Assembly (NCBI RefSeq): GCF_030815975.1
Contig: NZ_JAUSXL010000002.1
Span: forward strand, 1 to 64,000
Reading direction: 5' to 3'
Source of the DNA: Variovorax paradoxus
GTDB taxonomy: Bacteria > Pseudomonadota > Gammaproteobacteria > Burkholderiales > Burkholderiaceae_C
DNA: 64,000 bases
The notes beneath the pieces were generated by a model that was not told where the DNA came from, made no database searches, and saw only the letters and a program-made list of their open reading frames with translations. Shown here in pieces: positions 1 to 64,000 of the stretch. Positions within the stretch are counted from its first letter, which is position 1. Every line of letters begins with the position of its first letter. The position numbers and the translations under genes are program-made.

Positions 1-498
1 GGTGGCGCCACCCACGTGGGCATGGAGCAATTCGCGCAGGCGGCCGGCGTCAAGTTCAACGCCATTGCCTACAAGGGCGGTTCGGCCGCGCTGCAGGACG
101 TGCTGGGTGAACAGGTCGACATGCTGGCCGACAGCAGCTCCTGGGCGCCGCACGTCGAAAGCGGCAAGCTGCGCCTGCTCGCCACCTGGGGCGAGGCGCG
201 CACGCCGCGCTTCAAGGACACGCCCACGCTCAAGGAACTGGGCTACGACGTGGTGGTGGAAGCGCCCAACGGCATCGGCGCGCCGCGCGGGCTGCCGGCC
301 GCGGTGGAAAAGAAGCTGCGCGATGCGTTCCGCGTGGCCGTCAACAGCGAAGAATTCAAGAAGGTGGCCGACAGCATCGATGCGCCGGTCATGTACCAGG
401 ACGGCCCCGACTACCGCAAGTACGTCGAAGCCGTCTACAAGCAGGAGACCGAACTGATCCGCAAGCTCAACCTCAAGGAACTGATGGAGAAGGGTTGA
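1..498 (+). CDS. Bug/TctC-family tripartite tricarboxylate transporter substrate-binding protein (C-terminal part)
   Basis: Only the last 165 codons are present; the frame is open at base 1, so the gene begins outside the window. The text has the usual Bug C-terminal lobe: a phrase like AYKGGSAALQDVLGEQVDML, where the family binds the ligand and closes around it, then KLRLLATWGEARTPRFKDTPT and a 'GAPRGLP' stretch. Bug proteins are periplasmic receptors for small carboxylates, either feeding a TctAB permease or acting alone. No tctA/tctB is seen here. The stop overlaps the next start (ATGA), so it is translationally coupled to the dehydratase and probably delivers the acid that this operon degrades. 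Ligand cannot be read from sequence. Confidence 0.9.
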   Translation, partial: GGATHVGMEQFAQAAGVKFNAIAYKGGSAALQDVLGEQVDMLADSSSWAPHVESGKLRLLATWGEARTPRFKDTPTLKELGYDVVVEAPNGIGAPRGLPAAVEKKLRDAFRVAVNSEEFKKVADSIDAPVMYQDGPDYRKYVEAVYKQETELIRKLNLKELMEKG

Positions 499-2021
499 TG
501 AACGACAGCCCCCTACTTCGCCTGCACCCGCATGACAACGTGCTGGTTGCAAAGACCCCCATCGCCCTGGGCGAGACGATTGCCGAGTTCGGTGTGCGCG
601 CCCGCGCGCAGATTCCCGCGGGGCACAAGATCGCGTCGCGCGCCATCGCGGCCGGCGAGCAGGTGAAGAAGTACGACACCGTCATTGGCGTGGCCTCGCG
701 CGACCTCGAGGCGGGCGACTATGTGCACAGCCACAACCTGACGCTGGTGGATTCCTACCGCGACCCGGCCTTCTGCCAGGACGTGCGTCCGGTGGCCTAC
801 GTGCCCGAGGCCGAGCGCGCCACCTTCATGGGCTTTGTGCGGGCCGACGGCCGCGTGGGCACGCGCAACTTCATCGGCATTCTGTCGTCGGTCAACTGCT
901 CGGCCACCGTCATCAAGCGCATCGCGGCGCACTTCACGCCCGAGCGCCTCGCGGCCTTTCCCAACGTGGACGGCGTGGCCGCCTTCGCGCAGACCAGCGG
1001 CTGCGGCATGTCTTCGCCGAGCGAGCATTTCGACGTGCTGCGCCGCACGCTCGCGGGCTATGCGCGCCATCCCAACCTGGCCGGCGTGCTGATCGTGGGC
1101 CTGGGCTGCGAGCGCAACCAGGTCGATGCGCTGGTCGATTCCCAGGGCCTGCAGCAGGGCCGCCTCATGCGCACGATGGTGATGCAGGAGGTGGGCGGCA
1201 CGCGCCAGACTATCGAGGCCGGCATTCGCGCCGTGGAAGAGATGCTGCCCGAGGCCAATGCCGCGCAGCGCACCCGCGTGGGCGCCAACCACCTGAAGAT
1301 CGGGCTGGAGTGCGGCGGCTCCGACGGCTTCTCGGGCATCACGGCCAACCCGGCACTGGGCGCGGCCATGGACGTGCTGGTGCGCCATGGCGGCACGGCC
1401 ATTCTTTCCGAGACACCCGAGATCCACGGCGTCGAATTCATGCTCACGCGGCGCGCCGCCACGCCCGAGGTCGGCCAGAAGCTGCTCGACCGGCTGGCCT
1501 GGTGGGAGCGCTATGCCGCGGGCCAGAACGCGCAGTTCAACGGGGTCGTGGGGCACGGCAACCAGGCCGGCGGGCTGGCCAACATCTTCGAGAAATCGCT
1601 GGGCTCGGCCATGAAGGGCGGCACCACGCCGCTGCAGGCCGTGTACGAATATGCGGAGCCGATCGACCAGGCCGGCTTCGTCTTCATGGATTCGCCGGGC
1701 TACGACCCGGTGGCCGTGACCGGGCAGATCGCGAGCGGCGCGCAGCTGATCTGCTTCACCACCGGGCGCGGCTCGATGTTCGGCAGCAAGCCGGCGCCGA
1801 CCATCAAGCTGGCCAGCAACACGCCGATGTTCAAGCGTCTTGAAGAGGACATGGACATCAACTGCGGCGTGGTGATCGACGGCGAACTCTCGGTGCCCGA
1901 GCTCGGCCAGCAGATCTTCGAGCAGATCCTGCGCCATGCCTCCGGCGAGCGCACGCGCAGCGAAGCGTTGGGCCTGGGCGACCACGAGTTCGTGCCATGG
2001 CACCTGGGCATCGTGAGTTGA
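498..2021 (+). CDS. UxaA-family altronate/galactarate-type dehydratase
   Basis: A 507-residue protein of the UxaA/GarD hydro-lyase family. The N-terminus (about residues 1-95) is a SAF-like domain. The main catalytic domain follows, with the typical 'GRVGTRNFIGI' opening, cysteine-containing SVNCSATV, 'QTSGCGMSS' and 'GLECGGSDGFSGITANPALG', and ends with a family-like 'FTTGRGSMFGSKPAPTIKLASNTP'. Members dehydrate sugar acids such as altronate or galactarate to 2-keto-3-deoxy acids using iron. ATG at 498 is preferred over the in-frame TTG at 495 because it overlaps the upstream TGA. Placed before a semialdehyde dehydrogenase and an HpaI aldolase, it forms a plausible dehydrate-cleave-oxidise route. 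Exact substrate unknown. Confidence 0.88.
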   Translation: MNDSPLLRLHPHDNVLVAKTPIALGETIAEFGVRARAQIPAGHKIASRAIAAGEQVKKYDTVIGVASRDLEAGDYVHSHNLTLVDSYRDPAFCQDVRPVAYVPEAERATFMGFVRADGRVGTRNFIGILSSVNCSATVIKRIAAHFTPERLAAFPNVDGVAAFAQTSGCGMSSPSEHFDVLRRTLAGYARHPNLAGVLIVGLGCERNQVDALVDSQGLQQGRLMRTMVMQEVGGTRQTIEAGIRAVEEMLPEANAAQRTRVGANHLKIGLECGGSDGFSGITANPALGAAMDVLVRHGGTAILSETPEIHGVEFMLTRRAATPEVGQKLLDRLAWWERYAAGQNAQFNGVVGHGNQAGGLANIFEKSLGSAMKGGTTPLQAVYEYAEPIDQAGFVFMDSPGYDPVAVTGQIASGAQLICFTTGRGSMFGSKPAPTIKLASNTPMFKRLEEDMDINCGVVIDGELSVPELGQQIFEQILRHASGERTRSEALGLGDHEFVPWHLGIVS

Positions 2022-2049
2022 CTTTCTCCCTCTTCCGACGCCAAAAGAC

Positions 2050-3519
2050 ATGCCCCTGACCCTCACCCGCCCCGACCTGCAGCGCACCGCCAACTTCATC
2101 GCCGGCGAATGGTGCGGCGCCGCCGGCCGTACGCTGGACGTGACCGACCCCGCCACCGGCGCGCTCATTGCACAGGTGCCCGATTCGGGCGCCGATGCCG
2201 CGCGTGCCGCCGCCGATGCCGCGCATGCCGCCTTCCCCGCCTGGCGCCGCACGCCGGCCAAGCAGCGCGCACAGATCCTCAAGCGCTGGAACGACTTGGT
2301 GCTCGCGCATCAGGACGACCTGGGCCGCCTCATCTCGCGCGAACAGGGCAAGCCGCTGGCCGAAGGCATCGGCGAGGTCGCGTATGCGGCCAGCTACATC
2401 GAGTGGTTTGCCGAAGAGGCCACGCGCGCCAACGGCGACGTGATTCCCGCGCCCGTTCCCGGCCGGCGCATGTTCGCCATCAAGGAACCGGTGGGCGTGG
2501 TTGCCGCCATCACGCCGTGGAATTTTCCGGCCGCGATGATCGCGCGCAAGATCGCGCCGGCGCTTGCCGCGGGCTGCACCGTGGTCTGCAAGCCGGCCGA
2601 GGACACGCCGCTCACCTCGCTCGCGCTGGTGGCGCTGGCCGCGCAAGCCGGCGTGCCCGCAGGCGTGCTCAACATCGTGACGGCCTCGCGCGAGCGCACG
2701 CCCGAGGTGGTCGACGCGTGGCTGGACGATGCCCGGGTGCGCAAGATCACCTTCACCGGATCGACGCCGGTCGGCAAGCACCTGGCGCGCCGCTCGGCCG
2801 ACACGCTCAAGAAGCTGTCGCTCGAACTGGGCGGCAATGCGCCCTTCATCGTGTTCGAGGATGCCGACCTGCACGCCGCGGTCGATGGCCTGATGGCCGC
2901 CAAGTTCCGCAACGGCGGCCAGACCTGCGTGTGCCCCAACCGCGTGTTCGTGCACGAGGCCGTGCATGACGAGTTTGCCGAGCTGCTCGCCGCGCGCGTG
3001 GCGGCATTGCAAGTGGGCCCGGCCAGCGACCCCGCCTCGCAGATCGGCCCGATGATCAATGCGCGCGCCATCGAAAAGATAGAGCGCCATGTGCAGGACG
3101 CCGTGGCGCGCGGCGCGCGCGTGCTGGCCGGCGGCACGCGGCTGCCCGCGCTCGGGCCGAACTACTTCGCGCCCACCGTGCTGGTGAACGCCGACGCCAC
3201 CATGGCCTGCGCCTGCGAAGAGACCTTCGGCCCCGTCGTTCCACTGACCCGCTTCGCCGAAGAAGCCGAGGTGGTCGCCCAAGCCAACGACACGCCTTTC
3301 GGCCTGGCCGCGTACTTCTACTCGCGCGACGTGCGCCGCATCTGGCGCGTGGCGGACGCATTGGAAGCCGGCATCGTCGGCATCAACGAAGGCGCGCTGG
3401 CCGCGGAGGCCGCGCCCTTCGGCGGCGTGAAGGATTCGGGCTATGGCCGCGAAGGTTCGGTGCATGGGCTGGACGACTACCTGCACACCAAGTACGTTTG
3501 CCAGGGCCAGCTGGACTGA
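2050..3519 (+). CDS. NAD(P)-dependent succinate-semialdehyde-type dehydrogenase
   Basis: A 489-residue aldehyde dehydrogenase of full length, closest in feel to GabD-type succinate-semialdehyde dehydrogenases. Visible landmarks are the cofactor-binding '[19 protein letters not shown]', '[11 protein letters not shown]', the catalytic glutamate in '[19 protein letters not shown]' and the catalytic cysteine in '[10 protein letters not shown]'. It oxidises a short aldehyde acid to the carboxylate. In this operon the likely substrate is the aldehyde released by the downstream aldolase or a related semialdehyde, but this is inferred from position. It starts 28 bases after the dehydratase stop. Confidence 0.9.
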
Positions 3520-3557
3520 GCCGCGCGCACACGCAACACCAACAACGCAAGAGACCC

Positions 3558-4361
3558 ATGCCCGCCCACAACACCTTCAAGACAGCACTGGCCGCGCAGC
3601 GGCCGCAGATCGGCCTCTGGCTCTCGATGGCCGACCCGTACCTGGCCGAGGTGAGCGCCACCGCCGGCTTCGACTGGCTGCTGATCGACGGCGAGCACGC
3701 GCCCAACGACCTGCGCTCGACGCTGGCCGCGCTGCAGGCCGTGGCGCCCCACGCCGCGCAACCGGTGGTGCGCGCGGTGCAGGGCGACACGGCCCTCATC
3801 AAGCAGCTGCTCGACATCGGCGCAAAGAACCTGCTGGTGCCCATGGTCGACACGGCCGAACAGGCGCGCGCGCTGGTGTCGGCCACGCGCTATCCGCCGC
3901 TGGGCATCCGCGGCGTCGGCAGTGCCGTGGGCCGCGCCTCGCAGTGGAGCGCGCGCACCGACTACCTCGACATCGCCGACGCGGAAGTCTGCCTGCTGGT
4001 GCAAGCGGAAACCGTGGCGGCGCTCTCCAACCTGGCGCAGATCTGCGATGTGGACGGCATCGACGGCGTCTTCATCGGCCCCGCCGACCTTGCCGCGTCG
4101 ATGGGCCACCGCGGCAAGCCCGGGCATCCGGAGGTGCAGGCCGCGATCGAAACCGCCATGCGCACCATCGTGGCTTCGGGCAAGGCCGCAGGCACGCTGA
4201 CCTCCGACCCGAAGCTGGCGCGGCGCTACCTGGAGCTGGGCTGCAGCTTCGTCGCGGTGGGTGTCGACGTGCTGCTGTTCGCGGGCGCGGCCCGCAAGCT
4301 CGCGGCCGACTTCAGCGGCGCGCCGCCTGCCGCCGAGCCGGCCTCGCGCGCGGCCTACTGA
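3558..4361 (+). CDS. HpcH/HpaI-family class II 2-oxo acid aldolase
   Basis: A 267-residue HpcH/HpaI aldolase. The frame is open further upstream, but the ATG at 3558 (MPAHNTFK) gives the normal N-terminus after an AAGAG-type ribosome site. Family landmarks: '[14 protein letters not shown]', catalytic histidine in '[13 protein letters not shown]', metal-ligand glutamate in 'LLVQAET' and aspartate in '[12 protein letters not shown]'. Family members split 4-hydroxy-2-oxo acids (2-keto-3-deoxy sugar acids, 4-hydroxy-2-oxoheptanedioate) into pyruvate plus an aldehyde using a divalent metal. Following a UxaA dehydratase that makes 2-keto-3-deoxy acids, a sugar-acid role is more likely than homoprotocatechuate degradation; no hpa ring-cleavage genes are nearby. 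Confidence 0.9.
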
Positions 4362-4389
4362 ACGACGGCCTCGGCGCGAGGAGACAAAC

Positions 4390-5439
4390 CTAAGGAAGGT
4401 TCTCGCGAAAGATCACCTGGCTGCGCGTGGTTTCCACGCCGCTGAGCGCTTCGCGCTTGTCGCGCAGATTGGCGAAGATGCGCACGCAGTTCATCAGCGT
4501 GGTGTGCGGGCTCTGCGTGATCACCGCATCCATGCTGCCATCGATCAGCAGCGTGCGCGTGTCAGGCGTGAGTCCGTGCCCGATGAACACCACCTTCTGC
4601 TCGCGCCCCGCTTCCTTCAGCGCCCGCGCCACGCCGTCGGATGCGCCACCGATGTTGTAGATGCCGCCCATGTCGGGGTACTGCTCCAGCAGCGCGCGCG
4701 TCTGCCGGTAGTTCTTGCCGGCATCGTCCTGGCCTTCGCGCAGGCCCACCACTTCGAGCCGCGGAAACATCTCGTCGATCACGTGCAGGAAGCCGGCCTC
4801 GCGCTCCTCGTGCGCCTTGTAGCTCAAGCTGCCCGCGATGAGCGCGACCTTCGCGGCGCGCGCGCCGATGAAACGGCCGATGAGGTAGCCCGCGGTGCGG
4901 CCGGCCGCGCGGTTGTCCAGCCCCACGAAGGCCGCGCGCTCGGAGTTCGACAGGTCCGAGATCAGCGTGACCACCGGCAGCCCGCGCGCCGCCAGCGCGG
5001 CCACCGCCTCGCGCACCGCGGGGTGCTCCAGCGCCATCATCGCGATGCCGTCGCAGCGCTGGCCATGGCGGCGCAGCGCGTCGGCCAGTTCGTGCGGGTT
5101 GAAGCTCTCGATGAACACCGTGCGGCACTGCACGTTGAACGGCGCCCAGTGCTCCTGCGAATAGCCGACCATGTCGCCCAGCATGCGGATGAAGCGGTTG
5201 GTGCCGGCCGGCAGCAAAAACACCAGCCTGAGGGGCGGCGGCGTGAGCGCGGCATAGAGCTCCGGGCCAGGCAGGTAGTCGAGCTCGCCCGCAGCCTTGA
5301 GCACGCGCTGCACCGTGGCGTCGCGCACGCCGGGGCGGCGGTTGAGCACGCGGTCGACGGTGGCGGTCGAGACCTGCGCCGCACGCGCGATGTCGACCAC
5401 GCGCGCGCGCCGCGCATCGGTTGAAGGGTTATCCCGCAT
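4390..5439 (-). CDS. LacI-family transcriptional regulator
   Basis: A 349-residue LacI/GalR regulator. The N-terminal helix-turn-helix reads 'VVDIARAAQVSTATVDRVLN' at about residues 14-33, with the hinge near residue 60. A periplasmic-binding-like effector domain fills the rest ('HEEREAGFLHVIDEMFP', 'GIYNIGGASDGVARAL'), typical of the sugar-binding PBP type I fold. It is divergent from the TRAP operon across a 124-bp gap holding three TGCATCA-type sites, and converges with the HpaI gene. It therefore probably controls uptake and catabolism of the sugar acid in this region. Effector unknown. Confidence 0.93.
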   Translation of the reverse strand: MRDNPSTDARRARVVDIARAAQVSTATVDRVLNRRPGVRDATVQRVLKAAGELDYLPGPELYAALTPPPLRLVFLLPAGTNRFIRMLGDMVGYSQEHWAPFNVQCRTVFIESFNPHELADALRRHGQRCDGIAMMALEHPAVREAVAALAARGLPVVTLISDLSNSERAAFVGLDNRAAGRTAGYLIGRFIGARAAKVALIAGSLSYKAHEEREAGFLHVIDEMFPRLEVVGLREGQDDAGKNYRQTRALLEQYPDMGGIYNIGGASDGVARALKEAGREQKVVFIGHGLTPDTRTLLIDGSMDAVITQSPHTTLMNCVRIFANLRDKREALSGVETTRSQVIFRENLP

Positions 5440-5464
5440 ACATCAAAAACCATCAAGTTCGAGT

Positions 5465-5493
5465 TTGACCCGGATGATGCATCCTTTTATCTT
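5465..5493 (+). promoter_or_regulatory. Probable sigma-70 promoter for the TRAP/RLP operon
   Basis: TTGACC (5465-5470), a 17-base spacer and TATCTT (5488-5493) make a fair sigma-70 promoter pointing at the TRAP gene start at 5564. The GATGCATC palindrome lies inside the spacer, where a LacI-type repressor could block RNA polymerase. Confidence 0.5.
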
Positions 5494-5532
5494 CCCTGTG
5501 GCTCTCATCCAATGGTGCATCAGATTGCATCA
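5472..5532. promoter_or_regulatory. Cluster of TGCATCA sites, candidate LacI operators
   Basis: TGCATCA occurs at 5516-5522 and 5526-5532 as a direct repeat with a 3-base gap, and as its complement TGATGCA at 5475-5481 within GGATGATGCATCC (5472-5484). The cluster fills the divergent lacI/TRAP spacer. Assignment to this regulator is inference from position. Confidence 0.45.
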
Positions 5533-5563
5533 ACCGCATTCCGAAGATCCTGGAGACAAAGAC

Positions 5564-6583
5564 ATGACATCGCTGACCCGCCGCAGTGCCTTGCGCACGC
5601 TTTCCGCCCTCCCCGCCGCCGGCATCGTGAGCGCCCTGCCGCGCATCGCCCGCGCGGCCGAGTTCTCGTACAAGTACGGCAACAACCTGCCGCTCAGCCA
5701 TCCGCTGAACATCCGCGCGCAGGAGGCGGCCGACCGCATTGCCAAGGAAAGCAAGGGCCGGGTCGAGATCAAGATCTTCCCCAACAACCAGCTCGGCGGC
5801 GACACCGACATGCTGGCGCAGGTGCGCTCGGGCGGCATCGAGTTCTTCACGCCGTCCGCGCTGGTGATTGCCACGCTGGTGCCGGTGGCCGCCATCAACG
5901 CCGTGGGCTTCGCGTTCAACGACTACGGCCAGGTGTGGGGCGCCATGGACGGCCAGCTCGGCGCGCACGTGCGCGGCGCCATCGCCAAGTCGCGCCTCCA
6001 TGCCTTCGAGAAGATGTGGGACAACGGCTTTCGCCAGACCACCAGCAGCAAGGCCGCGGTCACCAACGCCAAGGACATGGACGGCCTGAAGATCCGCGTG
6101 CCCGTGAGCCCGCTGTCGATTTCGATGTTCAAGGGCCTGGGCGCCGCGCCCGCGAGCCTGCAGTTCAGCGAGGTGTATTCCGCGCTGCAGACGAAGATCG
6201 TCGATGCGCAGGAGAACCCGCTGCCGATCATCCAGGTGGCCAAGCTGTTCGAGGTGCAGAAGTTCTGCTCGCTCACCAACCACATCTGGGACGGCTACTG
6301 GTTCATTGCCAACGGCCGCGCCTGGGAGGCGTTGCCCGACGACCTCAAGACCATCGTCTCGCGTGCCATCAACGACGCCGGCATGCAGCAGCGCGAAGAC
6401 ATCAAGAAGCTCAACGAATCGGTCGTCGGCGACCTGCAGGCCAAGGGCCTCAGCATCAACCGCCCGGTGGCCGAGAGCTTTCGCGCCAAGCTGCGCGAGT
6501 CGGGCTTTTATGGCGAGTGGAAGGGCCGCTTCGGCCCCGAGGCGTGGGCGCTGCTCGAAGGCGCCGTCGGCAAGCTGGCCTGA
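5564..6583 (+). CDS. TRAP transporter substrate-binding protein (DctP family)
   Basis: A 339-residue periplasmic TRAP receptor. The start at 5564 gives an export signal with a twin-arginine pair ('SLTRRSALRTLSALPAAG') and an Ala-rich cleavage region before AEFSYKYGNN. The mature part has DctP features: 'NIRAQEAADRIAKESKGRVEIKI', 'NQLGGDTDMLAQVRSGGIEF', and the carboxylate-binding region around 'LKIRVPVSPLSI' with the arginine that pairs with ligand carboxylate in this family. It should bind an organic or sugar acid and hand it to the fused permease that starts 7 bases later. An upstream ATG-less extension in the same frame is not likely to be translated. Confidence 0.93.
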   Translation: MTSLTRRSALRTLSALPAAGIVSALPRIARAAEFSYKYGNNLPLSHPLNIRAQEAADRIAKESKGRVEIKIFPNNQLGGDTDMLAQVRSGGIEFFTPSALVIATLVPVAAINAVGFAFNDYGQVWGAMDGQLGAHVRGAIAKSRLHAFEKMWDNGFRQTTSSKAAVTNAKDMDGLKIRVPVSPLSISMFKGLGAAPASLQFSEVYSALQTKIVDAQENPLPIIQVAKLFEVQKFCSLTNHIWDGYWFIANGRAWEALPDDLKTIVSRAINDAGMQQREDIKKLNESVVGDLQAKGLSINRPVAESFRAKLRESGFYGEWKGRFGPEAWALLEGAVGKLA

Positions 6584-6589
6584 CCGCCC

Positions 6590-8485
6590 ATGGTGCATGA
6601 ATCCACTTTCGAGGCCGCGCCTTTCGTGGGCGCCGGCCCGTCCGCCAACGCGCTGAGCGGCATGGCCGGGCGCGCCGACCGCGTGCTGGGCGGCGCGGTC
6701 GAGGCCGTGGCCGCGCTGCTGGTGCTGGCCGAGATCTGCGTGCTGTTCGCGGGCGTGGTGTCGCGCTATGTGTTCCATGCGCCGCTGGTGTGGTCGGACG
6801 AGCTCGCGTCGATCCTGTTCCTGTGGCTCTCGATGCTCGGCGCGGTGGTGGCGTTGCGGCGCGGCGAGCACATGCGCATGACGGCGCTGCTGCAGAAGGT
6901 GCAGCCGCACACGCGGGCGATGCTCGACGCCTTTGCCATCGCGGCTTCGGTCGCGTTCCTGGTGCTGATCATCTGGCCGTCGATCGACTACGCGCACGAG
7001 GAGTCGTTCATCGTCACGCCCGCGCTGGAGATCAGCAACGCCTGGCGCGCCGCGGCCATTCCAACGGGCATCGGCATCATGCTGGCGATGGCGCTGCTGC
7101 GCCTTTTGCGCGTGTGCACCGGGCGGCAGATCGCAGTCGCGGTGCTCGGCATGGCGGCGCTGGTGGCGGCTTTCTGGCTGGCTGCGCCGCTGTTCGCGAC
7201 GCTCGGCAAGTTCAACCTCGTGATCTTCTTTGTGGTGGTGGTGGCGGCCACGGTGCTTTCGGGCGTGCCCATCGCGTTCTCGTTCGCGCTGGCCACCTTC
7301 GGCTACCTGGCGCTCACCACGCGCACGCCGCTGCTGGTGATGGTGGGGCGCCTGGACGAAGGCATGTCGCACCTGATCCTGCTCGCGGTGCCGCTCTTCA
7401 TCTTCCTGGGCGCGCTGATCGAGATGACGGGCATGGCGCGCGCCATGATCCAGTTTCTTGCGAGCCTGCTGGGCCACGTGCGCGGCGGCCTCTCGTATGT
7501 GCTGATCGGAGCGATGTACCTGGTGTCGGGCATCTCGGGCTCCAAGATCGCCGACATGGCGGCCATTGCGCCCGTGCTGTTCCCCGAGATGGTCAAGCGC
7601 GGCGCCAAGCCCGGCGACCTGGTGGCGCTGCTGTCGGCCACCGGCGCGCAGACCGAGACCATTCCGCCGTCGATCGTGCTCATCACCATCGGCTCGGTCA
7701 CGGGCATTTCCATCGCGGCGCTCTTCACCGGCGGGCTGCTGCCCGCCGTGGTGCTGGGCGCCGCGCTGTGCGCGGTGGTGTGGTGGCGTTACCGGCGCGA
7801 AGACCTGAGCGGCGTGCAGCGCCACAGCAGGCGCGAGGTCGGCAAGCTGCTGCTGGTTGCGTTGCCCGCGGTGCTGCTGCCCTTCGTGATCCGCGCCGCC
7901 GTGGTCGAGGGCGTGGCCACGGCCACCGAGGTGTCGACCATCGGCATTGTTTACTCGGCCATCGTCGGGCTCTTCGTGTACCGGCAGTTCGACTGGAAAC
8001 GGCTCAAGCCGATGCTGGTCGACACGGCCTCGCTCTCGGGCGCGATCATCTTCATTGTCGGCTGCGCCACGGCCATGGCCTGGGGCCTCACGCAGTCGGG
8101 CTTCTCGCAGGACCTGGCACGCGTCATGGGCGCGCTGCCGGGCGGCGCCTACGGCTTCCTGGCCGTGTCGATCGTGGCCTTCATCGTGCTGGGCAGCGTG
8201 CTCGAGGGCATTCCGGCCATCGTGCTGTTCGGGCCGTTGCTGTTTCCCATTGCCAAGGCCGCGGGCGTGCACGAGGTGCACTACGCCATGGTCGTGATCT
8301 TCGCGATGGGCATCGGCCTGTTCGCGCCGCCCTTCGGCGTGGGCTACTACGGCGCCTGCGCCGTCAGCAAGGTCAACCCCGACGAAGGCATCAGGCACAT
8401 CTGGGGCTACATCGCCGCGATGCTGGTGGGCCTGGTGATCGTGGCCGCGTTCCCGTGGTTCTCGACCGGTTTTCTCAAGTTCTGA
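6590..8485 (+). CDS. Fused TRAP transporter permease (DctQ-DctM)
   Basis: A 631-residue inner-membrane protein in which the small four-helix DctQ subunit (about residues 25-190, with 'FAGVVSRYVFHAPLVWSDEL') is fused to the large DctM permease (about 205-631, with 'PIAFSFALATFGYLAL', 'VPLFIFLGALIEMTG', 'SGISGSKIADMAAIAPVL' and 'GIGLFAPPFGVGYYGACA'). The fused form is common in TRAP systems. With the SBP directly upstream it makes a complete sodium-coupled importer. It starts seven bases after the SBP stop, so the three components are co-transcribed. Confidence 0.93.
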   Translation: MVHESTFEAAPFVGAGPSANALSGMAGRADRVLGGAVEAVAALLVLAEICVLFAGVVSRYVFHAPLVWSDELASILFLWLSMLGAVVALRRGEHMRMTALLQKVQPHTRAMLDAFAIAASVAFLVLIIWPSIDYAHEESFIVTPALEISNAWRAAAIPTGIGIMLAMALLRLLRVCTGRQIAVAVLGMAALVAAFWLAAPLFATLGKFNLVIFFVVVVAATVLSGVPIAFSFALATFGYLALTTRTPLLVMVGRLDEGMSHLILLAVPLFIFLGALIEMTGMARAMIQFLASLLGHVRGGLSYVLIGAMYLVSGISGSKIADMAAIAPVLFPEMVKRGAKPGDLVALLSATGAQTETIPPSIVLITIGSVTGISIAALFTGGLLPAVVLGAALCAVVWWRYRREDLSGVQRHSRREVGKLLLVALPAVLLPFVIRAAVVEGVATATEVSTIGIVYSAIVGLFVYRQFDWKRLKPMLVDTASLSGAIIFIVGCATAMAWGLTQSGFSQDLARVMGALPGGAYGFLAVSIVAFIVLGSVLEGIPAIVLFGPLLFPIAKAAGVHEVHYAMVVIFAMGIGLFAPPFGVGYYGACAVSKVNPDEGIRHIWGYIAAMLVGLVIVAAFPWFSTGFLKF

Positions 8486-8522
8486 TCACAACAACACACT
8501 CACATCAACGGAGCCAACCGCA

Positions 8523-9062
8523 ATGAGTCGATTCCTCGGCGAGATCCGCCAGCTGGGCTATGTCGTGCACGACATCGAAGCCGCCATGGACTACTGGAGC
8601 ACCACGCTGGGCGTGGGCCCGTGGTTCTACAACCCCAAGGTGCCGATCAAGAACTACCGCTACAACGGCCAGGCGCACGAGCCTCACAACTCGGTGGCGT
8701 TGGCCAACTCGGGCTATGTGCAGGTCGAGCTGATCCAGACGCGCAACGACGTGCCCTCGATGTACCGCGACTTCCTGCAGGCCGGCCGCACCGGGCTGCA
8801 GCACGTGGCCTACTGGACGGCCGACTACGACGCCGACCTCGCGCGCCTCACCGCGCAGGGCTTCAAGCCTGTGATGAGCGGCGAGGTGGGCGAGCGCGGG
8901 CGCTTCATCTACTTCGACACCGAGTACCACCCGGGCACGGTCATCGAGCTGTCCGAAGTGGCGGGCCCCAAGGGCAAGATGTTCGACCTGATCCGCAACG
9001 CCTCCGAAGGCTGGGACGGCAGCGAGCCGGTGCGGCCCTTTCCCGATCTGAGCAAGCTGTGA
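8523..9062 (+). CDS. VOC-family (glyoxalase/epimerase-like) protein
   Basis: A 179-residue protein of the vicinal-oxygen-chelate fold, seen in 'IRQLGYVVHDIEAAMDYWSTTLGVGPW' at the start and a second half with 'GLQHVAYWTADYDADLARL' and 'EYHPGTVIELSE'. Histidines and the late glutamate could bind a metal. VOC proteins include glyoxalases, epimerases, isomerases and dioxygenases, so the reaction cannot be named. It lies between the permease and the RLP with a GTGA overlap to the RLP, arguing for a catalytic step (isomerisation or epimerisation) in the same pathway. Confidence 0.85.
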   Translation: MSRFLGEIRQLGYVVHDIEAAMDYWSTTLGVGPWFYNPKVPIKNYRYNGQAHEPHNSVALANSGYVQVELIQTRNDVPSMYRDFLQAGRTGLQHVAYWTADYDADLARLTAQGFKPVMSGEVGERGRFIYFDTEYHPGTVIELSEVAGPKGKMFDLIRNASEGWDGSEPVRPFPDLSKL

Positions 9063-10330
9063 CCGTGACTGAACGCATCCGCGCGCGCTACCTGATCGAG
9101 ACGCCGCTGGACCCGGCCGCCGTGGCCGAGGTGATGGCCGGCGAACAATCGTGCGGCACCTTCACGCGCGTGGGGGGCGAGACCGACGCGCTGCGCGAAC
9201 GCGCGCGCGCCACCGTCGAGGCGATCACCGAGCTTGTGCCTGCCGAAGTACCGAGCCTGCCCAACGCGCTGCTCGAACGCAAGGGCACGCGCGGCCCGTG
9301 GCGGCGTGCGCACGTCGACATCTCTTTTCCGATGTCGAACATCGGCGCCAACCTGCCGACGCTCGCGGCCACGGTGTCAGGCAACCTCTACGACCTGGGC
9401 GAAGTGACGGGCCTGCGGCTCGAATCGCTGCAGCTTCCTGCCGCCTACCGCACGCAATTCGAAATGCCGCGCATCGGCATCGCGGGCACGCGGCGCGCCA
9501 CCGGCGTGGCCAGCGGCGCGCTGGTCGGCACCATCATCAAGCCAAACGTGGGACTGTCCGCGAACGAGACCGCCGAGCTGGTCGCCAGGCTCTGCGCCGC
9601 GGGCGTCGACTTCATCAAGGACGACGAGGTGTGTGCCGACCCCGCGCATGCGCCGCTCGCCGAGCGCGTACCCGCGGTGATGGCCGTGGTGCGCGCACAC
9701 CAGCAGCGCACCGGCAAGCACGTGATGGTGGCCTTCAACATCACCGACGAAACCGATGCGATGAAGCGGCATGCCGACCTGGTCGAGCGCGAAGGCGGAT
9801 CGTGCGTGATGGCCAGCCTCAACTGGTGCGGCCATTCGGGCATGCAGACCCTGCGCCGCCACACCGGCCTGGCGCTGCACGGCCACCGCAACGGCTACGG
9901 CGCGCTGTCGCGCCATCCGCTGCTGGGCATTTCGTTCCAGGCCTATCAAACGCTCTGGCGGCTGGCCGGCGTCGACCACATGCACGTGCACGGCCTGCAG
10001 GGCAAGTTCTCGCAGCCCGACAGCGAAGTCGTCGAATCGGCGCGCGACTGCTTCACGCCGCTGACCGATGCCGCCGACGACCGCGTGATGCCGGCCTTCT
10101 CGTCGGGCCAATGGGCCGGCACCGTGCCCGCCACCTGGGCCGCCATCGGCATCGACGACCTGCTCTTCATGGCCGGCGGTGGCATCCTCGCGCATCCCGA
10201 TGGCGCAGCGGCCGGCGTCACGAGCATCCGCCAGGCCTGGTCGGCCGCGCGCGCCGGCATCGCGCTGCAAGAAGCCGCCCGCGGCGCGCCCGAACTGGCG
10301 CGCGCGCTGGCCTTCTTCGGCAGGCCGTGA
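9059..10330 (+). CDS. RuBisCO-like protein, possible 3-oxo-isoapionate-4-phosphate (trans)carboxylase-type enzyme
   Basis: A 423-residue RuBisCO large-subunit homologue (start GTG at 9059, overlapping the VOC stop). Compared by eye with plant RuBisCO, it keeps K175 (here K161 in 'TIIKPNVGLS'), the carbamylated-lysine/metal motif (K187, D189, E190 in 'FIKDDE'), H294/R295 (H276-R277 in 'HGHR') and the loop-6 lysine (K316 in 'GLQGKFSQ'). K177 is replaced by N163 and H298 by Y280. That is not a true CO2-fixing RuBisCO but retains a full metal site, as expected for RLPs acting on a phosphorylated 3-oxo sugar acid. The gene that follows is a DUF1537 kinase, the pairing known from D-apionate pathways (OiaK with an RLP). 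Substrate identity is inference. Confidence 0.85.
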   Translation: MTVTERIRARYLIETPLDPAAVAEVMAGEQSCGTFTRVGGETDALRERARATVEAITELVPAEVPSLPNALLERKGTRGPWRRAHVDISFPMSNIGANLPTLAATVSGNLYDLGEVTGLRLESLQLPAAYRTQFEMPRIGIAGTRRATGVASGALVGTIIKPNVGLSANETAELVARLCAAGVDFIKDDEVCADPAHAPLAERVPAVMAVVRAHQQRTGKHVMVAFNITDETDAMKRHADLVEREGGSCVMASLNWCGHSGMQTLRRHTGLALHGHRNGYGALSRHPLLGISFQAYQTLWRLAGVDHMHVHGLQGKFSQPDSEVVESARDCFTPLTDAADDRVMPAFSSGQWAGTVPATWAAIGIDDLLFMAGGGILAHPDGAAAGVTSIRQAWSAARAGIALQEAARGAPELARALAFFGRP

Positions 10331-11694
10331 TGCCGGCCGCTCAAGTGCCGGCCATCGTCTACTACGGCGACGATTTCACCGGCGCCACCGACACCCTTGG
10401 CACCGCCGCGCGCGCAGGCCTGCGGGCCCTGCTGTTCCTGAACACGCCCGATGCCGCGCGGCTCGCGCAAGCCGGCCCGCTCGACGTGCTGGGCATTGCA
10501 GGCGCCGCCCGCGCCATGGCGCCCGAAGCCATGCAGGCCGAGCTGGCCCCGGTCGCCGCGCTGTTCCGCTCGCTCAGCGCGCGCGTGCTGCACTACAAGA
10601 CCTGCTCGACCTTCGACAGCGCGCCGCACATCGGCTCCATCGGCGCAGCCGTGCGCGCGCTGCGCGGCGCCGTCGAACAACCCTGGACCGCGATCGTCGG
10701 CGGCCAGCCCAACATCGGCCGGCATTGCCTGTTCGGCCACCTGTTCGCCGCGGCCGGCGCGGGCGGCGAGGTGTTTCGCATCGACCGGCATCCGACGATG
10801 AGCCGGCACCCGGTCACGCCGATGCACGAGGCGGACCTGAGGCTGCACCTGGCGGCGCAGGGCTTGGCCGGCATGCACTCCATTCCTTTCACGGCCGCCT
10901 CACGGGGCCCGGATGCGCTCGGCGAGGCGCTGCAGCGCGCACTGCGCCTGCCCTCCGCTGTGGCCGATGCCGATGATGCCCAGGCCGTGCTGTTCGACGT
11001 GGCCGATGCCCCGCAGCTCGCGGCCATCGGCCATGTGCTGTGGTCCGAGGCCCGGCGCGCCACGCTGCTTGCCGTGGGCCCGAGCAGCGTGGTCGATGCG
11101 CTGGCCAGCGCGCTCGGCACGCGCAGCGATTCGCCGGCCGACTCGCGCCACGTCACTCCCGCGCGCGGCCCCGTGCTCGTGCTTGCCGGAAGCCTGTCGC
11201 CCGTGACGGCGCGGCAGGTGGCGGCGGCACGCTCGTTCGACACCGTGTGGCTCGATGCGCCACGGCTCGCGCAACGCGACGCGGCCACGCTGGAGCGCCA
11301 TGCCCGCGAGATCGCGCAGGGCCTTGCCCGCGGCCGCCACATGCTGGCCTGCACCCGCCCCGCCGAGCAGACGCCCACCGAGGGCCACAACGTCGATGCC
11401 CAGTCCCTCTCCCGCGCCGGCGGCGACCTGCTGGCCAAGGTGCTGGCGATGGCGCCGCTGCACCGCGTCGGCATTGCCGGAGGCGACACTTCGAGCCACG
11501 CCGTGCAGGCGCTCGATGCGTGGGGGCTCTCCTATGTGGCCGACATGGGCGCCGGCGCCTCGCTGTGCCGCGTGCACAGCGACGACGCCGCGCTCGACGG
11601 CATGGAGATCATGCTCAAGGGCGGCCAGATGGGCTCGGACGATGTGTTCGAGCGCCTGGTGCATGGTGATGCGGGCAGCGGCCCGCTTTCGTGA
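10330..11694 (+). CDS. DUF1537 four-carbon acid sugar kinase family protein, OiaK-like
   Basis: A 454-residue kinase of the DUF1537 family; start at 10330 overlaps the RLP stop (ATGA). The N-terminal substrate domain carries the signature 'GDDFTGATD' at residues 13-21 and 'YKTCSTFDS'. The C-terminal nucleotide domain has 'LVLAGSLSPVTARQVA', 'GIAGGDTSSHAVQAL' and 'LKGGQMGSDDVF'. Known members phosphorylate threonate, erythronate, 2-oxo-tetronates or 3-oxo-isoapionate at the terminal hydroxyl. Coupled to an RLP, the most likely product is the phosphorylated keto-acid substrate of that enzyme. It is the last gene of the operon and converges with a phosphodiesterase gene. Confidence 0.9.
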   Translation: MPAAQVPAIVYYGDDFTGATDTLGTAARAGLRALLFLNTPDAARLAQAGPLDVLGIAGAARAMAPEAMQAELAPVAALFRSLSARVLHYKTCSTFDSAPHIGSIGAAVRALRGAVEQPWTAIVGGQPNIGRHCLFGHLFAAAGAGGEVFRIDRHPTMSRHPVTPMHEADLRLHLAAQGLAGMHSIPFTAASRGPDALGEALQRALRLPSAVADADDAQAVLFDVADAPQLAAIGHVLWSEARRATLLAVGPSSVVDALASALGTRSDSPADSRHVTPARGPVLVLAGSLSPVTARQVAAARSFDTVWLDAPRLAQRDAATLERHAREIAQGLARGRHMLACTRPAEQTPTEGHNVDAQSLSRAGGDLLAKVLAMAPLHRVGIAGGDTSSHAVQALDAWGLSYVADMGAGASLCRVHSDDAALDGMEIMLKGGQMGSDDVFERLVHGDAGSGPLS

Positions 11695-11717
11695 GAGAGA
11701 GAGCGAGAGGCAGGCGT

Positions 11718-12512
11718 TCAGGCGAACGCGTAGGGACCGGCAAAGTCTCCGATATGGCTCAGGTGGCTGACCACGCCCTGCCGCTCGTCCCACAGATGCA
11801 GCATGCAGCTGCGCGGCCCGACATGGGATTGCGGCGGCGCACCGGGGCGCAGCTGCAATGCGATCTCCGTCGTGGTGCTCGGGCATGAACAGACCACGGT
11901 TCCACCCCAGCGGCGCAGCATCGTGCGGTGCACATGCCCGCACAGCACCAGTTCGACATTCGGCGCGCTCCGCACCACGTCTTCGAGCTGCTGCGCCTCC
12001 ATGCAGCGGTAGGCATCCACATAGGGAATGCCGCTCGTGAAGGGCGGGTGATGCAGCATCAGCAGCGTGGGCTTGACGGTGTCTTTTGCCAGCGTGCGCG
12101 CAAGCCACGCGAGGCCTTCGGTGTCGATGTGGCCGTGGTGCTTTCCGGTAACGCACGAGTCCAGCCCGATGATGCGCACCGCATGGTCGTCCAGGCACCA
12201 CTGCAGCGGCCCCGCCTTGGGCAGGTAGGCGTGGTCGCTGAACGCAGCGCGAAAGCTCTCGCGATGGTCATGGTTGCCGGGAATGACGAGAAACGGAATG
12301 CGCGAGGCAGAAAGCAGCATGCGCGCCATCTCGTATTCTTCGGCGCGGCCTTCGTCGACCAGGTCGCCCGTGAGCACAAGCAGATCAGGGAGACGGTCGA
12401 GCGCGTGCAGATGCGCGAGCGCCTCGGCAAACATCCTGTTGGAGTCGACAACGCCTTGGTACAGTTCGCCTTTGGCGCGAATGTGCGGATCGGACAGCTG
12501 GGCGATGAGCAT
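11718..12512 (-). CDS. Calcineurin-like metallophosphoesterase (class III cyclic nucleotide phosphodiesterase-like)
   Basis: A 264-residue metallophosphoesterase. The start at 12512 (MLIAQLSDPHIR) is chosen because the dimetal motif begins immediately; the frame is open upstream for another 52 codons without family sequence. Metal-binding blocks appear in order: DxH in 'SDPHI', 'GDLVDEG', 'GNHDHRE', 'LHHPPF' and 'GHVHR'. This set is typical of CpdA-like phosphodiesterases that hydrolyse cAMP or related phosphodiesters in the cytoplasm. It stands alone, convergent with the DUF1537 gene. Confidence 0.88.
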   Translation of the reverse strand: MLIAQLSDPHIRAKGELYQGVVDSNRMFAEALAHLHALDRLPDLLVLTGDLVDEGRAEEYEMARMLLSASRIPFLVIPGNHDHRESFRAAFSDHAYLPKAGPLQWCLDDHAVRIIGLDSCVTGKHHGHIDTEGLAWLARTLAKDTVKPTLLMLHHPPFTSGIPYVDAYRCMEAQQLEDVVRSAPNVELVLCGHVHRTMLRRWGGTVVCSCPSTTTEIALQLRPGAPPQSHVGPRSCMLHLWDERQGVVSHLSHIGDFAGPYAFA

Positions 12513-12710
12513 TTGGCTCCTCGAAAAACAGGCTGCCATGGTGTCTCCACGGAAGGAGTGCAGCCATACGCCTGTTGGCGTAGTTGTTCGAGTACCAGCA
12601 AGCGGTCTCATGCCGTCGACGGATGGCCCTGGCCCGCGCTCTCGATGGGGATTCACATGGTGTATCACTTCGGCCGTCCAACATGCTGCAACCCGCCGGA
12701 CGGCAGCCCG

Positions 12711-13271
12711 TCATTTCTGCATGACCATGCGATACAGCGCATTGATTGCGGGGGTTGGAACCTTGGAACCCGACCGCAAATCTTGCGGCTCGTCGTACAC
12801 CGATTCGTATCGGATGATGGTTGTGACGCCCTCTCCGCCAACCAGCTTGACGAGTTCGGCAAAACATGGGGCGCTGTTTTCGGCACTGGTCAGGCGCAGC
12901 AAGGAAAGCTCGTCGCCCGCCTTGATGGGCGTCTCGGTTCGCGGCCAACCTGTCGCAAAACAGTCGGCCTTCAGGCGCGCCGCCGACAGCGCCTCGGCCC
13001 AACGATCAGGACCCAATCCCGAAAATACGCCACGCCCCGATTCGACGGTGAATTCCTTGATGATGGCCGGACCCAGCCCGGTGTTCGTCAGATACAGGCC
13101 ATTGCGCCCTCCCGGCCCTTTGAGCTGGGGAACCAACTGCAGCATCGGCTTGACTGTCAGGCGGTTATGCGTGCGCGATATCTCGATTTGCTGCCATGCG
13201 AAACACGTAGCGGCCAGCGAGAGTACGCAGGCGGCAATGGATACAGTGGTCTGGATTGCGATGTGACTCAT
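12711..13271 (-). CDS. Membrane-anchored hypothetical protein
   Basis: I do not recognise this 186-residue protein. It begins with one hydrophobic segment (about residues 6-24, 'TTVSIAACVLSLAATCFA'), followed by a soluble domain with 'KPMLQLVPQLKG', 'LYLTNTGLGPAIIKEF' and a beta-rich character, so it is probably inner-membrane anchored with the body outside or a short cytoplasmic N-terminus. Similar 'N-terminal helix plus NTGLGPA' proteins occur as orphans in many proteobacteria. The inverted GCCGTCC/GGACGGC pair just after its stop lacks a T-run. Next to an integrase gene, it may be accessory. Confidence 0.65.
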   Translation of the reverse strand: MSHIAIQTTVSIAACVLSLAATCFAWQQIEISRTHNRLTVKPMLQLVPQLKGPGGRNGLYLTNTGLGPAIIKEFTVESGRGVFSGLGPDRWAEALSAARLKADCFATGWPRTETPIKAGDELSLLRLTSAENSAPCFAELVKLVGGEGVTTIIRYESVYDEPQDLRSGSKVPTPAINALYRMVMQK

Positions 13272-13510
13272 TTGAATTGAGGTTGTCCTGAGATATCAAG
13301 CGGGAGGAAAAGGGCAGCGCTTGCCTGCGCTTCTTGCCGTCTCGCCCACGGCCACGAGTGCGCCGCGGCTGGCGCTGAAGACGAGGCGGTGGGCTTGGCG
13401 GTTCACGGGACGGCGGCTTTGCTTGCGGTGGGAATACCGTCAATACATCCGCACATTGCGTGAAATGTTTAGCGCTAGGCTAAACCCGCCGAATCTGCGG
13501 CGGATGAGCT

Positions 13511-14155
13511 GTGATGTTCTTGCTGCTCGATGTGCACGGCGACCACACCACCGTGGACCACAGTTGGGTGGCCGAGCACATCAAGGCGGATGCGCAGGAG
13601 ATCGCCGAGCGCAGACGCACGATGCGCCGGCGCCCACCCCGCTTCTTCGCGGTCGGCCACACCTGGGCGCTGGACCTGAGCTTCATGGTCAACGCGCAGG
13701 GCTTCACCTTCGCCATGCTGGGCATCATCGACCACGGCTCGCGCCGCTTGCTGTGCCTGAAGCAGTTGCCGCGCAAATGCACGCTGGCACTGCTGGGCCA
13801 TCTGTTCCTGACGATGGCGCGCTATGGTGTGCCGGCGGTGATCCGCACCGACAACGAGTCGATGTTTGCCAGCGTGCTCTGGCGCACGATGCTGGCGGCG
13901 TTGGGCGTTTGCCATCGGCGCAGCCGGCCGGGCTGCCCGTGGGACAACGGGCGCATCGAGCGCCTGTTCGGCACGCTCAAGTCGCTGCTCAGATCGATCC
14001 GACCTCACACCGTCCAAGCCTTGCGCACCTCGCTCAAGGAGTTCACCTGGTTCTACAACCATGTGCGGGTGCACCAGAATCTCAAGGGGCTGACGCCGAT
14101 GGAAACCTGGAACGGCAACACGCTGGCCGACCATGACTGTTCGTATGCAAGCTAA
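13511..14155 (+). mobile_element. Solo DDE integrase/transposase (rve core)
   Basis: A 214-residue integrase-core protein with an intact DD35E triad: D54 in 'TWALDLSF', D114 in 'IRTDNESMF' and E150 in 'GCPWDNGRIERLFGTLK', with exactly 35 residues between D114 and E150. 'FYNHVRVHQNLKGLTPMETW' ends the domain as in IS3/IS481-like enzymes. The frame starts just after a stop (13505), with GTG 13511 or ATG 13514 as start and no upstream helix-turn-helix domain, so it may be N-terminally truncated or a naturally short member. I found no clear terminal inverted repeats or target duplication by eye. Confidence 0.8.
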
Positions 14156-14218
14156 CATCGCTCGCCCGCGCCCACCAGGCGCATGCGTTGTCCATTTCTG
14201 CACAGAAAGGCGGACACG

Positions 14219-14653
14219 TTGAAATCCGTTCTTGTCGTTTGCATCGGCAACATCTGCCGAAGCCCGATGGCGCATGTCCTGCTCGCCGATGCGTTGCCAG
14301 AGATCACCGTGTCGTCGGCCGGCACGGGTGCGTTGATAGGCCACCCCGCGGACTCCATCGCCCAGCAATTGATGGCCGCGCGCGGCCTCGACCTGAGTGC
14401 CCACCGCGCGAGGCAGATCACCCAGCCGATGTGCGTCCAGGCCGACCTGATCCTCACCATGGACGAGGGGCAGCGTCGCCACATCGAAAACAGCTACCCG
14501 CTCACGCGCGGCCGGGTCTTTCGCCTTGCCGAAACCGCCAAGCTGAATATCCCTGACCCCTACCGCATGGGCCAGGAAGCCTTCGAGCACGCACTTCAAC
14601 TCATTGACGCCGGCGTCAAGACATGGGCCGAACGCATTCGGCAATTCAAATGA
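14219..14653 (+). CDS. Low-molecular-weight protein-tyrosine phosphatase (Wzb/EpsP-like)
   Basis: About 144 residues from a TTG start at 14219 (the frame is open to 14183). The phosphate loop CX5R is present as 'CIGNICRSP' close to the N-terminus and the general-acid loop as 'IPDPYRMG'. This is the Wzb/EpsP/PtpA type that dephosphorylates a Wzc-like tyrosine autokinase and controls capsule or exopolysaccharide export. Its stop overlaps the start of a Wzc-like gene (ATGA), the normal operon partner, but that partner is broken here, so the phosphatase has lost its local substrate. Confidence 0.9.
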   Translation: MKSVLVVCIGNICRSPMAHVLLADALPEITVSSAGTGALIGHPADSIAQQLMAARGLDLSAHRARQITQPMCVQADLILTMDEGQRRHIENSYPLTRGRVFRLAETAKLNIPDPYRMGQEAFEHALQLIDAGVKTWAERIRQFK

Positions 14654-14934
14654 ACACTCCTGCTGCCACTACTTCCAACGCGGCGCGGGCCGGCCAGCCT
14701 GCTGCGTCCTCCGCTGCAAAGACGAACGATGACGAGATCAACCTCTCGGAATATTTCGACATCCTGATCGACCACAAGTGGCGTATTCAACAAGTGACCA
14801 GGATCACCTTTTCAGAGCTATCTAACGTGTCTTACCTTTTGCTACCCATCTTTTGTCGAAAATGTGAATGCGTGCCCATTTTTTTCTTGCGACCGGGGAA
14901 CGCAGATCAGCGATCAGCAGGCGGTCAGGTGTGA
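14650..14934 (+). pseudogene. Truncated Wzc/EpsB-type polysaccharide tyrosine autokinase (N-terminal remnant)
   Basis: The first ~50 codons read like the start of an exopolysaccharide chain-length/tyrosine autokinase: a low-complexity tail then 'DDEINLSEYFDILIDHKWRI', the opening of the Wzz domain. From about base 14790 the translation ('QQVTRITFSELSNVSYLL') no longer looks like Wzz, no transmembrane hairpin or Walker motif follows, and the frame stops at 14934. A functional Wzc has over 700 residues. The break suggests a deletion or insertion that removed the rest of the locus. Confidence 0.7.
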
Positions 14935-14986
14935 CATATCCAATGCTCAAAAAGACCCTTCGGGAGGGCATTTGTTGTTTACATCC

Positions 14987-15085
14987 ATGTACACCTTCGC
15001 AATCGACACCGGAATCTTCGTAGCTGGCGCCTTTCTGGGTGTCCTGGTCATGTGCCTGCTCCAGGTTTCGCGGTCTGACGACTGA
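14987..15085 (+). CDS. Possible 32-residue single-pass membrane peptide
   Basis: From ATG 14987 the frame encodes MYTFAIDTGIFVAGAFLGVL and a further hydrophobic stretch, ending in a charged 'QVSRSDD'. One transmembrane helix with a short polar tail resembles the tiny DUF3789-like membrane proteins found in phages and mobile elements, but this is a weak resemblance. The same frame is open back to 14864. It lies between the broken kinase gene and the pilus promoter. Confidence 0.35.
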   Translation: MYTFAIDTGIFVAGAFLGVLVMCLLQVSRSDD

Positions 15086-15528
15086 CGCCGTCACCCTCGC
15101 AGCACCGGTTCACTGTTGTTTCTGCGCGTCAGGGCAGAAAGCCCCGCGCGACGGACGCTCAAGGGCCAGAGGGCCCCTGCCCCCACGGAAATCCGTGATG
15201 GATTTGGCACAACCACTTATTAAATACAAGCACTTGTTCGTGACAATACGTACTTGCGGCTACATTTTGTAAGTCGGAAGTGGCCATTGATTCAGCGTAA
15301 CGAGCACCGGCAATCCAAACCGACTGCCGTTCTTGTTGTCGATTGCTTCTGCACACCCGCCTCTTTGCGGGTGGTACAGCCAGAAGGAATTCGCCGCGTT
15401 CCGGTGTTCTCGGCCCCTCTGTAGGGGCCGCCTTTCTAGCCATTTATCAGCTCGTTCCTGGTGGACGGGCTCCCCCGTGGGCAAGTACCGCGCGTGCAAC
15501 CAAAGCACGACGGTTTGAAGCGCGTCAG
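15086..15528. other. Gene-poor spacer before the pilus operon
   Basis: About 440 bases without a convincing gene. It contains a perfect hairpin GGCCCCT-ctgt-AGGGGCC at 15412-15429 and a lower-GC stretch around 15200-15300. Overlapping short frames on the minus strand (for example 15260-15508) lack ribosome sites and recognisable motifs. Confidence 0.5.
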
Positions 15529-15558
15529 TTGACTTTTGGAAACAAAAGTATCGATAAT
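15529..15558 (+). promoter_or_regulatory. Strong promoter of the pilus operon with embedded palindrome
   Basis: TTGACT (15529-15534), an 18-base spacer and GATAAT (15553-15558) match sigma-70 at 5/6 bases each. The spacer and end of the -35 box contain a perfect inverted repeat ACTTTTG-gaaa-CAAAAGT (15532-15549), a candidate operator. A leader of about 80 bases precedes the pilin start at 15647. Confidence 0.6.
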
Positions 15559-15646
15559 AACACTCTGAGAACTATTTAGTTACTTAGCCGAGGGCGAGTT
15601 CAAGCGCCTGTCTTTTCAACATCTCATCTAACCCGTCAGCGTCATC

Positions 15647-16153
15647 ATGAAAAAACTCTCCCTCATCGTTGCAGCGACCCTTGCAGTCACCACCAGCGCA
15701 GTACTGGCGGCCACGGGCCCGGCCACTGCCACGTTCCAGGTTCTGATCAATGTCGCCAAGGCCTGCTCGGTTGTGGCGGGCGCCGGCTCCAAGATCGATT
15801 TCGGTACGGTCGATTCGTCGGCCACCAGCCTGAGCGGCAACAGCAACATCAGCGTGACCTGCTCCAAGACCACGCCCTACAACATTGGCCTGCTGCCCTC
15901 GAACAACAGCACCACCGGCGCCGGCGTGATGAGCCCCGCGAGCGGTTCGGACACTGTCGCCTACCAGCTTCGTTCGGTGAGCGCTACGGGCGCCGTCTGG
16001 GGCAGCACGGCCACGGCCACCGCAGTGGGCAACGGCGTGGCCGGCACCGGCACCGGCGCGGCGCAGACGATTCCCGTGTACGCCACGGTTGCCAGCGCCA
16101 ACGTGACGCCTGGCGCCTACGCCGACACGGTGACGGTCCAAGTCAACTACTGA
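15647..16153 (+). CDS. Spore-coat-U-domain major pilin subunit of an archaic chaperone-usher pilus
   Basis: A 168-residue secreted protein with a clear signal peptide (MKKLSLIVAATLAVTTSAVLA) and one spore coat protein U (SCPU) domain. Features are 'FQVLINVAKACSVV', 'IDFGTVDSS', 'NISVTCSKTTPYNIGL', 'VAYQLRS', 'WGST' and the C-terminal 'GAYADTVTVQVNY' strand. Two cysteines could form the usual disulphide. In archaic chaperone-usher systems such as Csu these subunits polymerise by donor-strand exchange. Being first in the operon with its own promoter, it is probably the main shaft subunit. A run of ATCGATTG-type repeats (16152-16172) separates it from the chaperone gene. Confidence 0.9.
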   Translation: MKKLSLIVAATLAVTTSAVLAATGPATATFQVLINVAKACSVVAGAGSKIDFGTVDSSATSLSGNSNISVTCSKTTPYNIGLLPSNNSTTGAGVMSPASGSDTVAYQLRSVSATGAVWGSTATATAVGNGVAGTGTGAAQTIPVYATVASANVTPGAYADTVTVQVNY

Positions 16154-16175
16154 TCGATTGATCGATCGATTGCCC

Positions 16176-16904
16176 ATGCGCCGCCTGCTCCGCCATACCG
16201 CTGTTCTCGCGCTTGCCCTGGTGCAGGCGGTCGCATCGGCAAGCGGGCTGCAGGTGTCTCCGGTCACGCTGACGCTGCAGGCCACGCAAAACGCCGAAGG
16301 CCTTTGGCTCAGCAACACGGGCGACACGGTGGTGCACGCGCAGGTGCGCGTCTACCACTGGGCGCAGGAGAACGGGGCAGAAAAGCTGACGCCCTCGCGC
16401 GAACTGCTGGTCAGTCCGCCGATGGTGCAGCTGGCCGCCTCGGACCGGCAGCTGATCCGCGTGATTCGCACGGGCGTTCCGGCCGGCACGGTCGAAGGCT
16501 CGTACCGGGTCGTGATCGACGAGCTGCCGGTGGAGATGAAGGACAAGAAGGGCCTGCAGCTGGTGCTGCGCTATTCGGTGCCGATCTTCATTGCAGCCGC
16601 GGGCGCGCAGTCGTCCGAGCCGCAGCTCGCATGGTCGCTGCGCCGCGAGGAAGGCCAAACGGTGCTCGAAGTGACCAACAGCGGCGGCATGCATGCGCAG
16701 CTTGCCGATGTGGAATATGTCGATACGGTGGGCCGCCGCACGCCGGTGCATGCCGGCCTGCTGGGCTACGTTTTGCCAGGTGCGCGCATGCGCTGGCCAC
16801 TGAAGACTCCCGCGGAGGCATTTGCCCTCGGCGGCATCCTGGAAACGAAGATCAATGGCAACGCGACGCAGGAAAAAATCCCGCCGCTCCCACGCGCCCG
16901 CTGA
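16176..16904 (+). CDS. Pilus periplasmic chaperone (PapD-like)
   Basis: A 242-residue chaperone starting at 16176 (MRRLLRHTAVLALALVQAVA, a signal peptide; upstream in-frame start codon rejected). Two immunoglobulin-like domains are visible: N-terminal 'LQVSPVTLTLQATQNAEGLWLSN' and G1-like 'RQLIRVIRTG', then 'EGSYRVVIDELPVE' and a C-terminal domain ending 'GGILETKINGNATQEK'. It folds SCPU subunits in the periplasm and delivers them to the usher. Its end overlaps the usher start by 50 bases, indicating translational coupling. Confidence 0.9.
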   Translation: MRRLLRHTAVLALALVQAVASASGLQVSPVTLTLQATQNAEGLWLSNTGDTVVHAQVRVYHWAQENGAEKLTPSRELLVSPPMVQLAASDRQLIRVIRTGVPAGTVEGSYRVVIDELPVEMKDKKGLQLVLRYSVPIFIAAAGAQSSEPQLAWSLRREEGQTVLEVTNSGGMHAQLADVEYVDTVGRRTPVHAGLLGYVLPGARMRWPLKTPAEAFALGGILETKINGNATQEKIPPLPRAR

Positions 16905-19263
16905 GCGCCTGCTGCCACTGCTGCTTCTTTCCGGCCTGATGTCTTTTGCCGCCCAGGCTGAGAATGCCGCAGCCGGCTCGGGCTCATCTTTGGTCGCGCC
17001 CGCGGAGGGCGAGCTGGCCGGCCCCACCGGCAGCGACCTCTACCTGGACCTGAGCCTCAACGGCAACCCGCAGGGGCTGGTGCACTTTGGCCTGCGCGGC
17101 CAGGAGCTGTGGGCCAGCGCCGCCACGCTGCGGCAGCTGGGCTTTGTGCTGCCGGCGGGCGTGTCCGACCCGGTGCGGCTCAAGAGCCTTCCGGGGTTGC
17201 AGATCAAGTACGACGCCGCCACCCAGAGCGTTGCAATCAACGCCTCCGCCGATGTGCTGCGACTGCCCACGACGGTGGTCGACACGTCGACGACCATCGT
17301 GCCCAAGGCCAGCGCTTCGCCCGGCCTGCTGCTCAACTACGACCTGTATGGCACGCAGGGCCGCGGCAACACGTCGAGCCTGAACGCGCTGACCGAGTTG
17401 CGCGCGTTCACCGGAAGCACGGTGCTCAGCAACACGATGATGTCGCGCTCGGCGCGCCTTCCGGGCGAAGGCTGGACGCACGACTCGGTGCGGCTGGACA
17501 CGACGCTGAGCACCTCGTTCCCTGAAGACATGCTGACGCTTCGCGTGGGCGACACCACTACGGCCGCGCTGCCGTGGTCGCGCTCCACGCGCATCGGCGG
17601 CATCCAGCTGTCGCGCAACTTTGCGCTGCAGCCCTATCGCACGACCACGCCGCTGCCGGCCTTCCTGGGGGCGGCCGCGCTGCCTTCGCAGGTGGAGCTG
17701 TACATCAACGGCATGCGCCAGTACACGGGCCAGGTGCCGGCGGGGCCGTTTCAACTGAAGACGGTGCCGAGCATCAATGGTGCAGGCAATGCCCAGGTGG
17801 TGTTGACCGATGCCTTCGGCCGTGCGACGACGCTCGACTTTTCGTTGTACGACACGCAGCGGCTGCTGGAGGCGGGCCTGTCGGACTGGTCGGTGGACCT
17901 GGGCATGGTGCGCAAGGACTACGGCCTGCGCTCGTTCGAATACGGCAGCGATCCGGCGGCCAGCGGCACCTGGCGCTATGGCGTGAACAACAGCTTCACG
18001 ATGGAAGCGCATGGCGAAGCCACCAAGGGATTGGTGAAGGCCGGCGTGGGCGGCGCCTGGCTGCTCGGCCAGAGCGGTGTGCTGGCGGGCGCGGTGGCGC
18101 GCAGCAGCTACCGCTCGGAGCAAGGCTCGCTGGCCAACCTGGGCTACAGCTGGCGCGACAACCACTTCAACTTTGCGGTCGAAGGCACGCGCACCTACGG
18201 CGAGTACGGCGACGTGGCGTCGCTGTACGGCAGCGCGCCCGCGCGCGGATCGGGCCGCGCCTCGATCGGCTACACCACGGGGAGCTTCGGCAGCTTTGGC
18301 CTGAGCTTCCTGTACCTGCGCTATCCGGCGCAGCAGCCGACGCGGCTGGCCAGCGTCTACTGGTTCAGCGCGATAGGCCGCGGCGCCTCGGTGAACGTGA
18401 GCCTCAACCAGAACCTGGACAACCGCCGCGAGCGCAGCCTGTACGTCGGCTTCACCTGGGCGCTGGACGGCAAGATCACGGCCAGCACCGGCGTGCAGCG
18501 CGACGGCGACCGCACCACCTTCTCGGCCGACGCGCAAAGCTCGATTCCGGGCGAAGGCGGCATCGGCTGGCGCGCCGGCCTGCGCCAAGGCGGCGGCCAG
18601 AACGGCGGCCAGGCCGAGGTCGACTACCTGGGCCGCTACGGCCGCGCGATGGCCGGCATCAGCGTGCTGGGCGACAGCCGCTATGCCTACGCGGGCGCCA
18701 CGGGTTCGATCGCGTTCATGGGCGGCCAGCCCTTTGCGGCGCGGCGCATCGACGATGCCTTTGCGGTGGTTTCCACCGACGGCATTGCGGGCGTGCCGGT
18801 GAGGCTGGAGAACCGCGACATCGGCACCACCGACAGCCACGGCATGCTGCTGGTGGCACCGCTGCGGGCCTACCAGAACAACCAGCTGTCGATCGACCCG
18901 ATGCAGTTGCCGGCGGACGTGCGGATCGAGCGCGTGAAAACGGTGGCCACGCCGAGCGACCGCGCCGGCACGCTGGTGCGCTTTGGCATCGCGCCGATCA
19001 ATGCGGCGGCGCTGCTGCTGGCGGACGAGGCGGGCAAGCCGCTGCCGCTGGGCAGCCGCGTACGCGCGAACGGCGGCACCGGCGAGCCGGCGCTGGTCGG
19101 CTTTGACGGCGCGGTGTACCTGGAGTCTCTGCAGCCGCGCAACACGCTCGACGTGCAGACGCCGGGCGGGCGCTGCCGCGCGAGCTTCGACTATCGCAAG
19201 GACGGCGCGGGCATTCCGCAGATCGGACCGCTGCGCTGCATCAGGGAGGCCAGGACGCCATGA
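16855..19263 (+). CDS. Outer-membrane usher of the archaic chaperone-usher pilus
   Basis: An 802-residue usher; ATG 16855 gives a basic N-terminus and signal sequence (LLPLLLLSGLMSFAAQA). The order is an N-terminal chaperone-binding domain ('DLYLDLSLNGNPQGLVHFGL'), a large beta-barrel with plug ('VELYINGMRQYTGQVPAGPF', 'FGRATTLDFSLYDTQRLLEAGL'), and C-terminal domains ('NRDIGTTDSHGMLLVAPLRAYQNN', 'LPADVRIERV', 'RCRASFDY'). It is the secretion pore and assembly platform. It overlaps both the chaperone gene and the tip-subunit gene, so all are one operon. Confidence 0.93.
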   Translation: MATRRRKKSRRSHAPAERLLPLLLLSGLMSFAAQAENAAAGSGSSLVAPAEGELAGPTGSDLYLDLSLNGNPQGLVHFGLRGQELWASAATLRQLGFVLPAGVSDPVRLKSLPGLQIKYDAATQSVAINASADVLRLPTTVVDTSTTIVPKASASPGLLLNYDLYGTQGRGNTSSLNALTELRAFTGSTVLSNTMMSRSARLPGEGWTHDSVRLDTTLSTSFPEDMLTLRVGDTTTAALPWSRSTRIGGIQLSRNFALQPYRTTTPLPAFLGAAALPSQVELYINGMRQYTGQVPAGPFQLKTVPSINGAGNAQVVLTDAFGRATTLDFSLYDTQRLLEAGLSDWSVDLGMVRKDYGLRSFEYGSDPAASGTWRYGVNNSFTMEAHGEATKGLVKAGVGGAWLLGQSGVLAGAVARSSYRSEQGSLANLGYSWRDNHFNFAVEGTRTYGEYGDVASLYGSAPARGSGRASIGYTTGSFGSFGLSFLYLRYPAQQPTRLASVYWFSAIGRGASVNVSLNQNLDNRRERSLYVGFTWALDGKITASTGVQRDGDRTTFSADAQSSIPGEGGIGWRAGLRQGGGQNGGQAEVDYLGRYGRAMAGISVLGDSRYAYAGATGSIAFMGGQPFAARRIDDAFAVVSTDGIAGVPVRLENRDIGTTDSHGMLLVAPLRAYQNNQLSIDPMQLPADVRIERVKTVATPSDRAGTLVRFGIAPINAAALLLADEAGKPLPLGSRVRANGGTGEPALVGFDGAVYLESLQPRNTLDVQTPGGRCRASFDYRKDGAGIPQIGPLRCIREARTP

Positions 19264-20288
19264 GCTTTTTGACTCGCACCTTGCGGGCGCTGCGCCTGCC
19301 CTTGTTTTGCGCGCTGCTGTGGTGGGTGGGTGCGGGGAGCGCGCAGGCGACGATCACGTGCACCGCGACGATGACGAACCTGGCCTTTGGCACGGTCGAC
19401 CTGGTCGACGGGAGCACGCCGCCCTCCCCCACCGCCACACTGAACTACACCTGCACCAACAACAGCACTGTCGCCGAGATCGTCAGGGCCTGCTTCAACA
19501 TCGGCGACGGCGACGAAGGCCTGACAAACTTCAATCCGCGCGTCATGAAGAACGCCGCAGGAAACAGCCTGAAGTTCCAGCTCTATCAGGGGACGAGCAA
19601 CGTTGTCTGGGGTTCAAGCGGCAACGGGCAGGTGCCGAGTCCCTTCGTTGCCACGTTCACCGTTCCTCGCCGTACTTCCACCACCGTCCCTGGAAGCTTC
19701 TCGGGAAGCGCGGCCATGCGAGGGGATCTGATGGCCCTCCAGGGCACCGTGCCTCCAGGCTCCTACCAGGACAACTTCGGCAGCGTCCACACCTCGATCA
19801 CGTTCTCGTCGAGCACCACCACCACGCCGGCCGCGTGCAACGGCTCGGCGGCGGACAACTTTCCGTTCGTGGTCACAGCCAACGTCTCCAAGAGCTGCCT
19901 GGTCACGGCCGATCCGCTGAACTTCGGCACCATCGACGGCCTGCCGGGCGCTGCCAATTCCGACCAGACCAGCACGATCAACGTCACCTGCACAACGCCG
20001 ACCTCCTACACGGTGGCGCTGTCGCCAGGCAATGGCTCGACGATCGGCGCCGGGGTCATGTCGCCGACGGGCGGCGTGCCGGCCAACACGGACACGGTGC
20101 CCTACCGGCTCTACAGCAATGCCGCCCGCTCGGCGCCGTGGGGCAGCGTCACGGGCACCAACACCGTCGCAGGCACCGGCACGGGTACGGCCCAGGCGCT
20201 GACCGTGTATGGCAGGGTGCTTGGCAGCAGCGTCAACGTGCGGCCGGACAGCTACCGGGACACCGTGACGGTCACCGTGACCTACTGA
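19260..20288 (+). CDS. Two-domain spore-coat-U protein, probable pilus tip adhesin
   Basis: A 342-residue secreted protein whose start overlaps the usher stop (ATGA at 19260). After a signal peptide ending near 'GAGSAQA', two SCPU-type domains follow: one with 'CTATMTNLAFGTVDL' and 'LNYTCTNNS', and a second with 'VTANVSKSCLVTADPLNFGTIDG', 'INVTCTTPTSYTVAL', 'VPYRLYSNA' and a final 'DSYRDTVTVTVTY' donor strand. Two-domain subunits at the end of archaic CU operons are usually tip adhesins, with the N-terminal domain binding surfaces. Confidence 0.88.
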   Translation: MSFLTRTLRALRLPLFCALLWWVGAGSAQATITCTATMTNLAFGTVDLVDGSTPPSPTATLNYTCTNNSTVAEIVRACFNIGDGDEGLTNFNPRVMKNAAGNSLKFQLYQGTSNVVWGSSGNGQVPSPFVATFTVPRRTSTTVPGSFSGSAAMRGDLMALQGTVPPGSYQDNFGSVHTSITFSSSTTTTPAACNGSAADNFPFVVTANVSKSCLVTADPLNFGTIDGLPGAANSDQTSTINVTCTTPTSYTVALSPGNGSTIGAGVMSPTGGVPANTDTVPYRLYSNAARSAPWGSVTGTNTVAGTGTGTAQALTVYGRVLGSSVNVRPDSYRDTVTVTVTY

Positions 20289-20421
20289 ACCCGCGCGGGG
20301 GCCAGCGGGCTGCGCCGATAAATTGCGCGACGGGCCTTAATTTTCCGGCTACTCTGCCGATAACCCAGTTTGGGGCATCGATGCGATGCCCTCCACCGAG
20401 GTTGCGACGAGAGGAGGTTCC

Positions 20422-20889
20422 ATGCCCGGAAACATGTTGTCCCGTGCGGGTTCGACCGGCCTGCTGCTTCCACCGCGCGCGGCTCGCGCGGCGGCCGCCG
20501 TCGGCATGATGCTGCTGCTGCCGCTTCGGCTCGGTTCCGCGGAGCCGACGCATGGCGTGGGCAGCGCCACGGCGCGGTTCAACGTGACGATGATCGTCCT
20601 CCCGACCTTCAAGGTGCTCCAGGTCACGCCGGTCAAGGGCGGCCACGAATACCGCGTCTGGACCAACATGAAGTCGGTGCTCATCAAGGGCCGCGAGTAC
20701 CCGTTCGACAAGATCGGCGAGACGACCTTCATGGTCGCCGGCACCACCGCCGACGGCCTCGACACCCTCGACCCCACCTGGCGCGGCGCGATCGGCGCCA
20801 TGGCGGCCATCACGGCCCGCACTGCCCCGCAGGCCTCCGCTGCGGATGGCGACGGCAGCAATGCGATGCGGGTGACGGTCACTTACTGA
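20422..20889 (+). CDS. Secreted pilus-associated hypothetical protein
   Basis: A 155-residue protein from ATG 20422, chosen for the strong GAGGAGG ribosome site at 20411-20417. A hydrophobic N-terminal region ('AAAAVGMMLLLPLRLGSAEP') looks like a signal peptide. The body has 'ARFNVTMIVLPTFKVLQVTPV' and ends 'AMRVTVTY', like the last beta strand of the SCPU subunits upstream, so it may be a divergent minor subunit. I do not recognise its family. It follows the adhesin by 133 bases. Confidence 0.6.
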   Translation: MPGNMLSRAGSTGLLLPPRAARAAAAVGMMLLLPLRLGSAEPTHGVGSATARFNVTMIVLPTFKVLQVTPVKGGHEYRVWTNMKSVLIKGREYPFDKIGETTFMVAGTTADGLDTLDPTWRGAIGAMAAITARTAPQASAADGDGSNAMRVTVTY

Positions 20890-20946
20890 GGGGCATCGTC
20901 CGCCCTTGCTGCCAGTGTGGCCGTGCGCGCTGTCGGCAAAAGTTGT

Positions 20947-20960
20947 ATGATATGCATCAT
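20947..20960. promoter_or_regulatory. Candidate TetR operator ATGAT-N4-ATCAT (autoregulatory)
   Basis: ATGAT-atgc-ATCAT directly overlaps the tetR start codon. The same arms with the same spacing occur at 21596-21609 before the next gene, both preceded by T and followed by GC. Confidence 0.5.
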
Positions 20961-21552
20961 GCGAAACTCGAAACCCAACACCAGGGCTGCTGCCAAGGAC
21001 GCCACGCACGACCGCATCGTGTCCGTGGCCGCCCGGGCCATCCGGCGCAGCGGCTACGACGGCACCGGGGTGGCGGACATCATGAAGGAGGCCGGCCTGA
21101 CGCATGGCGCCTTCTATGCCCACTTTGCCTCGCGCGAAGCCATGCTGGCCGAAGCGGCCCAAAGGGCCTGCGCGGAGTCCGCTGCCGCCGCAGCCGATGT
21201 CGTGGCCAAGGTGCCCTCCGGCACGGCGCTGCCGGCCATGCTGAACGGCTATCTCTCCAAGGAGCACCTGGGCCACGTCGACATCGGCTGCCCGCTGGCC
21301 GCGCTGGGCTCCGAGACCTCGCGCCAGGCGCCCGAGGTGCGCCGCGTGACCACCCGGCACATCAAGGAAATGATCGACCTCGTCGCGCGCCAGCTGCCCG
21401 ACTGGGGACAGCCGGGCGCCCACGAGCGGGCGCTCGTGACCATCTCCACCATGGTGGGCGCCCTGCTGCTGGCGCGTGCGGTCGACGAGCCGGCGCTGTC
21501 CGACAGCCTGCGCGAGGCCGCACTCAAGCACCTGACCGCCGTCGGCAGCTGA
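20959..21552 (+). CDS. TetR-family transcriptional regulator
   Basis: About 197 residues from ATG 20959 (MRNSKPNTRA); an upstream frame exists but the helix-turn-helix is correctly spaced from this start. The DNA-binding region is 'DRIVSVAARAIRRSGYDGTGVADIMKEAGLTHGAFYAHFASREAML', a classic TetR signature. The C-terminal ligand domain has 'GCPLAALGSE', a motif of the TetR_C subgroup that commonly represses oxidoreductases. It precedes an NADPH oxidoreductase/SDR/hydrolase set in the same direction and shares a palindrome with them, so it probably represses both units. Confidence 0.92.
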   Translation: MRNSKPNTRAAAKDATHDRIVSVAARAIRRSGYDGTGVADIMKEAGLTHGAFYAHFASREAMLAEAAQRACAESAAAAADVVAKVPSGTALPAMLNGYLSKEHLGHVDIGCPLAALGSETSRQAPEVRRVTTRHIKEMIDLVARQLPDWGQPGAHERALVTISTMVGALLLARAVDEPALSDSLREAALKHLTAVGS

Positions 21553-21595
21553 GTCCGCCCACGGACGAATGCTGCCTTTTCTTTCGCCGATAAAT

Positions 21596-21609
21596 ATGAT
21601 GGCCATCAT
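21596..21609. promoter_or_regulatory. Perfect palindrome ATGATGGCCATCAT, candidate TetR operator
   Basis: A perfect 14-base palindrome about 34 bases before the oxidoreductase reading frame; TATGAT (21595-21600) at its left edge could be a -10 box. It matches the ATGAT-N4-ATCAT site at the tetR start. Confidence 0.55.
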
Positions 21610-21642
21610 GCCAAATACTCAACACAAGAACAGGAACGCACC

Positions 21643-22644
21643 ATAAAAGCCTTTGTCCTGGAGCGCTACGGCAAGAAGCGCGCGCTGCGGCCGGCAGAAA
21701 TGCCCACCCCGGAGCTGCGCGACGACGAGGTGCTGGTCGAGGTCCACGCCGCCGGCGTGAACCTGCTGGATTCCAAGATCAGGGACGGCGAGTTCAAGCT
21801 CATCCTGCCCTACCGGCTGCCTCTGGTGCTGGGGCACGACGTGGCGGGTGTCGTCATCAAGGCGGGGCCGCAGGTGCGCGGCTTCAAGGTGGGCGACGAG
21901 GTCTATGCGCGGGTCGACGACTTCCGGATCGGCACCTTCGCGGAGTTCGTGCCGGTCAAGGAGGCATCGCTCGCCCTCAAGCCCCGCGGCCTCACGATGG
22001 AAGAAGCCGCGTCGATCCCGCTGGTGGGCTTGACGGCATGGCAGGCACTGGTCGAGAAGGCCGGGCTGAAGAAGGGACAGAAGGTCTTCGTCCAGGCAGG
22101 CTCCGGCGGCGTGGGCACCTTTGCCATCCAGCTGGCCAGGCAGCTGGGCGCAACGGTTGCCACGACGACCAGCGCGCCCAATGCCGCACTCGTGAAGAGC
22201 CTGGGCGCCGACGTGGTCATCGACTACAGGACGCAGGACTTCGAGGATGTGCTGAGCGACTGCGACGTGGTCCTGAACAGCCAAGACGGCAAGACGCTCG
22301 AGAAATCGCTGCGCGTGCTCAAGCGCGGCGGCAAGCTCGTCTCCATCTCCGGACCGCCCGATCCTGAATTCGGCAAGCAGATCGCGGCGCCGGGCTTCGT
22401 GAAGCTGGTCATGCGGCTGCTGAGCTCGGGCGCCAGGCGAAAGGCCAAAGCCCTGGGCGTGGGCTACTCGTTCCTCTTCATGAGGGCGGACGGGAGCCAG
22501 CTGCAGCAGATCACGCGGCTCATCGAGGCCGGCGACATCCGCCCGGTGATCGACCGGGTCTTTCCATTCGAATCGACCAACGAAGCCCTGGCCTACGTGG
22601 AGGCCGGCCGCGCAAAGGGCAAGGTCGTCATCAAGGTCAAGTGA
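21643..22644 (+). CDS. Zinc-free MDR NADPH:quinone-type oxidoreductase with ATA in place of start codon
   Basis: A medium-chain dehydrogenase/reductase of about 333 residues. Conserved sequence begins at 21643, where the expected 'MKAFVLERYGKK' is written with ATA instead of ATG and an AGGA ribosome site lies 8 bases upstream. The next in-frame ATG is at 21700, after 19 conserved codons. Family features: 'GVNLLDSKIRDGEFK', 'LGHDVAGVV', 'QAGSGGVGTFAIQLARQLGA' (NADPH-binding) and 'GDIRPVIDRVF'. No zinc ligands, so quinone/enone reduction is likely. It follows tetR and precedes an SDR and a hydrolase. The ATA could be a mutated start (reduced or lost expression) or a sequencing error. Confidence 0.85.
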   Translation: MKAFVLERYGKKRALRPAEMPTPELRDDEVLVEVHAAGVNLLDSKIRDGEFKLILPYRLPLVLGHDVAGVVIKAGPQVRGFKVGDEVYARVDDFRIGTFAEFVPVKEASLALKPRGLTMEEAASIPLVGLTAWQALVEKAGLKKGQKVFVQAGSGGVGTFAIQLARQLGATVATTTSAPNAALVKSLGADVVIDYRTQDFEDVLSDCDVVLNSQDGKTLEKSLRVLKRGGKLVSISGPPDPEFGKQIAAPGFVKLVMRLLSSGARRKAKALGVGYSFLFMRADGSQLQQITRLIEAGDIRPVIDRVFPFESTNEALAYVEAGRAKGKVVIKVK

Positions 22645-22678
22645 GTTCCCGTTCCCCGTTCCCCGTTCCCCGTTCCCC
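22645..22678. repeat. Tandem GTTCCCC heptamer repeat
   Basis: Nearly five copies of GTTCCCC in a row fill the gap between the oxidoreductase stop and the SDR ribosome site. Seven-base units in a spacer can change length by slippage. Confidence 0.85.
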
Positions 22679-22708
22679 CACCCTACCTACGTACCTTTGG
22701 AGTTCCCC

Positions 22709-23413
22709 ATGAAGATCGAAAATTCCGTTGTCCTTGTCACGGGTGCCAATCGCGGCATCGGCCTGGCATTCGCGCGCGAGCTGCTCGAGCGCGGCGCCCG
22801 CAAGGTCTACGCCGGAGCACGCGACCCCGCGTCCGTCACGCAAGCCGGTGTGCAGCCCCTGCGGCTCGACGTCAACCAGCCGGGCGACGTGGCGGCCGCC
22901 GCGGAGCTGGCGTCGGATGTGACGCTGGTGATCAACAACGCCGGCATCGCCCAGCCCGGAGGCTTTCTTGCGCCGGACAGCGAAGAGGTCGCGCGCCGCA
23001 TCTTCGAGACCAACTTCTTCTCCGTGCTGCGCATGAGCAAGGCCTTCGCGCCCATCCTCAAGGCCAACGGCGGCGGCGCGCTGCTCAATGTGCTGTCGGT
23101 CGCCTCCTGGGTGAACGGCGGCGAGCTGGCTGCCTATTCGGCCAGCAAGTCCGCAGCCTGGTCGCTCACCAACTCGCTGCGCAACGAACTGGCGGCGCAG
23201 AAGACGCAAGTGCTCGGGCTGCACATGGGCTACGTCGACACCGACCTCACGCGCGGATTCGATGCCCCGAAGTCCAGCCCCGAGGACATCGTCAAGCGCG
23301 CGCTCGACGGCCTCGAGTCGGGCCTGGACGAGGTGCTGGCCGATGAGATCACGCAGCACGTCAAGCACGGCTTGACCGCGGCAAGGCCGAGCTACCTGCC
23401 CCAGGCCGCCTGA
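22709..23413 (+). CDS. Short-chain dehydrogenase/reductase (SDR)
   Basis: A 234-residue classical SDR starting at 22709 (MKIENSVVLVTG). The cofactor site 'TGANRGIG' lies at about residues 10-17, 'NNAGIAQPGG' follows, and the catalytic Tyr-Lys pair is in 'YSASKSA' with the upstream serine in 'LSVASWVNG'. It reduces a carbonyl with NAD(P)H; substrate unknown. It is the second enzyme of the TetR-linked cluster. Confidence 0.92.
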   Translation: MKIENSVVLVTGANRGIGLAFARELLERGARKVYAGARDPASVTQAGVQPLRLDVNQPGDVAAAAELASDVTLVINNAGIAQPGGFLAPDSEEVARRIFETNFFSVLRMSKAFAPILKANGGGALLNVLSVASWVNGGELAAYSASKSAAWSLTNSLRNELAAQKTQVLGLHMGYVDTDLTRGFDAPKSSPEDIVKRALDGLESGLDEVLADEITQHVKHGLTAARPSYLPQAA

Positions 23414-23449
23414 GGCCGGCGCACCGACCGCATCCATCCAAGGAACACC

Positions 23450-24307
23450 ATGATCTTCGAGCAGAAGCCGAAAGTCACCTGGAAAGACGTTCCCACGCGG
23501 ACGATCGCCGCCGGTGGCGTGGCGTTCGCCTACCGGGAACTGGGCACCGAGAACGCGGGCGTCCCGGTCGTGTTCCTCATCCACCTGGCGGCCGTGCTGG
23601 ACAACTGGGATCCGCGGGTCGTGGACGGATTCGCGGCAACGCGCCGCGTGATCGCGTTCGACAACCGCGGCGTGGGCGCGTCGAGCGGAGCCCCGGCGGC
23701 GTCGATGGAGGAGATGGCCAGGGACGCAATCACCTTCATCAAGGCCATGGGCCTTGGCCAGGTCGACCTCTTCGGCTTCTCGATGGGCGGCATGATCGCC
23801 CAGGAGATCGTGCAGATGGAGCCGCAGCTCGTGCGCAGGATGATCATCACGGGAACGGGCCCCGCGGGCGGCGAAGGCATCAGCCGGGTGGCCCGCGTGA
23901 CCTACATCGACATGATCCGCGGCTGGCTCACCTTCCAGGACCCGAAGCAGTTCCTGTTCTTCACCAGGACGCCCGCGGGAATCCGCGCGGGGAAAGAGTT
24001 TCTGCAGCGCCTGAAGGAGCGCTCCGAGAACCGCGACAAGGCCATCACCGTGGCCGCCCTGCAGGCCCAGCTGAAGGCATTGCGGCGTTGGGGCGCAAAG
24101 AAGCCCGCGGACCTGTCGAGGGTGCGGCACCCCGTGCTCGTGGCGAATGGCGACAGCGACCGCATGGTCCCGAGCAAGAACACGCGCGACCTGGCGCAGC
24201 GCCTTCCGAACAGCGAACTCATCGTCTATCCCGATTCCGGACACGGCGCGGTGTTCCAGTTCCATGCCGACTTCGTGCCGAGGGCGCTCGCGTTTCTTGC
24301 GCGCTGA
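23450..24307 (+). CDS. Alpha/beta-hydrolase
   Basis: A 285-residue hydrolase. The catalytic triad is readable: nucleophile serine in 'FGFSMGGMIAQ', acid in 'NGDSDRMV' and histidine in 'SGHGAVFQF'. The oxyanion region 'FLIHLAAVLDNWDPRVVDG' belongs to a subgroup often encoded beside TetR, MDR and SDR genes. It lies 37 bases after the SDR and is likely co-transcribed. Ester or lactone substrate unknown. Confidence 0.92.
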   Translation: MIFEQKPKVTWKDVPTRTIAAGGVAFAYRELGTENAGVPVVFLIHLAAVLDNWDPRVVDGFAATRRVIAFDNRGVGASSGAPAASMEEMARDAITFIKAMGLGQVDLFGFSMGGMIAQEIVQMEPQLVRRMIITGTGPAGGEGISRVARVTYIDMIRGWLTFQDPKQFLFFTRTPAGIRAGKEFLQRLKERSENRDKAITVAALQAQLKALRRWGAKKPADLSRVRHPVLVANGDSDRMVPSKNTRDLAQRLPNSELIVYPDSGHGAVFQFHADFVPRALAFLAR

Positions 24308-24339
24308 ACGGCCTCATCTTTGACGCTGTTCTCACGCAT

Positions 24340-24400
24340 CTAGAACGTGTGCCTCATGCCGAAGTCGTAGCCCGTTGCTGCACGCCCAGTGCCTGTAGCG
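24340..24400 (-). pseudogene. C-terminal relic of an outer-membrane porin
   Basis: On the minus strand, reading into the TAG at 24340-24342, about 16 codons give 'TGRAATGYDFGMRHTF' and stop. This is the typical last strand of Gram-negative trimeric porins, ending in phenylalanine. No matching upstream barrel sequence continues beyond ~24400, so only the tail survives. Confidence 0.5.
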
Positions 24401-24633
24401 GCCCGGCAACAAGGCTTTCGAGCAAATTCCGAATTACACCTTTTGTGTGATTTAGTTAATAAAAAGCAAACTCAAGTTAACAGTTGTCAGCTTCTGCGAA
24501 GCGCCTGTTACATAAGCTCGCGCGCTCACGCTTGGCGCTCTGGCACGGCGGGTTGACCGGCCTTGCCGCCCCTTCCCGATCCTGGCTGGGACGGCGCCGC
24601 TCCACCGCGGCGGCGGAACCAACCAGGAACATC

Positions 24634-27600
24634 ATGAACAGAGTTTTTCGCATTGTCTGGAACGATGCCCTCGCGGCATGGACGGTCGCGTCGGAACTGA
24701 GCCGCGGCCATTCGAAAGCGCGCGCCGCCACCGGCGTCGCCACTGCGGCAGTGGCCGTCGCCCTGGCCGCCGCGGCCATGCCCGCCGCGGCGAACTGCGT
24801 GGCTGCGGGCGCGGCCATCACCTGCGCCGCGGCAGGCGGAACCCAGAGCGCGACCGTCGGGAGCGGGCCGGCCACGGCGGACAACACCTCGGTGGATGTC
24901 CAGTCGGGTGCGCTGGTCGATTCGGCCAACGCTTCCGCGATCAGCCTGGGCAACAACGCCGTCATCACGGTACGTGGCGGTGCTACGGTCCAGAACAGTT
25001 CCACCGGCGGAAACAGTCCGTACCCCGGCGGCATCGGCGCCAACACGATCGAGTTCAACAGCAACAGCACCCTCACCATCGAGCAGAACGCCAACGTCTT
25101 CGCCGATGGAAGCGCCGGCAATTCGGAGGCCGTCAATCCCGTGGGCAGCGGCAACACGATCATCAATCACGGAACCGTGCGATCGACCCATGCGGCCATC
25201 TGGTTCCAGGCGAACTCCGGCAACAACACCATCGTCAACACCGGCACGATGGAAGCGGGCTATGCGGACGGCAAAAGCAACCCCGGCATTGCGCCAGTGT
25301 TCGGCGCCAACGGCACCTCGGCCGTCGACTTCACCAACAAGGGCCGCGTCATCGGCTCGCTCCTCTTCGCGAGCGGAAACGACGCGTTGCACGCCTATAC
25401 CGGGTCCTCCATCACCGGCAACATCAGTGGCGGCGGCGGTGCCAACCTTCTCACGCTCGAAAGCGACGACGGCGCCGCGGCCACCTTTGCACCCCTCTCC
25501 CTCTCCGGATTCCAGACACTGCAGAGCAATGCCGGCGTCTGGACCTTCAATGTCGCGCTGCCTTCTTCGGGCATCACCAGCGCGACTGTCAATGGCGGCA
25601 CGCTGATTCTGGGCGCCAATGCCAGCGCCTATACGGGCAGCATGACGGTCAATTCGGGGGGCGTGCTGCAGAGCAGCGCGCAGTTCGCGCCGGCAGCGAT
25701 CACCGACAACGGGCTCGTGCGCTTCGCCCAGCCCGACAACGCAACCTATGCCGGCCTGGTGAGCGGCACGGGCGGCATCGAAAAGACCGGTGCGGGCGTG
25801 CTCACGCTAACTGGGAACCAAGCCTTCACCGGCCTCACTACCGTGACCGCCGGAACGCTGCAGCTCGGCAACGGCGGCACCACAGGCTCGGTGCAAGGCA
25901 ACATCGTCGACAACGCGACGCTGGCCGTCAATCGCTCGAACGCGCTGACATTGCCCGGTACCATCAGCGGAACTGGCGCACTCGTGCAGGCCGGCGTCGG
26001 CACCACGATCCTCACCGCCGACAACAGCTACACCGGCGGCACCACCATCAGCGCGGGCACACTGCAGCTCGGCAATGGCGGCACCACGGGCAGCGTTCTG
26101 GGCGACGTTGTGAACAATGCGACGCTGGCCATCAACCGCTCGAACGCGCTCACGCTGTCGGGCACGATCAGCGGCACCGGCTCGCTCGTGAAAGAAGGCG
26201 CCGGCACCACGACGCTCACCGCTGCCAACAGCTACGGCGGCGGCACCGCGCTCAAGCAGGGCCGGCTGAACGTCGGCGACAGCCTGGCGCTGGGCACCGG
26301 CGCGCTGGCGATGGACGACGGCACCACGCTCGGCTTCGTTGCCGACGGCCTGAACCTCGCCAACGCCATCGTGCTGACCGGCGCCAACGATCCGATCATC
26401 GACACCGGCGCGTTTAGCGAAACACTCAGCGGCAACATCAGCGGCGGCGGCTTCGTCACCAAGCTGGGCAGCGGCACCCTCACGCTCTCGGGCGTCAACA
26501 GCTATACCGGCGCCACCGACGTGGCCGAAGGCACCCTGAAGGCCGGCGCCACCGGCACCTTCAGCGCCGCCTCGGCACACACCGTGCGAAGCGGCGCCAC
26601 GCTCGACCTCGCAGGCTTCAGCCAGACGGTCGCCTCGCTCGCCAACAGCGGCACGGTCTCGACGGTGGGCAGCGCTCCGGGCACCACCCTCACCGTCAAC
26701 GGCGCCTATGTCGGCAACAACGGCGTGCTGCGGCTCGGCACGTTTCTGGGCGACAGCACCAGCGTGAGCGACCGGCTGGTGCTCGACGGCGCGAGCGCCT
26801 CGGCCAGCGGCCGCACCAGCGTGCAGATCACACAGCTGGGCGGCCTGGGCGCACTGACCACCGGCAACGGCATCGAGGTGGTCTCGGCGCTCAACGGCGC
26901 CACCACCACGGCGCAGAACACCCGGGACGCGTTCACGCTCGCGGGCGGCCACGTCGATGCGGGCGCCTACGAGTACCGCCTGCAGGCGGCCGACGCCAGC
27001 GGCGCCGGCGAGAACTGGTACCTGCGCTCGACGACCACGGTGACCACACCTGTCACCCCGACGACGCCCACGACTGGCGCAGGCGGATCGACGGGCGGCG
27101 CCACAGGCGGCACGGCCACGATCGCCGTGCAAGTGCCCACCTACCGCGCCGAAGTCCCGTTGCTCGCGGCACTGCCCAGCCAGTTGCGCCAGATGGACCT
27201 GGCGATGATCGGCAACCTGCACCAGCGCATCGGCGACGACGACGTCAAGGCCGGCGCTGCCGCGTCGAGCGGCACCGAGCGCCGCGCATGGGGCCGCGTG
27301 ATCGCCACCGACATCGACGTTCGCCAGCAAGGCACCGTCAGCCCGCACAGCAAGGGCGACGTCAGGGGCTTCCAGGCCGGCACCGACCTGTTCGCCAGCT
27401 CGAACTGGCGCGCCGGCGTGTACGTCGGCCAGCTCGACGGCAGCGTCAAGGTCAGCGGCTTTGCGAGCGGTATTGCCAACCTGGCCGTCGGCTCCAACGA
27501 CCTGCGCAGCCAGTACCTGGGCGCCTACGGCACCTGGACCGCCGATTCGGGCTTCTATGCCGATGCCGTGCTGCAGGCCGGGCGGCATCGCTACACCGTC

Positions 27601-28098
27601 GAGCCGTTGTCGGCCTCCCGCAACGCGGGCAAGGGCGACAGCCTGATGGCGTCGATCGAAGTGGGCCAGGCCTTCGCACTCGGCGAGAGCGGCTGGAAGA
27701 TCGAGCCGCAGCTGCAGCTGATCCACCAGCATCTGGGCCTGGACAATATCGCGATCTCCGGTGCGAATGTGCGGCAGGACAGCGACGACGGCTGGATTGC
27801 GCGCGTCGGCGTGCGCGTGAAGGGCGAGATGGCCACCGGCCTCGGCACGCTGCAGCCTTACGGCCGCTTCAACATCTACAAGGCGAGCGGCGGTGCCGAC
27901 GTGGCCCGTTTCATCTCACCCGCCGCCACGACCGACATCACGAGCCGCACCGGTTCTACCGTGAGCGAACTGGCCGGCGGCCTGACCTTGGCGCTGAGCC
28001 AGACAACCAGCATTTATGGCGAAGTCGGAAAGCTGTGGGCCTCGGGCGGCGACGCGAAGGTGAAAAGCGCAGTGCAAGGCTCGCTGGGCTGCGCATGA
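24634..28098 (+). CDS. Autotransporter (type Va) with PATR passenger; C-terminal codons frameshifted
   Basis: An 1154-residue autotransporter. ATG 24634 gives the extended signal peptide 'MNRVFRIVWNDALAAWTVAS' typical of large type V proteins (the frame is open upstream to 24484 but without a better start). The passenger contains beta-helix strands and PATR-type repeats such as 'LTLSGVNSYTGATDVAEGTL', two near-identical 68-residue units at 25861-26268, then a Thr/Pro linker (about 27030-27110). The translocator barrel spans about residues 880-1154 ('RGFQAGTDLFASSNWRAGVYVGQLDG', 'YGEVGKLWASGGDAKV'). The protein ends 'QGSLGCA', whereas the +1 frame ends 'GLRMKW' and stop, the expected BAM signal. 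Adding one G near 28086 restores it. Confidence 0.88.
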   Translation: MNRVFRIVWNDALAAWTVASELSRGHSKARAATGVATAAVAVALAAAAMPAAANCVAAGAAITCAAAGGTQSATVGSGPATADNTSVDVQSGALVDSANASAISLGNNAVITVRGGATVQNSSTGGNSPYPGGIGANTIEFNSNSTLTIEQNANVFADGSAGNSEAVNPVGSGNTIINHGTVRSTHAAIWFQANSGNNTIVNTGTMEAGYADGKSNPGIAPVFGANGTSAVDFTNKGRVIGSLLFASGNDALHAYTGSSITGNISGGGGANLLTLESDDGAAATFAPLSLSGFQTLQSNAGVWTFNVALPSSGITSATVNGGTLILGANASAYTGSMTVNSGGVLQSSAQFAPAAITDNGLVRFAQPDNATYAGLVSGTGGIEKTGAGVLTLTGNQAFTGLTTVTAGTLQLGNGGTTGSVQGNIVDNATLAVNRSNALTLPGTISGTGALVQAGVGTTILTADNSYTGGTTISAGTLQLGNGGTTGSVLGDVVNNATLAINRSNALTLSGTISGTGSLVKEGAGTTTLTAANSYGGGTALKQGRLNVGDSLALGTGALAMDDGTTLGFVADGLNLANAIVLTGANDPIIDTGAFSETLSGNISGGGFVTKLGSGTLTLSGVNSYTGATDVAEGTLKAGATGTFSAASAHTVRSGATLDLAGFSQTVASLANSGTVSTVGSAPGTTLTVNGAYVGNNGVLRLGTFLGDSTSVSDRLVLDGASASASGRTSVQITQLGGLGALTTGNGIEVVSALNGATTTAQNTRDAFTLAGGHVDAGAYEYRLQAADASGAGENWYLRSTTTVTTPVTPTTPTTGAGGSTGGATGGTATIAVQVPTYRAEVPLLAALPSQLRQMDLAMIGNLHQRIGDDDVKAGAAASSGTERRAWGRVIATDIDVRQQGTVSPHSKGDVRGFQAGTDLFASSNWRAGVYVGQLDGSVKVSGFASGIANLAVGSNDLRSQYLGAYGTWTADSGFYADAVLQAGRHRYTVEPLSASRNAGKGDSLMASIEVGQAFALGESGWKIEPQLQLIHQHLGLDNIAISGANVRQDSDDGWIARVGVRVKGEMATGLGTLQPYGRFNIYKASGGADVARFISPAATTDITSRTGSTVSELAGGLTLALSQTTSIYGEVGKLWASGGDAKVKSAVQGSLGCA
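25861..26268 (+). repeat. Two tandem 204-bp passenger repeats
   Basis: Units 25861-26064 and 26065-26268 each encode 68 residues starting QLGNGGTTGSV and running through 'NRSNALTL', 'GTISGTG' and 'NSY'. They are highly similar at DNA level, so the passenger can expand or contract by recombination. Confidence 0.8.
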
Positions 28099-28480
28099 AG
28101 TGGTGAGCCCGTCGCTCCATCGACATTCTTGATGCGCCTTCGCGGACGAACCTCCCGGTGCCTGGGCCGAAGTGAACTGTTGCCGGTTTCATCTTTCAGG
28201 TTCTGCGGGGGCCATCATTCAATCACTCAGGGCATCCAGTGCCGACTTTGGCAAGACAAAGCGGATCGAGTCCGCTGTCGGTCTGCACTCGAGCGTCGTG
28301 TTCAAGAAGACCCAGGAGTCTTTTTTTTCAACAGCGTATGGGCAGAGGCAATCGAGATCGCTTGAGCTGCGTGGTCTTGCTGAATGAAAGGGCCGCCCAC
28401 CGCTGAAGCATCACGGTGCGCTACTTGAGGTATGTGTGCGGTTGCATGCCTCCGGACACGATTCGCCCAGTTCTCCAATG
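28099..28480. other. Intergenic region between autotransporter and tRNA-Pro
   Basis: No supported gene in about 380 bases. It holds a perfect inverted repeat AGCGGA-tcgag-TCCGCT at 28260-28276, and at 28307-28329 a short AAGAC/GTCTT hairpin followed by eight Ts that could terminate the autotransporter transcript. Confidence 0.5.
28307..28329 (+). terminator. Weak Rho-independent terminator after the autotransporter gene
   Basis: A 5-bp stem AAGAC/GTCTT with a 6-base loop runs directly into a T8 tract. It lies 210 bases past the stop, so assignment is moderate. Confidence 0.4.
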
Positions 28481-28514
28481 AAAAAGGGCGTCCGGTGGAT
28501 GAAACCGGACGCCC
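28481..28514 (-). terminator. Terminator of the tRNA-Pro transcript
   Basis: A perfect 11-bp stem GGGCGTCCGGT/ACCGGACGCCC (28486-28514) followed on the minus strand by TTTTT, just past the tRNA CCA end. Confidence 0.9.
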
Positions 28515-28527
28515 TTGGACGTTTTAT

Positions 28528-28604
28528 TGGTCGGTGTGAAAGGATTCGAACCTTCGACCCCTTGCACCCCATGCAAGTGCGCTACCAGGCTGCGCCACAC
28601 ACCG
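28528..28604 (-). tRNA. tRNA-Pro (anticodon GGG)
   Basis: A 77-base tRNA on the minus strand. Acceptor stem CGGTGTG/CACACCG, T-loop GGTTCGAATCC and an encoded CCA end are present. The anticodon stem CTTGC/GCAAG holds the loop ATGGGGT, so positions 34-36 are GGG, decoding CCC/CCU proline codons. It resembles the E. coli proline GGG tRNA. A strong terminator follows. A merR-like gene lies upstream at the end of the translation operon. Confidence 0.96.
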
Positions 28605-28630
28605 AAGCCTGCGATTATAGCCGGCTCAAA

Positions 28631-29098
28631 TCACCGTCCGATGGTCAGCAGCTCACGAATTTCAAAAAGCTCGCGCCGCAGGTGCCGCAACTGCGACGGA
28701 TCGACGGTGCGAGCCACTTGCGGCTCGGGGTTGCGGTTGTCGTCCTGGTGCAGAGCCGCCTCGAACTCTTCCTGGTCGATCTCGACGGCCTCCATGCCCT
28801 CGAGCGGCACCATGCCGGCCTTGCGCTTGTCGCGCTCGCCTTGCACGAGTTCCTGCAGCTTGTTGCGCGCGCCGCTGATGGTGAAGCCCTGGTCGTAGAG
28901 CAGGTCGCGGATGCGGCGGATCATGAGCACTTCGTGGTGCTGGTAGTAGCGCCGGTTGCCGCGCCGCTTCATGGGCCGAAGTTGCGTGAACTCCTGCTCC
29001 CAGTAGCGCAGCACGTGCGGCTTGACGCCACAGAGCTCGCCAACCTCACCGATGGTGAAGTAGCGTTTGACAGGAATGGGCGGGAGCGTTTTCTCCAT
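28631..29098 (-). CDS. MerR-family transcriptional regulator
   Basis: A 155-residue MerR-type protein from ATG 29098 (MEKTLPPIPVKRYFTIGEVG). The winged helix-turn-helix 'YFTIGEVGELCGVKPHVLRYWEQEF' fills residues 10-35, then 'RGNRRYYQHHEVLMIRRIRDLLYDQGFTI' and a coiled region. There are no metal-binding cysteines at the C-terminus, so this is the non-metal, small-ligand or housekeeping type. It sits immediately downstream of ihfA, the standard betaproteobacterial arrangement. Its target is unknown. Confidence 0.92.
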   Translation of the reverse strand: MEKTLPPIPVKRYFTIGEVGELCGVKPHVLRYWEQEFTQLRPMKRRGNRRYYQHHEVLMIRRIRDLLYDQGFTISGARNKLQELVQGERDKRKAGMVPLEGMEAVEIDQEEFEAALHQDDNRNPEPQVARTVDPSQLRHLRRELFEIRELLTIGR

Positions 29099-29163
29099 TG
29101 AAATCAAGACCGTGCGCTGGAAACCTTAGAGATTACTCTACGCACGCGCAGGGCGCCAAGCAC

Positions 29164-29541
29164 TTATTCGGCGCCCAGGCTCCACTCGACCTCGGAAGTG
29201 CCGCTCTGCTCGATGCTTCCGTGGATTTGTTCCTTGAGCTTGGCGCTCGCGTGGAAGGTGGCGACGCGGCGCTCGCCGATGGGAATGGCTTCGCCGGTGC
29301 GCGGGTTGCGGCCCGGCCGCGGCGCCTTCACGCGGATCTGGAAGTTGCCGAAGCCGGAGATCTTGACGTCGGTGCCCTCGATCAGGCTGTTGGCGACGAG
29401 GTCGAAGAAGGCCTCGACCATGTCCTTGGATTCGCGCTTGTTGAGGCCGATCTGCTCGAACAGCAAATCTGCCAGGTGCGCCTTGGTGAGTGCGGGCGTT
29501 TCAAGGGCTTCGAGCGTGAATTCCGCAGCGTTCATTCTCAT
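29164..29541 (-). CDS. ihfA: Integration host factor subunit alpha
   Basis: A DNA-bending HU/IHF-family protein, about 125 residues from ATG 29541 or 123 from ATG 29535; the first overlaps the pheT stop. The family core 'LTKAHLADLLFEQIGLNKRESKDMVEAFF' and the DNA-minor-groove arm 'RNPRTGEAIPI' are clear, with 'FQIRVKAPRPGRNPRTG'. It has about 15 extra residues at each end relative to E. coli IhfA. It pairs with IhfB to bend DNA in recombination, replication and sigma-54 transcription. Last gene of the pheST block. Confidence 0.96.
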   Translation of the reverse strand: MRMNAAEFTLEALETPALTKAHLADLLFEQIGLNKRESKDMVEAFFDLVANSLIEGTDVKISGFGNFQIRVKAPRPGRNPRTGEAIPIGERRVATFHASAKLKEQIHGSIEQSGTSEVEWSLGAE

Positions 29542-31982
29542 CAACCCCTCAGGCGTGCGCCGAGGCTGGCGCTCAATTGTTCGACGATGGCGCGCACGGC
29601 CGGTTCCACCTGCTCGTCGGTGAGCGTGGCGCTGTCGTCCTGGAAGCTCAGGCGAACCGCCATGCTTTTTTCCCCTTGCGCCAGGCCGACCGATGCCGGC
29701 ACCGCACCGTCGCGCGCAGGTTGCGGACGATAGATGTCGAACAGCGTGGTGTCGCGCAGCAGCCCTCGCGCCGCTGCCACCGATTGAATGGCCTGCATCA
29801 ACGCATTGTGCGTGACGGCTTCGGCCACCACCACCGCAATATCGCGCTCCACGGCCTGATGCCTGGGCACCGGCTGCGCCACGGGCACGGGGCGCGCGGT
29901 GACGGCGTCGAGGTCGAGTTCGAACAGCACCGGCGCCAGGGCGAAGTCCCACTTCTGGCGCCAGCGCGGATGCAGCTCGCCGATGAAGCCGATGGCCTTG
30001 CCGTCGACCAGCACGCGGGCCGAGCGGCCGGGGTGCAGCGCCGGATGCTCGGCCGGCTCGAAGCTCGGCACCCGCGGTGCGAGCAGCGCTTCGACATCGC
30101 CCTTGGCATCGTAGAAATCGACGCGCTGCGCCTTGCCGTCCCAGCGCGCTTCTTCCGCATCGCCCCAGGCGAGGCCGGCCACGCGCATCGGCTGGTCGAC
30201 GCCGCGCACGGTGCTGTCGGTGGTGGCCACGCTGTCGTCGCGCATGAAGACGCGGCCCACTTCGAAGACGCGCACACGCGGCGCCTTGCGGTCGAGGTTG
30301 AACTTCAGCACCTGCAGCAGCGAGCCGAGCAGGGACGAGCGCATCACGCTCATCTGGCTGGCAATGGGGTTGAGGAGCTTCACCGGATGGGCATTGCCGG
30401 CCAGGTCTTGCTCCCAGTGCGCCTCGACAAAACTGAAGTTGATGGTTTCCTGGTAGCCGAGCGCCGCCAGGCTGCGGCGCACCGCGAAGCGGCTGCGCTG
30501 GGCCTCGGGCCGCACGCGCGCGGTGATGGGCGCGAGCGGCGCGTTGGTCGGCAGGTTGTTGAAGCCGATCAGGCGCGCGACCTCTTCGATCAGGTCTTCC
30601 TCGATCAGCAGGTCGAAGCGATGCGGCGGCGGCGTGACGGTCAGGGTGCCCTCGCGTTCGCGCAGCGCAAAACCGAGGCGGCGCAGCGCGTCGGCGCATT
30701 GCGCCTGCGTCAGCGGCATGCCGATGACGCGCGCAGCACGCGCCACGCGCAGCGTGACGGGCATGGCCTCGGGCACGTTCAGGATCTTGTCGTCCATGGC
30801 GCCGGCCTGGCCGCCGCAGATCTCGATGATGAGCTGCGTGATGCGCTCGATGATTTCCACCGTGCGGCTCGGATCGACGCCGCGCTCGTAGCGATGCCCG
30901 GCGTCGGTCGAGAAGTTGAAGCGGCGCGAGCGGCCCTGAACGGCTTCGGGCCACCAGAACGCGGCCTCGACGTAGATGTTGCGCGTGTCGTCGGACACCG
31001 AGGTGGCATCGCCGCCCATGATGCCCGCGAGCGATTCGACGGCCTGGTCGTCGGCAATCACGCCGACCTTTTCGTCCACGCTGATGGTGTTGCCGTTCAG
31101 CAGCTTGAGCTGTTCGCCCGCCCTGCCCCAGCGCACCGTGAGTCCGCCGTGGATCTTGTCGAGGTCGAAAATGTGGCTGGGCTGGCCGTACTCGAACATG
31201 ACGTAGTTCGAGATGTCGACCAGCGGCGTCACGCTGCGCTGGCCGCAGCGCGCGAGGCGATCGACCATCCAGGCCGGCGTGGCCACCTTGGTGTTCACGC
31301 CGCGCACGATGCGGCCCGAGAAGCGGCCGCAGAGTTCGGGCGCTTCCACCTTCACCGGCAGCACGTCGGCAAACGATGCGGCCACCGGCGCGATGGAGGG
31401 CGTCTTGAGCGGCGCACCGGTCAGCGCCGCGAGCTCGCGCGCCACGCCATAGACGCTCAGGCCGTGCGCGAGGTTGGGCGTGAGCTTGAGCGTGAGCAGC
31501 GCGTCGTCGAGCTTGAGCACGTCGCGCACGTCGGCGCCAATGGGTGCGTCGGCATCGAGTTCGAGCAGGCCGCCGTGGTCTTCGCTGAGCTTCAGTTCGC
31601 GCGCCGAGCACAGCATGCCCTGGCTTTCCACGCCGCGCAGCTTGCCGAGCTTGATGAGAAAGGGCTTGCCGTCTTCACCGGGCGGCAGTTCGGCGCCGAC
31701 CAGCGCGCAGGGCACCTTGATGCCGACACGCGCATTGGGCGCGCCGCACACGATGTTGAGCAAGGCGCCCTGCCCCGCATCGACCTGGCACACACGCAGG
31801 CGATCGGCGTTGGGATGCTGCACGGCTTCCTTGATCTCGCCGACCACGATGCGACTGAAGGGCGGCGCCACGGGACGGCGCTCTTCGACCTCGAAGCCGC
31901 CCATGGTGAGCGTTTCGGCCAGTTCGGCGCTGCCGAGAGGCGGATTGCAGAACTCGCGCAGCCAGGATTCCGGGAATTGCAT
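29541..31982 (-). CDS. pheT: Phenylalanyl-tRNA synthetase beta subunit
   Basis: An 813-residue PheT of normal length. It starts 'MQFPESWLREFCNPPLGS', contains the tRNA-binding OB-fold ('VVGEIKEAVQHPNADRLRVCQVDAG'), the B3/B4 editing domain, B5 ('VTLRVARAARVIGMPLTQ'), the catalytic-like core and the anticodon-binding FDX domain at the C-terminus ('LFDIYRPQPARDGAVPASVG', 'DEQVEPAVRAIVEQL'). It forms an alpha2-beta2 enzyme with PheS. It lies 43 bases downstream of pheS and overlaps ihfA. Confidence 0.97.
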   Translation of the reverse strand: MQFPESWLREFCNPPLGSAELAETLTMGGFEVEERRPVAPPFSRIVVGEIKEAVQHPNADRLRVCQVDAGQGALLNIVCGAPNARVGIKVPCALVGAELPPGEDGKPFLIKLGKLRGVESQGMLCSARELKLSEDHGGLLELDADAPIGADVRDVLKLDDALLTLKLTPNLAHGLSVYGVARELAALTGAPLKTPSIAPVAASFADVLPVKVEAPELCGRFSGRIVRGVNTKVATPAWMVDRLARCGQRSVTPLVDISNYVMFEYGQPSHIFDLDKIHGGLTVRWGRAGEQLKLLNGNTISVDEKVGVIADDQAVESLAGIMGGDATSVSDDTRNIYVEAAFWWPEAVQGRSRRFNFSTDAGHRYERGVDPSRTVEIIERITQLIIEICGGQAGAMDDKILNVPEAMPVTLRVARAARVIGMPLTQAQCADALRRLGFALREREGTLTVTPPPHRFDLLIEEDLIEEVARLIGFNNLPTNAPLAPITARVRPEAQRSRFAVRRSLAALGYQETINFSFVEAHWEQDLAGNAHPVKLLNPIASQMSVMRSSLLGSLLQVLKFNLDRKAPRVRVFEVGRVFMRDDSVATTDSTVRGVDQPMRVAGLAWGDAEEARWDGKAQRVDFYDAKGDVEALLAPRVPSFEPAEHPALHPGRSARVLVDGKAIGFIGELHPRWRQKWDFALAPVLFELDLDAVTARPVPVAQPVPRHQAVERDIAVVVAEAVTHNALMQAIQSVAAARGLLRDTTLFDIYRPQPARDGAVPASVGLAQGEKSMAVRLSFQDDSATLTDEQVEPAVRAIVEQLSASLGARLRG

Positions 31983-32025
31983 CTCTTCGATCTCGTATTC
32001 GGTATTTGTTTCTATGGACGGGTGC

Positions 32026-33102
32026 TTACTGGAACTGCGAGAGAAAGCGCAAGTCGCCGTCGAAGAACAGCCGCAGATCGTTCACGCCGTAGCGCAGCAT
32101 GGTGAGCCGGTCGGGGCCCATGCCAAAGGCAAAGCCGATGTAGCGCTCGGGGTCGAGCCCCATGTTGCGCACCACGTTCGGATGCACCTGGCCCGAGCCC
32201 GCAACTTCGAGCCAGCGGCCGGCCAGCGGGCCGCTCGCAAACTGGATGTCGATCTCGGCGCTGGGCTCGGTGAACGGGAAGAAGCTGGGCCGGAAGCGCA
32301 GCACGAGGTCGTCGCTCTCGAAGAAGGTGCGGCAGAAGTCGGTGAACACGACCTTCAGGTCCTTGAAGCTCACGTTCTCGCCGAGCCACAGGCCTTCGCA
32401 CTGGTGGAACATGGGCGAGTGCGTGGCATCGCTGTCGACACGGTAGGTGCGGCCCGGCGCGATCACGCGGATCTCGGGCGCCTTGATGGTGCCGGTGGTG
32501 TCGGCTGCGGCAGCGGCGAATTCAGCCGCGTACTTCTTGATGTGCTGATGCGCATAGCGCACCTGCATCGGGCTGGTGTGCGGACGCAGGTTGTAGGGAA
32601 TGCCGTCGTCGCCGTTCAGGTCGACATAGAAGGTGTCCTGCATCGAACGCGCAGGATGGTTCGGCGGATTGTTGAGCGAGGTGAAGCTGTGCCAGTCGCT
32701 CTCGATCTCGGGGCCGTCGGCCACGTCGAAGCCCATGCTCGAGAAGATCTCCTCGATGCGCTCCAGCGTGCGGCTCACGGGGTGCAGGCCGCCCGGAATG
32801 CGGCGGCGGCCGGGCAGGCTCACGTCGAGCGCCTCGGCGCGCAGCTGCAGCGAAAGCTCTTCGTCGGCCAGTTGCTGGCGGCGTTCGGTCAGTGCGGACT
32901 CGATGGCCTGCTTGGCCACGTTGATGGCGGCGCCGCGCGACTTCTTCTCGTCGACGCTGAGCGCGGCCATGCCCTTCATCAGCTCGGTGATGCGGCCCGA
33001 CTTGCCGAGGAACTGGGCCTTGGCGTTTTCGAGCTCTGCAGGTGTCTTCGCCTGGGCAAAGGCAGCGCCTGCGGTGGCTACCAGGGAGTCCAACTCGTTC
33101 AT
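32026..33102 (-). CDS. pheS: Phenylalanyl-tRNA synthetase alpha subunit
   Basis: A 358-residue PheS starting at 33102 ([16 protein letters not shown]); a longer frame from 33219 covers a hairpin and is not expected. The N-terminal coiled coil is followed by class II motifs '[15 protein letters not shown]', '[12 protein letters not shown]', '[15 protein letters not shown]', '[17 protein letters not shown]' and '[18 protein letters not shown]'. It charges tRNA-Phe together with PheT. Confidence 0.97.
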
Positions 33103-33127
33103 AGCAACAAAAATTAGGCGGGGAAAT

Positions 33128-33162
33128 AAAAAAAGAGCTGGAGCCTTTTCAAGCGCCAGCCC
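33128..33162 (-). terminator. Terminator-like hairpin between rplT and pheS
   Basis: On the minus strand GGGCTGG...CCAGCTC forms an imperfect stem followed by a T7 run, 25-60 bases before the pheS start. It could terminate part of the transcript or act as an attenuator for pheST. Confidence 0.55.
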
Positions 33163-33215
33163 TTGTGCCGTGGGCGCAGGAAGCCGCCCGAAGGCTCGCC
33201 CCCTGCTGTGCAGAA

Positions 33216-33575
33216 TCAAGCAGCCAGCTTGGCCTTGACCTGCTCCACGATGCCGGCAAAAGCGGCCTTGTCGTGCACTGCGATGTCCGCAAGCATCTTG
33301 CGGTCGATCTCGATTCCGGCCTTGCGGATGCCGTTTGCGAACTGGCTGTAGGTCAGGCCCAGTTCACGCGAGGCGGCGTTGATACGCGCGATCCACAGTT
33401 GACGGAACACGCGCTTCTTGGTGCGGCGGTCACGGTAGGCATATTGCCCAGCCTTCATCACCGCCTGTTTGGCGACGCGGAAGACATTGCCGCGGCGACC
33501 GCGGAAACCCTTGGCGAGTGCGAGAACTTTCTTGTGGCGGGCGCGAGCCGTTACACCACGTTTGACGCGAGGCAT
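33216..33575 (-). CDS. rplT: 50S ribosomal protein L20
   Basis: A 119-residue L20 with the expected '[18 protein letters not shown]', '[23 protein letters not shown]' and '[21 protein letters not shown]'. It binds 23S rRNA early in large-subunit assembly and, in E. coli, represses rpmI-rplT translation. It lies 24 bases after rpmI. Confidence 0.98.
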
Positions 33576-33599
33576 GTGTGTACTCCTTGTTCGTCTGAG

Positions 33600-33803
33600 T
33601 TAAATGCCACGGCCGGGCAGCATGGCGGCGACAGAAACCATGTTGGTCTCATGCACTGCGACTGCACCACGGAGGTGACGCTTGTTCTTGGTGGTCTTCT
33701 TCGTCAAGATGTGACGCTTGAAGGCTTGACCGCGCTTGACGGTGCCACCGGGACGAACGCGGAAACGTTTTTTCGCGCTGCTCTTGGTCTTCATTTTGGG
33801 CAT
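33600..33803 (-). CDS. rpmI: 50S ribosomal protein L35
   Basis: A 67-residue basic protein beginning '[16 protein letters not shown]', the standard L35 opening, with '[20 protein letters not shown]'. Located between infC and rplT as in other proteobacteria. Confidence 0.98.
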
Positions 33804-33965
33804 GTGAATGCTCCTTTAGTTTGTGCTCGTGAGGCGCCGCGGATACTCCACGGACTTGTTGGCCCCGAGACACTTCTTTATTCCGCCCCTGCCTGCCCTT
33901 CTTTCGAAGCGCCGGCAACGGCGAAATTCTTCAAACCCTGCTGCTCTCCTGCCCTGCCAGCCTTT

Positions 33966-34574
33966 TCAGGCCGTCGCGGGCGCCGATGCTTCCGAGGAAG
34001 CAGGCTTTGCGGCACCACCGCCACCCGGCTTCTTGCGGCCCGGCGCGATCATCATGATCATTTGCCGGCCTTCGAGCTTGGGGAATTGCTCCACGACGAT
34101 CAGGTCGGCCAGCTCATCGCGAATTCGCTGCAGCAATGCCAGACCGAGCTCCTGGTGCGTGATCTCGCGGCCGCGGAAGCGCAGCGTGATCTTGCATTTG
34201 TCGCCCTCTTCAAGAAAGCGCCGGATATTGCGCATCTTGATGTTGTAGTCGCCATCGTCGGTACCGGGGCGGAACTTGATTTCCTTGACCTCGATGACCT
34301 TCTGCTTGGACTTGGCCTCGGCCGCCTTCTTCTGCTCGTGGTACTTGAACTTGCCGTACTCGATCAGACGGCACACAGGCGGATTGGCCGCGGCAACGAC
34401 CTCTACCAGATCCACATCAGCCTCACCGGCGAGGCGCAAGGCCTCGGAGAGACTCATAACACCCATGGGCTCGTTTTCCGGGCCTACAAGGCGGACTTCC
34501 GGGGCCATGATTTCCCGGTTCAGGCGGTGTTGGCGTTCCTCGCGGTGGCGGCGGTCGCGAAATGCAGTAGCGAT
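33966..34574 (-). CDS. infC: Translation initiation factor IF-3 with a non-canonical ATC start
   Basis: The conserved body begins '[16 protein letters not shown]' at ATG 34508, but 22 conserved codons precede it in frame, reading (after an ATC at 34572-34574) [20 protein letters not shown], which is the normal IF-3 N-terminus. A GAAGGA ribosome site lies 8 bases before the ATC. IF-3 genes characteristically start with AUU or other rare codons so that IF-3 represses its own synthesis. The full protein is 202 residues, with the C-terminal '[12 protein letters not shown]' and an Ala-rich tail. It prevents subunit association and checks initiator tRNA. Confidence 0.95.
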
Positions 34575-34685
34575 GGTCAGAATCCTTCAAAAATTGCTAC
34601 AAAATCTGTAGCGGAAGCCGGGTCAGTCTCGCGGACAAGCGGCAAGATGGCCAAGAAACACACATGAGGGTGCTTCCGGGACAAA

Positions 34686-36593
34686 TCAACGCTTGTCAGC
34701 AATATCCTGATTGAGCCGTCGTACGAACGACTCGAGGGACATTGCACCGAGGTCTTGATTGCCCCGGGCGCGCACTGCGACGGCACCAGCTTCCTTCTCT
34801 TTGTCACCCACGACAAGGATGTAAGGGAGCTTTTGCAACGAATGCTTGCGTATTTTATACGTAATCTTCTCGTTGTGCAGATCGAGCTGAACCCTAAGCC
34901 CTTGATTCTGCAGCGTTTTCGCCACTGACGCAGCGTAGTCGGCCTGTCCTTCGCTGATGTTGAGCACCGCCACCTGCACCGGAGCGAGCCACGCGGGCAG
35001 CGCGCCGGCGTGGTGTTCGATCAGCATGCCGATGAAGCGCTCGAGGCTGCCGACGATGGCGCGGTGCAGCATGACGGGGTGGGCGCGGCCGCTCGTTTCC
35101 GTGACGTACTCGCCGCCCAGGCGCTCGGCCGTGTTGAAGTCGACCTGCATCGTGCCGCACTGCCACTGGCGGCCGAGCGCGTCCTTCAGCGTGTATTCGA
35201 TCTTGGGGCCGTAGAAGGCACCGTCGCCGGGCGAGATGATGAAGTCGACGCCCGAGCGGCGCAGCGCCTCCATCACCGCGTGCTCGGCCTTGTCCCAGAG
35301 CTCGTCGGAGCCCACGCGGTTGTCGGGGCGCGTGGCCACCTTGTAGAGAATGTCCGTGAAGCCGAAGTCGGCATAGACCTTCTGCAGCTGCGCCGTGTAG
35401 GCCACGCATTCTTCGAGGATCTGGTCCTCCGTGCAGAAGATGTGGCCGTCGTCCTGCGTAAAGCCGCGCACGCGCATGATGCCGTGCAGCGCGCCGCTGG
35501 GCTCGTTGCGGTGGCACTGGCCGAACTCGCCGTAGCGCAGCGGCAGGTCGCGGTAGCTGCGCAGGTCGCTCTTGAAGATCAGCACATGGCCGGGGCAGTT
35601 CATCGGCTTGAGCGCGTACTCGCGCTTCTCCGACTCCGTCGTGAACATGTTGTCGCGGTAGTTCTGCCAGTGGCCCGTTTTCTCCCACAGGCTCTTGTCG
35701 AGAATCTGCGGGCCCTTCACTTCCCAGTAGCCCGTGTCGCGGTAGATGCCGCGCATGTATTGCTCCACCGCCTGCCACAGGGCCCAGCCCTTGGGGTGCC
35801 AGAACACCACGCCCGGCGCCACTTCGTCGATGTGGAACAAGTCGAGTTCCTTGCCCAGCTTGCGGTGGTCGCGCTTCTCGGCTTCCTCGATGCGCTGGAT
35901 GTACTGGTCGAGCTGCTTCTTGTCGGCCCAGGCCGTGCCGTAAATGCGCTGCAGCTGCTCGTTCTTGGCGTCGCCGCGCCAGTAGGCGCCCGCGAGCTTC
36001 GTGAGCTTGAAGACCTTCAGGAAGCGCGTGTTCGGCACGTGCGGGCCGCGGCACATGTCGACGTATTCCTGGTGATAGTACAGGCCCATGGCCTGCTCGT
36101 CGGGCATGTCCTCGACGAGGCGCAGCTTGTAGTCTTCGCCACGCGACTTGAAGACCTCGATGACTTCGGCACGCGGCGTCATCTTCTTGACCACGTCGTA
36201 GTCCTGCGCAATGAGTTCGCGCATGCGCGCCTCGATGGCGGCCATGTCCTCGGGCGTGAAGGGGCGCTCGTAGGAGATGTCGTAGTAGAAGCCCTCTTCG
36301 ATCACGGGCCCGATCACCATCTTGGCCGTCGGATAGAGCTGCTTCACGGCGTGGCCGACCAGGTGGGCCGTCGAGTGGCGGATGATCTCCAGGCCTTCGT
36401 CGTCCCTGGGCGTGATGATCTGGAGCCTGGCGTCATGGTCGATGACATCGCTGGCGTCGACGAGCTTGCCGTCGATCTTGCCTGCCACCGTCATCTTGGC
36501 AAGCCCGGGTCCGATGGACTGGGCAACTTCGGCCACCGAAACCGGGCCGGGGAACTCGCGGCGCGAGTTGTCGGGAAGCGTGATCTGGATCAT
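34686..36593 (-). CDS. thrS: Threonyl-tRNA synthetase
   Basis: A 635-residue ThrS from ATG 36593 ([14 protein letters not shown]). The domain order is TGS, the editing domain ('[15 protein letters not shown]' with its HxxxH), the class II core with zinc ligands (Cys in '[10 protein letters not shown]', His in '[12 protein letters not shown]', His in '[12 protein letters not shown]'), and the anticodon-binding domain ('[25 protein letters not shown]'). It heads the thrS-infC-rpmI-rplT-pheST-ihfA operon and has a leader with a hairpin terminator directly upstream. Confidence 0.97.
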
Positions 36594-36608
36594 GAAAAAC
36601 CTTGGGCG

Positions 36609-36641
36609 AAAAAACAAAAAGCGCGGTGACTGGCCGCGCTT
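36609..36641 (-). terminator. Leader terminator/attenuator in front of thrS
   Basis: On the minus strand AAGCGCGG-ccagtca-CCGCGCTT is followed by TTTGTTTTTT, ending about 16 bases before the thrS start. A terminator inside a leader, after a Phe/Thr-containing mini-ORF, is the arrangement of a transcription attenuator. Confidence 0.75.
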
Positions 36642-36680
36642 TGCTTGGGATGAGAGCTGGCAGAAACCAGCGAGCGCGGG

Positions 36681-36749
36681 CTACCGGCTCTTTTCTTCGG
36701 AGATGAAGAAAAAGCCGCTGAATCCTTGCGGAGTAGTTCGCGGTGTCAT
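36681..36749 (-). CDS. Putative 22-residue leader peptide of the thrS-pheST operon
   Basis: On the minus strand an ATG at 36749 opens a 22-codon frame ending at TAG 36681. It contains three Thr (one at position 2, two adjacent at 5-6) and four Phe, three of them consecutive ('GFSGFFFIS'). AAAGG lies 10 bases before the ATG. The Phe codons lie inside a potential hairpin (CGGCT...TCTTC / GAAGA...AGCCG), and a Rho-independent terminator follows before thrS. E. coli pheST is controlled by such a Phe-rich leader (PheM). Regulation of this operon by Phe-tRNA or Thr-tRNA supply is inferred. Confidence 0.55.
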   Translation of the reverse strand: MTPRTTPQGFSGFFFISEEKSR

Positions 36750-36846
36750 AACCAAGGTGCCTTTCTCGCTCTTGTTGGGTGCAGAGGCCGCAATTCTATC
36801 CGCTGCCTGTTGGGCCCATCGACGCCGGGATTTTGCGAGTCCCCAC

Positions 36847-36874
36847 AAAAAAAAGCCCGGCGCTCGGCCGGGCT
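36847..36874 (-). terminator. Terminator of aceA
   Basis: AGCCCGGC-cgagc-GCCGGGCT followed on the minus strand by T8, about 45 bases past the aceA stop. Confidence 0.9.
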
Positions 36875-36919
36875 CGAAGGTGACAGCGAATCGTCTGTGC
36901 TGGCGGCGAATTCAGCGGA

Positions 36920-38239
36920 TCAGTGGAACTGCTCTTCCTCGGTCGAGCCGGTCAGCGCCGTGACGCTGGACTTGCCGCCCTGGATGACCGTAGTCACTTC
37001 GTCGAAGTAGCCGGTGCCCACTTCCTGCTGGTGCGACACGAAGGTGTAGCCGCGATCGCGCGCTGCGAACTCGGGCTCCTGCACCTTGTCGACGTAAGCC
37101 GACATGCCGCGCGCCACGTAGTCTTGCGCCAGGTCGAACATGTTGAACCACATCGAGTGAATGCCGGCCAGCGTGATGAACTGGTACTTGTAGCCCATGG
37201 CGCCGAGTTCCTTCTGGAACTTGGCAATGGTGGCGTCGTCGAGGTTCTTCTTCCAGTTGAACGACGGCGAGCAGTTGTAGGCCAACATCTTGCCCGGGTG
37301 CACCTTGTGCACGGCTTCGGCGAACTTGCGGGCGAACTCGAGGTCCGGCGTGCCGGTTTCGCACCACACCAGGTCGGCGTAGTACGCGTAGGCCACGGCG
37401 CGGCTGATGGCCTGGTCCATGCCCTTCTTCGTCTTGTAGAAGCCTTCGGCGGTGCGCTCGCCGGTGAGGAAAGGCTTGTCGTTCTCGTCGTAGTCGCTGG
37501 TGATGAGGTCGGCGGCTTCGGCGTCGGTGCGGGCAATCACGAGCGTCGGCGTGCCGCAGACGTCGGCGGCCATGCGCGCGGCGACGAGCTTCTGCACGGC
37601 CTCGGTGGTGGGCACGAGCACCTTGCCGCCCATGTGGCCGCACTTCTTGACCGAGGCGAGCTGGTCTTCGAAGTGCACGCCGCCGGCGCCGGCCTTGATC
37701 ATGGCCTTCATCAGCTCGAAGCCGTTCAGCACGCCGCCGAAGCCGGCTTCGGCGTCGGCGACGATGGGCGCGAAGTAGTCGACGTAGCCCTTGTCGCCGG
37801 GGTTCACATTCTTGGACCACTGGATTTCGTCCGCACGACGGAAGGTGTTGTTGATGCGCTCGACCACGGTCGGCACCGAGTCCACCGGGTACAGCGACTG
37901 GTCCGGGTACATCGCCGAGTAGGTGTTGGCATCGGCCGCAACCTGCCAGCCCGACAGGTAGATGGCCTTCACGCCGGCCTTCACCTGCTGCATGGCCTGG
38001 CCGCCTGTGAGCGCACCGAGGCAGTTGACGTAGGGCTCGTTGTTCACCAGTTCCCAGAGCTTCTCGGCACCGCGGCGCGCCAGCGTGTGCTCGATGGGGA
38101 AGGAACCGCGAAGGCGCACGACGTCGGCCGCGCTGTAGCCGCGCTTGATGCCCTTCCAGCGGGGATTGGTGGCCCATTCTTTCTCGAGGGCGGCAATTTG
38201 CTGTTCGCGGCTCAATTGTTCGGTGAGGGTCTGGGGCAT
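36920..38239 (-). CDS. aceA: Isocitrate lyase
   Basis: A 439-residue isocitrate lyase. ATG 38239 ([22 protein letters not shown]) is preferred over GTG 38245 because GGAG lies five bases before it. The catalytic signature KKCGH is present in '[18 protein letters not shown]', metal and substrate residues in '[12 protein letters not shown]' and the SPSFNW motif in '[12 protein letters not shown]'. It splits isocitrate into glyoxylate and succinate, the first step of the glyoxylate shunt. No malate synthase is in the window. A perfect palindrome lies 73-92 bases upstream. Confidence 0.97.
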
Positions 38240-38311
38240 GGTCACTCCGTGAGGTTGATTGAAGGATGGGCGCTGTGGCCGTGGAGTTACTCTAAGCCGA
38301 AGCCGGACTCT

Positions 38312-38331
38312 TATGTCTTATAGAAGACATA
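38312..38331. promoter_or_regulatory. Perfect 20-bp palindrome upstream of aceA
   Basis: TATGTCTT-atag-AAGACATA, 8-bp arms with a 4-base centre, within an AT-rich island. It is a likely operator for aceA; the regulator is not encoded nearby. Confidence 0.6.
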
Positions 38332-38385
38332 TTTTTAACCCATAAAAATCAATGACTTAGAGAGACATTTCTCCATGCAAAATTA

Positions 38386-38406
38386 TTTTTCTCATATTGA
38401 GAAAAA
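38386..38406. repeat. AT-rich inverted repeat
   Basis: TTTTTCTCA-tat-TGAGAAAAA, 9-bp arms. It could be a second operator in the aceA upstream region or a bidirectional terminator for the convergent/divergent gap. Confidence 0.5.
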
Positions 38407-38485
38407 ATATTGCGCCGCAGCAGCCGCCTGTTTCGCAATGTGCAATCAATCTTTCAGGCGTGAAAACGAGGCGTGGGGAAAGGGC

Positions 38486-38926
38486 TCACCTTGCGGCGGC
38501 GTGCGCGATCCAGTCGCCGCCGTCGATCACCGCGTGCCCTTCGATGCGCGCCGGATGTATCTCGTAGACCAGGCACTCGAACCGCTGCGCGTCCGCTTCC
38601 ACGACCACGTGGCGGCGGATGTATTCGCCGGAATCGTCGTCGGCAACTTCCTCGAGCCGATCGAGCGCGGCCTCCACCGGGGGTGCGATGCGGTAGATCT
38701 CCCCGGCGATGCGCCGCGGTCCGTCCAGCACCGCGCCCGGATAAGCGCCCATGTCGTAGAGCGTTCCGGCGATGGTCGCGTCGGCCACATGGACCGGCGC
38801 GGGCCGATAGCGCGCGATGTCGTTGCGCCCGCCGCGGCGCAGGGTGCCGTAGACAAAGACGTGGCGCTGCGAGTGCGTGTCCGGCCCGCCATCGGACTCC
38901 AGGGATTGGGGCATCATCGAATCCAT
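38486..38926 (-). CDS. Gamma-glutamylcyclotransferase-like (AIG2/GGACT family) protein
   Basis: A 146-residue protein with the substrate-binding signature 'VFVYGTLRRGGRNDIARY' near residue 24 and the expected catalytic-acid region 'VADDDSGEYIRRHVVV' plus 'CLVYEIH'. The family removes gamma-glutamyl groups as 5-oxoproline or cleaves related amide bonds. It is oriented away from the EamA transporter, whose TTG start lies 24 bases beyond its own start. Confidence 0.85.
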   Translation of the reverse strand: MDSMMPQSLESDGGPDTHSQRHVFVYGTLRRGGRNDIARYRPAPVHVADATIAGTLYDMGAYPGAVLDGPRRIAGEIYRIAPPVEAALDRLEEVADDDSGEYIRRHVVVEADAQRFECLVYEIHPARIEGHAVIDGGDWIAHAAAR

Positions 38927-38950
38927 CGTTCCAACAAGCCCTCCAGTCTA

Positions 38951-39883
38951 TTGAACACCGCTGCTCCCGCCAGTCGCCTGCTGGCCTATGGTTGCCTGGC
39001 CTTGAGCATGTCGCTCGTCGGCGGCTACGTCGCCCTTTCCAAGCCGCTGGTGGCGGCCTTTCCGGTGCTGCTGCTCGCGTGGCTGCGCTTCGGCATTGCG
39101 GCGCTCGCCATGCCTCACTGGCTGCGGCGCGCGCCGGGCGAACCGCCGATGAGCGGACGCACGCGTGGGCTGGTCTTTCTCGAATCGTTCCTCGGCAACT
39201 TCCTGTTCTCGGTCTGCATGCTGTTCGGCGTGAGCCTGACGAGCGCAGTGTCCGCCGGCGTGATCATGGCTTCCATCCCGGCGGCCGTGGCGGTTGCGAG
39301 CTGGCTCTTCCTGCGCGAGCGCATCACGGTGCGCATCGGCCTTGCCATCGGCTGCGCCGCGCTCGGCATCGGCCTCTTGGCCCTCGCGCCGGCGCCGGCG
39401 CACGCACCGGCCACGGGCCACAACGGCGCAACTGCGCCTTCGATGCCGTGGCTCGGCAACCTGCTCGTGTTCTGCGCGGTGCTTTGCGAAACCGCCTACG
39501 CGGTGATCGGCAAGTCGCTCACCGGAAGCCTCGGCCCCAAGCGGATCTCCTCGCTCATCAACCTCTGGGGCTTCGTGCTGTCGATGCCCTTCGGCATCTG
39601 GTTCGCACTGCAGTTCGACTTTTCGGCCGTGCGCTTCGGCACCTGGGCGCTGCTCGTGGTCTATGCGCTGGCCGCGAGCATCTGGACCGTGTGGCTCTGG
39701 ATGACCGGACTGCGCCATGTGCCTGCTGCGCAGGCCGGCGTTTTTGCCGTGATGCTGCCCGTGAGCGCGGCCCTCGTGGGCGTGCTGGTGCTCGGTGAAA
39801 GCCTCTCCGCACCGCAACTGCTCGCGTTCGCTCTTGCGCTCGTTGGCGTGGTGCTTGCGACCTGGCCCGCACGCCGAAGCTGA
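38951..39883 (+). CDS. EamA-family (DMT) transporter
   Basis: A ten-helix inner-membrane protein of about 310 residues. No ATG lies in frame before the first helix, so TTG 38951 (NTAAPASRLLAYGCLALS) is the likely start; ATG 39008 would remove part of helix 1. Two EamA halves are visible, each ending with the typical 'SLTSAVSAGVIMASIPAAVAVASWLFLRERI' and 'HVPAAQAGVFAVMLPVSAALVGVLVLGE' phrases. Such transporters export metabolites or amino acids; substrate unknown. Confidence 0.88.
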   Translation: MNTAAPASRLLAYGCLALSMSLVGGYVALSKPLVAAFPVLLLAWLRFGIAALAMPHWLRRAPGEPPMSGRTRGLVFLESFLGNFLFSVCMLFGVSLTSAVSAGVIMASIPAAVAVASWLFLRERITVRIGLAIGCAALGIGLLALAPAPAHAPATGHNGATAPSMPWLGNLLVFCAVLCETAYAVIGKSLTGSLGPKRISSLINLWGFVLSMPFGIWFALQFDFSAVRFGTWALLVVYALAASIWTVWLWMTGLRHVPAAQAGVFAVMLPVSAALVGVLVLGESLSAPQLLAFALALVGVVLATWPARRS

Positions 39884-40038
39884 AAACCGGGGGTTCTCCC
39901 CTCTGAAAAAACAACAACTCCCAATGAAAAAACCGCTTTTTCCCTTGGAAACGCGTTTTTTCTCCTTTAGCATCCGCAATGCCACTGGAGACGCAAGTTT
40001 TTCATTGGTGACTGTTCAACCAAAAAAGGAAATCAACC

Positions 40039-40488
40039 ATGGCAACTGCAAAGAAGGCTCCGGCCAAGAAAGCTCCGGCAAAGAAGGCCGCTCCCGCAAA
40101 GAAGGCTGCGGCTCCTGCGAAGAAGGCTGCTGCACCGGCCAAGAAGGCTGCTCCCGCAAAGAAGGCTGCGGCTCCTGCGAAGAAGGCTGCTGCACCGGCG
40201 AAGAAGGCTCCTGCAAAGAAGGCCGCTCCTGCCAAGAAGCGCACGCCCAACGCCGCGTTCATGAAGGCCCTGACCCCCAGCCCGGCACTCGCCGCCGTGG
40301 TCGGTCCGACGCCTCTGCCGCGCACCGCAGTCGTGAGCAAGCTGTGGGACTACATCAAGAAGAACAACCTGCAAGACAAGGCCAACAAGCGCAACATCAA
40401 CGCCGACGCCAAGCTGAAGGAAATCTTCGGCAAGCCGCAAGTGTCGATGTTCGAACTGGCCGCGCTGATCGGCAAGCACGTCAAGTAA
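40039..40488 (+). CDS. Histone-H1-like Lys/Ala-rich protein fused to a SWIB/MDM2 domain
   Basis: A 149-residue protein. Residues 1-67 are repeats of 'PAKKA', 'AAPAKKA' type, a lysine-rich histone-H1-like tail that should bind DNA without sequence specificity. Residues about 75-149 form a SWIB domain ('PLPRTAVVSKLWDYIKKNNLQDKANKRNINADAKLKEIFG'), a fold otherwise typical of eukaryotic chromatin complexes and chlamydiae. Such fusions are common in betaproteobacteria as nucleoid proteins. The tail contains a 60-bp tandem duplication (40081-40200). A strong terminator follows. Confidence 0.92.
   Translation: MATAKKAPAKKAPAKKAAPAKKAAAPAKKAAAPAKKAAPAKKAAAPAKKAAAPAKKAPAKKAAPAKKRTPNAAFMKALTPSPALAAVVGPTPLPRTAVVSKLWDYIKKNNLQDKANKRNINADAKLKEIFGKPQVSMFELAALIGKHVK
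40081..40200 (+). repeat. 60-bp tandem duplication in the H1-like tail
   Basis: 40081-40140 and 40141-40200 are identical at 58 of 60 positions (differences at the ninth base and the last). Each unit adds 20 Lys/Ala/Pro residues. Confidence 0.9.
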
Positions 40489-40526
40489 GCGCTCGGGCAC
40501 TGCGCGTGCATCGCGCTCCCGAATCG

Positions 40527-40554
40527 AAAAACCGGCACATGCCGGTTTTTTTTT
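40527..40554 (+). terminator. Terminator after the SWIB/H1-like gene
   Basis: A perfect 10-bp stem AAAAACCGGC-acat-GCCGGTTTTT runs into a T9 tract. Confidence 0.92.
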
Positions 40555-40650
40555 GCCCGCGGGGGTCGTGATTTACTCATGGGAAGTCGAACCAACCTCA
40601 GCTGCAATGTCTGCGGCCATCACGTGCGCTTGCTCCCAACGCCTTGCGTT

Positions 40651-40671
40651 AATTCACCAATTGGTTAAATT
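40651..40671. promoter_or_regulatory. Candidate operator of the second TetR regulator
   Basis: AATTCACCAATTGGTTAAATT lies about 10 bases before the tetR start and contains the perfect palindrome ACCAATTGGT. It resembles AATTCAC-N6-GTGAATT at 41416-41435. Confidence 0.5.
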
Positions 40672-40677
40672 CGCACC

Positions 40678-41334
40678 ATGAAGGCCACCAAGGATTCCCT
40701 GCCCGAAACAGCCGAGCCGCGTTCGCGCGATGCCGACCGCTCGCAACTCGCCATCCTTGCGTCGGCCCGCGACGAGTTTTCCCAGCGCGGCCTGGCCGGC
40801 GCGCGCATGGACAGCATCGCCGAGCGCGCGGGCCTGAACAAGCGCCTCATCTACTACTACTTCGGCAGCAAGGACGACCTGTTCCTTGCAGTGCTCGAAC
40901 GCACCTACGCCGACATCCGCGAGGCAGAGCAGCAGCTGCACCTGGACGAGATCGATCCGGTCGAGGCCATTCGCCAGCTGGTTTCGTTCACCTGGCACTA
41001 CTACCTGGAGCATCCCGAGTTCATCACGCTCCTGAACAGCGAGAACCTGCATTGCGCAGCACACCTGAAGCGCTCCGAGCGCATCCAGGAAATGAACTCG
41101 CCGCTGGTGCAGCTGCTGGACACGGTGCTCGAGCGCGGCAAGCGCGACAAGCTGTTTCGCGCCGGGGTCGACCCGGTGCAGCTCTACATCTCGATCGCCT
41201 CGCTGTGCTACTTCTACCTCTCGAACAACCACACGCTGTCGGCCGTCTTCGGGCGTGACCTGCGTGCGCCCAAGGCGATGGCGCAGCGCCTCTCGCACAT
41301 GACCGACCTCGTGCTGGGCTACGTCCTGCATTGA
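40678..41334 (+). CDS. TetR-family transcriptional regulator
   Basis: A 218-residue TetR protein. The helix-turn-helix is 'ILASARDEFSQRGLAGARMDSIAERAGLNKRLIYYYFGSKDDLFLAVLE' at residues ~25-72. The C-terminal part has 'LVSFTWHYYLEHPEFITLLNSENLHCAAHLK', similar to RutR-like/AcrR regulators of catabolic operons. It is followed by a Bug-oxidoreductase operon in the same direction with a related palindrome in the gap. Confidence 0.93.
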   Translation: MKATKDSLPETAEPRSRDADRSQLAILASARDEFSQRGLAGARMDSIAERAGLNKRLIYYYFGSKDDLFLAVLERTYADIREAEQQLHLDEIDPVEAIRQLVSFTWHYYLEHPEFITLLNSENLHCAAHLKRSERIQEMNSPLVQLLDTVLERGKRDKLFRAGVDPVQLYISIASLCYFYLSNNHTLSAVFGRDLRAPKAMAQRLSHMTDLVLGYVLH

Positions 41335-41415
41335 GCCTTCGGGCATCCCCAACCTCTTCGGGTATCTACCAATTCGCAGCGGTTGCGCTGCGGGGACGGC
41401 CTTTCTAAAATCTCT

Positions 41416-41435
41416 AATTCACTCACTGGTGAATT
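41416..41435. promoter_or_regulatory. Palindrome AATTCAC-N6-GTGAATT before the Bug operon
   Basis: Perfect 7-bp arms, 40 bases before the Bug start. It shares AATTCAC and TGGT with the site before the tetR gene, so both are probably bound by this TetR. Confidence 0.55.
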
Positions 41436-41475
41436 AATCGACGAAACAAGGCGGCTCGCCCGCACGGAGACAACC

Positions 41476-42459
41476 ATGAAGCAACTTGTACGCACCACTG
41501 CACTGGCCACGCTCACCTGCCTCGCCGCCCTGATGCCGGGTCTGGCGTCGGCGCAGAACGGGTATCCCAACAAGCCGGTCCGCGTGATCGTGCCGTTCGC
41601 GGCCGGCAGCACCACCGACATCATTGCGCGCGCCATTGCCGACAAGATGGGCCAGAGCATGGGCCAGACGCTGGTGGTGGACAACCGCGGCGGCGCCAGC
41701 GGCACCATCGGCCAGCAGGCCGTGGCCACGGCCGCGCCGGACGGCTACACGATCATGATCCACTCGTCGTCGCACACGGTGAGCCCCTCCACCTTCGCGA
41801 AGCTGCCGTTCGACACGGTGAACGACTTCGCGGGCGTCACGCCAATTTCGTCGCTGCCCAACGCGCTGGTGATCTCGCCCTCGAAGAACATCAAGACGCT
41901 GCAGGAACTGGTCGCGGCAGCCAAGGCCAAGCCGGGCACCATCAACTTCGCCTCGGCGGGCCAGGGCAGCGCCACCCACCTCAACGCCGAAAAGTTCAAG
42001 CTGGCCGCGAAGATCGATGCCACCAACATCCCGTTCAAGGGGTCGGCCGAGGCCGTGACGGAAGTGCTGTCGGGCCGGGTCGACTACTACTTCTCGCCCA
42101 TCGCGCCGGTGATCGGCCAGATCAAGGAAGGCCAGCTGCTCGCGCTCGCGGTGGGTTCGCCCAAGCGCGCCGCCGCCCTGCCCGACGTGCCGACCACCGC
42201 CGAGGCCGGCGTGCCCGGCTCCGAGTTCAACTTCTGGATCGGCATGATGGCGCCGGCCAAGACGCCGCGCGACATCGTCAACCGGCTGCACGATGAAGTG
42301 GCAAAGGCGCTGGCTTCGCCCGAGGTCAAGGAACGCTTCCTGAAGCTCGGCGCCGATGCGTGGACCCTCAAGCCCGAGCAGTTCGATGCCTACATCAAGG
42401 ACGAAATCAAGTCCAACGCCACGCTGGTCAAGGCCGCCGGGCTGACGCCGGCGCAGTAA
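41476..42459 (+). CDS. Bug/TctC-family substrate-binding protein
   Basis: A 327-residue periplasmic protein from ATG 41476 with signal peptide 'QLVRTTALATLTCLAALMPGLASA'. Bug motifs are clear: 'YPNKPVRVIVPFAAGSTTDIIARAIADKM', 'VVDNRGGASGTIGQQAVATAAPDGYT' and 'FASAGQGSATHL'. It probably binds the carboxylated substrate for the enzymes downstream. No TctAB permease is adjacent, as usual for this family. Confidence 0.93.
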   Translation: MKQLVRTTALATLTCLAALMPGLASAQNGYPNKPVRVIVPFAAGSTTDIIARAIADKMGQSMGQTLVVDNRGGASGTIGQQAVATAAPDGYTIMIHSSSHTVSPSTFAKLPFDTVNDFAGVTPISSLPNALVISPSKNIKTLQELVAAAKAKPGTINFASAGQGSATHLNAEKFKLAAKIDATNIPFKGSAEAVTEVLSGRVDYYFSPIAPVIGQIKEGQLLALAVGSPKRAAALPDVPTTAEAGVPGSEFNFWIGMMAPAKTPRDIVNRLHDEVAKALASPEVKERFLKLGADAWTLKPEQFDAYIKDEIKSNATLVKAAGLTPAQ

Positions 42460-42502
42460 CCCTCGCACCTTCTCTCTCTCCAACCTTTTTTCAGCTGAAG
42501 AC

Positions 42503-43666
42503 ATGGCTACACAACGACTCGGAATCATCATGCACGGCGTCACCGGCCGCATGGGCATGAACCAGCATTTGATCCGCTCCATCTGCGCGATCCGCGCGCA
42601 AGGCGGCGTCACGCTGTCGAACGGCGACAAGGTGATGCCCGACCCGATCCTCATCGGCCGCAACGCCGAGAAGATGGAAGCACTCGCCAAGACGCACAAC
42701 ATCGCACGCTGGGGCACCGACCTCGACAAGGCCCTGGAGAACAGGGACGACACCATCTTCTTCGACGCCGGCACCACGCAGATGCGCCCCACGCTGCTGG
42801 CCAAGGCCATTCGCGCCGGCAAGCATGTGTACTGCGAGAAGCCGATCGCCACCAACCTGAACGAAGCGGTGGAGATCGCGCGCCTGGCCGAGGGCTCGGG
42901 GCTGAAGCACGGCGCCGTGCAGGACAAGCTCTTCCTGCCGGGCCTGCGCAAGCTCGACATGCTGCGCCGCGCGGGCTTCTTCGGCCGCATGCTCAGCGTG
43001 CGCCTGGAGTTCGGCTACTGGGTGTTCGAGGGCGACCTGCAGCCGATCCAGCGCCCGAGCTGGAACTACCGCAAGGAAGACGGCGGCGGCATGATCCTGG
43101 ACATGATGTGCCACTGGCGCTACGTGCTGGACAACTTGTTCGGCGAGGTCAAATCGGTGTCGTGCATTGGCGCCACCCACATCCCCACGCGCTGGGACGA
43201 AGCCGGCAAGCCGTACGAGGCCACGGCCGACGACGCGGCCTACGCGACCTGCGAACTCACCGGCCACAACGGCGAGCCGGTGATCGCACAGATCAACATG
43301 AGCTGGGCCACGCGCGTGCGCCGCGACGACCTCGTGACCTTCCACGTCGACGGCACCGACGGCTCGGCCGTGGCGGGCCTGTCGAGCTGCCGCGCCCAGT
43401 CGCGCGTGGCCACGCCGCGTCCGGTGTGGAACCCCGACGAGAAGCAGATGATGAATTTCTTCGACCAGTGGCAGGAGATTCCGGATTCGCAGGTCTACGA
43501 CAACGGCTTCAAGATCCAGTGGGAGCATTTCATTCGCCACGTGGTGGAGAACGAGCCCTACAGGTGGACCTTGCCCGAAGGCGCCAAAGGCGTGCAGCTG
43601 GTCGAGGCCGCGCTCGAGTCGTGGAAGGACCGCCGCTGGGTCGACGTGCCGGCGCTGAAGGTCTGA
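42503..43666 (+). CDS. Gfo/Idh/MocA-family oxidoreductase
   Basis: A 387-residue NAD(P)-dependent sugar or polyol dehydrogenase. The Rossmann motif 'GVTGRMGMNQHLIRSI' opens the protein and the family catalytic-lysine phrase 'GKHVYCEKPIATNLNEAVE' is near residue 117. 'GGGMILDMMCHWRYVLDNLFGEV' lies in the C-terminal alpha/beta domain. It oxidises a hydroxyl of a carbohydrate-like substrate. It lies 43 bases after the Bug gene and 10 bases before the DUF993 gene. Confidence 0.92.
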   Translation: MATQRLGIIMHGVTGRMGMNQHLIRSICAIRAQGGVTLSNGDKVMPDPILIGRNAEKMEALAKTHNIARWGTDLDKALENRDDTIFFDAGTTQMRPTLLAKAIRAGKHVYCEKPIATNLNEAVEIARLAEGSGLKHGAVQDKLFLPGLRKLDMLRRAGFFGRMLSVRLEFGYWVFEGDLQPIQRPSWNYRKEDGGGMILDMMCHWRYVLDNLFGEVKSVSCIGATHIPTRWDEAGKPYEATADDAAYATCELTGHNGEPVIAQINMSWATRVRRDDLVTFHVDGTDGSAVAGLSSCRAQSRVATPRPVWNPDEKQMMNFFDQWQEIPDSQVYDNGFKIQWEHFIRHVVENEPYRWTLPEGAKGVQLVEAALESWKDRRWVDVPALKV

Positions 43667-43676
43667 GGCAGGCACC

Positions 43677-44864
43677 ATGGCACTTTCGCTGACCCTTCCC
43701 ACCGCGAGCGGCTCGCTTGCGCCCTACGCCCTGCGCGGCACCGCGCCGGTGAAGCCCGATGCGGGCGTCAGGTTCAACCGCATCGCCTACTCGGCCGCGC
43801 ACGTGGTGGCCGACCCGCTGGCCGCGATCGATCCATGGCTGCAATCGGCGGTCGACTGGGACACCACCATCGCCTACCGCCGCCACCTGTTCTCGCTGGG
43901 CCTGGGCGTGGCCGAGGCGATGGACACGGCGCAGCGCGGCATGGGCCTGGACTGGCCGACCTCGCTGGAGCTGATCCGCCGCTCGCTCGATGCGGCCAAG
44001 GACGTGCCGGGCGCGCTGGTCGCTTCGGGCTGCGGCACGGACCACCTCAACATCGACGACGTGAAGAGCGTCGACGACGTGATCGGCGGCTATGAAGAGC
44101 AGATGGCCGCTATCGAGGCGCTCGGTGGCAAGCTGATCGTGATGGCGAGCCGGGCGTTGGCCCGCGTGGCGAGGAGCCCTGCCGACTACGAGCGGGTGTA
44201 CGACCGCATCCTGCGCCAGGCGAAGCAGCCCGTGGTGCTGCACTGGCTGGGCGACATGTTCGACCCGGCGCTCGCAGGCTACTGGGGCAGCAAGGATGCC
44301 GATGCGGCCATGGACACGGCGCTCGCCGTGATTGCCGCGCATCCGCACAAGGTGGATGGCATCAAGATCTCGCTGCTCGACAAGGACAAGGAGATCGCGA
44401 TGCGCCGCCGCCTGCCGCCCGGCGTTCGCATGTACACCGGCGACGACTTCAACTATGCCGAGCTGATTGCCGGCGACGGATTCGGCAGCGAGCCGACGCA
44501 CGGCAAGAGCGATGCGCTGCTCGGCATCTTCGACGCCATCGCACCGGCAGCGAGCGCCGCGCTCGGTGCGCTGGCCCAGGGCCAGACCGAGAAGTTCCAC
44601 GCGATCCTCGGCCCGACGGTGCCGCTGTCGCGCCACATCTTTGCGGCGCCCACGCGCTTCTACAAGACCGGCGTGGTGTTCATGGCCTGGCTCAACGGCC
44701 ACCAGAAGCACTTCACGATGGTCGGCGGCCAGCAGAGCACGCGCTCGCTGCAGCACTTTGCCGAGCTGTTCCGGCTGGCCGACGCGGCCAACCTGCTGGA
44801 GCAGCCCGAACTGGCTGTGCGGCGCATGAAGACGCTGCTTGCGCTGCACGGCGTCGAGGGTTGA
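43677..44864 (+). CDS. DUF993 protein (DHDPS/aldolase-like TIM barrel)
   Basis: A 395-residue DUF993 protein, a family described as distantly related to dihydrodipicolinate synthase/class I aldolases. Recognisable phrases are 'RFNRIAYSAAHVVADPL', 'VDWDTTIAYRRHLFSLGLGVAEAMDTAQRG', 'SGCGTDHLN' and 'VDGIKISLLDKDKE', with the lysine in the last as a possible Schiff-base residue. It has no established reaction. It is always found, as here, with a Gfo/Idh/MocA enzyme and a TIM-barrel isomerase, to my knowledge. The next start overlaps its stop. Confidence 0.88.
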   Translation: MALSLTLPTASGSLAPYALRGTAPVKPDAGVRFNRIAYSAAHVVADPLAAIDPWLQSAVDWDTTIAYRRHLFSLGLGVAEAMDTAQRGMGLDWPTSLELIRRSLDAAKDVPGALVASGCGTDHLNIDDVKSVDDVIGGYEEQMAAIEALGGKLIVMASRALARVARSPADYERVYDRILRQAKQPVVLHWLGDMFDPALAGYWGSKDADAAMDTALAVIAAHPHKVDGIKISLLDKDKEIAMRRRLPPGVRMYTGDDFNYAELIAGDGFGSEPTHGKSDALLGIFDAIAPAASAALGALAQGQTEKFHAILGPTVPLSRHIFAAPTRFYKTGVVFMAWLNGHQKHFTMVGGQQSTRSLQHFAELFRLADAANLLEQPELAVRRMKTLLALHGVEG

Positions 44865-44872
44865 TCGACCCT

Positions 44873-45751
44873 ATGCGCGACTTCTCGCAGAACCATGGCT
44901 GGCTGTCGATCAACACGGCGACCATCCGCAAGCAATCGGGCACCGAGGTGCCGCTGGACCGCATCATCGACCAGTGCGCCGAACGCGGCATCCGCGCGAT
45001 CAGCCCCTGGCGCGACCAGGTGGCGGCCGTCGGGCTCGACAAGGTCGCCCGTCAGCTGAAGGCGCATGGCATGGGCCTCTCGGGCTACTGCCGCGGCGGC
45101 TTCTTTCCGGCAGCCGATGCGGTGGGCCTGAAAGCCGCGCTCGACGACAACCGCCGCGCCATCGACGAAGCCAAGACGCTGAACGCGCCCTGCCTCGTGC
45201 TGGTGGTCGGCGCGCTGCCCGGCGCGCTCGACGGCAAGGTCGCCTACAAGGACATCGGCCGCGCACGCGGCGAGGTGCGCGACGGCATCGCCGCATCGCT
45301 CGAATATGCGCGCGAAGTCGGCATGCCGTTCGCCATCGAGCCCTTGCACCCGATGCAGGCCGCGGACCGTGCCTGCATCAACACGCTCGAACACGCGCTT
45401 GACATCTGCGACGAGCTCGACGCGGGCAAGAGCGGCATGCTGGGCGTGGCGTTGGACATCTATCACGTCTGGTGGGATCCGAAGCTGCAGCAGCAGATCG
45501 CACGTGCGGGGCGCGAGCGCCTGCTGGCGTACCACGTCTGCGACTGGCTCACGCCCACGCGCGACCTGCTGAGCGATCGGGGGATGATGGGCGATGGCGT
45601 GGTCGAACTGAAGAAGATCCGCGGCTGGGTCGAGGACGCGGGCTTCGCGGGGTTCAGCGAGGTCGAGATCTTCTCGAATCTCGATTGGTGGCGGCGGCCT
45701 GGCAGCGAAACACTCGACGTATGTATTGAGCGGCACAAGCAAGCCGTCTAG
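44873..45751 (+). CDS. Xylose-isomerase-like TIM-barrel sugar isomerase/epimerase
   Basis: A protein of about 292 residues from ATG 44873 (MRDFSQNHGWLSINTATIR); a TTG at 44861 overlaps the DUF993 stop and is the alternative start. The AP-endonuclease-2/xylose-isomerase barrel shows metal-ligand phrases 'FAIEPLHPMQAADRACINTL', 'VALDIYHVWWDP', 'YHVCDW' and 'FSEVEIFSN'. It probably isomerises, epimerises or decarboxylates a keto-sugar acid made by the dehydrogenase. It is the last gene of the operon; repeats follow. Confidence 0.9.
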   Translation: MRDFSQNHGWLSINTATIRKQSGTEVPLDRIIDQCAERGIRAISPWRDQVAAVGLDKVARQLKAHGMGLSGYCRGGFFPAADAVGLKAALDDNRRAIDEAKTLNAPCLVLVVGALPGALDGKVAYKDIGRARGEVRDGIAASLEYAREVGMPFAIEPLHPMQAADRACINTLEHALDICDELDAGKSGMLGVALDIYHVWWDPKLQQQIARAGRERLLAYHVCDWLTPTRDLLSDRGMMGDGVVELKKIRGWVEDAGFAGFSEVEIFSNLDWWRRPGSETLDVCIERHKQAV

Positions 45752-45782
45752 CTTCATTATGCGGACGGAGTATTGGGGGCGC

Positions 45783-45876
45783 GTGCACAGGACACCGGGT
45801 GCTCCCCTCCGCGAATGTCCCCCGGCTTCGCCTCCTCCTTGATTTCGCTGCGGGGAGCACCCGATGCCCTGTGCAC
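45783..45876. repeat. Palindromic repeat element 1 (94 bp)
   Basis: Bounded by GTGCACAG (45783-45790) and CTGTGCAC (45869-45876) with an inner pair GGGTGCTCCCC (45797-45807)/GGGGAGCACCC (45852-45862). The core runs from CCGCGAATGTCC to CTTGATTTCGCTGCG and is shared, inverted, with element 2. Confidence 0.8.
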
Positions 45877-45923
45877 CTGGACACACGGCCGGTGTACCGC
45901 TGATCAACGACCGCTCTGTCCAA

Positions 45924-46019
45924 CGATCCCGCTGATGGGGTGCCTTGCGCAGCGAAATCAAGGGGGAGGCCGCAGGCCGGAGGACATTCGCGGAGCAAGG
46001 TACCCCGTCGGCGGGATCG
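45924..46019. repeat. Palindromic repeat element 2 (96 bp), inverted relative to element 1
   Basis: Imperfect terminal inverted repeats (CGATCCCGC...GGGGTGCCTTGC and its mirror with compensating changes) flank the core CGCAGCGAAATCAAG...GGACATTCGCGG, the reverse complement of the element 1 core. Confidence 0.8.
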
Positions 46020-46020
46020 C

Positions 46021-46068
46021 GCCCTGAACAGCAGCACCCTGAACAGCAGCACCCTGAACAGCAGCGCC
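46021..46068 (+). repeat. Three tandem copies of a 15-bp unit
   Basis: CCCTGAACAGCAGCA occurs three times in a row (the last copy degenerate at its end), just before the YcaQ-like gene. Fifteen bases is a multiple of three, but no gene covers them. Confidence 0.85.
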
Positions 46069-46101
46069 CCGAACAAGGCCACCTGTGCTGCAATTCGCCC
46101 C

Positions 46102-47193
46102 ATGGCTCCCCCGACCCTCGACGACCTGCGCCGTTATGCAATTGCGCGCACCCTCTTCAAGCCGACGACGCTTCCCGGCGCGATCCGCCAGCTCGGATTC
46201 GTGCAGGCCGACCCGATCCGCGCCCCGGCGCGCGCGCAAGATCTGACCTTGCGCCATCGCGTGAAGGACTACCGCGCCGGCGATCTCGAGAGCCGCTATA
46301 CCCGCCTTGCCATCGAGGAAGACTGCCTCGTCAACTACGGTTTCCTGCCGCGCGAGCACCTGGCGCTGATGCATCCGCGCGAAGCCAGGCGCCCATGGGA
46401 CGCCGACACGCGGCGCAAGGCGGCCGACGTGCTGGCCTACGTGCGCGAGCACGGCCCGGTGCATCCGCGCCAGGTGGAGCAGCACTTCGCGCACGGCAGC
46501 GTCAAGAACTACTGGGGCGGCTCGAGCAACGCGACCACGCACCTGCTCGACGGCCTGCACTACCGCGGCATGCTGCGCGTGGTGCGGCGCGACAGCGGCA
46601 CGCGCGTCTACGAAGCCGTGACGCATCAGCCCGCCGACGACAGCCCTGCCGGCCGCGCGCAACGCGCCGCCGCGCTGATCGACCTGGTCGTGCGCAAGTA
46701 CGCGCCGCTGCCGACCGCGAGCCTGACGTACCTCGTGCGGCTGCTCGGCTACGGCGCGCCGCATCTCTCGGCGCAGACGCAGGCCGCGCTGCGCCTCGCA
46801 CGCGAAGAACTCGCGAGCTGCCGCATCGACGGCACCACCTGGTACTGGCCCGGCGATGAAAACCCGGCCTCGCGCCGCCATGCGCCCGACGATGAAGTTC
46901 GCCTGCTCGCGCCCTTCGACCCCGTGGTGTGGGACCGCCGCCGCTTCGAGCTGCTGTGGGGCTGGACATACAAGTTCGAGGCCTACACGCCGGCGCCGAA
47001 GCGGCAATTCGGCTACTACGCGCTGCCTCTGCTCTGGCACGACCGCGTGATCGGCTGGGCCAACGTCACCGCGCCCGAAGGCCGGGTGCAGCCCGCGTTC
47101 GGCTACATCGACCGCAAGCCGCACGATGCGGCGTTCCGTTCGGCGCTCGACGACGAGCTGCAGCGCATGACGCAGTTCCTCGCAAAGCGCTGA
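46102..47193 (+). CDS. YcaQ/AlkX-like DNA glycosylase (HTH_42 winged-helix protein)
   Basis: A 363-residue winged-helix protein of the YcaQ/DUF1006 family. It begins 'LDDLRRYAIARTLFKPTTLPGAIRQLGFVQADPIRAPARAQDLTLRHRV', including the Q-x-D motif (QAD) that carries out glycosylase chemistry in this family. Further signals are 'HYRGMLRVVRRDSGTRVYE', 'LLAPFDPVVWDRRRFELLWGWTYKFEAYTP' and 'RQFGYYALPLLWHDRVIGW'. E. coli YcaQ unhooks DNA interstrand crosslinks and other bulky alkyl adducts. ATG 46102 is the start; frames running through the upstream repeats are not used. Confidence 0.9.
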   Translation: MAPPTLDDLRRYAIARTLFKPTTLPGAIRQLGFVQADPIRAPARAQDLTLRHRVKDYRAGDLESRYTRLAIEEDCLVNYGFLPREHLALMHPREARRPWDADTRRKAADVLAYVREHGPVHPRQVEQHFAHGSVKNYWGGSSNATTHLLDGLHYRGMLRVVRRDSGTRVYEAVTHQPADDSPAGRAQRAAALIDLVVRKYAPLPTASLTYLVRLLGYGAPHLSAQTQAALRLAREELASCRIDGTTWYWPGDENPASRRHAPDDEVRLLAPFDPVVWDRRRFELLWGWTYKFEAYTPAPKRQFGYYALPLLWHDRVIGWANVTAPEGRVQPAFGYIDRKPHDAAFRSALDDELQRMTQFLAKR

Positions 47194-47310
47194 GCCGCAT
47201 TCCGCGCGCAACGAAAATCCCCGCGCCGCCGAAGGTCTGGCGCGCGGGCGACAACCTCTGCCGCCGGCCGCTTCTAGAATCGCGTCGTCGTCCGGCATGC
47301 CGGGCGGCAA

Positions 47311-47475
47311 GCGTTCTCAGGGCGGGGCGAAACTCCCCACCGGCGGTAATGGCGGCTTCTTCGAAAGTGAGGCCGCACGAGCCCGCGAGCGCCCGCGGCC
47401 TGCAACAGGCTGCGGGGTCAGCAGATTTCGGTGCAATTCCGAAGCCGACGGTCACAGTCCGGATGAAAGAGAGCG
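47311..47475 (+). promoter_or_regulatory. FMN riboswitch (RFN element)
   Basis: The conserved core is present: GTTCTCAGGGCGGGG, CCCCACCGGCGGTAA, a variable arm, then GCCCGCGAGCG, GGTCAGCAGAT, CCGACGGTCACAGTCCGGATG and GAAAGAGAGC. It senses FMN and lies about 100 bases before the lumazine synthase gene, which it should repress when flavin is plentiful. Confidence 0.96.
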
Positions 47476-47577
47476 CGAAAATGCGGGCCGGCCCGCGCGC
47501 TTTGTTATTGGAGCGCGCAGTCTGCCCTGCGGTTTCGTGCGCCCTGATTCAGGAAACCTGCTTTCAAGAGGCACACC

Positions 47578-48093
47578 ATGAGTCAGATCAACGACCTTCC
47601 TCTCTCCGCCGTCAACGCGCCGGGCAACCCGCGCGGCGAGCGCATCGCCTTTGTCGAGGCGCAATGGCATTCCGACATCGTCCACCAGGCGCGCGATGCC
47701 TTCCTTGCAGAAATGGAACGGCTCGGCGTGGCACGCGAGCTGATCGACGTCTTCGACGTACCCGGCGCCTTCGAGATTCCGCTGCATGCCAAGCGGCTCG
47801 CCAACTCGGGCAAGTACGCGGCCATCGTGGGCTGCGCGCTGGTGGTGGACGGCGGCATCTACCGCCACGAGTTCGTGGCCGGCACCGTGGTCAGCACGCT
47901 GATGTCGCTGCAGCTCGAGACGGACGTGCCGATTTTTTCGGCCGTGCTCACGCCGCACCACTTCCACGAGCACGTGGAGCACCGCAAGTACTTCCACCGC
48001 CATTTCGCCGTCAAGGGCACCGAGGTGGCCGAGGCCTGCTTCAGGACGCTCGAAGGCCTGAAGAAGGTCGACGCGCTGCTGGCCGCCGCGTGA
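47578..48093 (+). CDS. ribH2: 6,7-dimethyl-8-ribityllumazine synthase, type II (RibH2-like)
   Basis: A 171-residue lumazine synthase. The N-terminus is followed by 'RIAFVEAQWHSDIVHQARDAFLAEM', substrate-binding 'FDVPGAFEIPLHAKRLA' and the histidine-rich 'TPHHFHEHVEHRKYFHRHF'. The latter pattern is that of the decameric type II enzymes (Brucella/Mesorhizobium RibH2) rather than the icosahedral form. It condenses the uracil precursor with butanone phosphate in riboflavin synthesis. Direct control by the FMN riboswitch upstream is evident from position. Confidence 0.92.
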   Translation: MSQINDLPLSAVNAPGNPRGERIAFVEAQWHSDIVHQARDAFLAEMERLGVARELIDVFDVPGAFEIPLHAKRLANSGKYAAIVGCALVVDGGIYRHEFVAGTVVSTLMSLQLETDVPIFSAVLTPHHFHEHVEHRKYFHRHFAVKGTEVAEACFRTLEGLKKVDALLAAA

Positions 48094-48125
48094 CAACCGG
48101 CACGCTGCTGCAGTAATCTGGGCGG

Positions 48126-48812
48126 ATGGCTTCTTCATCCGCTTCCTCGAACGACCACTACACCCTCTATGGCGCGCCCGGCTCGGGCGCCACGCCCGTC
48201 CATGCCGCACTGACGCTGATCGGCGCGCAGGTCGACGTGGTCGACGTCTCGCCCTGGGAGGGCGACTCCGAGCGCGAGCGCATGTCTGCCGTCAACCCGA
48301 TGCAGCAGGTGCCCGCGCTCGTGCTGCCTTCGGGCGAGGTGATGACCGAGAGCGCGGCCATCCTGATCTGGCTCGGCGACCGCTATCCGGAGGCCAGCCT
48401 CTGCCCCGCGCCGGACGATCCGCTGCGCGCGCGCTACCTGCGCTGGATGGTCTACCTGTCGGCGGCCATCTATTCGCTCTACTGGGTGCGCGACGACCCC
48501 ACGCGCCTCACGCCCGACCCTGCTGCGCAGGCCGTGATGCTCGAGCGCACGGCCGAGCGCATTGCGCACTGCTGGCACCTGATGGACACGCAGATTGACG
48601 AACCCGCGCCCTACCTGCTCGGCGAGAAGATCAGCATGCTCGACCTCTACGTGACCGTGATGTCGCGCTGGACGCCGCAGCGCAGGCGCTTCTACCGCGT
48701 GGCACCGCGCATGGCACGGGTGGTGCGGCGCGTGGATGCCGATCCGCGGCTGGCCGACTTCTGGGCGGCGCGCTTTCCCTTCACGATGGACCAGGAAGCA
48801 CAGAAAGACTGA
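48126..48812 (+). CDS. Glutathione S-transferase family protein
   Basis: A 228-residue GST. N-terminal thioredoxin-like fold: 'YTLYGAPGSGATPVHAALTLIGAQVDVVDVSPWEG' and the glutathione-binding 'NPMQQVPALVLPSGEVMTESAAILIWLGDRYP'. The C-terminal helical domain has 'PYLLGEKISMLDLYVTVMSRW'. A serine rather than tyrosine near residue 20 suggests a beta/zeta-like class. Substrate unknown. It starts 32 bases after ribH2. Confidence 0.92.
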   Translation: MASSSASSNDHYTLYGAPGSGATPVHAALTLIGAQVDVVDVSPWEGDSERERMSAVNPMQQVPALVLPSGEVMTESAAILIWLGDRYPEASLCPAPDDPLRARYLRWMVYLSAAIYSLYWVRDDPTRLTPDPAAQAVMLERTAERIAHCWHLMDTQIDEPAPYLLGEKISMLDLYVTVMSRWTPQRRRFYRVAPRMARVVRRVDADPRLADFWAARFPFTMDQEAQKD

Positions 48813-48822
48813 CGACGACACC

Positions 48823-49206
48823 ATGGCCGCACGCACCCCGACCACCGACTACCCGATGACCATCTTCCACAAGCCCAACTGCAGCACTTCGCGCAACGTG
48901 CTGGGTCTGATCCGCGAGAGCGGCGTGGAGCCCGAGATCGTGCTGTACCTGGAGACGCCACCCTCGAAGAAGAAGCTGCGCGAGCTGGCCAAGGCCATGG
49001 GCATCGGCGCGCGCGACCTGCTGCGCACCAAGGAGGCACCCTACGAAGAGCTGGGGCTGGCCGACCCGAAGTGGAGCGACGACCAGCTGCTCGACTTCAT
49101 CGTTTCGAACCCGATCCTGCTGCAGCGCCCGATCGTCGTTTCCCCGCGCGGCACGCTGATGTGCCGGCCGTGGGAGCGCGTGCGCGAGATCCTGCCCGCG
49201 GCATAG
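48823..49206 (+). CDS. ArsC-family (glutaredoxin-coupled) arsenate reductase
   Basis: A 127-residue ArsC-like protein starting at 48823. The active-site cysteine is in 'HKPNCSTSRNVLGLI' and later arginines occur in 'LQRPIVVSPRGTLMCRPWERV', as in E. coli-type ArsC; 'LLRTKEAPYEELGL' is conserved. No arsB, arsR or acr genes are near, so a general thiol-transfer role as in YffB/ArsC-like proteins is possible. Confidence 0.88.
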   Translation: MAARTPTTDYPMTIFHKPNCSTSRNVLGLIRESGVEPEIVLYLETPPSKKKLRELAKAMGIGARDLLRTKEAPYEELGLADPKWSDDQLLDFIVSNPILLQRPIVVSPRGTLMCRPWERVREILPAA

Positions 49207-49229
49207 CGGGAGGCCGCCTTCTCCAGCCC

Positions 49230-50483
49230 TCAGGCCGACGCCGGCATCAGCGCCGTACGGCGCACCCGCGTCACGTTGAAAGCGCTGGCAATCAGCACGC
49301 CTTGCACCAGCGCAAGGCCGGCGATCACGCTCGTGTACTGGCCATGGTCCATCAACCGGCCGAACACCAGCGGCGCCAGGGCCTGGCCGATGTCGAGGCC
49401 CGCATACACCACGCCATAGACGCGCCCGGTCGCATTCGGCGGCGTCGAGCGCTTGACCAGCAGGTCGCGCGACGGCCCCGCAACGCCGGACACGAATCCC
49501 ATGGCGCCGAACAGCACCGGCACCATCACCGGCGGAAACTGCGCAAAGGCCAGCACCAGCGCCAGCGCGGCCGCCACCCCGAAGCCGATGCCCACGATGC
49601 GCTCGCAGCGCGATGGGTCCGAGGCCAGGAAACCGCCCGCCACCATGCCGGCCGCGCTCGCCACCATGTAGACCGTGAGGCACACCGCCACCAGCGCCAC
49701 CGGTACCGCGTGCAGGTGGCCCGCTGCCACCGGCGCGAAGGTCTGCACCACGCTGATCACGACGGCGTAGAAGAAAAAGAAGCCGAAGCACATCCACACG
49801 GCCGGGATGCGAAGAAAGTCGAACTCGCCGCCGATGGCTGCCGGCTCGCCGTGTCCGGTGGCCTTCTGCACGGTCTTCACGTCGAGCGCCAGCACGCTGC
49901 GGTAGGCCCAGAGCACCAGCAGCACCACGATGGCCACCGCACCGGCCGACGCCAGCGCCACGCGCCATGAAAAGGCCATGGCAATCGGCACCACGAAGGC
50001 CGGCGCCAGCGCCCAGCCCAGGCTGCCGGTGATGCCGTGCACGCTGTAGGCGTGGCCGAGCCGCGTCGGCGCCACCTTGCGGTTGAAGAGCGTGTAGTCG
50101 ACCGGGTGGAACACCCCGTTGCCGATGCCGCCCACCACCGCGCACAGCAGCAGCATCCAGTAGCTCTGGGCCAGCGCATAGCCGAAGGCCGCCAGGGCCA
50201 GCGCGCCCAGCCCCACGAACAGCACCGGCCGTGGGCCCAGCTTGTCGACGATGAAACCCGAGGCCGCCTGCACGATGCACGAGACCACGAAGAACACCGT
50301 GAGCACCGCGCCAAGCTCGGTGTAGCTCACGTCGAACGCGTCTTTGAGCCAGGGGAACAGCGGCGCCAGGATCAGCTGGCTGAAGTGGCTGATGGCATGG
50401 GCCAGGCCCACCAGGCCGATCAGTTGGGCATCGCTGCGCAAGCTGGTGGAAGGGGTGGCTGTAGTGGAGGAAGAGGAAGACAT
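49230..50483 (-). CDS. Major facilitator superfamily transporter
   Basis: A 417-residue 12-helix permease. MFS marks include 'GLAHAISHFSQLILAPLFPWLKDAF', the loop 'DKLGPRPVLFVG', 'GGIGNGVFHPVDYTLFNRKV', a shared AMP-like phrase of fosmidomycin-resistance/Fsr-like members, and 'GAMGFVSGVAGPSRDLLVKR'. Substrate unknown; its divergent partner is an AraC regulator. Confidence 0.9.
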   Translation of the reverse strand: MSSSSSTTATPSTSLRSDAQLIGLVGLAHAISHFSQLILAPLFPWLKDAFDVSYTELGAVLTVFFVVSCIVQAASGFIVDKLGPRPVLFVGLGALALAAFGYALAQSYWMLLLCAVVGGIGNGVFHPVDYTLFNRKVAPTRLGHAYSVHGITGSLGWALAPAFVVPIAMAFSWRVALASAGAVAIVVLLVLWAYRSVLALDVKTVQKATGHGEPAAIGGEFDFLRIPAVWMCFGFFFFYAVVISVVQTFAPVAAGHLHAVPVALVAVCLTVYMVASAAGMVAGGFLASDPSRCERIVGIGFGVAAALALVLAFAQFPPVMVPVLFGAMGFVSGVAGPSRDLLVKRSTPPNATGRVYGVVYAGLDIGQALAPLVFGRLMDHGQYTSVIAGLALVQGVLIASAFNVTRVRRTALMPASA

Positions 50484-50551
50484 GGATTGCTACAAAAAAC
50501 CGGGCAGGCACCGATGCTATGCGCGCGGGCCGCGGCAGAATGGCGATACAG

Positions 50552-50566
50552 CGACAACATTTGTCG
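50552..50566. promoter_or_regulatory. Inverted repeat CGACAA-N3-TTGTCG in the MFS/AraC divergent spacer
   Basis: Six-base perfect arms just before the AraC start. Candidate operator; assignment to this AraC protein is inference. Confidence 0.4.
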
Positions 50567-50571
50567 AAACT

Positions 50572-51414
50572 ATGCCAAGCGCCGTTTCCCTCCCTTCCCC
50601 GGTCACCAGCGTCGCCTCGCTCACGCCGCATCTCTACGCACCCGACGCGGTCCGGCCGCTGCGCGCCAAGGAACATTTCCTGAGCGCCGACACCTTCGTC
50701 GAGCTGCACCAGCACCCGTGGCCGCAGCTCACCTTCTCGACCCGCGGCGTGATCCGGCTCAGCACGCAGGACGGCAGCTACATCGTGCCGCCGTCGCGCG
50801 CGGTCTGGGTGCCGGCCAACATGCCGCACAGCATCATGCTGATCGAAGACGCCGAGTTGCGCACGGTGTACCTGCATGCCTGGCTCGGCCCGCCATGGGA
50901 AAAATGCGAGGTGCTCGAAATCAGCCCGCTGCTGCGCGCGCTGATGCTCGCGCTCGACACCACGCCCGACGGCCTGCCGCCGGCCGATCCGCATGCGCCG
51001 CAGCGCGAACGCATGATCGCCCCGCTGCTGGTCGACGAGCTGGAGCGCGCCACGCAGATCCGCATCGACGTGCCGCTGCCCACCGACAAGCGGCTGCGCC
51101 AGCTGTGCGAGACGCTGCTGCGCAACCCGGCCGACCGCGCCACGCTGGCCGAGCGCGCCGCTGCCATCGGCGCGAGCGAGCGCACCGTGGCGCGGCTCTT
51201 CCGCGACCAGCTCGGCATGAGCTGGCAGCAGTGGCGGCAGCAGGCCGTGATGGCGCACGCGCTGCCGCTGCTGGCGCGCGGCATGGCCGTGAGCCAGGTG
51301 GCGGCGGCCAGCGGCTATGCCACCGACAGCGCGTTCTGCGCCATGTTCAAGGCCGCCACCGGGCGCTCGCCGACATCGTTCCAGCACAGGAAGCGATCCG
51401 CCGCATTCGCCTGA
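50572..51414 (+). CDS. AraC-family transcriptional regulator (cupin type)
   Basis: A 280-residue AraC protein from ATG 50572. The N-terminal cupin is 'FVELHQHPWPQLTFSTRGVIRLSTQDGSYIVPPSRAVWVPANMPHSIMLI', with a metal-like HxHP pattern. The C-terminal pair of helix-turn-helix motifs is 'TLAERAAAIGASERTVARLFRDQLGMSWQQWRQQ' and 'VAAASGYATDSAFCAMFKAATGRSPTSFQ'. Divergent from the MFS transporter, which it probably controls. Confidence 0.93.
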   Translation: MPSAVSLPSPVTSVASLTPHLYAPDAVRPLRAKEHFLSADTFVELHQHPWPQLTFSTRGVIRLSTQDGSYIVPPSRAVWVPANMPHSIMLIEDAELRTVYLHAWLGPPWEKCEVLEISPLLRALMLALDTTPDGLPPADPHAPQRERMIAPLLVDELERATQIRIDVPLPTDKRLRQLCETLLRNPADRATLAERAAAIGASERTVARLFRDQLGMSWQQWRQQAVMAHALPLLARGMAVSQVAAASGYATDSAFCAMFKAATGRSPTSFQHRKRSAAFA

Positions 51415-51502
51415 AGCTCGCCTGAATGGCACCGTGCCGTCACGGCGCTCTGGCAAGATCGGCCGGCCGACGAAAACCACGGACCACCCGACCGACCTGC
51501 CC

Positions 51503-52219
51503 ATGGCGCCCCTTCCGCGAACGCACAGCCCCCAGACCTGGACCGCCGACATCGGCGCGCGCATTCGCCGTCTCTTCTGGCTCAAGGCGATCGGGACCAC
51601 GGTCTTCACCTGGCTCTTTTTCATCGGCTACTTTCACATGCTGCGCAACCCGGCCTACCCGGTCGTGGTGATGCCGCTCACGGCGCTGGACCACCTGATT
51701 CCGTTCCAGCCCTACACGCTGGGCGCCTACCTCTCGCTGTGGGTCTACGTGGGCGTCGCGCCCGGCCTGCAGCCGAATTTTCGCGAGCTGGTGGTGTACG
51801 GGCTGTGGATCGGCGCGCTGTGCCTCACGGGCCTGGGCCTCTTCTACTTCTGGCCGACGCAGATACCGCCGCTTGCCATCGACGTCTCGGGCTATCCCGG
51901 CTTTGCGATGCTGCAGGGCGTGGATGCCGCGGGCAACGCCTGCCCCTCGATGCACGTGGCCGTGGCCATCTTCACGGCCATCCGCCTGGACCACGTGCTG
52001 CGCGAGGCGCGCACGCCGGCCTTTCTCCGCCTTGCCAACTGGCTCTGGTTTGCCGCCATTGCGTACTCGACACTGGCCATCAAGCAGCACGTGGTGCTCG
52101 ACGCGCTGGCCGGCGCACTGCTGGGAATGGCCTTTGTGCTCGCCTCGCTTCGCTGGCGGCCGGGGGACAGAAGCCGGGGCCATGCGCTGGTGGGAGCGGA
52201 TATCATTGGCCATCACTGA
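51503..52219 (+). CDS. PAP2-family membrane phosphatase
   Basis: A 238-residue protein from ATG 51503 with several transmembrane helices. PAP2 signatures 2 and 3 are visible: 'CPSMHVAVAIF' and 'IKQHVVLDALAGALLG', the conserved histidines facing the periplasmic side. Signature 1 (KxxxxxxRP) is not obvious. It resembles lipid phosphatases or inositolphosphotransferases. It lies ahead of an ACP and a ketosynthase gene. Confidence 0.85.
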   Translation: MAPLPRTHSPQTWTADIGARIRRLFWLKAIGTTVFTWLFFIGYFHMLRNPAYPVVVMPLTALDHLIPFQPYTLGAYLSLWVYVGVAPGLQPNFRELVVYGLWIGALCLTGLGLFYFWPTQIPPLAIDVSGYPGFAMLQGVDAAGNACPSMHVAVAIFTAIRLDHVLREARTPAFLRLANWLWFAAIAYSTLAIKQHVVLDALAGALLGMAFVLASLRWRPGDRSRGHALVGADIIGHH

Positions 52220-52312
52220 CCCACAAGCCGAGCGAGGAAGGGGTCGATCCCATGGAGCGCCCCCAGGGCGGCGATCGATCAGCGGCCGGCATACGACAAC
52301 AGGCATCGCACG

Positions 52313-52555
52313 ATGAGTTCGCTGAAGGAATTGCAGGACCTGATCCACGAGAAGTACGGCATCGAACCGTCGAAGCTCGACCCCAACGCATCGATGCGCG
52401 AAACCGGCGGGCTCGACTCGCTGGCATTGGCCGAGTTCCTGTTTGCCATCGAAGACCACTTCGGCATCACCATGCCCGACGAAGACGCCAACATCGACAC
52501 CCTGACCGAACTGGCGGTGCTGGTCGACAAGGTCAGGGCCGCGAAGACAGCGTGA
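52313..52555 (+). CDS. Acyl carrier protein
   Basis: An 80-residue ACP. The phosphopantetheine serine is S36 in 'ETGGLDSLALAEFLFAIED', a variant of the usual GxDS. It is not the housekeeping AcpP (which has no fatty-acid cluster here). The stop overlaps the ketosynthase start (GTGA), so the two are co-translated. Confidence 0.92.
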   Translation: MSSLKELQDLIHEKYGIEPSKLDPNASMRETGGLDSLALAEFLFAIEDHFGITMPDEDANIDTLTELAVLVDKVRAAKTA

Positions 52556-53760
52556 ACCACGAGGTCTGCGTCACCGGACTGGGCGTCGTGGCGCCGCACG
52601 GCGACGAGCCCGGCGCGCTGTTCCAGGCGCTGCTCGATGGTCAATCGGCCATCCGCCCGATCTTCCCCGAACTGCCCAGGCCTGCCGCCGCGGCCACGGT
52701 GGCCTTCGACGAAACACGCTGGTTCACCAAGCTGCAACTCGCCGGCGTCGACCGCGTGAGCCAGCTCGCGGTGGCCGCGGCCGATCTCGCGCTGCGCGAT
52801 GCGGGCCTTGCCGCGAACGATGCCGATCCCGAACGCATGGGTGTCTACGCCGGCTGCGGCATGGGCGGCGCCGCGGCGCTGGAGGCGGCCTACCGCGGCA
52901 ACGGGCGGGTATCGCCGCTCACCATTCCCGCCTTCATGCCCAATGCGCCCGCCGCCCACGTGGCCATGCGCCAGGGCGTGCAGGGACCGGTGCTGACCTA
53001 TTCGATCGCCTGCGCCTCGTCGTCGGTGGCCATTGCCGAAGCGGCCAAGGCCATCCGGCGCGGCGAAGTCGACATGGCCATTGCCGGCGGCAGCGAAGCG
53101 CTGATCGTGCCGGGCGTGGTGCTGGCCTGGCAGGCCATGCAGACGCTGGCCAGCTTCCAACCCGGCGAGGCGGCCGGCGCGGTGCGGCCCTTCGCAAGCG
53201 ACCGCAGCGGTTTTGCGCTGGGCGAAGGCGCGGCCTTCCTGGTGCTCGAATCCGCCGAACGCGCACGCGGCCGAGGCGCCCGCAGCTATGCCACGCTGGC
53301 CGGCTGGGGCCTGAGCAGCGATGCCACCCATCTCACCAAGCCCGATGCGCCCGGCCAGGCGCGTGCGCTGCGCCAGGCCCTGCGGCAGGCCGGGCTCGCA
53401 CCGCGCGATGTGGGCTACTGCAATGCGCACGGCACCGCCACGCGCATCGGCGACGTGGTCGAGCGCAACGCGCTGGCCGATGTGTGGGGCAATGACCTGG
53501 ACAGCCTGCGCGTCAGCTCCACCAAGGCGCTGCACGGCCACATGCTCGGTGCCGCGGGCGCCATCGAGGCGCTCGTCACGGTACTTGCGCTGCACCACCG
53601 GCAGTTGCCGCCGAATGCGAACTGCAGCGAAGTCGATCCGGCCTGCAGCCTGAATCTCGTGGCGCAGCACGACACGGGTGCGCCAGCCATCGAAGCGGCC
53701 ATGAGCAACTCCTTCGCATTCGGCGGCACGAATTCCGTGCTGCTCTTCCGCCGCTCGTGA
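52552..53760 (+). CDS. Beta-ketoacyl-ACP synthase (FabF-like)
   Basis: A 402-residue ketosynthase from GTG 52552. The condensing triad is Cys154 in 'YSIACASSSVAIAEA', His in 'GYCNAHGTATRIGD' and His in 'STKALHGHMLGAAGA'; 'NSFAFGGTNSVLLFRRS' ends the protein. It could extend acyl chains on the adjacent ACP. Standing alone with a PAP2 phosphatase it suggests a dedicated lipid or secondary-metabolite step rather than bulk fatty-acid synthesis. Confidence 0.92.
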   Translation: MNHEVCVTGLGVVAPHGDEPGALFQALLDGQSAIRPIFPELPRPAAAATVAFDETRWFTKLQLAGVDRVSQLAVAAADLALRDAGLAANDADPERMGVYAGCGMGGAAALEAAYRGNGRVSPLTIPAFMPNAPAAHVAMRQGVQGPVLTYSIACASSSVAIAEAAKAIRRGEVDMAIAGGSEALIVPGVVLAWQAMQTLASFQPGEAAGAVRPFASDRSGFALGEGAAFLVLESAERARGRGARSYATLAGWGLSSDATHLTKPDAPGQARALRQALRQAGLAPRDVGYCNAHGTATRIGDVVERNALADVWGNDLDSLRVSSTKALHGHMLGAAGAIEALVTVLALHHRQLPPNANCSEVDPACSLNLVAQHDTGAPAIEAAMSNSFAFGGTNSVLLFRRS

Positions 53761-53838
53761 AACCGGGGTTCCGTCGGGGGTATGCTGACAATGGAATCTT
53801 CTTCGATCAATCACCTCGACAAACGGGAGTTCGTCATC

Positions 53839-54261
53839 ATGCGTTTTCGCACCGCACTGATTTCCATCGCGCTGGTTGCGGCCGGCGTCTCGGCCTCGGC
53901 CCAGTCGGACCTGCTCGGCAAGTTCAAGGACCAGATGGGCTCCTCGGGCGGCGCCTCAGCGCTCGGCGAGAACCTCGGCTTCAAGATGCCCGCGATCGGC
54001 TCCAGCACCATGGGCAATGCGGCCGGCGTGCTGCAGTACTGCGTCAAGAACAACTATCTCGGCGGCGATGCGGCCTCGGTGAAGGACAAGCTGCTGGCCA
54101 AAATCACCGGCCAGAAGCAGCAGGAGACCGGCTTCGCGAGCGGTGCCAAGGGGCTGCTCAAGGGCGGCGACGGCAAGACGCTGAACTTCAAGATGCTCTC
54201 GTCGAAGGTGAAGGAGAAGGCCTGCGACTACGTGCTCAAGAACGCGAGTTCGCTGGTCTAG
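53839..54261 (+). CDS. DUF2501 secreted protein (YjjA-like)
   Basis: A 140-residue exported protein from ATG 53839 after GGGAG. The signal peptide 'MRFRTALISIALVAAGVSASA' is clear. The mature part has 'GVLQYCVKNNYLGG' and 'KEKACDYVLKNASSLV', with two cysteines likely disulphide-linked, matching DUF2501. Function unknown in the family. Confidence 0.85.
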   Translation: MRFRTALISIALVAAGVSASAQSDLLGKFKDQMGSSGGASALGENLGFKMPAIGSSTMGNAAGVLQYCVKNNYLGGDAASVKDKLLAKITGQKQQETGFASGAKGLLKGGDGKTLNFKMLSSKVKEKACDYVLKNASSLV

Positions 54262-54383
54262 GTACCCTCCCCATGCCCGCGGCCCGTCATCGTCATCACT
54301 GCTTTCTCGGCATTCCACGACCGGCCGCGTAAGTTACCGCCTGCGGTGGCGCAGGAAAATCGCCAGCGAGCCACCCACCATCC

Positions 54384-56120
54384 ATGAATCCGGCAGCCAC
54401 CTCCTCCTCGTCCTCCCTGCGCCAGCGCATCGCACGCTGGGTTCCCTGCCTTGCATGGCCCCGCCCTTCCGCGGCGCTGCTGCGCAACGAGGCGATGGCG
54501 GGCATCACGGTGGCGCTGATGGTCATTCCGCAAGGCGTGGCGTATGCGGCGCTGGCGGGCATGCCGCTGGTCACCGGCGTGTACGCGGCGCTGTTCCCGG
54601 CGCTCGTCGCGGTGATCTTCAGCTCGTCGCAGCGGCTGTCGGTCGGCCCCACTGCCCTCACCAGCCTGCTGGTGGGCGCATCGCTCGCGCCGCTGGCGGT
54701 GCCCGGCAGCGCCGAATGGGTGGAAATGGCCGTCTGGCTCACGTTGATGTCGGGCGCGATCCAGGTCGTGCTGGGTGCCGGGCGCTTCGGCTGGCTGCTG
54801 CGGCTGGTCAACTCGCCGGTGCTGATCGGCTTCACGCAGGGCGCGGCGGTGCTGATCGCCATCTCGCAGCTGCCGGCGCTGCTCGGCTTCACAGGGCGCA
54901 CCATCCCCCAGGTGCTGCAGGGGGGGCCGCTGCCGGATCTGGTCGCCGTTGCCTTCGGGCTGGGCAGCATCGCCGTGCTGTGGCTCGGCAAGCGGCTCGC
55001 GCCGCGCTTCCCGACCACGATGGCGCTGGTGGCGGGCGCCGCGGCCATCAGCTGGAGCGTCAACTACGCATTGCGCGGCGGGGCCGTGGTGGGCAGCTTG
55101 CCCTCGGGCCTGCCCTCCTTCTACTGGCCGGGCCTGCTGCCTTTGCACACGTTCAGCGCGCTGGTGCTGCCGGCCCTGATGATCACACTGGTGAGCTTTC
55201 TCGAAACCGCTTCGAGCGCCAAGGTCGACAACGCGCGCGCCGGCACGCTCTGGAACGAGAACCAGGACCTGATCGGCCAGGGCCTGGCCAAGCTGGCCTC
55301 GGGTTTCTCGGGCGCCTTTCCCACCAGCTCGTCGTTCTCGCGCTCGGCCATCACGCTGTATGCGGGCGCGCAGACCGGCTGGGCCACGCTGTCCAGCGTG
55401 GTGGTGGTGGCCGGTGCGCTGCTGTGGCTGATGCCGCTGCTCTATCACGTGCCGCAGGCGGTGCTGGCGGCGGTGGTGGTCACGGCCATCCTCGGACTGG
55501 TCAAGCCGGCGAGCTTCGTCGCGCTCTGGCGCGTGTCGCGCATCGAGGCCGGCATTTCGTTCGGCACCTTCGTGCTGACCATTGCCACGGCGCCGAGCAT
55601 CTACTGGGGCGTGCTGGGCGGCCTGCTCGCGAGCCTGGCGCACTACATGTACCGCCACCTTCATCCACGCATCATCGAGGTGGGCCTGCATCCCGACGGC
55701 AGCCTGCGCGACCGCAACCTCTGGAAGCTGCCCCCGCTGGCGCCGCAGCTCTATGCGCTGCGCATGGATGCCGAGCTGGACTTCGCCTCGGCCTCCACGC
55801 TCGAACGCGCGCTCACCGTGGCGCTGGCCGAGCGCCCCGAACTGACCGACGTGTGCCTCTTCGCGCAGCCCATCAACCGCATCGACATCACGGGTGCCGA
55901 AGTGTTCGGCTCGATCCGCCGGATGATGGAAGCCAAGGGCGTGCGCCTGCACCTGAGCGGCCTGAAGCTGCCGGCCATGCAGGTGCTGGAGCGCGCCGGC
56001 CTGCTCGCGCCGGGGCCGATGCTCTTCAGCTACCGCACCGACGGCGAAGCGCTGGCGGCGTTGGCCCCGCGCGCCGACGCACCGCCGCATGCGGCGGCTC
56101 GGAACGACATCGGCAGCTGA
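54384..56120 (+). CDS. SulP-family anion transporter with STAS domain
   Basis: A 578-residue inner-membrane transporter. The SulP core holds 'GITVALMVIPQGVAYAALAGMPLVTGVYAALFP', 'SVGPTALTSLLVGAS' and 'GFSGAFPTSSSFSRSAI'. The C-terminal STAS domain follows ('LYALRMDAELDFASASTLERAL', 'INRIDITGAEVFGSIRRMMEAKGV'). Family substrates include sulfate, bicarbonate and dicarboxylates; no cys genes are nearby to decide. Confidence 0.93.
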   Translation: MNPAATSSSSSLRQRIARWVPCLAWPRPSAALLRNEAMAGITVALMVIPQGVAYAALAGMPLVTGVYAALFPALVAVIFSSSQRLSVGPTALTSLLVGASLAPLAVPGSAEWVEMAVWLTLMSGAIQVVLGAGRFGWLLRLVNSPVLIGFTQGAAVLIAISQLPALLGFTGRTIPQVLQGGPLPDLVAVAFGLGSIAVLWLGKRLAPRFPTTMALVAGAAAISWSVNYALRGGAVVGSLPSGLPSFYWPGLLPLHTFSALVLPALMITLVSFLETASSAKVDNARAGTLWNENQDLIGQGLAKLASGFSGAFPTSSSFSRSAITLYAGAQTGWATLSSVVVVAGALLWLMPLLYHVPQAVLAAVVVTAILGLVKPASFVALWRVSRIEAGISFGTFVLTIATAPSIYWGVLGGLLASLAHYMYRHLHPRIIEVGLHPDGSLRDRNLWKLPPLAPQLYALRMDAELDFASASTLERALTVALAERPELTDVCLFAQPINRIDITGAEVFGSIRRMMEAKGVRLHLSGLKLPAMQVLERAGLLAPGPMLFSYRTDGEALAALAPRADAPPHAAARNDIGS

Positions 56121-56165
56121 ACGAACGCCTCTGGCGCCGCGCACGCAGCGCATGACCGAAGGAAG

Positions 56166-56735
56166 TCAGCGCGCCGCGACAAAAGGCTCGACCGAGGCCG
56201 ACTTGATCTCGTAGCCGCTCACGCCCATGTCCGCCGAGGCATAGCGCGCGGCCTTCAGCAGGCCGCTCACACGCACGGTGTCCATCGCATGCAGGCCCTT
56301 CACGGCATCGGCCGCGACCACATGCACGATCTGGTTGGCCGGCGGCGGTGGGGTATGGATGCAGGCGCCGAAGTACGGCACCAGCAGGAACTCGCGAATG
56401 CCGTCCTGCGTGTTGTCGAGCGGAACGACGAAGCCCGAGAGCCCTGCGGCCATGCCGTCGAGCGCCACGTTGACCGGTGCGTTGTCCCAGACGGCGCGCA
56501 TCTCGTCCAGCATCTGGACCGCGCGCGGGTCGTTGTCGCGCAGCGCCTCCAGGCTGAGGTTGCGGTAGCGCTTGGTCGGGTCCCAGCTCTTGGGAACGAG
56601 CTCTTCCCACTTGAGTTCCTGCACGGCGCCGGCGACAGTCGGGCTGGTGCCCGCGGCCGGCCCGCAGCCCGCCAGGCCAACAGCGCCCAGCGCAAGCAGG
56701 AAGGCCGGCAAGGCGCGGCGGAAGAAGGCTCTCAT
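56166..56735 (-). CDS. DUF3299 lipoprotein
   Basis: A 189-residue protein from ATG 56735. A lipoprotein signal ends in 'AVGLAGCG' (cysteine near residue 24). The body 'LSGFVVPLDNTQDGIREFLLVPYFGACIHTPPPPANQIVHVV' is the DUF3299 hallmark. Proteins of this family are often linked to ABC export systems and peptidoglycan/outer-membrane upkeep, but no such genes are adjacent. Function unknown. Confidence 0.88.
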   Translation of the reverse strand: MRAFFRRALPAFLLALGAVGLAGCGPAAGTSPTVAGAVQELKWEELVPKSWDPTKRYRNLSLEALRDNDPRAVQMLDEMRAVWDNAPVNVALDGMAAGLSGFVVPLDNTQDGIREFLLVPYFGACIHTPPPPANQIVHVVAADAVKGLHAMDTVRVSGLLKAARYASADMGVSGYEIKSASVEPFVAAR

Positions 56736-56808
56736 GGCTCCTATTGTGCTTGCGGCTTGTGTCCGCCAGCTTAGCGGGGGCTTAACGGTGAAAGCCGCGG
56801 GCAAGCGG

Positions 56809-57216
56809 TCAGTCCCGCACCGGTCCGCGCAGGTTCTTGATCTGCGAGCGCTGGCTCTTGCCTTCGAGCCGGCGCTGCTTCGAACCGTAGGTCGGCTTGG
56901 TGGCGCGCCGCACGCGCGGCGGCGTGGCCACGCTGTCGACCACCTCCTGCAGGCGTGCGAGCGCGTCGGCGCGGTTCATTTCCTGCGTGCGGTGCTGCTG
57001 CGCCTTCAAAACGAAGACGCCTTCCTGCGTGATGCGGCTGTCGCGCAGCGCGAGCATCCGCTCCTTCACGTCGGCAGGCAGCGAGCTCGCATGGATGTCG
57101 TAGCGCAGGTGCACTGCGCTCGACACCTTGTTGACGTTCTGGCCGCCCGCGCCCTGCGCGCGGATGGCGCTGAACTCGACCTCGTCGGGGTCGATCAGGA
57201 GGGGTGGGCGGAGCAT
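56809..57216 (-). CDS. arfB: Alternative ribosome-rescue factor / peptidyl-tRNA hydrolase ArfB (YaeJ)
   Basis: A 135-residue protein starting at 57216 (MLRPPLLIDPDEVEFSAIRAQGAGGQNVNK). The GGQ catalytic motif lies near residue 24 and the C-terminus is a basic tail ('YGSKQRRLEGKSQRSQIKNLRG') that threads into the empty mRNA channel. It hydrolyses peptidyl-tRNA on stalled ribosomes lacking a stop codon. Confidence 0.94.
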   Translation of the reverse strand: MLRPPLLIDPDEVEFSAIRAQGAGGQNVNKVSSAVHLRYDIHASSLPADVKERMLALRDSRITQEGVFVLKAQQHRTQEMNRADALARLQEVVDSVATPPRVRRATKPTYGSKQRRLEGKSQRSQIKNLRGPVRD

Positions 57217-57232
57217 GCCCGCAAGTGTGCCT

Positions 57233-57305
57233 TCAAACGCGTTCGAAGACGCCTGCGATGCCCTGGTCACCGCCGATGCACATCGTGACGCGACGGACTG
57301 TCGCC
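57233..57305 (-). pseudogene. C-terminal relic of a thiolase (acetyl-CoA acetyltransferase)
   Basis: On the minus strand, about 22 codons read 'VRRVTMCIGGDQGIAGVFER' and end at TGA 57233-57235. This is the usual last segment of thiolases (their CxGGGxG active-site end, here with an Asp in place of one Gly). No upstream thiolase sequence continues, so only the tail remains. Confidence 0.5.
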
Positions 57306-57323
57306 GCGGGAAATACCGGCGGC

Positions 57324-57668
57324 TCAGCCGCGCGAAACCGACTTTGCGGACACGTCGGTCACGTCGCTGGCGCTGCCGCGAATGCGCACCGGGTGCTCCA
57401 CCGATTCGCCGCGCGCACGCGCATTGGCCATGTCGGCCGCAGTCGGCTCGGCCGGCTGTGCCGCATTGCGAAAACGCTCGAAGCCCGAACGCGGGTTGAA
57501 GCGCCCGCCCATCGAAGCCATCCAGGGCGTCACGGGCTTGCCCGTGATCCGTCCCCAGGCGTAGCGCACGCCCCAGACGGCCGCCAGCAGCGTGACGGCG
57601 ACCGCCAGGCTGGCCGCGAAGACCAGCCCCAGGAGCAGAAGAATGACGCGAAAAATGAAGTTCATCAT
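57324..57668 (-). CDS. Small membrane hypothetical protein
   Basis: A 114-residue protein with one long hydrophobic region (residues ~4-30, 'FIFRVILLLLGLVFAASLAVAVTLL') and a polar, Ala/Arg-rich tail. I do not recognise a domain. It lies six bases after the clpB stop and is read in the same direction, so it may be co-expressed with the chaperone. Confidence 0.6.
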   Translation of the reverse strand: MMNFIFRVILLLLGLVFAASLAVAVTLLAAVWGVRYAWGRITGKPVTPWMASMGGRFNPRSGFERFRNAAQPAEPTAADMANARARGESVEHPVRIRGSASDVTDVSAKSVSRG

Positions 57669-57674
57669 CCGACT

Positions 57675-60296
<2,622 letters not shown>

Positions 60297-60317
60297 GGTG
60301 GTGTTCCTGCACTCAAA

Positions 60318-60343
60318 ATAGGACTGTTCGGGCGCGATTCAAG
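60318..60343 (-). promoter_or_regulatory. Sigma-32-like promoter of clpB
   Basis: On the minus strand CTTGAA (60343-60338), 14 bases, then TCCTAT-TTT. This approximates the heat-shock consensus CTTGAA-N13-15-CCCCAT and lies 22-47 bases before the clpB start. Confidence 0.5.
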
Positions 60344-60406
60344 GTGTCCGGCGCTTCGGGCACGGCTATTGCACTGTGCCTCGTCATCTTTCGAATGGAG
60401 TCGATC

Positions 60407-61399
60407 ATGGTTTTTTCAATGCAGCGCGCCCATCCGGTTCGCCGGGCGCTCGGCGTCGGTCTCTTTCTAGCGGCCATGGGCCTGACGGGTCTTGCGCAGG
60501 CGCAAGGCACGCCCATCCGGCTGCTGGTCGGTTTTCCGGCCGGTGCCGGCACGGACGCCATTGCACGCACACTCGGCGAAAAACTCAAGGACGTGCTGGG
60601 CGTGCCGGTGGTGGTGGAAAACCGCGCCGGCGCCGGCGGACAGATCGCGGCGCAGGCGCTCAAGGCGGCCCCGGCCGACGGCCATACGCTGTTCCTCTCC
60701 CATGACCATTCGATTTCCATCCTGCCGCAGGTGGTGAAGAACCCGGGCTTCAACCCCGCGACCGACTTCGTGCCCGTGGCCGGTTTCGCCACCTTTGCCA
60801 ACGTGCTGGCCGTCTCGGGCGGCACGCCGGCCAAGAGCATCGACGAGTACGTGAAGTGGGTTCGCACCCAGCGCGGCGGCAAGGAAACCATCGGCATTCC
60901 GGCACCGGCCTCCATCCCCGAGTTCCTGGTGAAGATGATTTCGGAAAAATACAAGATCGACGTGCAGCCCGCGCCCTACCGCGGCAGCGCGCCGATGACG
61001 GCGGACATGCTGGGCAACCAGATCACGGCCGGCATCGCCTCGGTGCCCGACTTCATCGAGAACCACAAGGCCGGCAAGGTGCGCATCGTCGCTTCCATCG
61101 GCGCCAAGCGCCAGGCCGTGCTGCCGAACGTGCCCACCTTCACCGAACTGGGCTTCTCGAACCTGGAAGACCTGCCCTACTACGGCATCTTCGCGCCCGT
61201 GGGTACGCCGCAGCCGATCATCGACAAGTACGGCGAGGCGCTGCAGAAGGTGCTGGCCATGCCCGACGTGAAGCAGAAGCTCACGACCATGGGGTTGACG
61301 GTCGGCTACGAGCCGCAGGGGCAGTTCGCAGGCCGCGTGCGCAGCTACACGCAGACCTGGGAACGGATCATCCAATCGAGCGGCTTCAAGCCCCTTTAA
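60407..61399 (+). CDS. Bug/TctC-family substrate-binding protein
   Basis: A 330-residue periplasmic protein. ATG 60407 is chosen because GGAG lies six bases before it; an upstream ATG at 60395 overlaps that site. Signal peptide 'ALGVGLFLAAMGLTGLAQA', then Bug motifs 'IRLLVGFPAGAGTDAIARTLGEKL', 'VVVENRAGAGGQIAAQALKAAPADGHTLF' and 'PAPYRGSAPMTADMLGNQI'. A third Bug gene in one window fits the expanded family in this group. Its stop TAA overlaps the moaE stop on the other strand (TTAA). Confidence 0.93.
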   Translation: MVFSMQRAHPVRRALGVGLFLAAMGLTGLAQAQGTPIRLLVGFPAGAGTDAIARTLGEKLKDVLGVPVVVENRAGAGGQIAAQALKAAPADGHTLFLSHDHSISILPQVVKNPGFNPATDFVPVAGFATFANVLAVSGGTPAKSIDEYVKWVRTQRGGKETIGIPAPASIPEFLVKMISEKYKIDVQPAPYRGSAPMTADMLGNQITAGIASVPDFIENHKAGKVRIVASIGAKRQAVLPNVPTFTELGFSNLEDLPYYGIFAPVGTPQPIIDKYGEALQKVLAMPDVKQKLTTMGLTVGYEPQGQFAGRVRSYTQTWERIIQSSGFKPL

Positions 61400-61872
61400 G
61401 CGTTCGGGGCGCTGATGCCCCAGCGCGCCAATGCGGCGTCGTCGCTGACGCGCGCATCCACCCAGCGGGCGCCTTCGGGCGTCTGTTCCTTCTTCCAGAA
61501 CGGGGCCTGGGTCTTCAGGTAGTCCATCAGGAACTCGCAGGCCTCGAAACTCTGGCCGCGGTGGGCCGAAACCACGGCCACCATCATGATCTGGTCGAGC
61601 GGCTGCAGCAGGCCCACGCGGTGGATCACGCGGGCACCCAGGATGTCGAAGCGCTGGTGCGCCTCGTCGATCATGGCCTCGATGGCCTTCTCGGTCATGC
61701 CGGGGTAGTGCTCGAGTTCCATCGAGGCGATGGTGCTGCCGTCATTGCGATCCCTCACCGTGCCGACGAAACTGCAGACCGCGCCCACGCGCTTGTCGCC
61801 GGCACGCAACGCGGCGACCTCCTGCCCCAGGTCGAAATCGGCTGTCTGGATCGAAACGCGTGCACCACTCAT
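61396..61872 (-). CDS. moaE: Molybdopterin synthase catalytic subunit
   Basis: A 158-residue MoaE. Family phrases 'GAVCSFVGTVRDRNDGSTIASMELEHYPGMTEKAI', 'IHRVGLLQPLDQIMMVAVVSAHRGQSFEACEFLMDYLKTQAPFWKKEQ' contain the conserved lysines and arginines of the active site. It uses the MoaD thiocarboxylate to make the dithiolene of molybdopterin. It is separated from moaD by a dapA-like gene on the opposite strand. Confidence 0.96.
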   Translation of the reverse strand: MSGARVSIQTADFDLGQEVAALRAGDKRVGAVCSFVGTVRDRNDGSTIASMELEHYPGMTEKAIEAMIDEAHQRFDILGARVIHRVGLLQPLDQIMMVAVVSAHRGQSFEACEFLMDYLKTQAPFWKKEQTPEGARWVDARVSDDAALARWGISAPNA

Positions 61873-62124
61873 GCCGGGATTGTGGCACCGCGCTAGACTT
61901 CGGCAATGCCCCGCCTCGCCATGCTTTCTTCAGTGCCTTCGCACATCGAAAGCAGCCGTGCGCGCCAGGGCAGCAAAGCCAAAAAACCAAAGCTCGTCTG
62001 ACCGGAGCTGCGGTTCCGTCGTCGGATGAGCGACGGAACCTGCCAAGGCCTTGGCCCCGAATGGGTTGCGCGCGCATCGAACGACGGTTCCTTTCCATCG
62101 GTCGATTCCCCTGAGGAAACCCGC
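61873..62124. other. Spacer with palindromes between moaE and the dapA-like gene
   Basis: No supported gene. Contains the perfect inverted repeat GTTCCGTCG-tcggatgag-CGACGGAAC (62013-62039) immediately followed by the palindrome CCAAGGCCTTGG (62043-62054). Confidence 0.6.
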
Positions 62125-63021
62125 GTGCCGCCATCGTCCATCCCTTCCTCCAGCCCTGATTTCTCGGGCCTCTGGATTCCCCTTGTCACACCGTTTCAGC
62201 ACGGTGCGGTCGACCATGCCGCACTCTCGGCACTGACCCGCCGTCTCGCCGGCGATGGCGTGGCGGGCTTCGTGGTCTTCGGCTCGACCGGCGAGCCCGC
62301 CGCACTCGATGAAACGGAGCAGCTCGCCGCGCTCGAGACGGTGCAGGCCGCCGCCGAAGGGCTGCCGATCGTCATGGGCCTGTCGGGCTACCACCTGGGC
62401 AAGACGACGGCCTGGGTGCGCCGGCTCGCCGAACGGCCGCTGGCGGGGCTCCTGGTGCCCGCGCCGCACTACATCCGGCCTTCGCAGGCCGGCTTGCTCG
62501 AATGGTTCCGCGCCATTGCCGACGCCAGCACCGCACCGGTGCTGATCTACGACATTCCCTACCGCACCGGCGCGACCCTCGCGCGCGAAACGCTGCTGGC
62601 GCTGGCCGAGCACCCGCGCATCCGCGGCATCAAGGACTGCGGCGGCGACATGGCCAAGACGCGCGCCCTGATCGCCGACGGCCGGCTGCAGGTGCTGTCG
62701 GGCGAAGACCACCAGATCTTCGGCACGGTGGCCGAAGGCGGCGTGGGCGCCATTGCGGCGAGCGGGCATGTGCAGACGAAGCGCTTCGTGCAGCTGCTGC
62801 GCCTCTTGGCCGAAAACCGGCTCGAAGAGGCGCGCGCCGAATGGCAGCCGCTGCAGCCGTTGATCGAGATGCTGTTTGCCGAACCGAACCCGGCGCCGCT
62901 GAAGGCGCTGCTGGCGCACGGCGGATCGATGCGCGACGAGCTGCGCTCGCCGATGACCCGCGCGTCCGACGCCTTGCGCGAGCGCCTCGTGGCGCTGGAC
63001 GCCCGGCTCAGCCGCCCGTAA
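62125..63021 (+). CDS. Dihydrodipicolinate synthase family aldolase (DapA-like)
   Basis: A 298-residue TIM-barrel aldolase from a GTG at 62125 (GAGG ribosome site about 8 bases before). Core phrases: 'GLWIPLVTPFQHGAVDHAAL', 'VVFGSTGEPAALDETEQLA', catalytic Tyr in 'VLIYDIPYRTGATLA', Schiff-base Lys in 'IRGIKDCGGDMAKTRAL', 'SGEDHQIFGTVAEGGVGAIA'. It could be a second DapA or one of the related 2-keto-3-deoxy acid aldolases. It sits between moaE and moaD, opposite strand, and its end overlaps moaD by 14 bases. Confidence 0.9.
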   Translation: MPPSSIPSSSPDFSGLWIPLVTPFQHGAVDHAALSALTRRLAGDGVAGFVVFGSTGEPAALDETEQLAALETVQAAAEGLPIVMGLSGYHLGKTTAWVRRLAERPLAGLLVPAPHYIRPSQAGLLEWFRAIADASTAPVLIYDIPYRTGATLARETLLALAEHPRIRGIKDCGGDMAKTRALIADGRLQVLSGEDHQIFGTVAEGGVGAIAASGHVQTKRFVQLLRLLAENRLEEARAEWQPLQPLIEMLFAEPNPAPLKALLAHGGSMRDELRSPMTRASDALRERLVALDARLSRP

Positions 63022-63259
63022 CCGGGGGAAAGAAGGCGACCTCGCAGCCCTCGCGCAGCGCGGCCGCCTCGTCGCTCATGGCCTGGTCGAGCGCCATGCG
63101 CACGGCCTTGCCGCGCGCAAGCGCCGTGGCGTATGCGCCGCCACGGGCGATGAGTTCGTCGCGCAGCGCGGCCAGCGTGGCGGCACCGGTGTCGACGGTT
63201 TCGCCGCTGGTGTCGAGCGCCTCGCGCACGGAGGCGAAGTAACGGATCCGGACCTTCAT
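63008..63259 (-). CDS. moaD: Molybdopterin converting factor subunit 1
   Basis: An 83-residue MoaD with the ubiquitin-like fold: 'MKVRIRYFASVREALDTSGE', 'GCEVAFFPPVTGG' and the required C-terminal Gly-Gly, where sulfur is carried. Moderate length typical of the family. moeA lies 12 bases upstream in the same direction. Confidence 0.95.
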   Translation of the reverse strand: MKVRIRYFASVREALDTSGETVDTGAATLAALRDELIARGGAYATALARGKAVRMALDQAMSDEAAALREGCEVAFFPPVTGG

Positions 63260-63271
63260 GGGCAGCGTCAG

Positions 63272-64000
63272 TCAGGCCAGCAGCGAGGCCAAGGGGATGA
63301 AATTCACCGTGTCGCCGGCCCGGAGGGTCTGGCCCGGCGGGTTGTCGATCACGCCGTCGCCCCAGACCATCGACGTCAGCACACCCGAGCTCTGGTTGGC
63401 GAACAGGTCGAGCCCGCCCGCGGCATTGCGGCGGGCGCGCAGGAACTCGCGGCGGCGGTCGGCGCGCGGCCAGTCGAAGTCGGCGCGCATCTGCACAGGC
63501 TCCGGCGCCACGCGGCTGGCGCCCTGCAGCGTCAGCAGGAACGGGCGCACCAGCAGCAGGAAGGTGAGAAAGCTGGACACGGGGTTGCCGGGCAGCCCCG
63601 TGACGTGGCAGCGCCCTTGCGCGTCGCCTCCGGCCCTGGGAATCGAACCGTAGGCGAAGGGCTTGCCGGGCTTCATCGAGAGCGACCACAGCTGCAGTTC
63701 GCCAAGCGCCTGCACCGCGGCCTTGATGTGGTCTTCCTCGCCCACCGACACGCCGCCGGTGGTGATGATCAGGTCGCTGTGCTCCGCGGCACCGCGCAGC
63801 GCCTCGATGGTGGCTTCGCGCTTGTCGGGCACGATGCCCAGGTCGTTCACCTCGCAGCCGAGCCGGTGCAGCAAGGCGCGCATGAAGAAGCGGTTGGAGT
63901 TGTAGATGGCGCCCGGCTTCATGGCCTCGGGCGCGACTTCGCCGGGCATCACCAGTTCGTCGCCGGTGGACAGCAGCGCCACGCGCGGCCGCCGCGCCAC
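63272..64000 (-). CDS. moeA: Molybdopterin molybdenumtransferase MoeA (C-terminal part; continues outside window)
   Basis: The last 242 codons of MoeA; the N-terminal part lies beyond base 64000. Motifs: 'RPRVALLSTGDELV', 'GAIYNSNRFFMRALLHRLG', 'DLIITTGGVSVGEEDHIK', 'MKPGKPFAYGSI' and 'VTGLPGNPVSSFLTF' (the substrate-binding loop). It inserts molybdenum into molybdopterin and is followed by moaD. Confidence 0.95.
   Translation of the reverse strand: MARRPRVALLSTGDELVMPGEVAPEAMKPGAIYNSNRFFMRALLHRLGCEVNDLGIVPDKREATIEALRGAAEHSDLIITTGGVSVGEEDHIKAAVQALGELQLWSLSMKPGKPFAYGSIPRAGGDAQGRCHVTGLPGNPVSSFLTFLLLVRPFLLTLQGASRVAPEPVQMRADFDWPRADRRREFLRARRNAAGGLDLFANQSSGVLTSMVWGDGVIDNPPGQTLRAGDTVNFIPLASLLA

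Follow-up and report, generated by a model that had tools for sequence, protein, structure and literature searches.

The window analysed here, 64,000 nucleotides of Variovorax paradoxus (contig NZ_JAUSXL010000002.1, positions 1-64,000, forward strand; GCF_030815975.1), carries a six-gene operon in which a divergent gene for a LacI-family regulator is followed by genes for a TRAP receptor, a fused permease, a VOC-fold protein, a RuBisCO-like protein (RLP) and a DUF1537 kinase. The features of the locus, and three enzyme genes outside this module, are as follows:

495-2021: GarD-type dehydratase, outside the module
2050-3519: SSADH-like aldehyde dehydrogenase (ALDH), outside the module
3558-4361: HpaI-type aldolase, outside the module
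4390..5439, minus strand: divergent LacI-family regulator with a Peripla_BP_4 (sugar-binding type) domain (Pfam LacI and Peripla_BP_4)
5441..5455, plus strand: candidate operator 1, CATCAAAAACCATCA, motif CATCAN5CATCA
5518..5532, plus strand: candidate operator 2, CATCAGATTGCATCA, 77 bp from candidate operator 1
5564..6583, plus strand: TRAP periplasmic receptor of the DctP type, with ATG at 5564; best solved relative 4oan
6590..8485, plus strand: fused TRAP permease DctQ-DctM (Pfam DctQ 99.7 bits, DctM 351.6 bits)
8523..9062, plus strand: VOC-fold protein, predicted metal-dependent isomerase (Pfam Glyoxalase_4 95.2 bits)
9059..10330, plus strand: RLP with N at position 177 (N163), predicted from the OiaX model, the tree and active-site residues to decarboxylate (or hydrolyse) a 3-oxo-4-phospho acid
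10330..11694, plus strand: DUF1537 (SBD_N/NBD_C) kinase related to OiaK (Pfam SBD_N 169.5 bits)

The RLP starts with a GTG that overlaps the VOC stop, and the kinase with an ATG that overlaps the RLP stop; with these two overlaps and all genes found, the tightly overlapping TRAP-VOC-RLP-DUF1537 operon with a LacI gene, proposed earlier in a sequence-only reading, is borne out. We compared homologous loci fetched by the RLP alone (the best 80 of 582 RLP relatives, 73-95% RLP identity), and gene order is kept across them, which is beyond chance. Among these 80 loci, RLP and kinase are present in all, the LacI gene in 77, and VOC adjoins the RLP in 79, the 80th being cut off, so that VOC was seen in 79 of 79 visible cases. 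The LacI-TRAP-VOC-RLP-kinase set is thus a conserved proteobacterial module. The same reading had counted three further sugar-acid enzymes with the operon, and here it did not hold: the dehydratase, ALDH and aldolase genes occur in only 6, 4 and 6 of the 80 loci, which rules them out as members, and their rarity and their position beyond the LacI gene indicate a separate operon.

The motif CATCAN5CATCA occurs twice in the window against 0.11 expected, and 117 of 127 matches in 77 loci fall within the intergenic region between the LacI and receptor genes. A genome scan gave 11 matches, two of which are the window's pair, the only pair in the genome; the nine single matches exceed the reversed-pattern control, which gave one. 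Reading frames around five of these nine, listed by eye, could not be assigned.

The transporter is a TRAP system of the DctP type, with the receptor fold and a DctQ/DctM permease. A structure model of the receptor built from an alignment reached a pLDDT of 88.9 (a single-sequence model was useless, at 37.7), and 4oan, a DctP-type TRAP receptor, scores 446.5 bits. TRAP rather than ABC import, taken earlier as a mark of the operon, does not distinguish it, since L119 and L122 combine ApnO with TRAP and 8 of 85 VOC-RLP modules show no TRAP, four of these having an SBP_bac_3 receptor instead.

To our knowledge, the reaction catalysed has been established for only a few RuBisCO-like proteins. The window's protein is a RuBisCO-like protein, with a RuBisCO_large domain (Pfam, 214.7 bits) and one changed catalytic residue: it carries K161, N163, K187-D188-D189-E190, H276-R277 and K316, so that the earlier residue assignments are all as stated, and N163, which we take to be position K177 in RuBisCO numbering, is the exception among the catalytic residues checked, the others being kept. 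The OiaX model NF042437 gives 442.9 bits, below its cut-off of 700, whereas OiaX-annotated L122 and L128 score 761.4 and 785.6 bits; across 274 genomes of the window's class no protein passes this cut-off, the best reaching 472.6 bits. MtnW, the grouping that would have spoken against the sequence-only reading, is excluded, with 156.3 bits for NF007095 (cut-off 409) and 126.7 bits for TIGR03332 (cut-off 513.6), and model scores, residues and tree together rule out both MtnW and true RuBisCO. A true RuBisCO-like large-subunit match lies elsewhere in the genome, at C2:4401885. The kinase behaves similarly: OiaK model NF042436 is its best model, at 295.9 bits against 150.8 for OtnK, yet falls below the cut-off of 700. 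The proposed link to OiaX and OiaK therefore stands as kinship and fails as membership; by sequence, both proteins are relatives of OiaX/OiaK, not members.

In a tree of 75 rows built by a quick method, the VOC-linked RLPs form a monophyletic clade of their own that includes the window's protein (SH-aLRT 100). Among 145 distinct RLPs of at least 42% identity, many of them close kin and the later ones fetched by VOC, 118 have N at position 177 together with a VOC gene, and one more has N with VOC out of sight at a contig end; 25 have S (24) or A (1) and no VOC, and one, in G400, has S yet is accompanied by VOC. In the window's family, VOC genes of at least 66% identity are followed by an N-type RLP in 21 of 21 cases. 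The asparagine, remarked on at the outset, has thus proved diagnostic of VOC-linked RLPs. Four genomes (G274, G360, G664, G712) carry a window-type RLP and a second RLP of 49-53% identity, so the two are not redundant. N and S at position 177 may mark different substrates. The solved RuBisCO-like protein 3nwr matches the window's RLP at 656.9 bits, without gaps over residues 6-421 and with KPN common to both at position 177; as judged from this alignment it very probably belongs to the same clade.

The expected metal ligands of the VOC protein are Q10, E69, H94 and E142, matched by sequence alignment to the set of human glyoxalase I, whose ligands are Q, E, H and E. This set is found in 119 of 120 distinct VOC-module sequences (the remaining one is partial), in 16 of 16 VOC sequences from loci without an RLP, and in 11 of 11 VOC paralogues below 55% identity, so it is not peculiar to the module. 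The methylmalonyl-CoA epimerase model TIGR03081 gives 26.2 bits, far from its cut-off of 114.95. Four of the VOC paralogues with 50-54% identity were inspected; their neighbours are P450, Rieske, SDR, CMD or transporter genes, which give no clue to substrate.

ApnO is a neighbouring gene in L118, L122 and L128, and was found within 9 kb of VOC in none of 96 loci. An ApnO query had no match in the window's genome, in a search without a positive control of its own; the same sequence picks up relatives in 13 other loci compared, at 46-80% identity. These results agree with the earlier remarks that no apionate oxidoisomerase is visible and that VOC takes its place, VOC being tied to the RLP clade. 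Of 85 RLP modules, 12 come with an SDR. In the window's genome no dehydrogenase partner was found among 60 SDR-like places listed, the best at 47% identity; for that place, the neighbours in L273, judged by eye, suggest no sugar role.

Two gene replacements bear on the chemistry. G400 keeps LacI, SBP, DctQM and VOC at 64-83% identity in an otherwise intact module, while its RLP and kinase have their nearest relatives, among those compared, in G373, beside ApnO. Such relationships suggest a natural exchange of the RLP-kinase pair, and with it an intermediate that is identical or alike. A second architecture (for example L125, L264, L265, L267 and L272) keeps TRAP, VOC and kinase and has a PdxA-type dehydrogenase and a DeoC/LacD aldolase instead of the RLP. 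Its kinases form a clade (100/100) that falls within the OiaK-type kinases (99/96), the three that were scanned are OiaK-like at 473-489 bits, and an RLP or RuBisCO match is absent from 3 of 8 genomes with this architecture. TRAP and VOC thus look like a shared entry, with RLP and PdxA as putative alternative ways of decarboxylating a 4-phospho acid.

For D-apionate, a plant sugar acid, Carter et al. 2018 reportedly described pathways comprising ApnO-OiaK-OiaX and a transcarboxylase/hydrolase variant. The two RLP reactions of these pathways are named in PMC6302742. The window's module shares with these pathways the pairing of RLP and DUF1537 kinase, the catalytic residues and the superfamily branch; unlike them, it was found without ApnO and with VOC (sometimes SDR) instead, has N rather than S/A at the K177 position, and falls far below the OiaX and OiaK cut-offs. 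In the 3-oxo-tetronate pathway, OtnI-OtnK-OtnC, the logic is likewise isomerase, DUF1537 kinase, decarboxylase, but here the isomerase would be VOC and the decarboxylase the RLP, whose folds differ from those of OtnI and OtnC. DUF1537 kinase with PdxA2 makes up a D-threonate-type system; the sister architecture resembles it in pairing kinase and PdxA beside the same VOC and TRAP, whereas the window's module has an RLP in place of PdxA and the sister kinases scanned are OiaK-like.

Of the two possibilities raised earlier, a new entry step or a new substrate, the comparisons tilt towards the first, leading into an apionate-type acid. Our best reading, held tentatively and at a little under even confidence, is a catabolic operon under LacI control that serves a small hydroxy- or keto-sugar acid, most probably one of the branched C5 apionate/isoapionate type, and in which VOC, sometimes with SDR, replaces ApnO. 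Every reaction and the substrate are predictions from gene content, conservation, clades, residue patterns and gene replacements. TRAP would import the acid; VOC, as a metal-dependent isomerase with glyoxalase-I-like ligands, would make the kinase substrate, the rearrangement half of the ApnO job, and an adjacent SDR in some genomes would perform the oxidation half; the kinase would phosphorylate the terminal hydroxyl; and the RLP would convert the 3-oxo-4-phospho acid, by decarboxylation (or cleavage), into a phosphorylated sugar that central metabolism can use. Against this, the PdxA architecture presupposes that the kinase acts on a 3-hydroxy acid, but decarboxylation by an RLP calls for a 3-oxo acid; with no SDR within 9 kb in 73 of 85 RLP modules, an unlinked dehydrogenase or keto-acid import must be assumed. 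The nearest solved receptor relative, 4oan, also speaks against it, lying in another gene setting and having a ligand, 2-acetolactate, that is no sugar acid. Further points against are the possible substrate difference behind N and S at position 177, the four genomes with two non-redundant RLPs, and a VOC ligand set that paralogues share.

Alternatively, the substrate would be a linear C4 acid: 2-oxo- or 3-oxo-tetronate would be imported, interconverted by VOC as by OtnI, phosphorylated as by OtnK and decarboxylated by the RLP, as by OtnC, directly to DHAP. The interconversion would be a 1,2-hydrogen shift, ordinary glyoxalase-like chemistry; the sister PdxA resembles D-threonate-4-phosphate dehydrogenase among others; and in the 80 loci compared, those of the best 80 among 582 RLP relatives, no product-processing gene recurs 3' of the kinase, as would fit a product that feeds straight into central metabolism, a point weakened by OiaX locus L122, which also lacks the TIM-like and RpiB genes seen only in OiaX locus L128. 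We nonetheless consider this reading unlikely, given a kinase nearer OiaK than OtnK, a sister aldolase that DHAP would make unneeded, and a G400 pair whose nearest compared relatives lie in the ApnO-linked set. The G400 exchange, pointing to an apionate-type intermediate, and PdxA-type chemistry, pointing to a 4-phospho-3-hydroxy acid, make a different branched substrate, a 2-C-carboxy-alditol or 2-C-methyl-tetronate type of acid, quite improbable, and nothing ties the module to such compounds. One example would be hamamelonate, which is the plant RuBisCO inhibitor in dephosphorylated form; the RLP would then use RuBisCO-like chemistry to decarboxylate. The separate clade and the residue peculiar to it at position 177, the retention of the other RuBisCO catalytic residues checked, coexistence with further RLPs of the family in four genomes, and a sister aldolase that would suit a pentulose-1-phosphate are consistent with it.

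A pathway that takes up short branched keto acids resembling 2-acetolactate, with a non-sugar acid as RLP substrate, is suggested by the receptor's 61-63% identity to 4oan, whose ligand we take to be 2-acetolactate. It is very unlikely, because acetolactate would offer such a kinase no primary hydroxyl, the LacI sensor domain is of the sugar-binding type, and the TRAP system of 4oan adjoins an acyl-CoA synthetase in a genome without a window-type RLP, a difference in setting that also rules out reading its ligand across to the window's receptor. In favour of this reading, 2-acetolactate is among the ligands found for TRAP receptors (PMC5812351). Least probable of all is ordinary D-apionate catabolism with ApnO elsewhere in the genome and VOC as an accessory: the kinship of RLP and kinase to OiaX/OiaK would fit, but the ApnO searches, in the genome and around VOC, speak against it.

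Extending the apionate-type reading, we offer as a speculative and rather unlikely proposal that VOC is a VOC-fold ketol-acid isomerase (mutase) that, alone or with SDR, independently invented the ApnO step; its product would feed two interchangeable decarboxylation routes, an N177 RLP of a new specificity class or a PdxA-type dehydrogenase, and the acid would be branched, plant-derived and not yet recognised as a bacterial nutrient. Ketol rearrangement is not known to us from any VOC enzyme, and should the protein prove to be the isomerase, this would be new chemistry for the VOC fold. Three features that go together mark off the RLP subgroup defined by this module: a VOC partner, N at K177 and a clade of its own. 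With the G400 exchange, and with RLP and PdxA replacing one another, the field of likely reactions shrinks to the decarboxylation of a 4-phospho acid by way of its 3-oxo form, and the proteins worth assaying are identified.

The operon that the sequence-only reading had placed at 5564-11694 is real and conserved. All five of its genes were found within these coordinates, beside a divergent regulator gene and two candidate operator sites:

4390-5439, divergent from the operon: LacI gene
5441-5455 and 5518-5532: two candidate operator sites (CATCAN5CATCA), 77 bp apart, between the LacI and receptor genes
5564-11694: five closely packed or overlapping genes, in the order TRAP receptor, fused TRAP permease, VOC protein, RuBisCO-like protein (RLP), DUF1537 kinase

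The window is the beginning of a large contig in a genome of 6.1 Mb, and its RLP is up to 96% identical to V. paradoxus proteins. A scan with the RLP as its sole query gave at least 582 relatives, the best 80 of which were taken as homologous loci (Comamonadaceae, Alcaligenaceae, Burkholderiaceae, Azospirillum, Bosea, Xanthobacteraceae and others). Among these best 80, the VOC gene adjoins the RLP gene in 79, the remaining locus (L029) beginning at a contig end, while the kinase is present in all 80 and LacI in 77. Five loci on Rhizobiaceae and Rhodobacterales plasmids keep this gene order, at RLP identities of 59–66%. Within a second set of 96 loci of at least 11 kb, chosen for a VOC protein of at least 55% identity, 85 contain both RLP and kinase and 11 have no RLP. 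Window-type TRAP genes accompany 69 of these 85 (12 of the 69 with an SDR gene), eight have a more distant TRAP transporter, and another eight gave no TRAP match, four of which show an SBP_bac_3 receptor. VOC matches occur in 25 of 399 genomes of the window's family; an N-type RLP, with asparagine at the RuBisCO K177 position, follows those of at least 66% identity in 21/21 cases and those of 44–54% in 0/7. From this family survey and the gene content of the 96 loci, VOC, RLP and kinase form the core of the module, with an exchangeable transporter.

The direct-repeat motif of the candidate operator (CATCA N5 CATCA, ten-base pitch) is not the palindrome expected of LacI-family operators. The motif matches 127 times across 77 homologous loci, with 117 of these sites in the LacI–receptor intergenic region, which holds at least one in 64 loci, and copies are spaced by 76–78 bp in 29 of the 40 loci having two or more. 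The window's genome has 11 matches, the sole pair being that of the window; the nine unpaired sites (L276, L277, L280-L286) lie outside it, and a reversed-pattern control gave one.

The module resembles the D-apionate pathway. The top NCBIfam models for its RLP and kinase are OiaX (442.9 bits) and OiaK (295.9 bits), both far under the cut-off of 700; proteins annotated as OiaX score 761 and 786 bits, and the window's class, sampled in 274 genomes, showed no RLP above the OiaX cut-off. A tree of 109 RLPs, made by a quick method and with long branches flagged, places all VOC-linked sequences except that of genome G400 in one clade (75 rows, SH-aLRT 100), neighboured by L119, L121 and L123 (88), loci that have SDR genes, and then by a group containing OiaX. 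The RLP residues read earlier are all present, namely K187-D-D-E, H276-R277, K316 and N163 at the position of RuBisCO K177. Among 145 distinct RLPs of at least 42% identity, whose pairings are not independent events since the set contains many close relatives and part of it was fetched via VOC, 118 combine N with a VOC gene and one further N sequence lies at a contig end; 24 S and one A lack VOC, and one S has it.

ApnO, the entry enzyme of the D-apionate pathway, was recognised as a PGDH_C-domain protein with a weak KARI-like N-terminus, which we take to identify it. It matched 13 loci beyond the query's own, none with a window-type VOC; no ApnO lies within 9 kb of VOC in any of the 96 VOC loci, and a search of the window's genome, run without its own positive control, gave no match, in agreement with the absence noted from sequence. 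Nor was ApnO found within the stretches of the S-type loci L121, L123, L124 and L130. The TRAP importer in place of ABC, remarked on from sequence, does not separate the two systems, since L119 and L122 carry both TRAP and ApnO. One locus (L202, genome G360) has an RLP–kinase–TRAP set with two SDR genes and no VOC or ApnO match; this genome also encodes a second RLP, of the VOC clade.

The VOC protein is proposed as a metal-dependent isomerase for the step ahead of the kinase. It may shift a hydrogen (2-oxo to 3-oxo) or, like ApnO, a hydroxymethyl group. Its expected metal ligands Q10, E69, H94 and E142, presumably the human glyoxalase I set, are present in 119 of 120 distinct module sequences, the other being partial. 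They also occur in 16/16 sequences from loci without RLP and 11/11 paralogues below 55% identity, and thus mark a wider VOC family rather than the module. Against the methylmalonyl-CoA epimerase model the protein scores 26.2 (cut-off 114.95).

In G400 (L199), LacI, receptor, permease and VOC are of the window type (64–83% identity), followed by an RLP (56%, with S at position 177) and a kinase (37%) whose closest relatives in both trees, among the sequences compared, are the G373 pair adjoining ApnO. The original RLP–kinase pair thus seems to have been replaced by an apionate-type pair, with transporter, regulator and VOC retained, which argues that the two pairs share an intermediate or have similar ones.

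A sister architecture carries PdxA instead of RLP. VOC matches were found in 38 of 397 genomes of G400's order, with no RLP beside VOC in 15 of 30 loci examined. Wider regions from nine of these 15 genomes showed TRAP, VOC, kinase, a PdxA-type dehydrogenase, a DeoR regulator and a DeoC/LacD aldolase in L263, L264, L265, L267, L271 and L272 (five genomes), some members being assigned to families through Pfam or NCBIfam and the others through similarity; L262, L266 and L268 have part of this set, and L261 only VOC, TRAP and LacI. Azospirillum thermophilum (L125) has LacI, TRAP, VOC, kinase, PdxA and DeoR, where the stretch ends. The five PdxA-set kinases in the kinase tree form one clade (100/100) nested within OiaK-type kinases (99/96). 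Searches of eight PdxA-set genomes gave no RLP match in G829, G806 and G732, matches of only 32–33% in G502 and G787, and one of 44–46%, elsewhere in the genome, in G591, G557 and G620. RLP and PdxA therefore look like alternative routes by which a 4-phospho acid loses CO2 via its 3-oxo form, and the aldolase hints at a product larger than DHAP, hence at a branched acid.

The three further sugar-acid enzymes assigned to the module do not belong to it. The GarD-type dehydratase (362.7 bits to the galactarate dehydratase model, cut-off 730.85), aldehyde dehydrogenase and HpaI-type aldolase (495-4361) accompany it in only 6, 4 and 6 of 80 loci, all Variovorax, and form a separate operon with a TctC receptor gene ahead of it. 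This second sugar-acid operon (16-4361; its dehydrogenase SSADH-like) is cut by the contig start. Elsewhere, the window has a cluster of usher-, chaperone- and surface-subunit-like genes (15647-20288, translations judged by eye), and the genome a second DUF1537-type protein (C2:1703057-1703815, L274; SBD_N 248.5 bits).

Several observations stand against the favoured reading, an isoapionate-like branched-acid pathway in which VOC, sometimes with an SDR, replaces ApnO. At the kinase step, PdxA calls for a 3-hydroxy acid and RLP for a 3-oxo acid; an SDR of the kind that accompanies 12 of the 85 RLP modules is absent within 9 kb in the other 73, and in the window's genome no close SDR partner was found (best match 47%). 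Four genomes carry a window-type RLP plus another of 49–53% identity, so the two are not redundant. 2-Acetolactate is among the TRAP ligands identified by screening, according to a review (PMC5812351). The receptor's closest solved relative is 4oan (61–63% identity), whose gene setting differs. Its ligand we take to be 2-acetolactate, no sugar acid, though this compound would share the carbon skeleton of 3-oxo-isoapionate and lack the latter's two extra hydroxyls. Apart from the three further enzymes and the TRAP–ABC distinction, the earlier interpretation is in essence correct, and the module is a new variant of the RLP–DUF1537 acid pathways with a predicted VOC entry enzyme.
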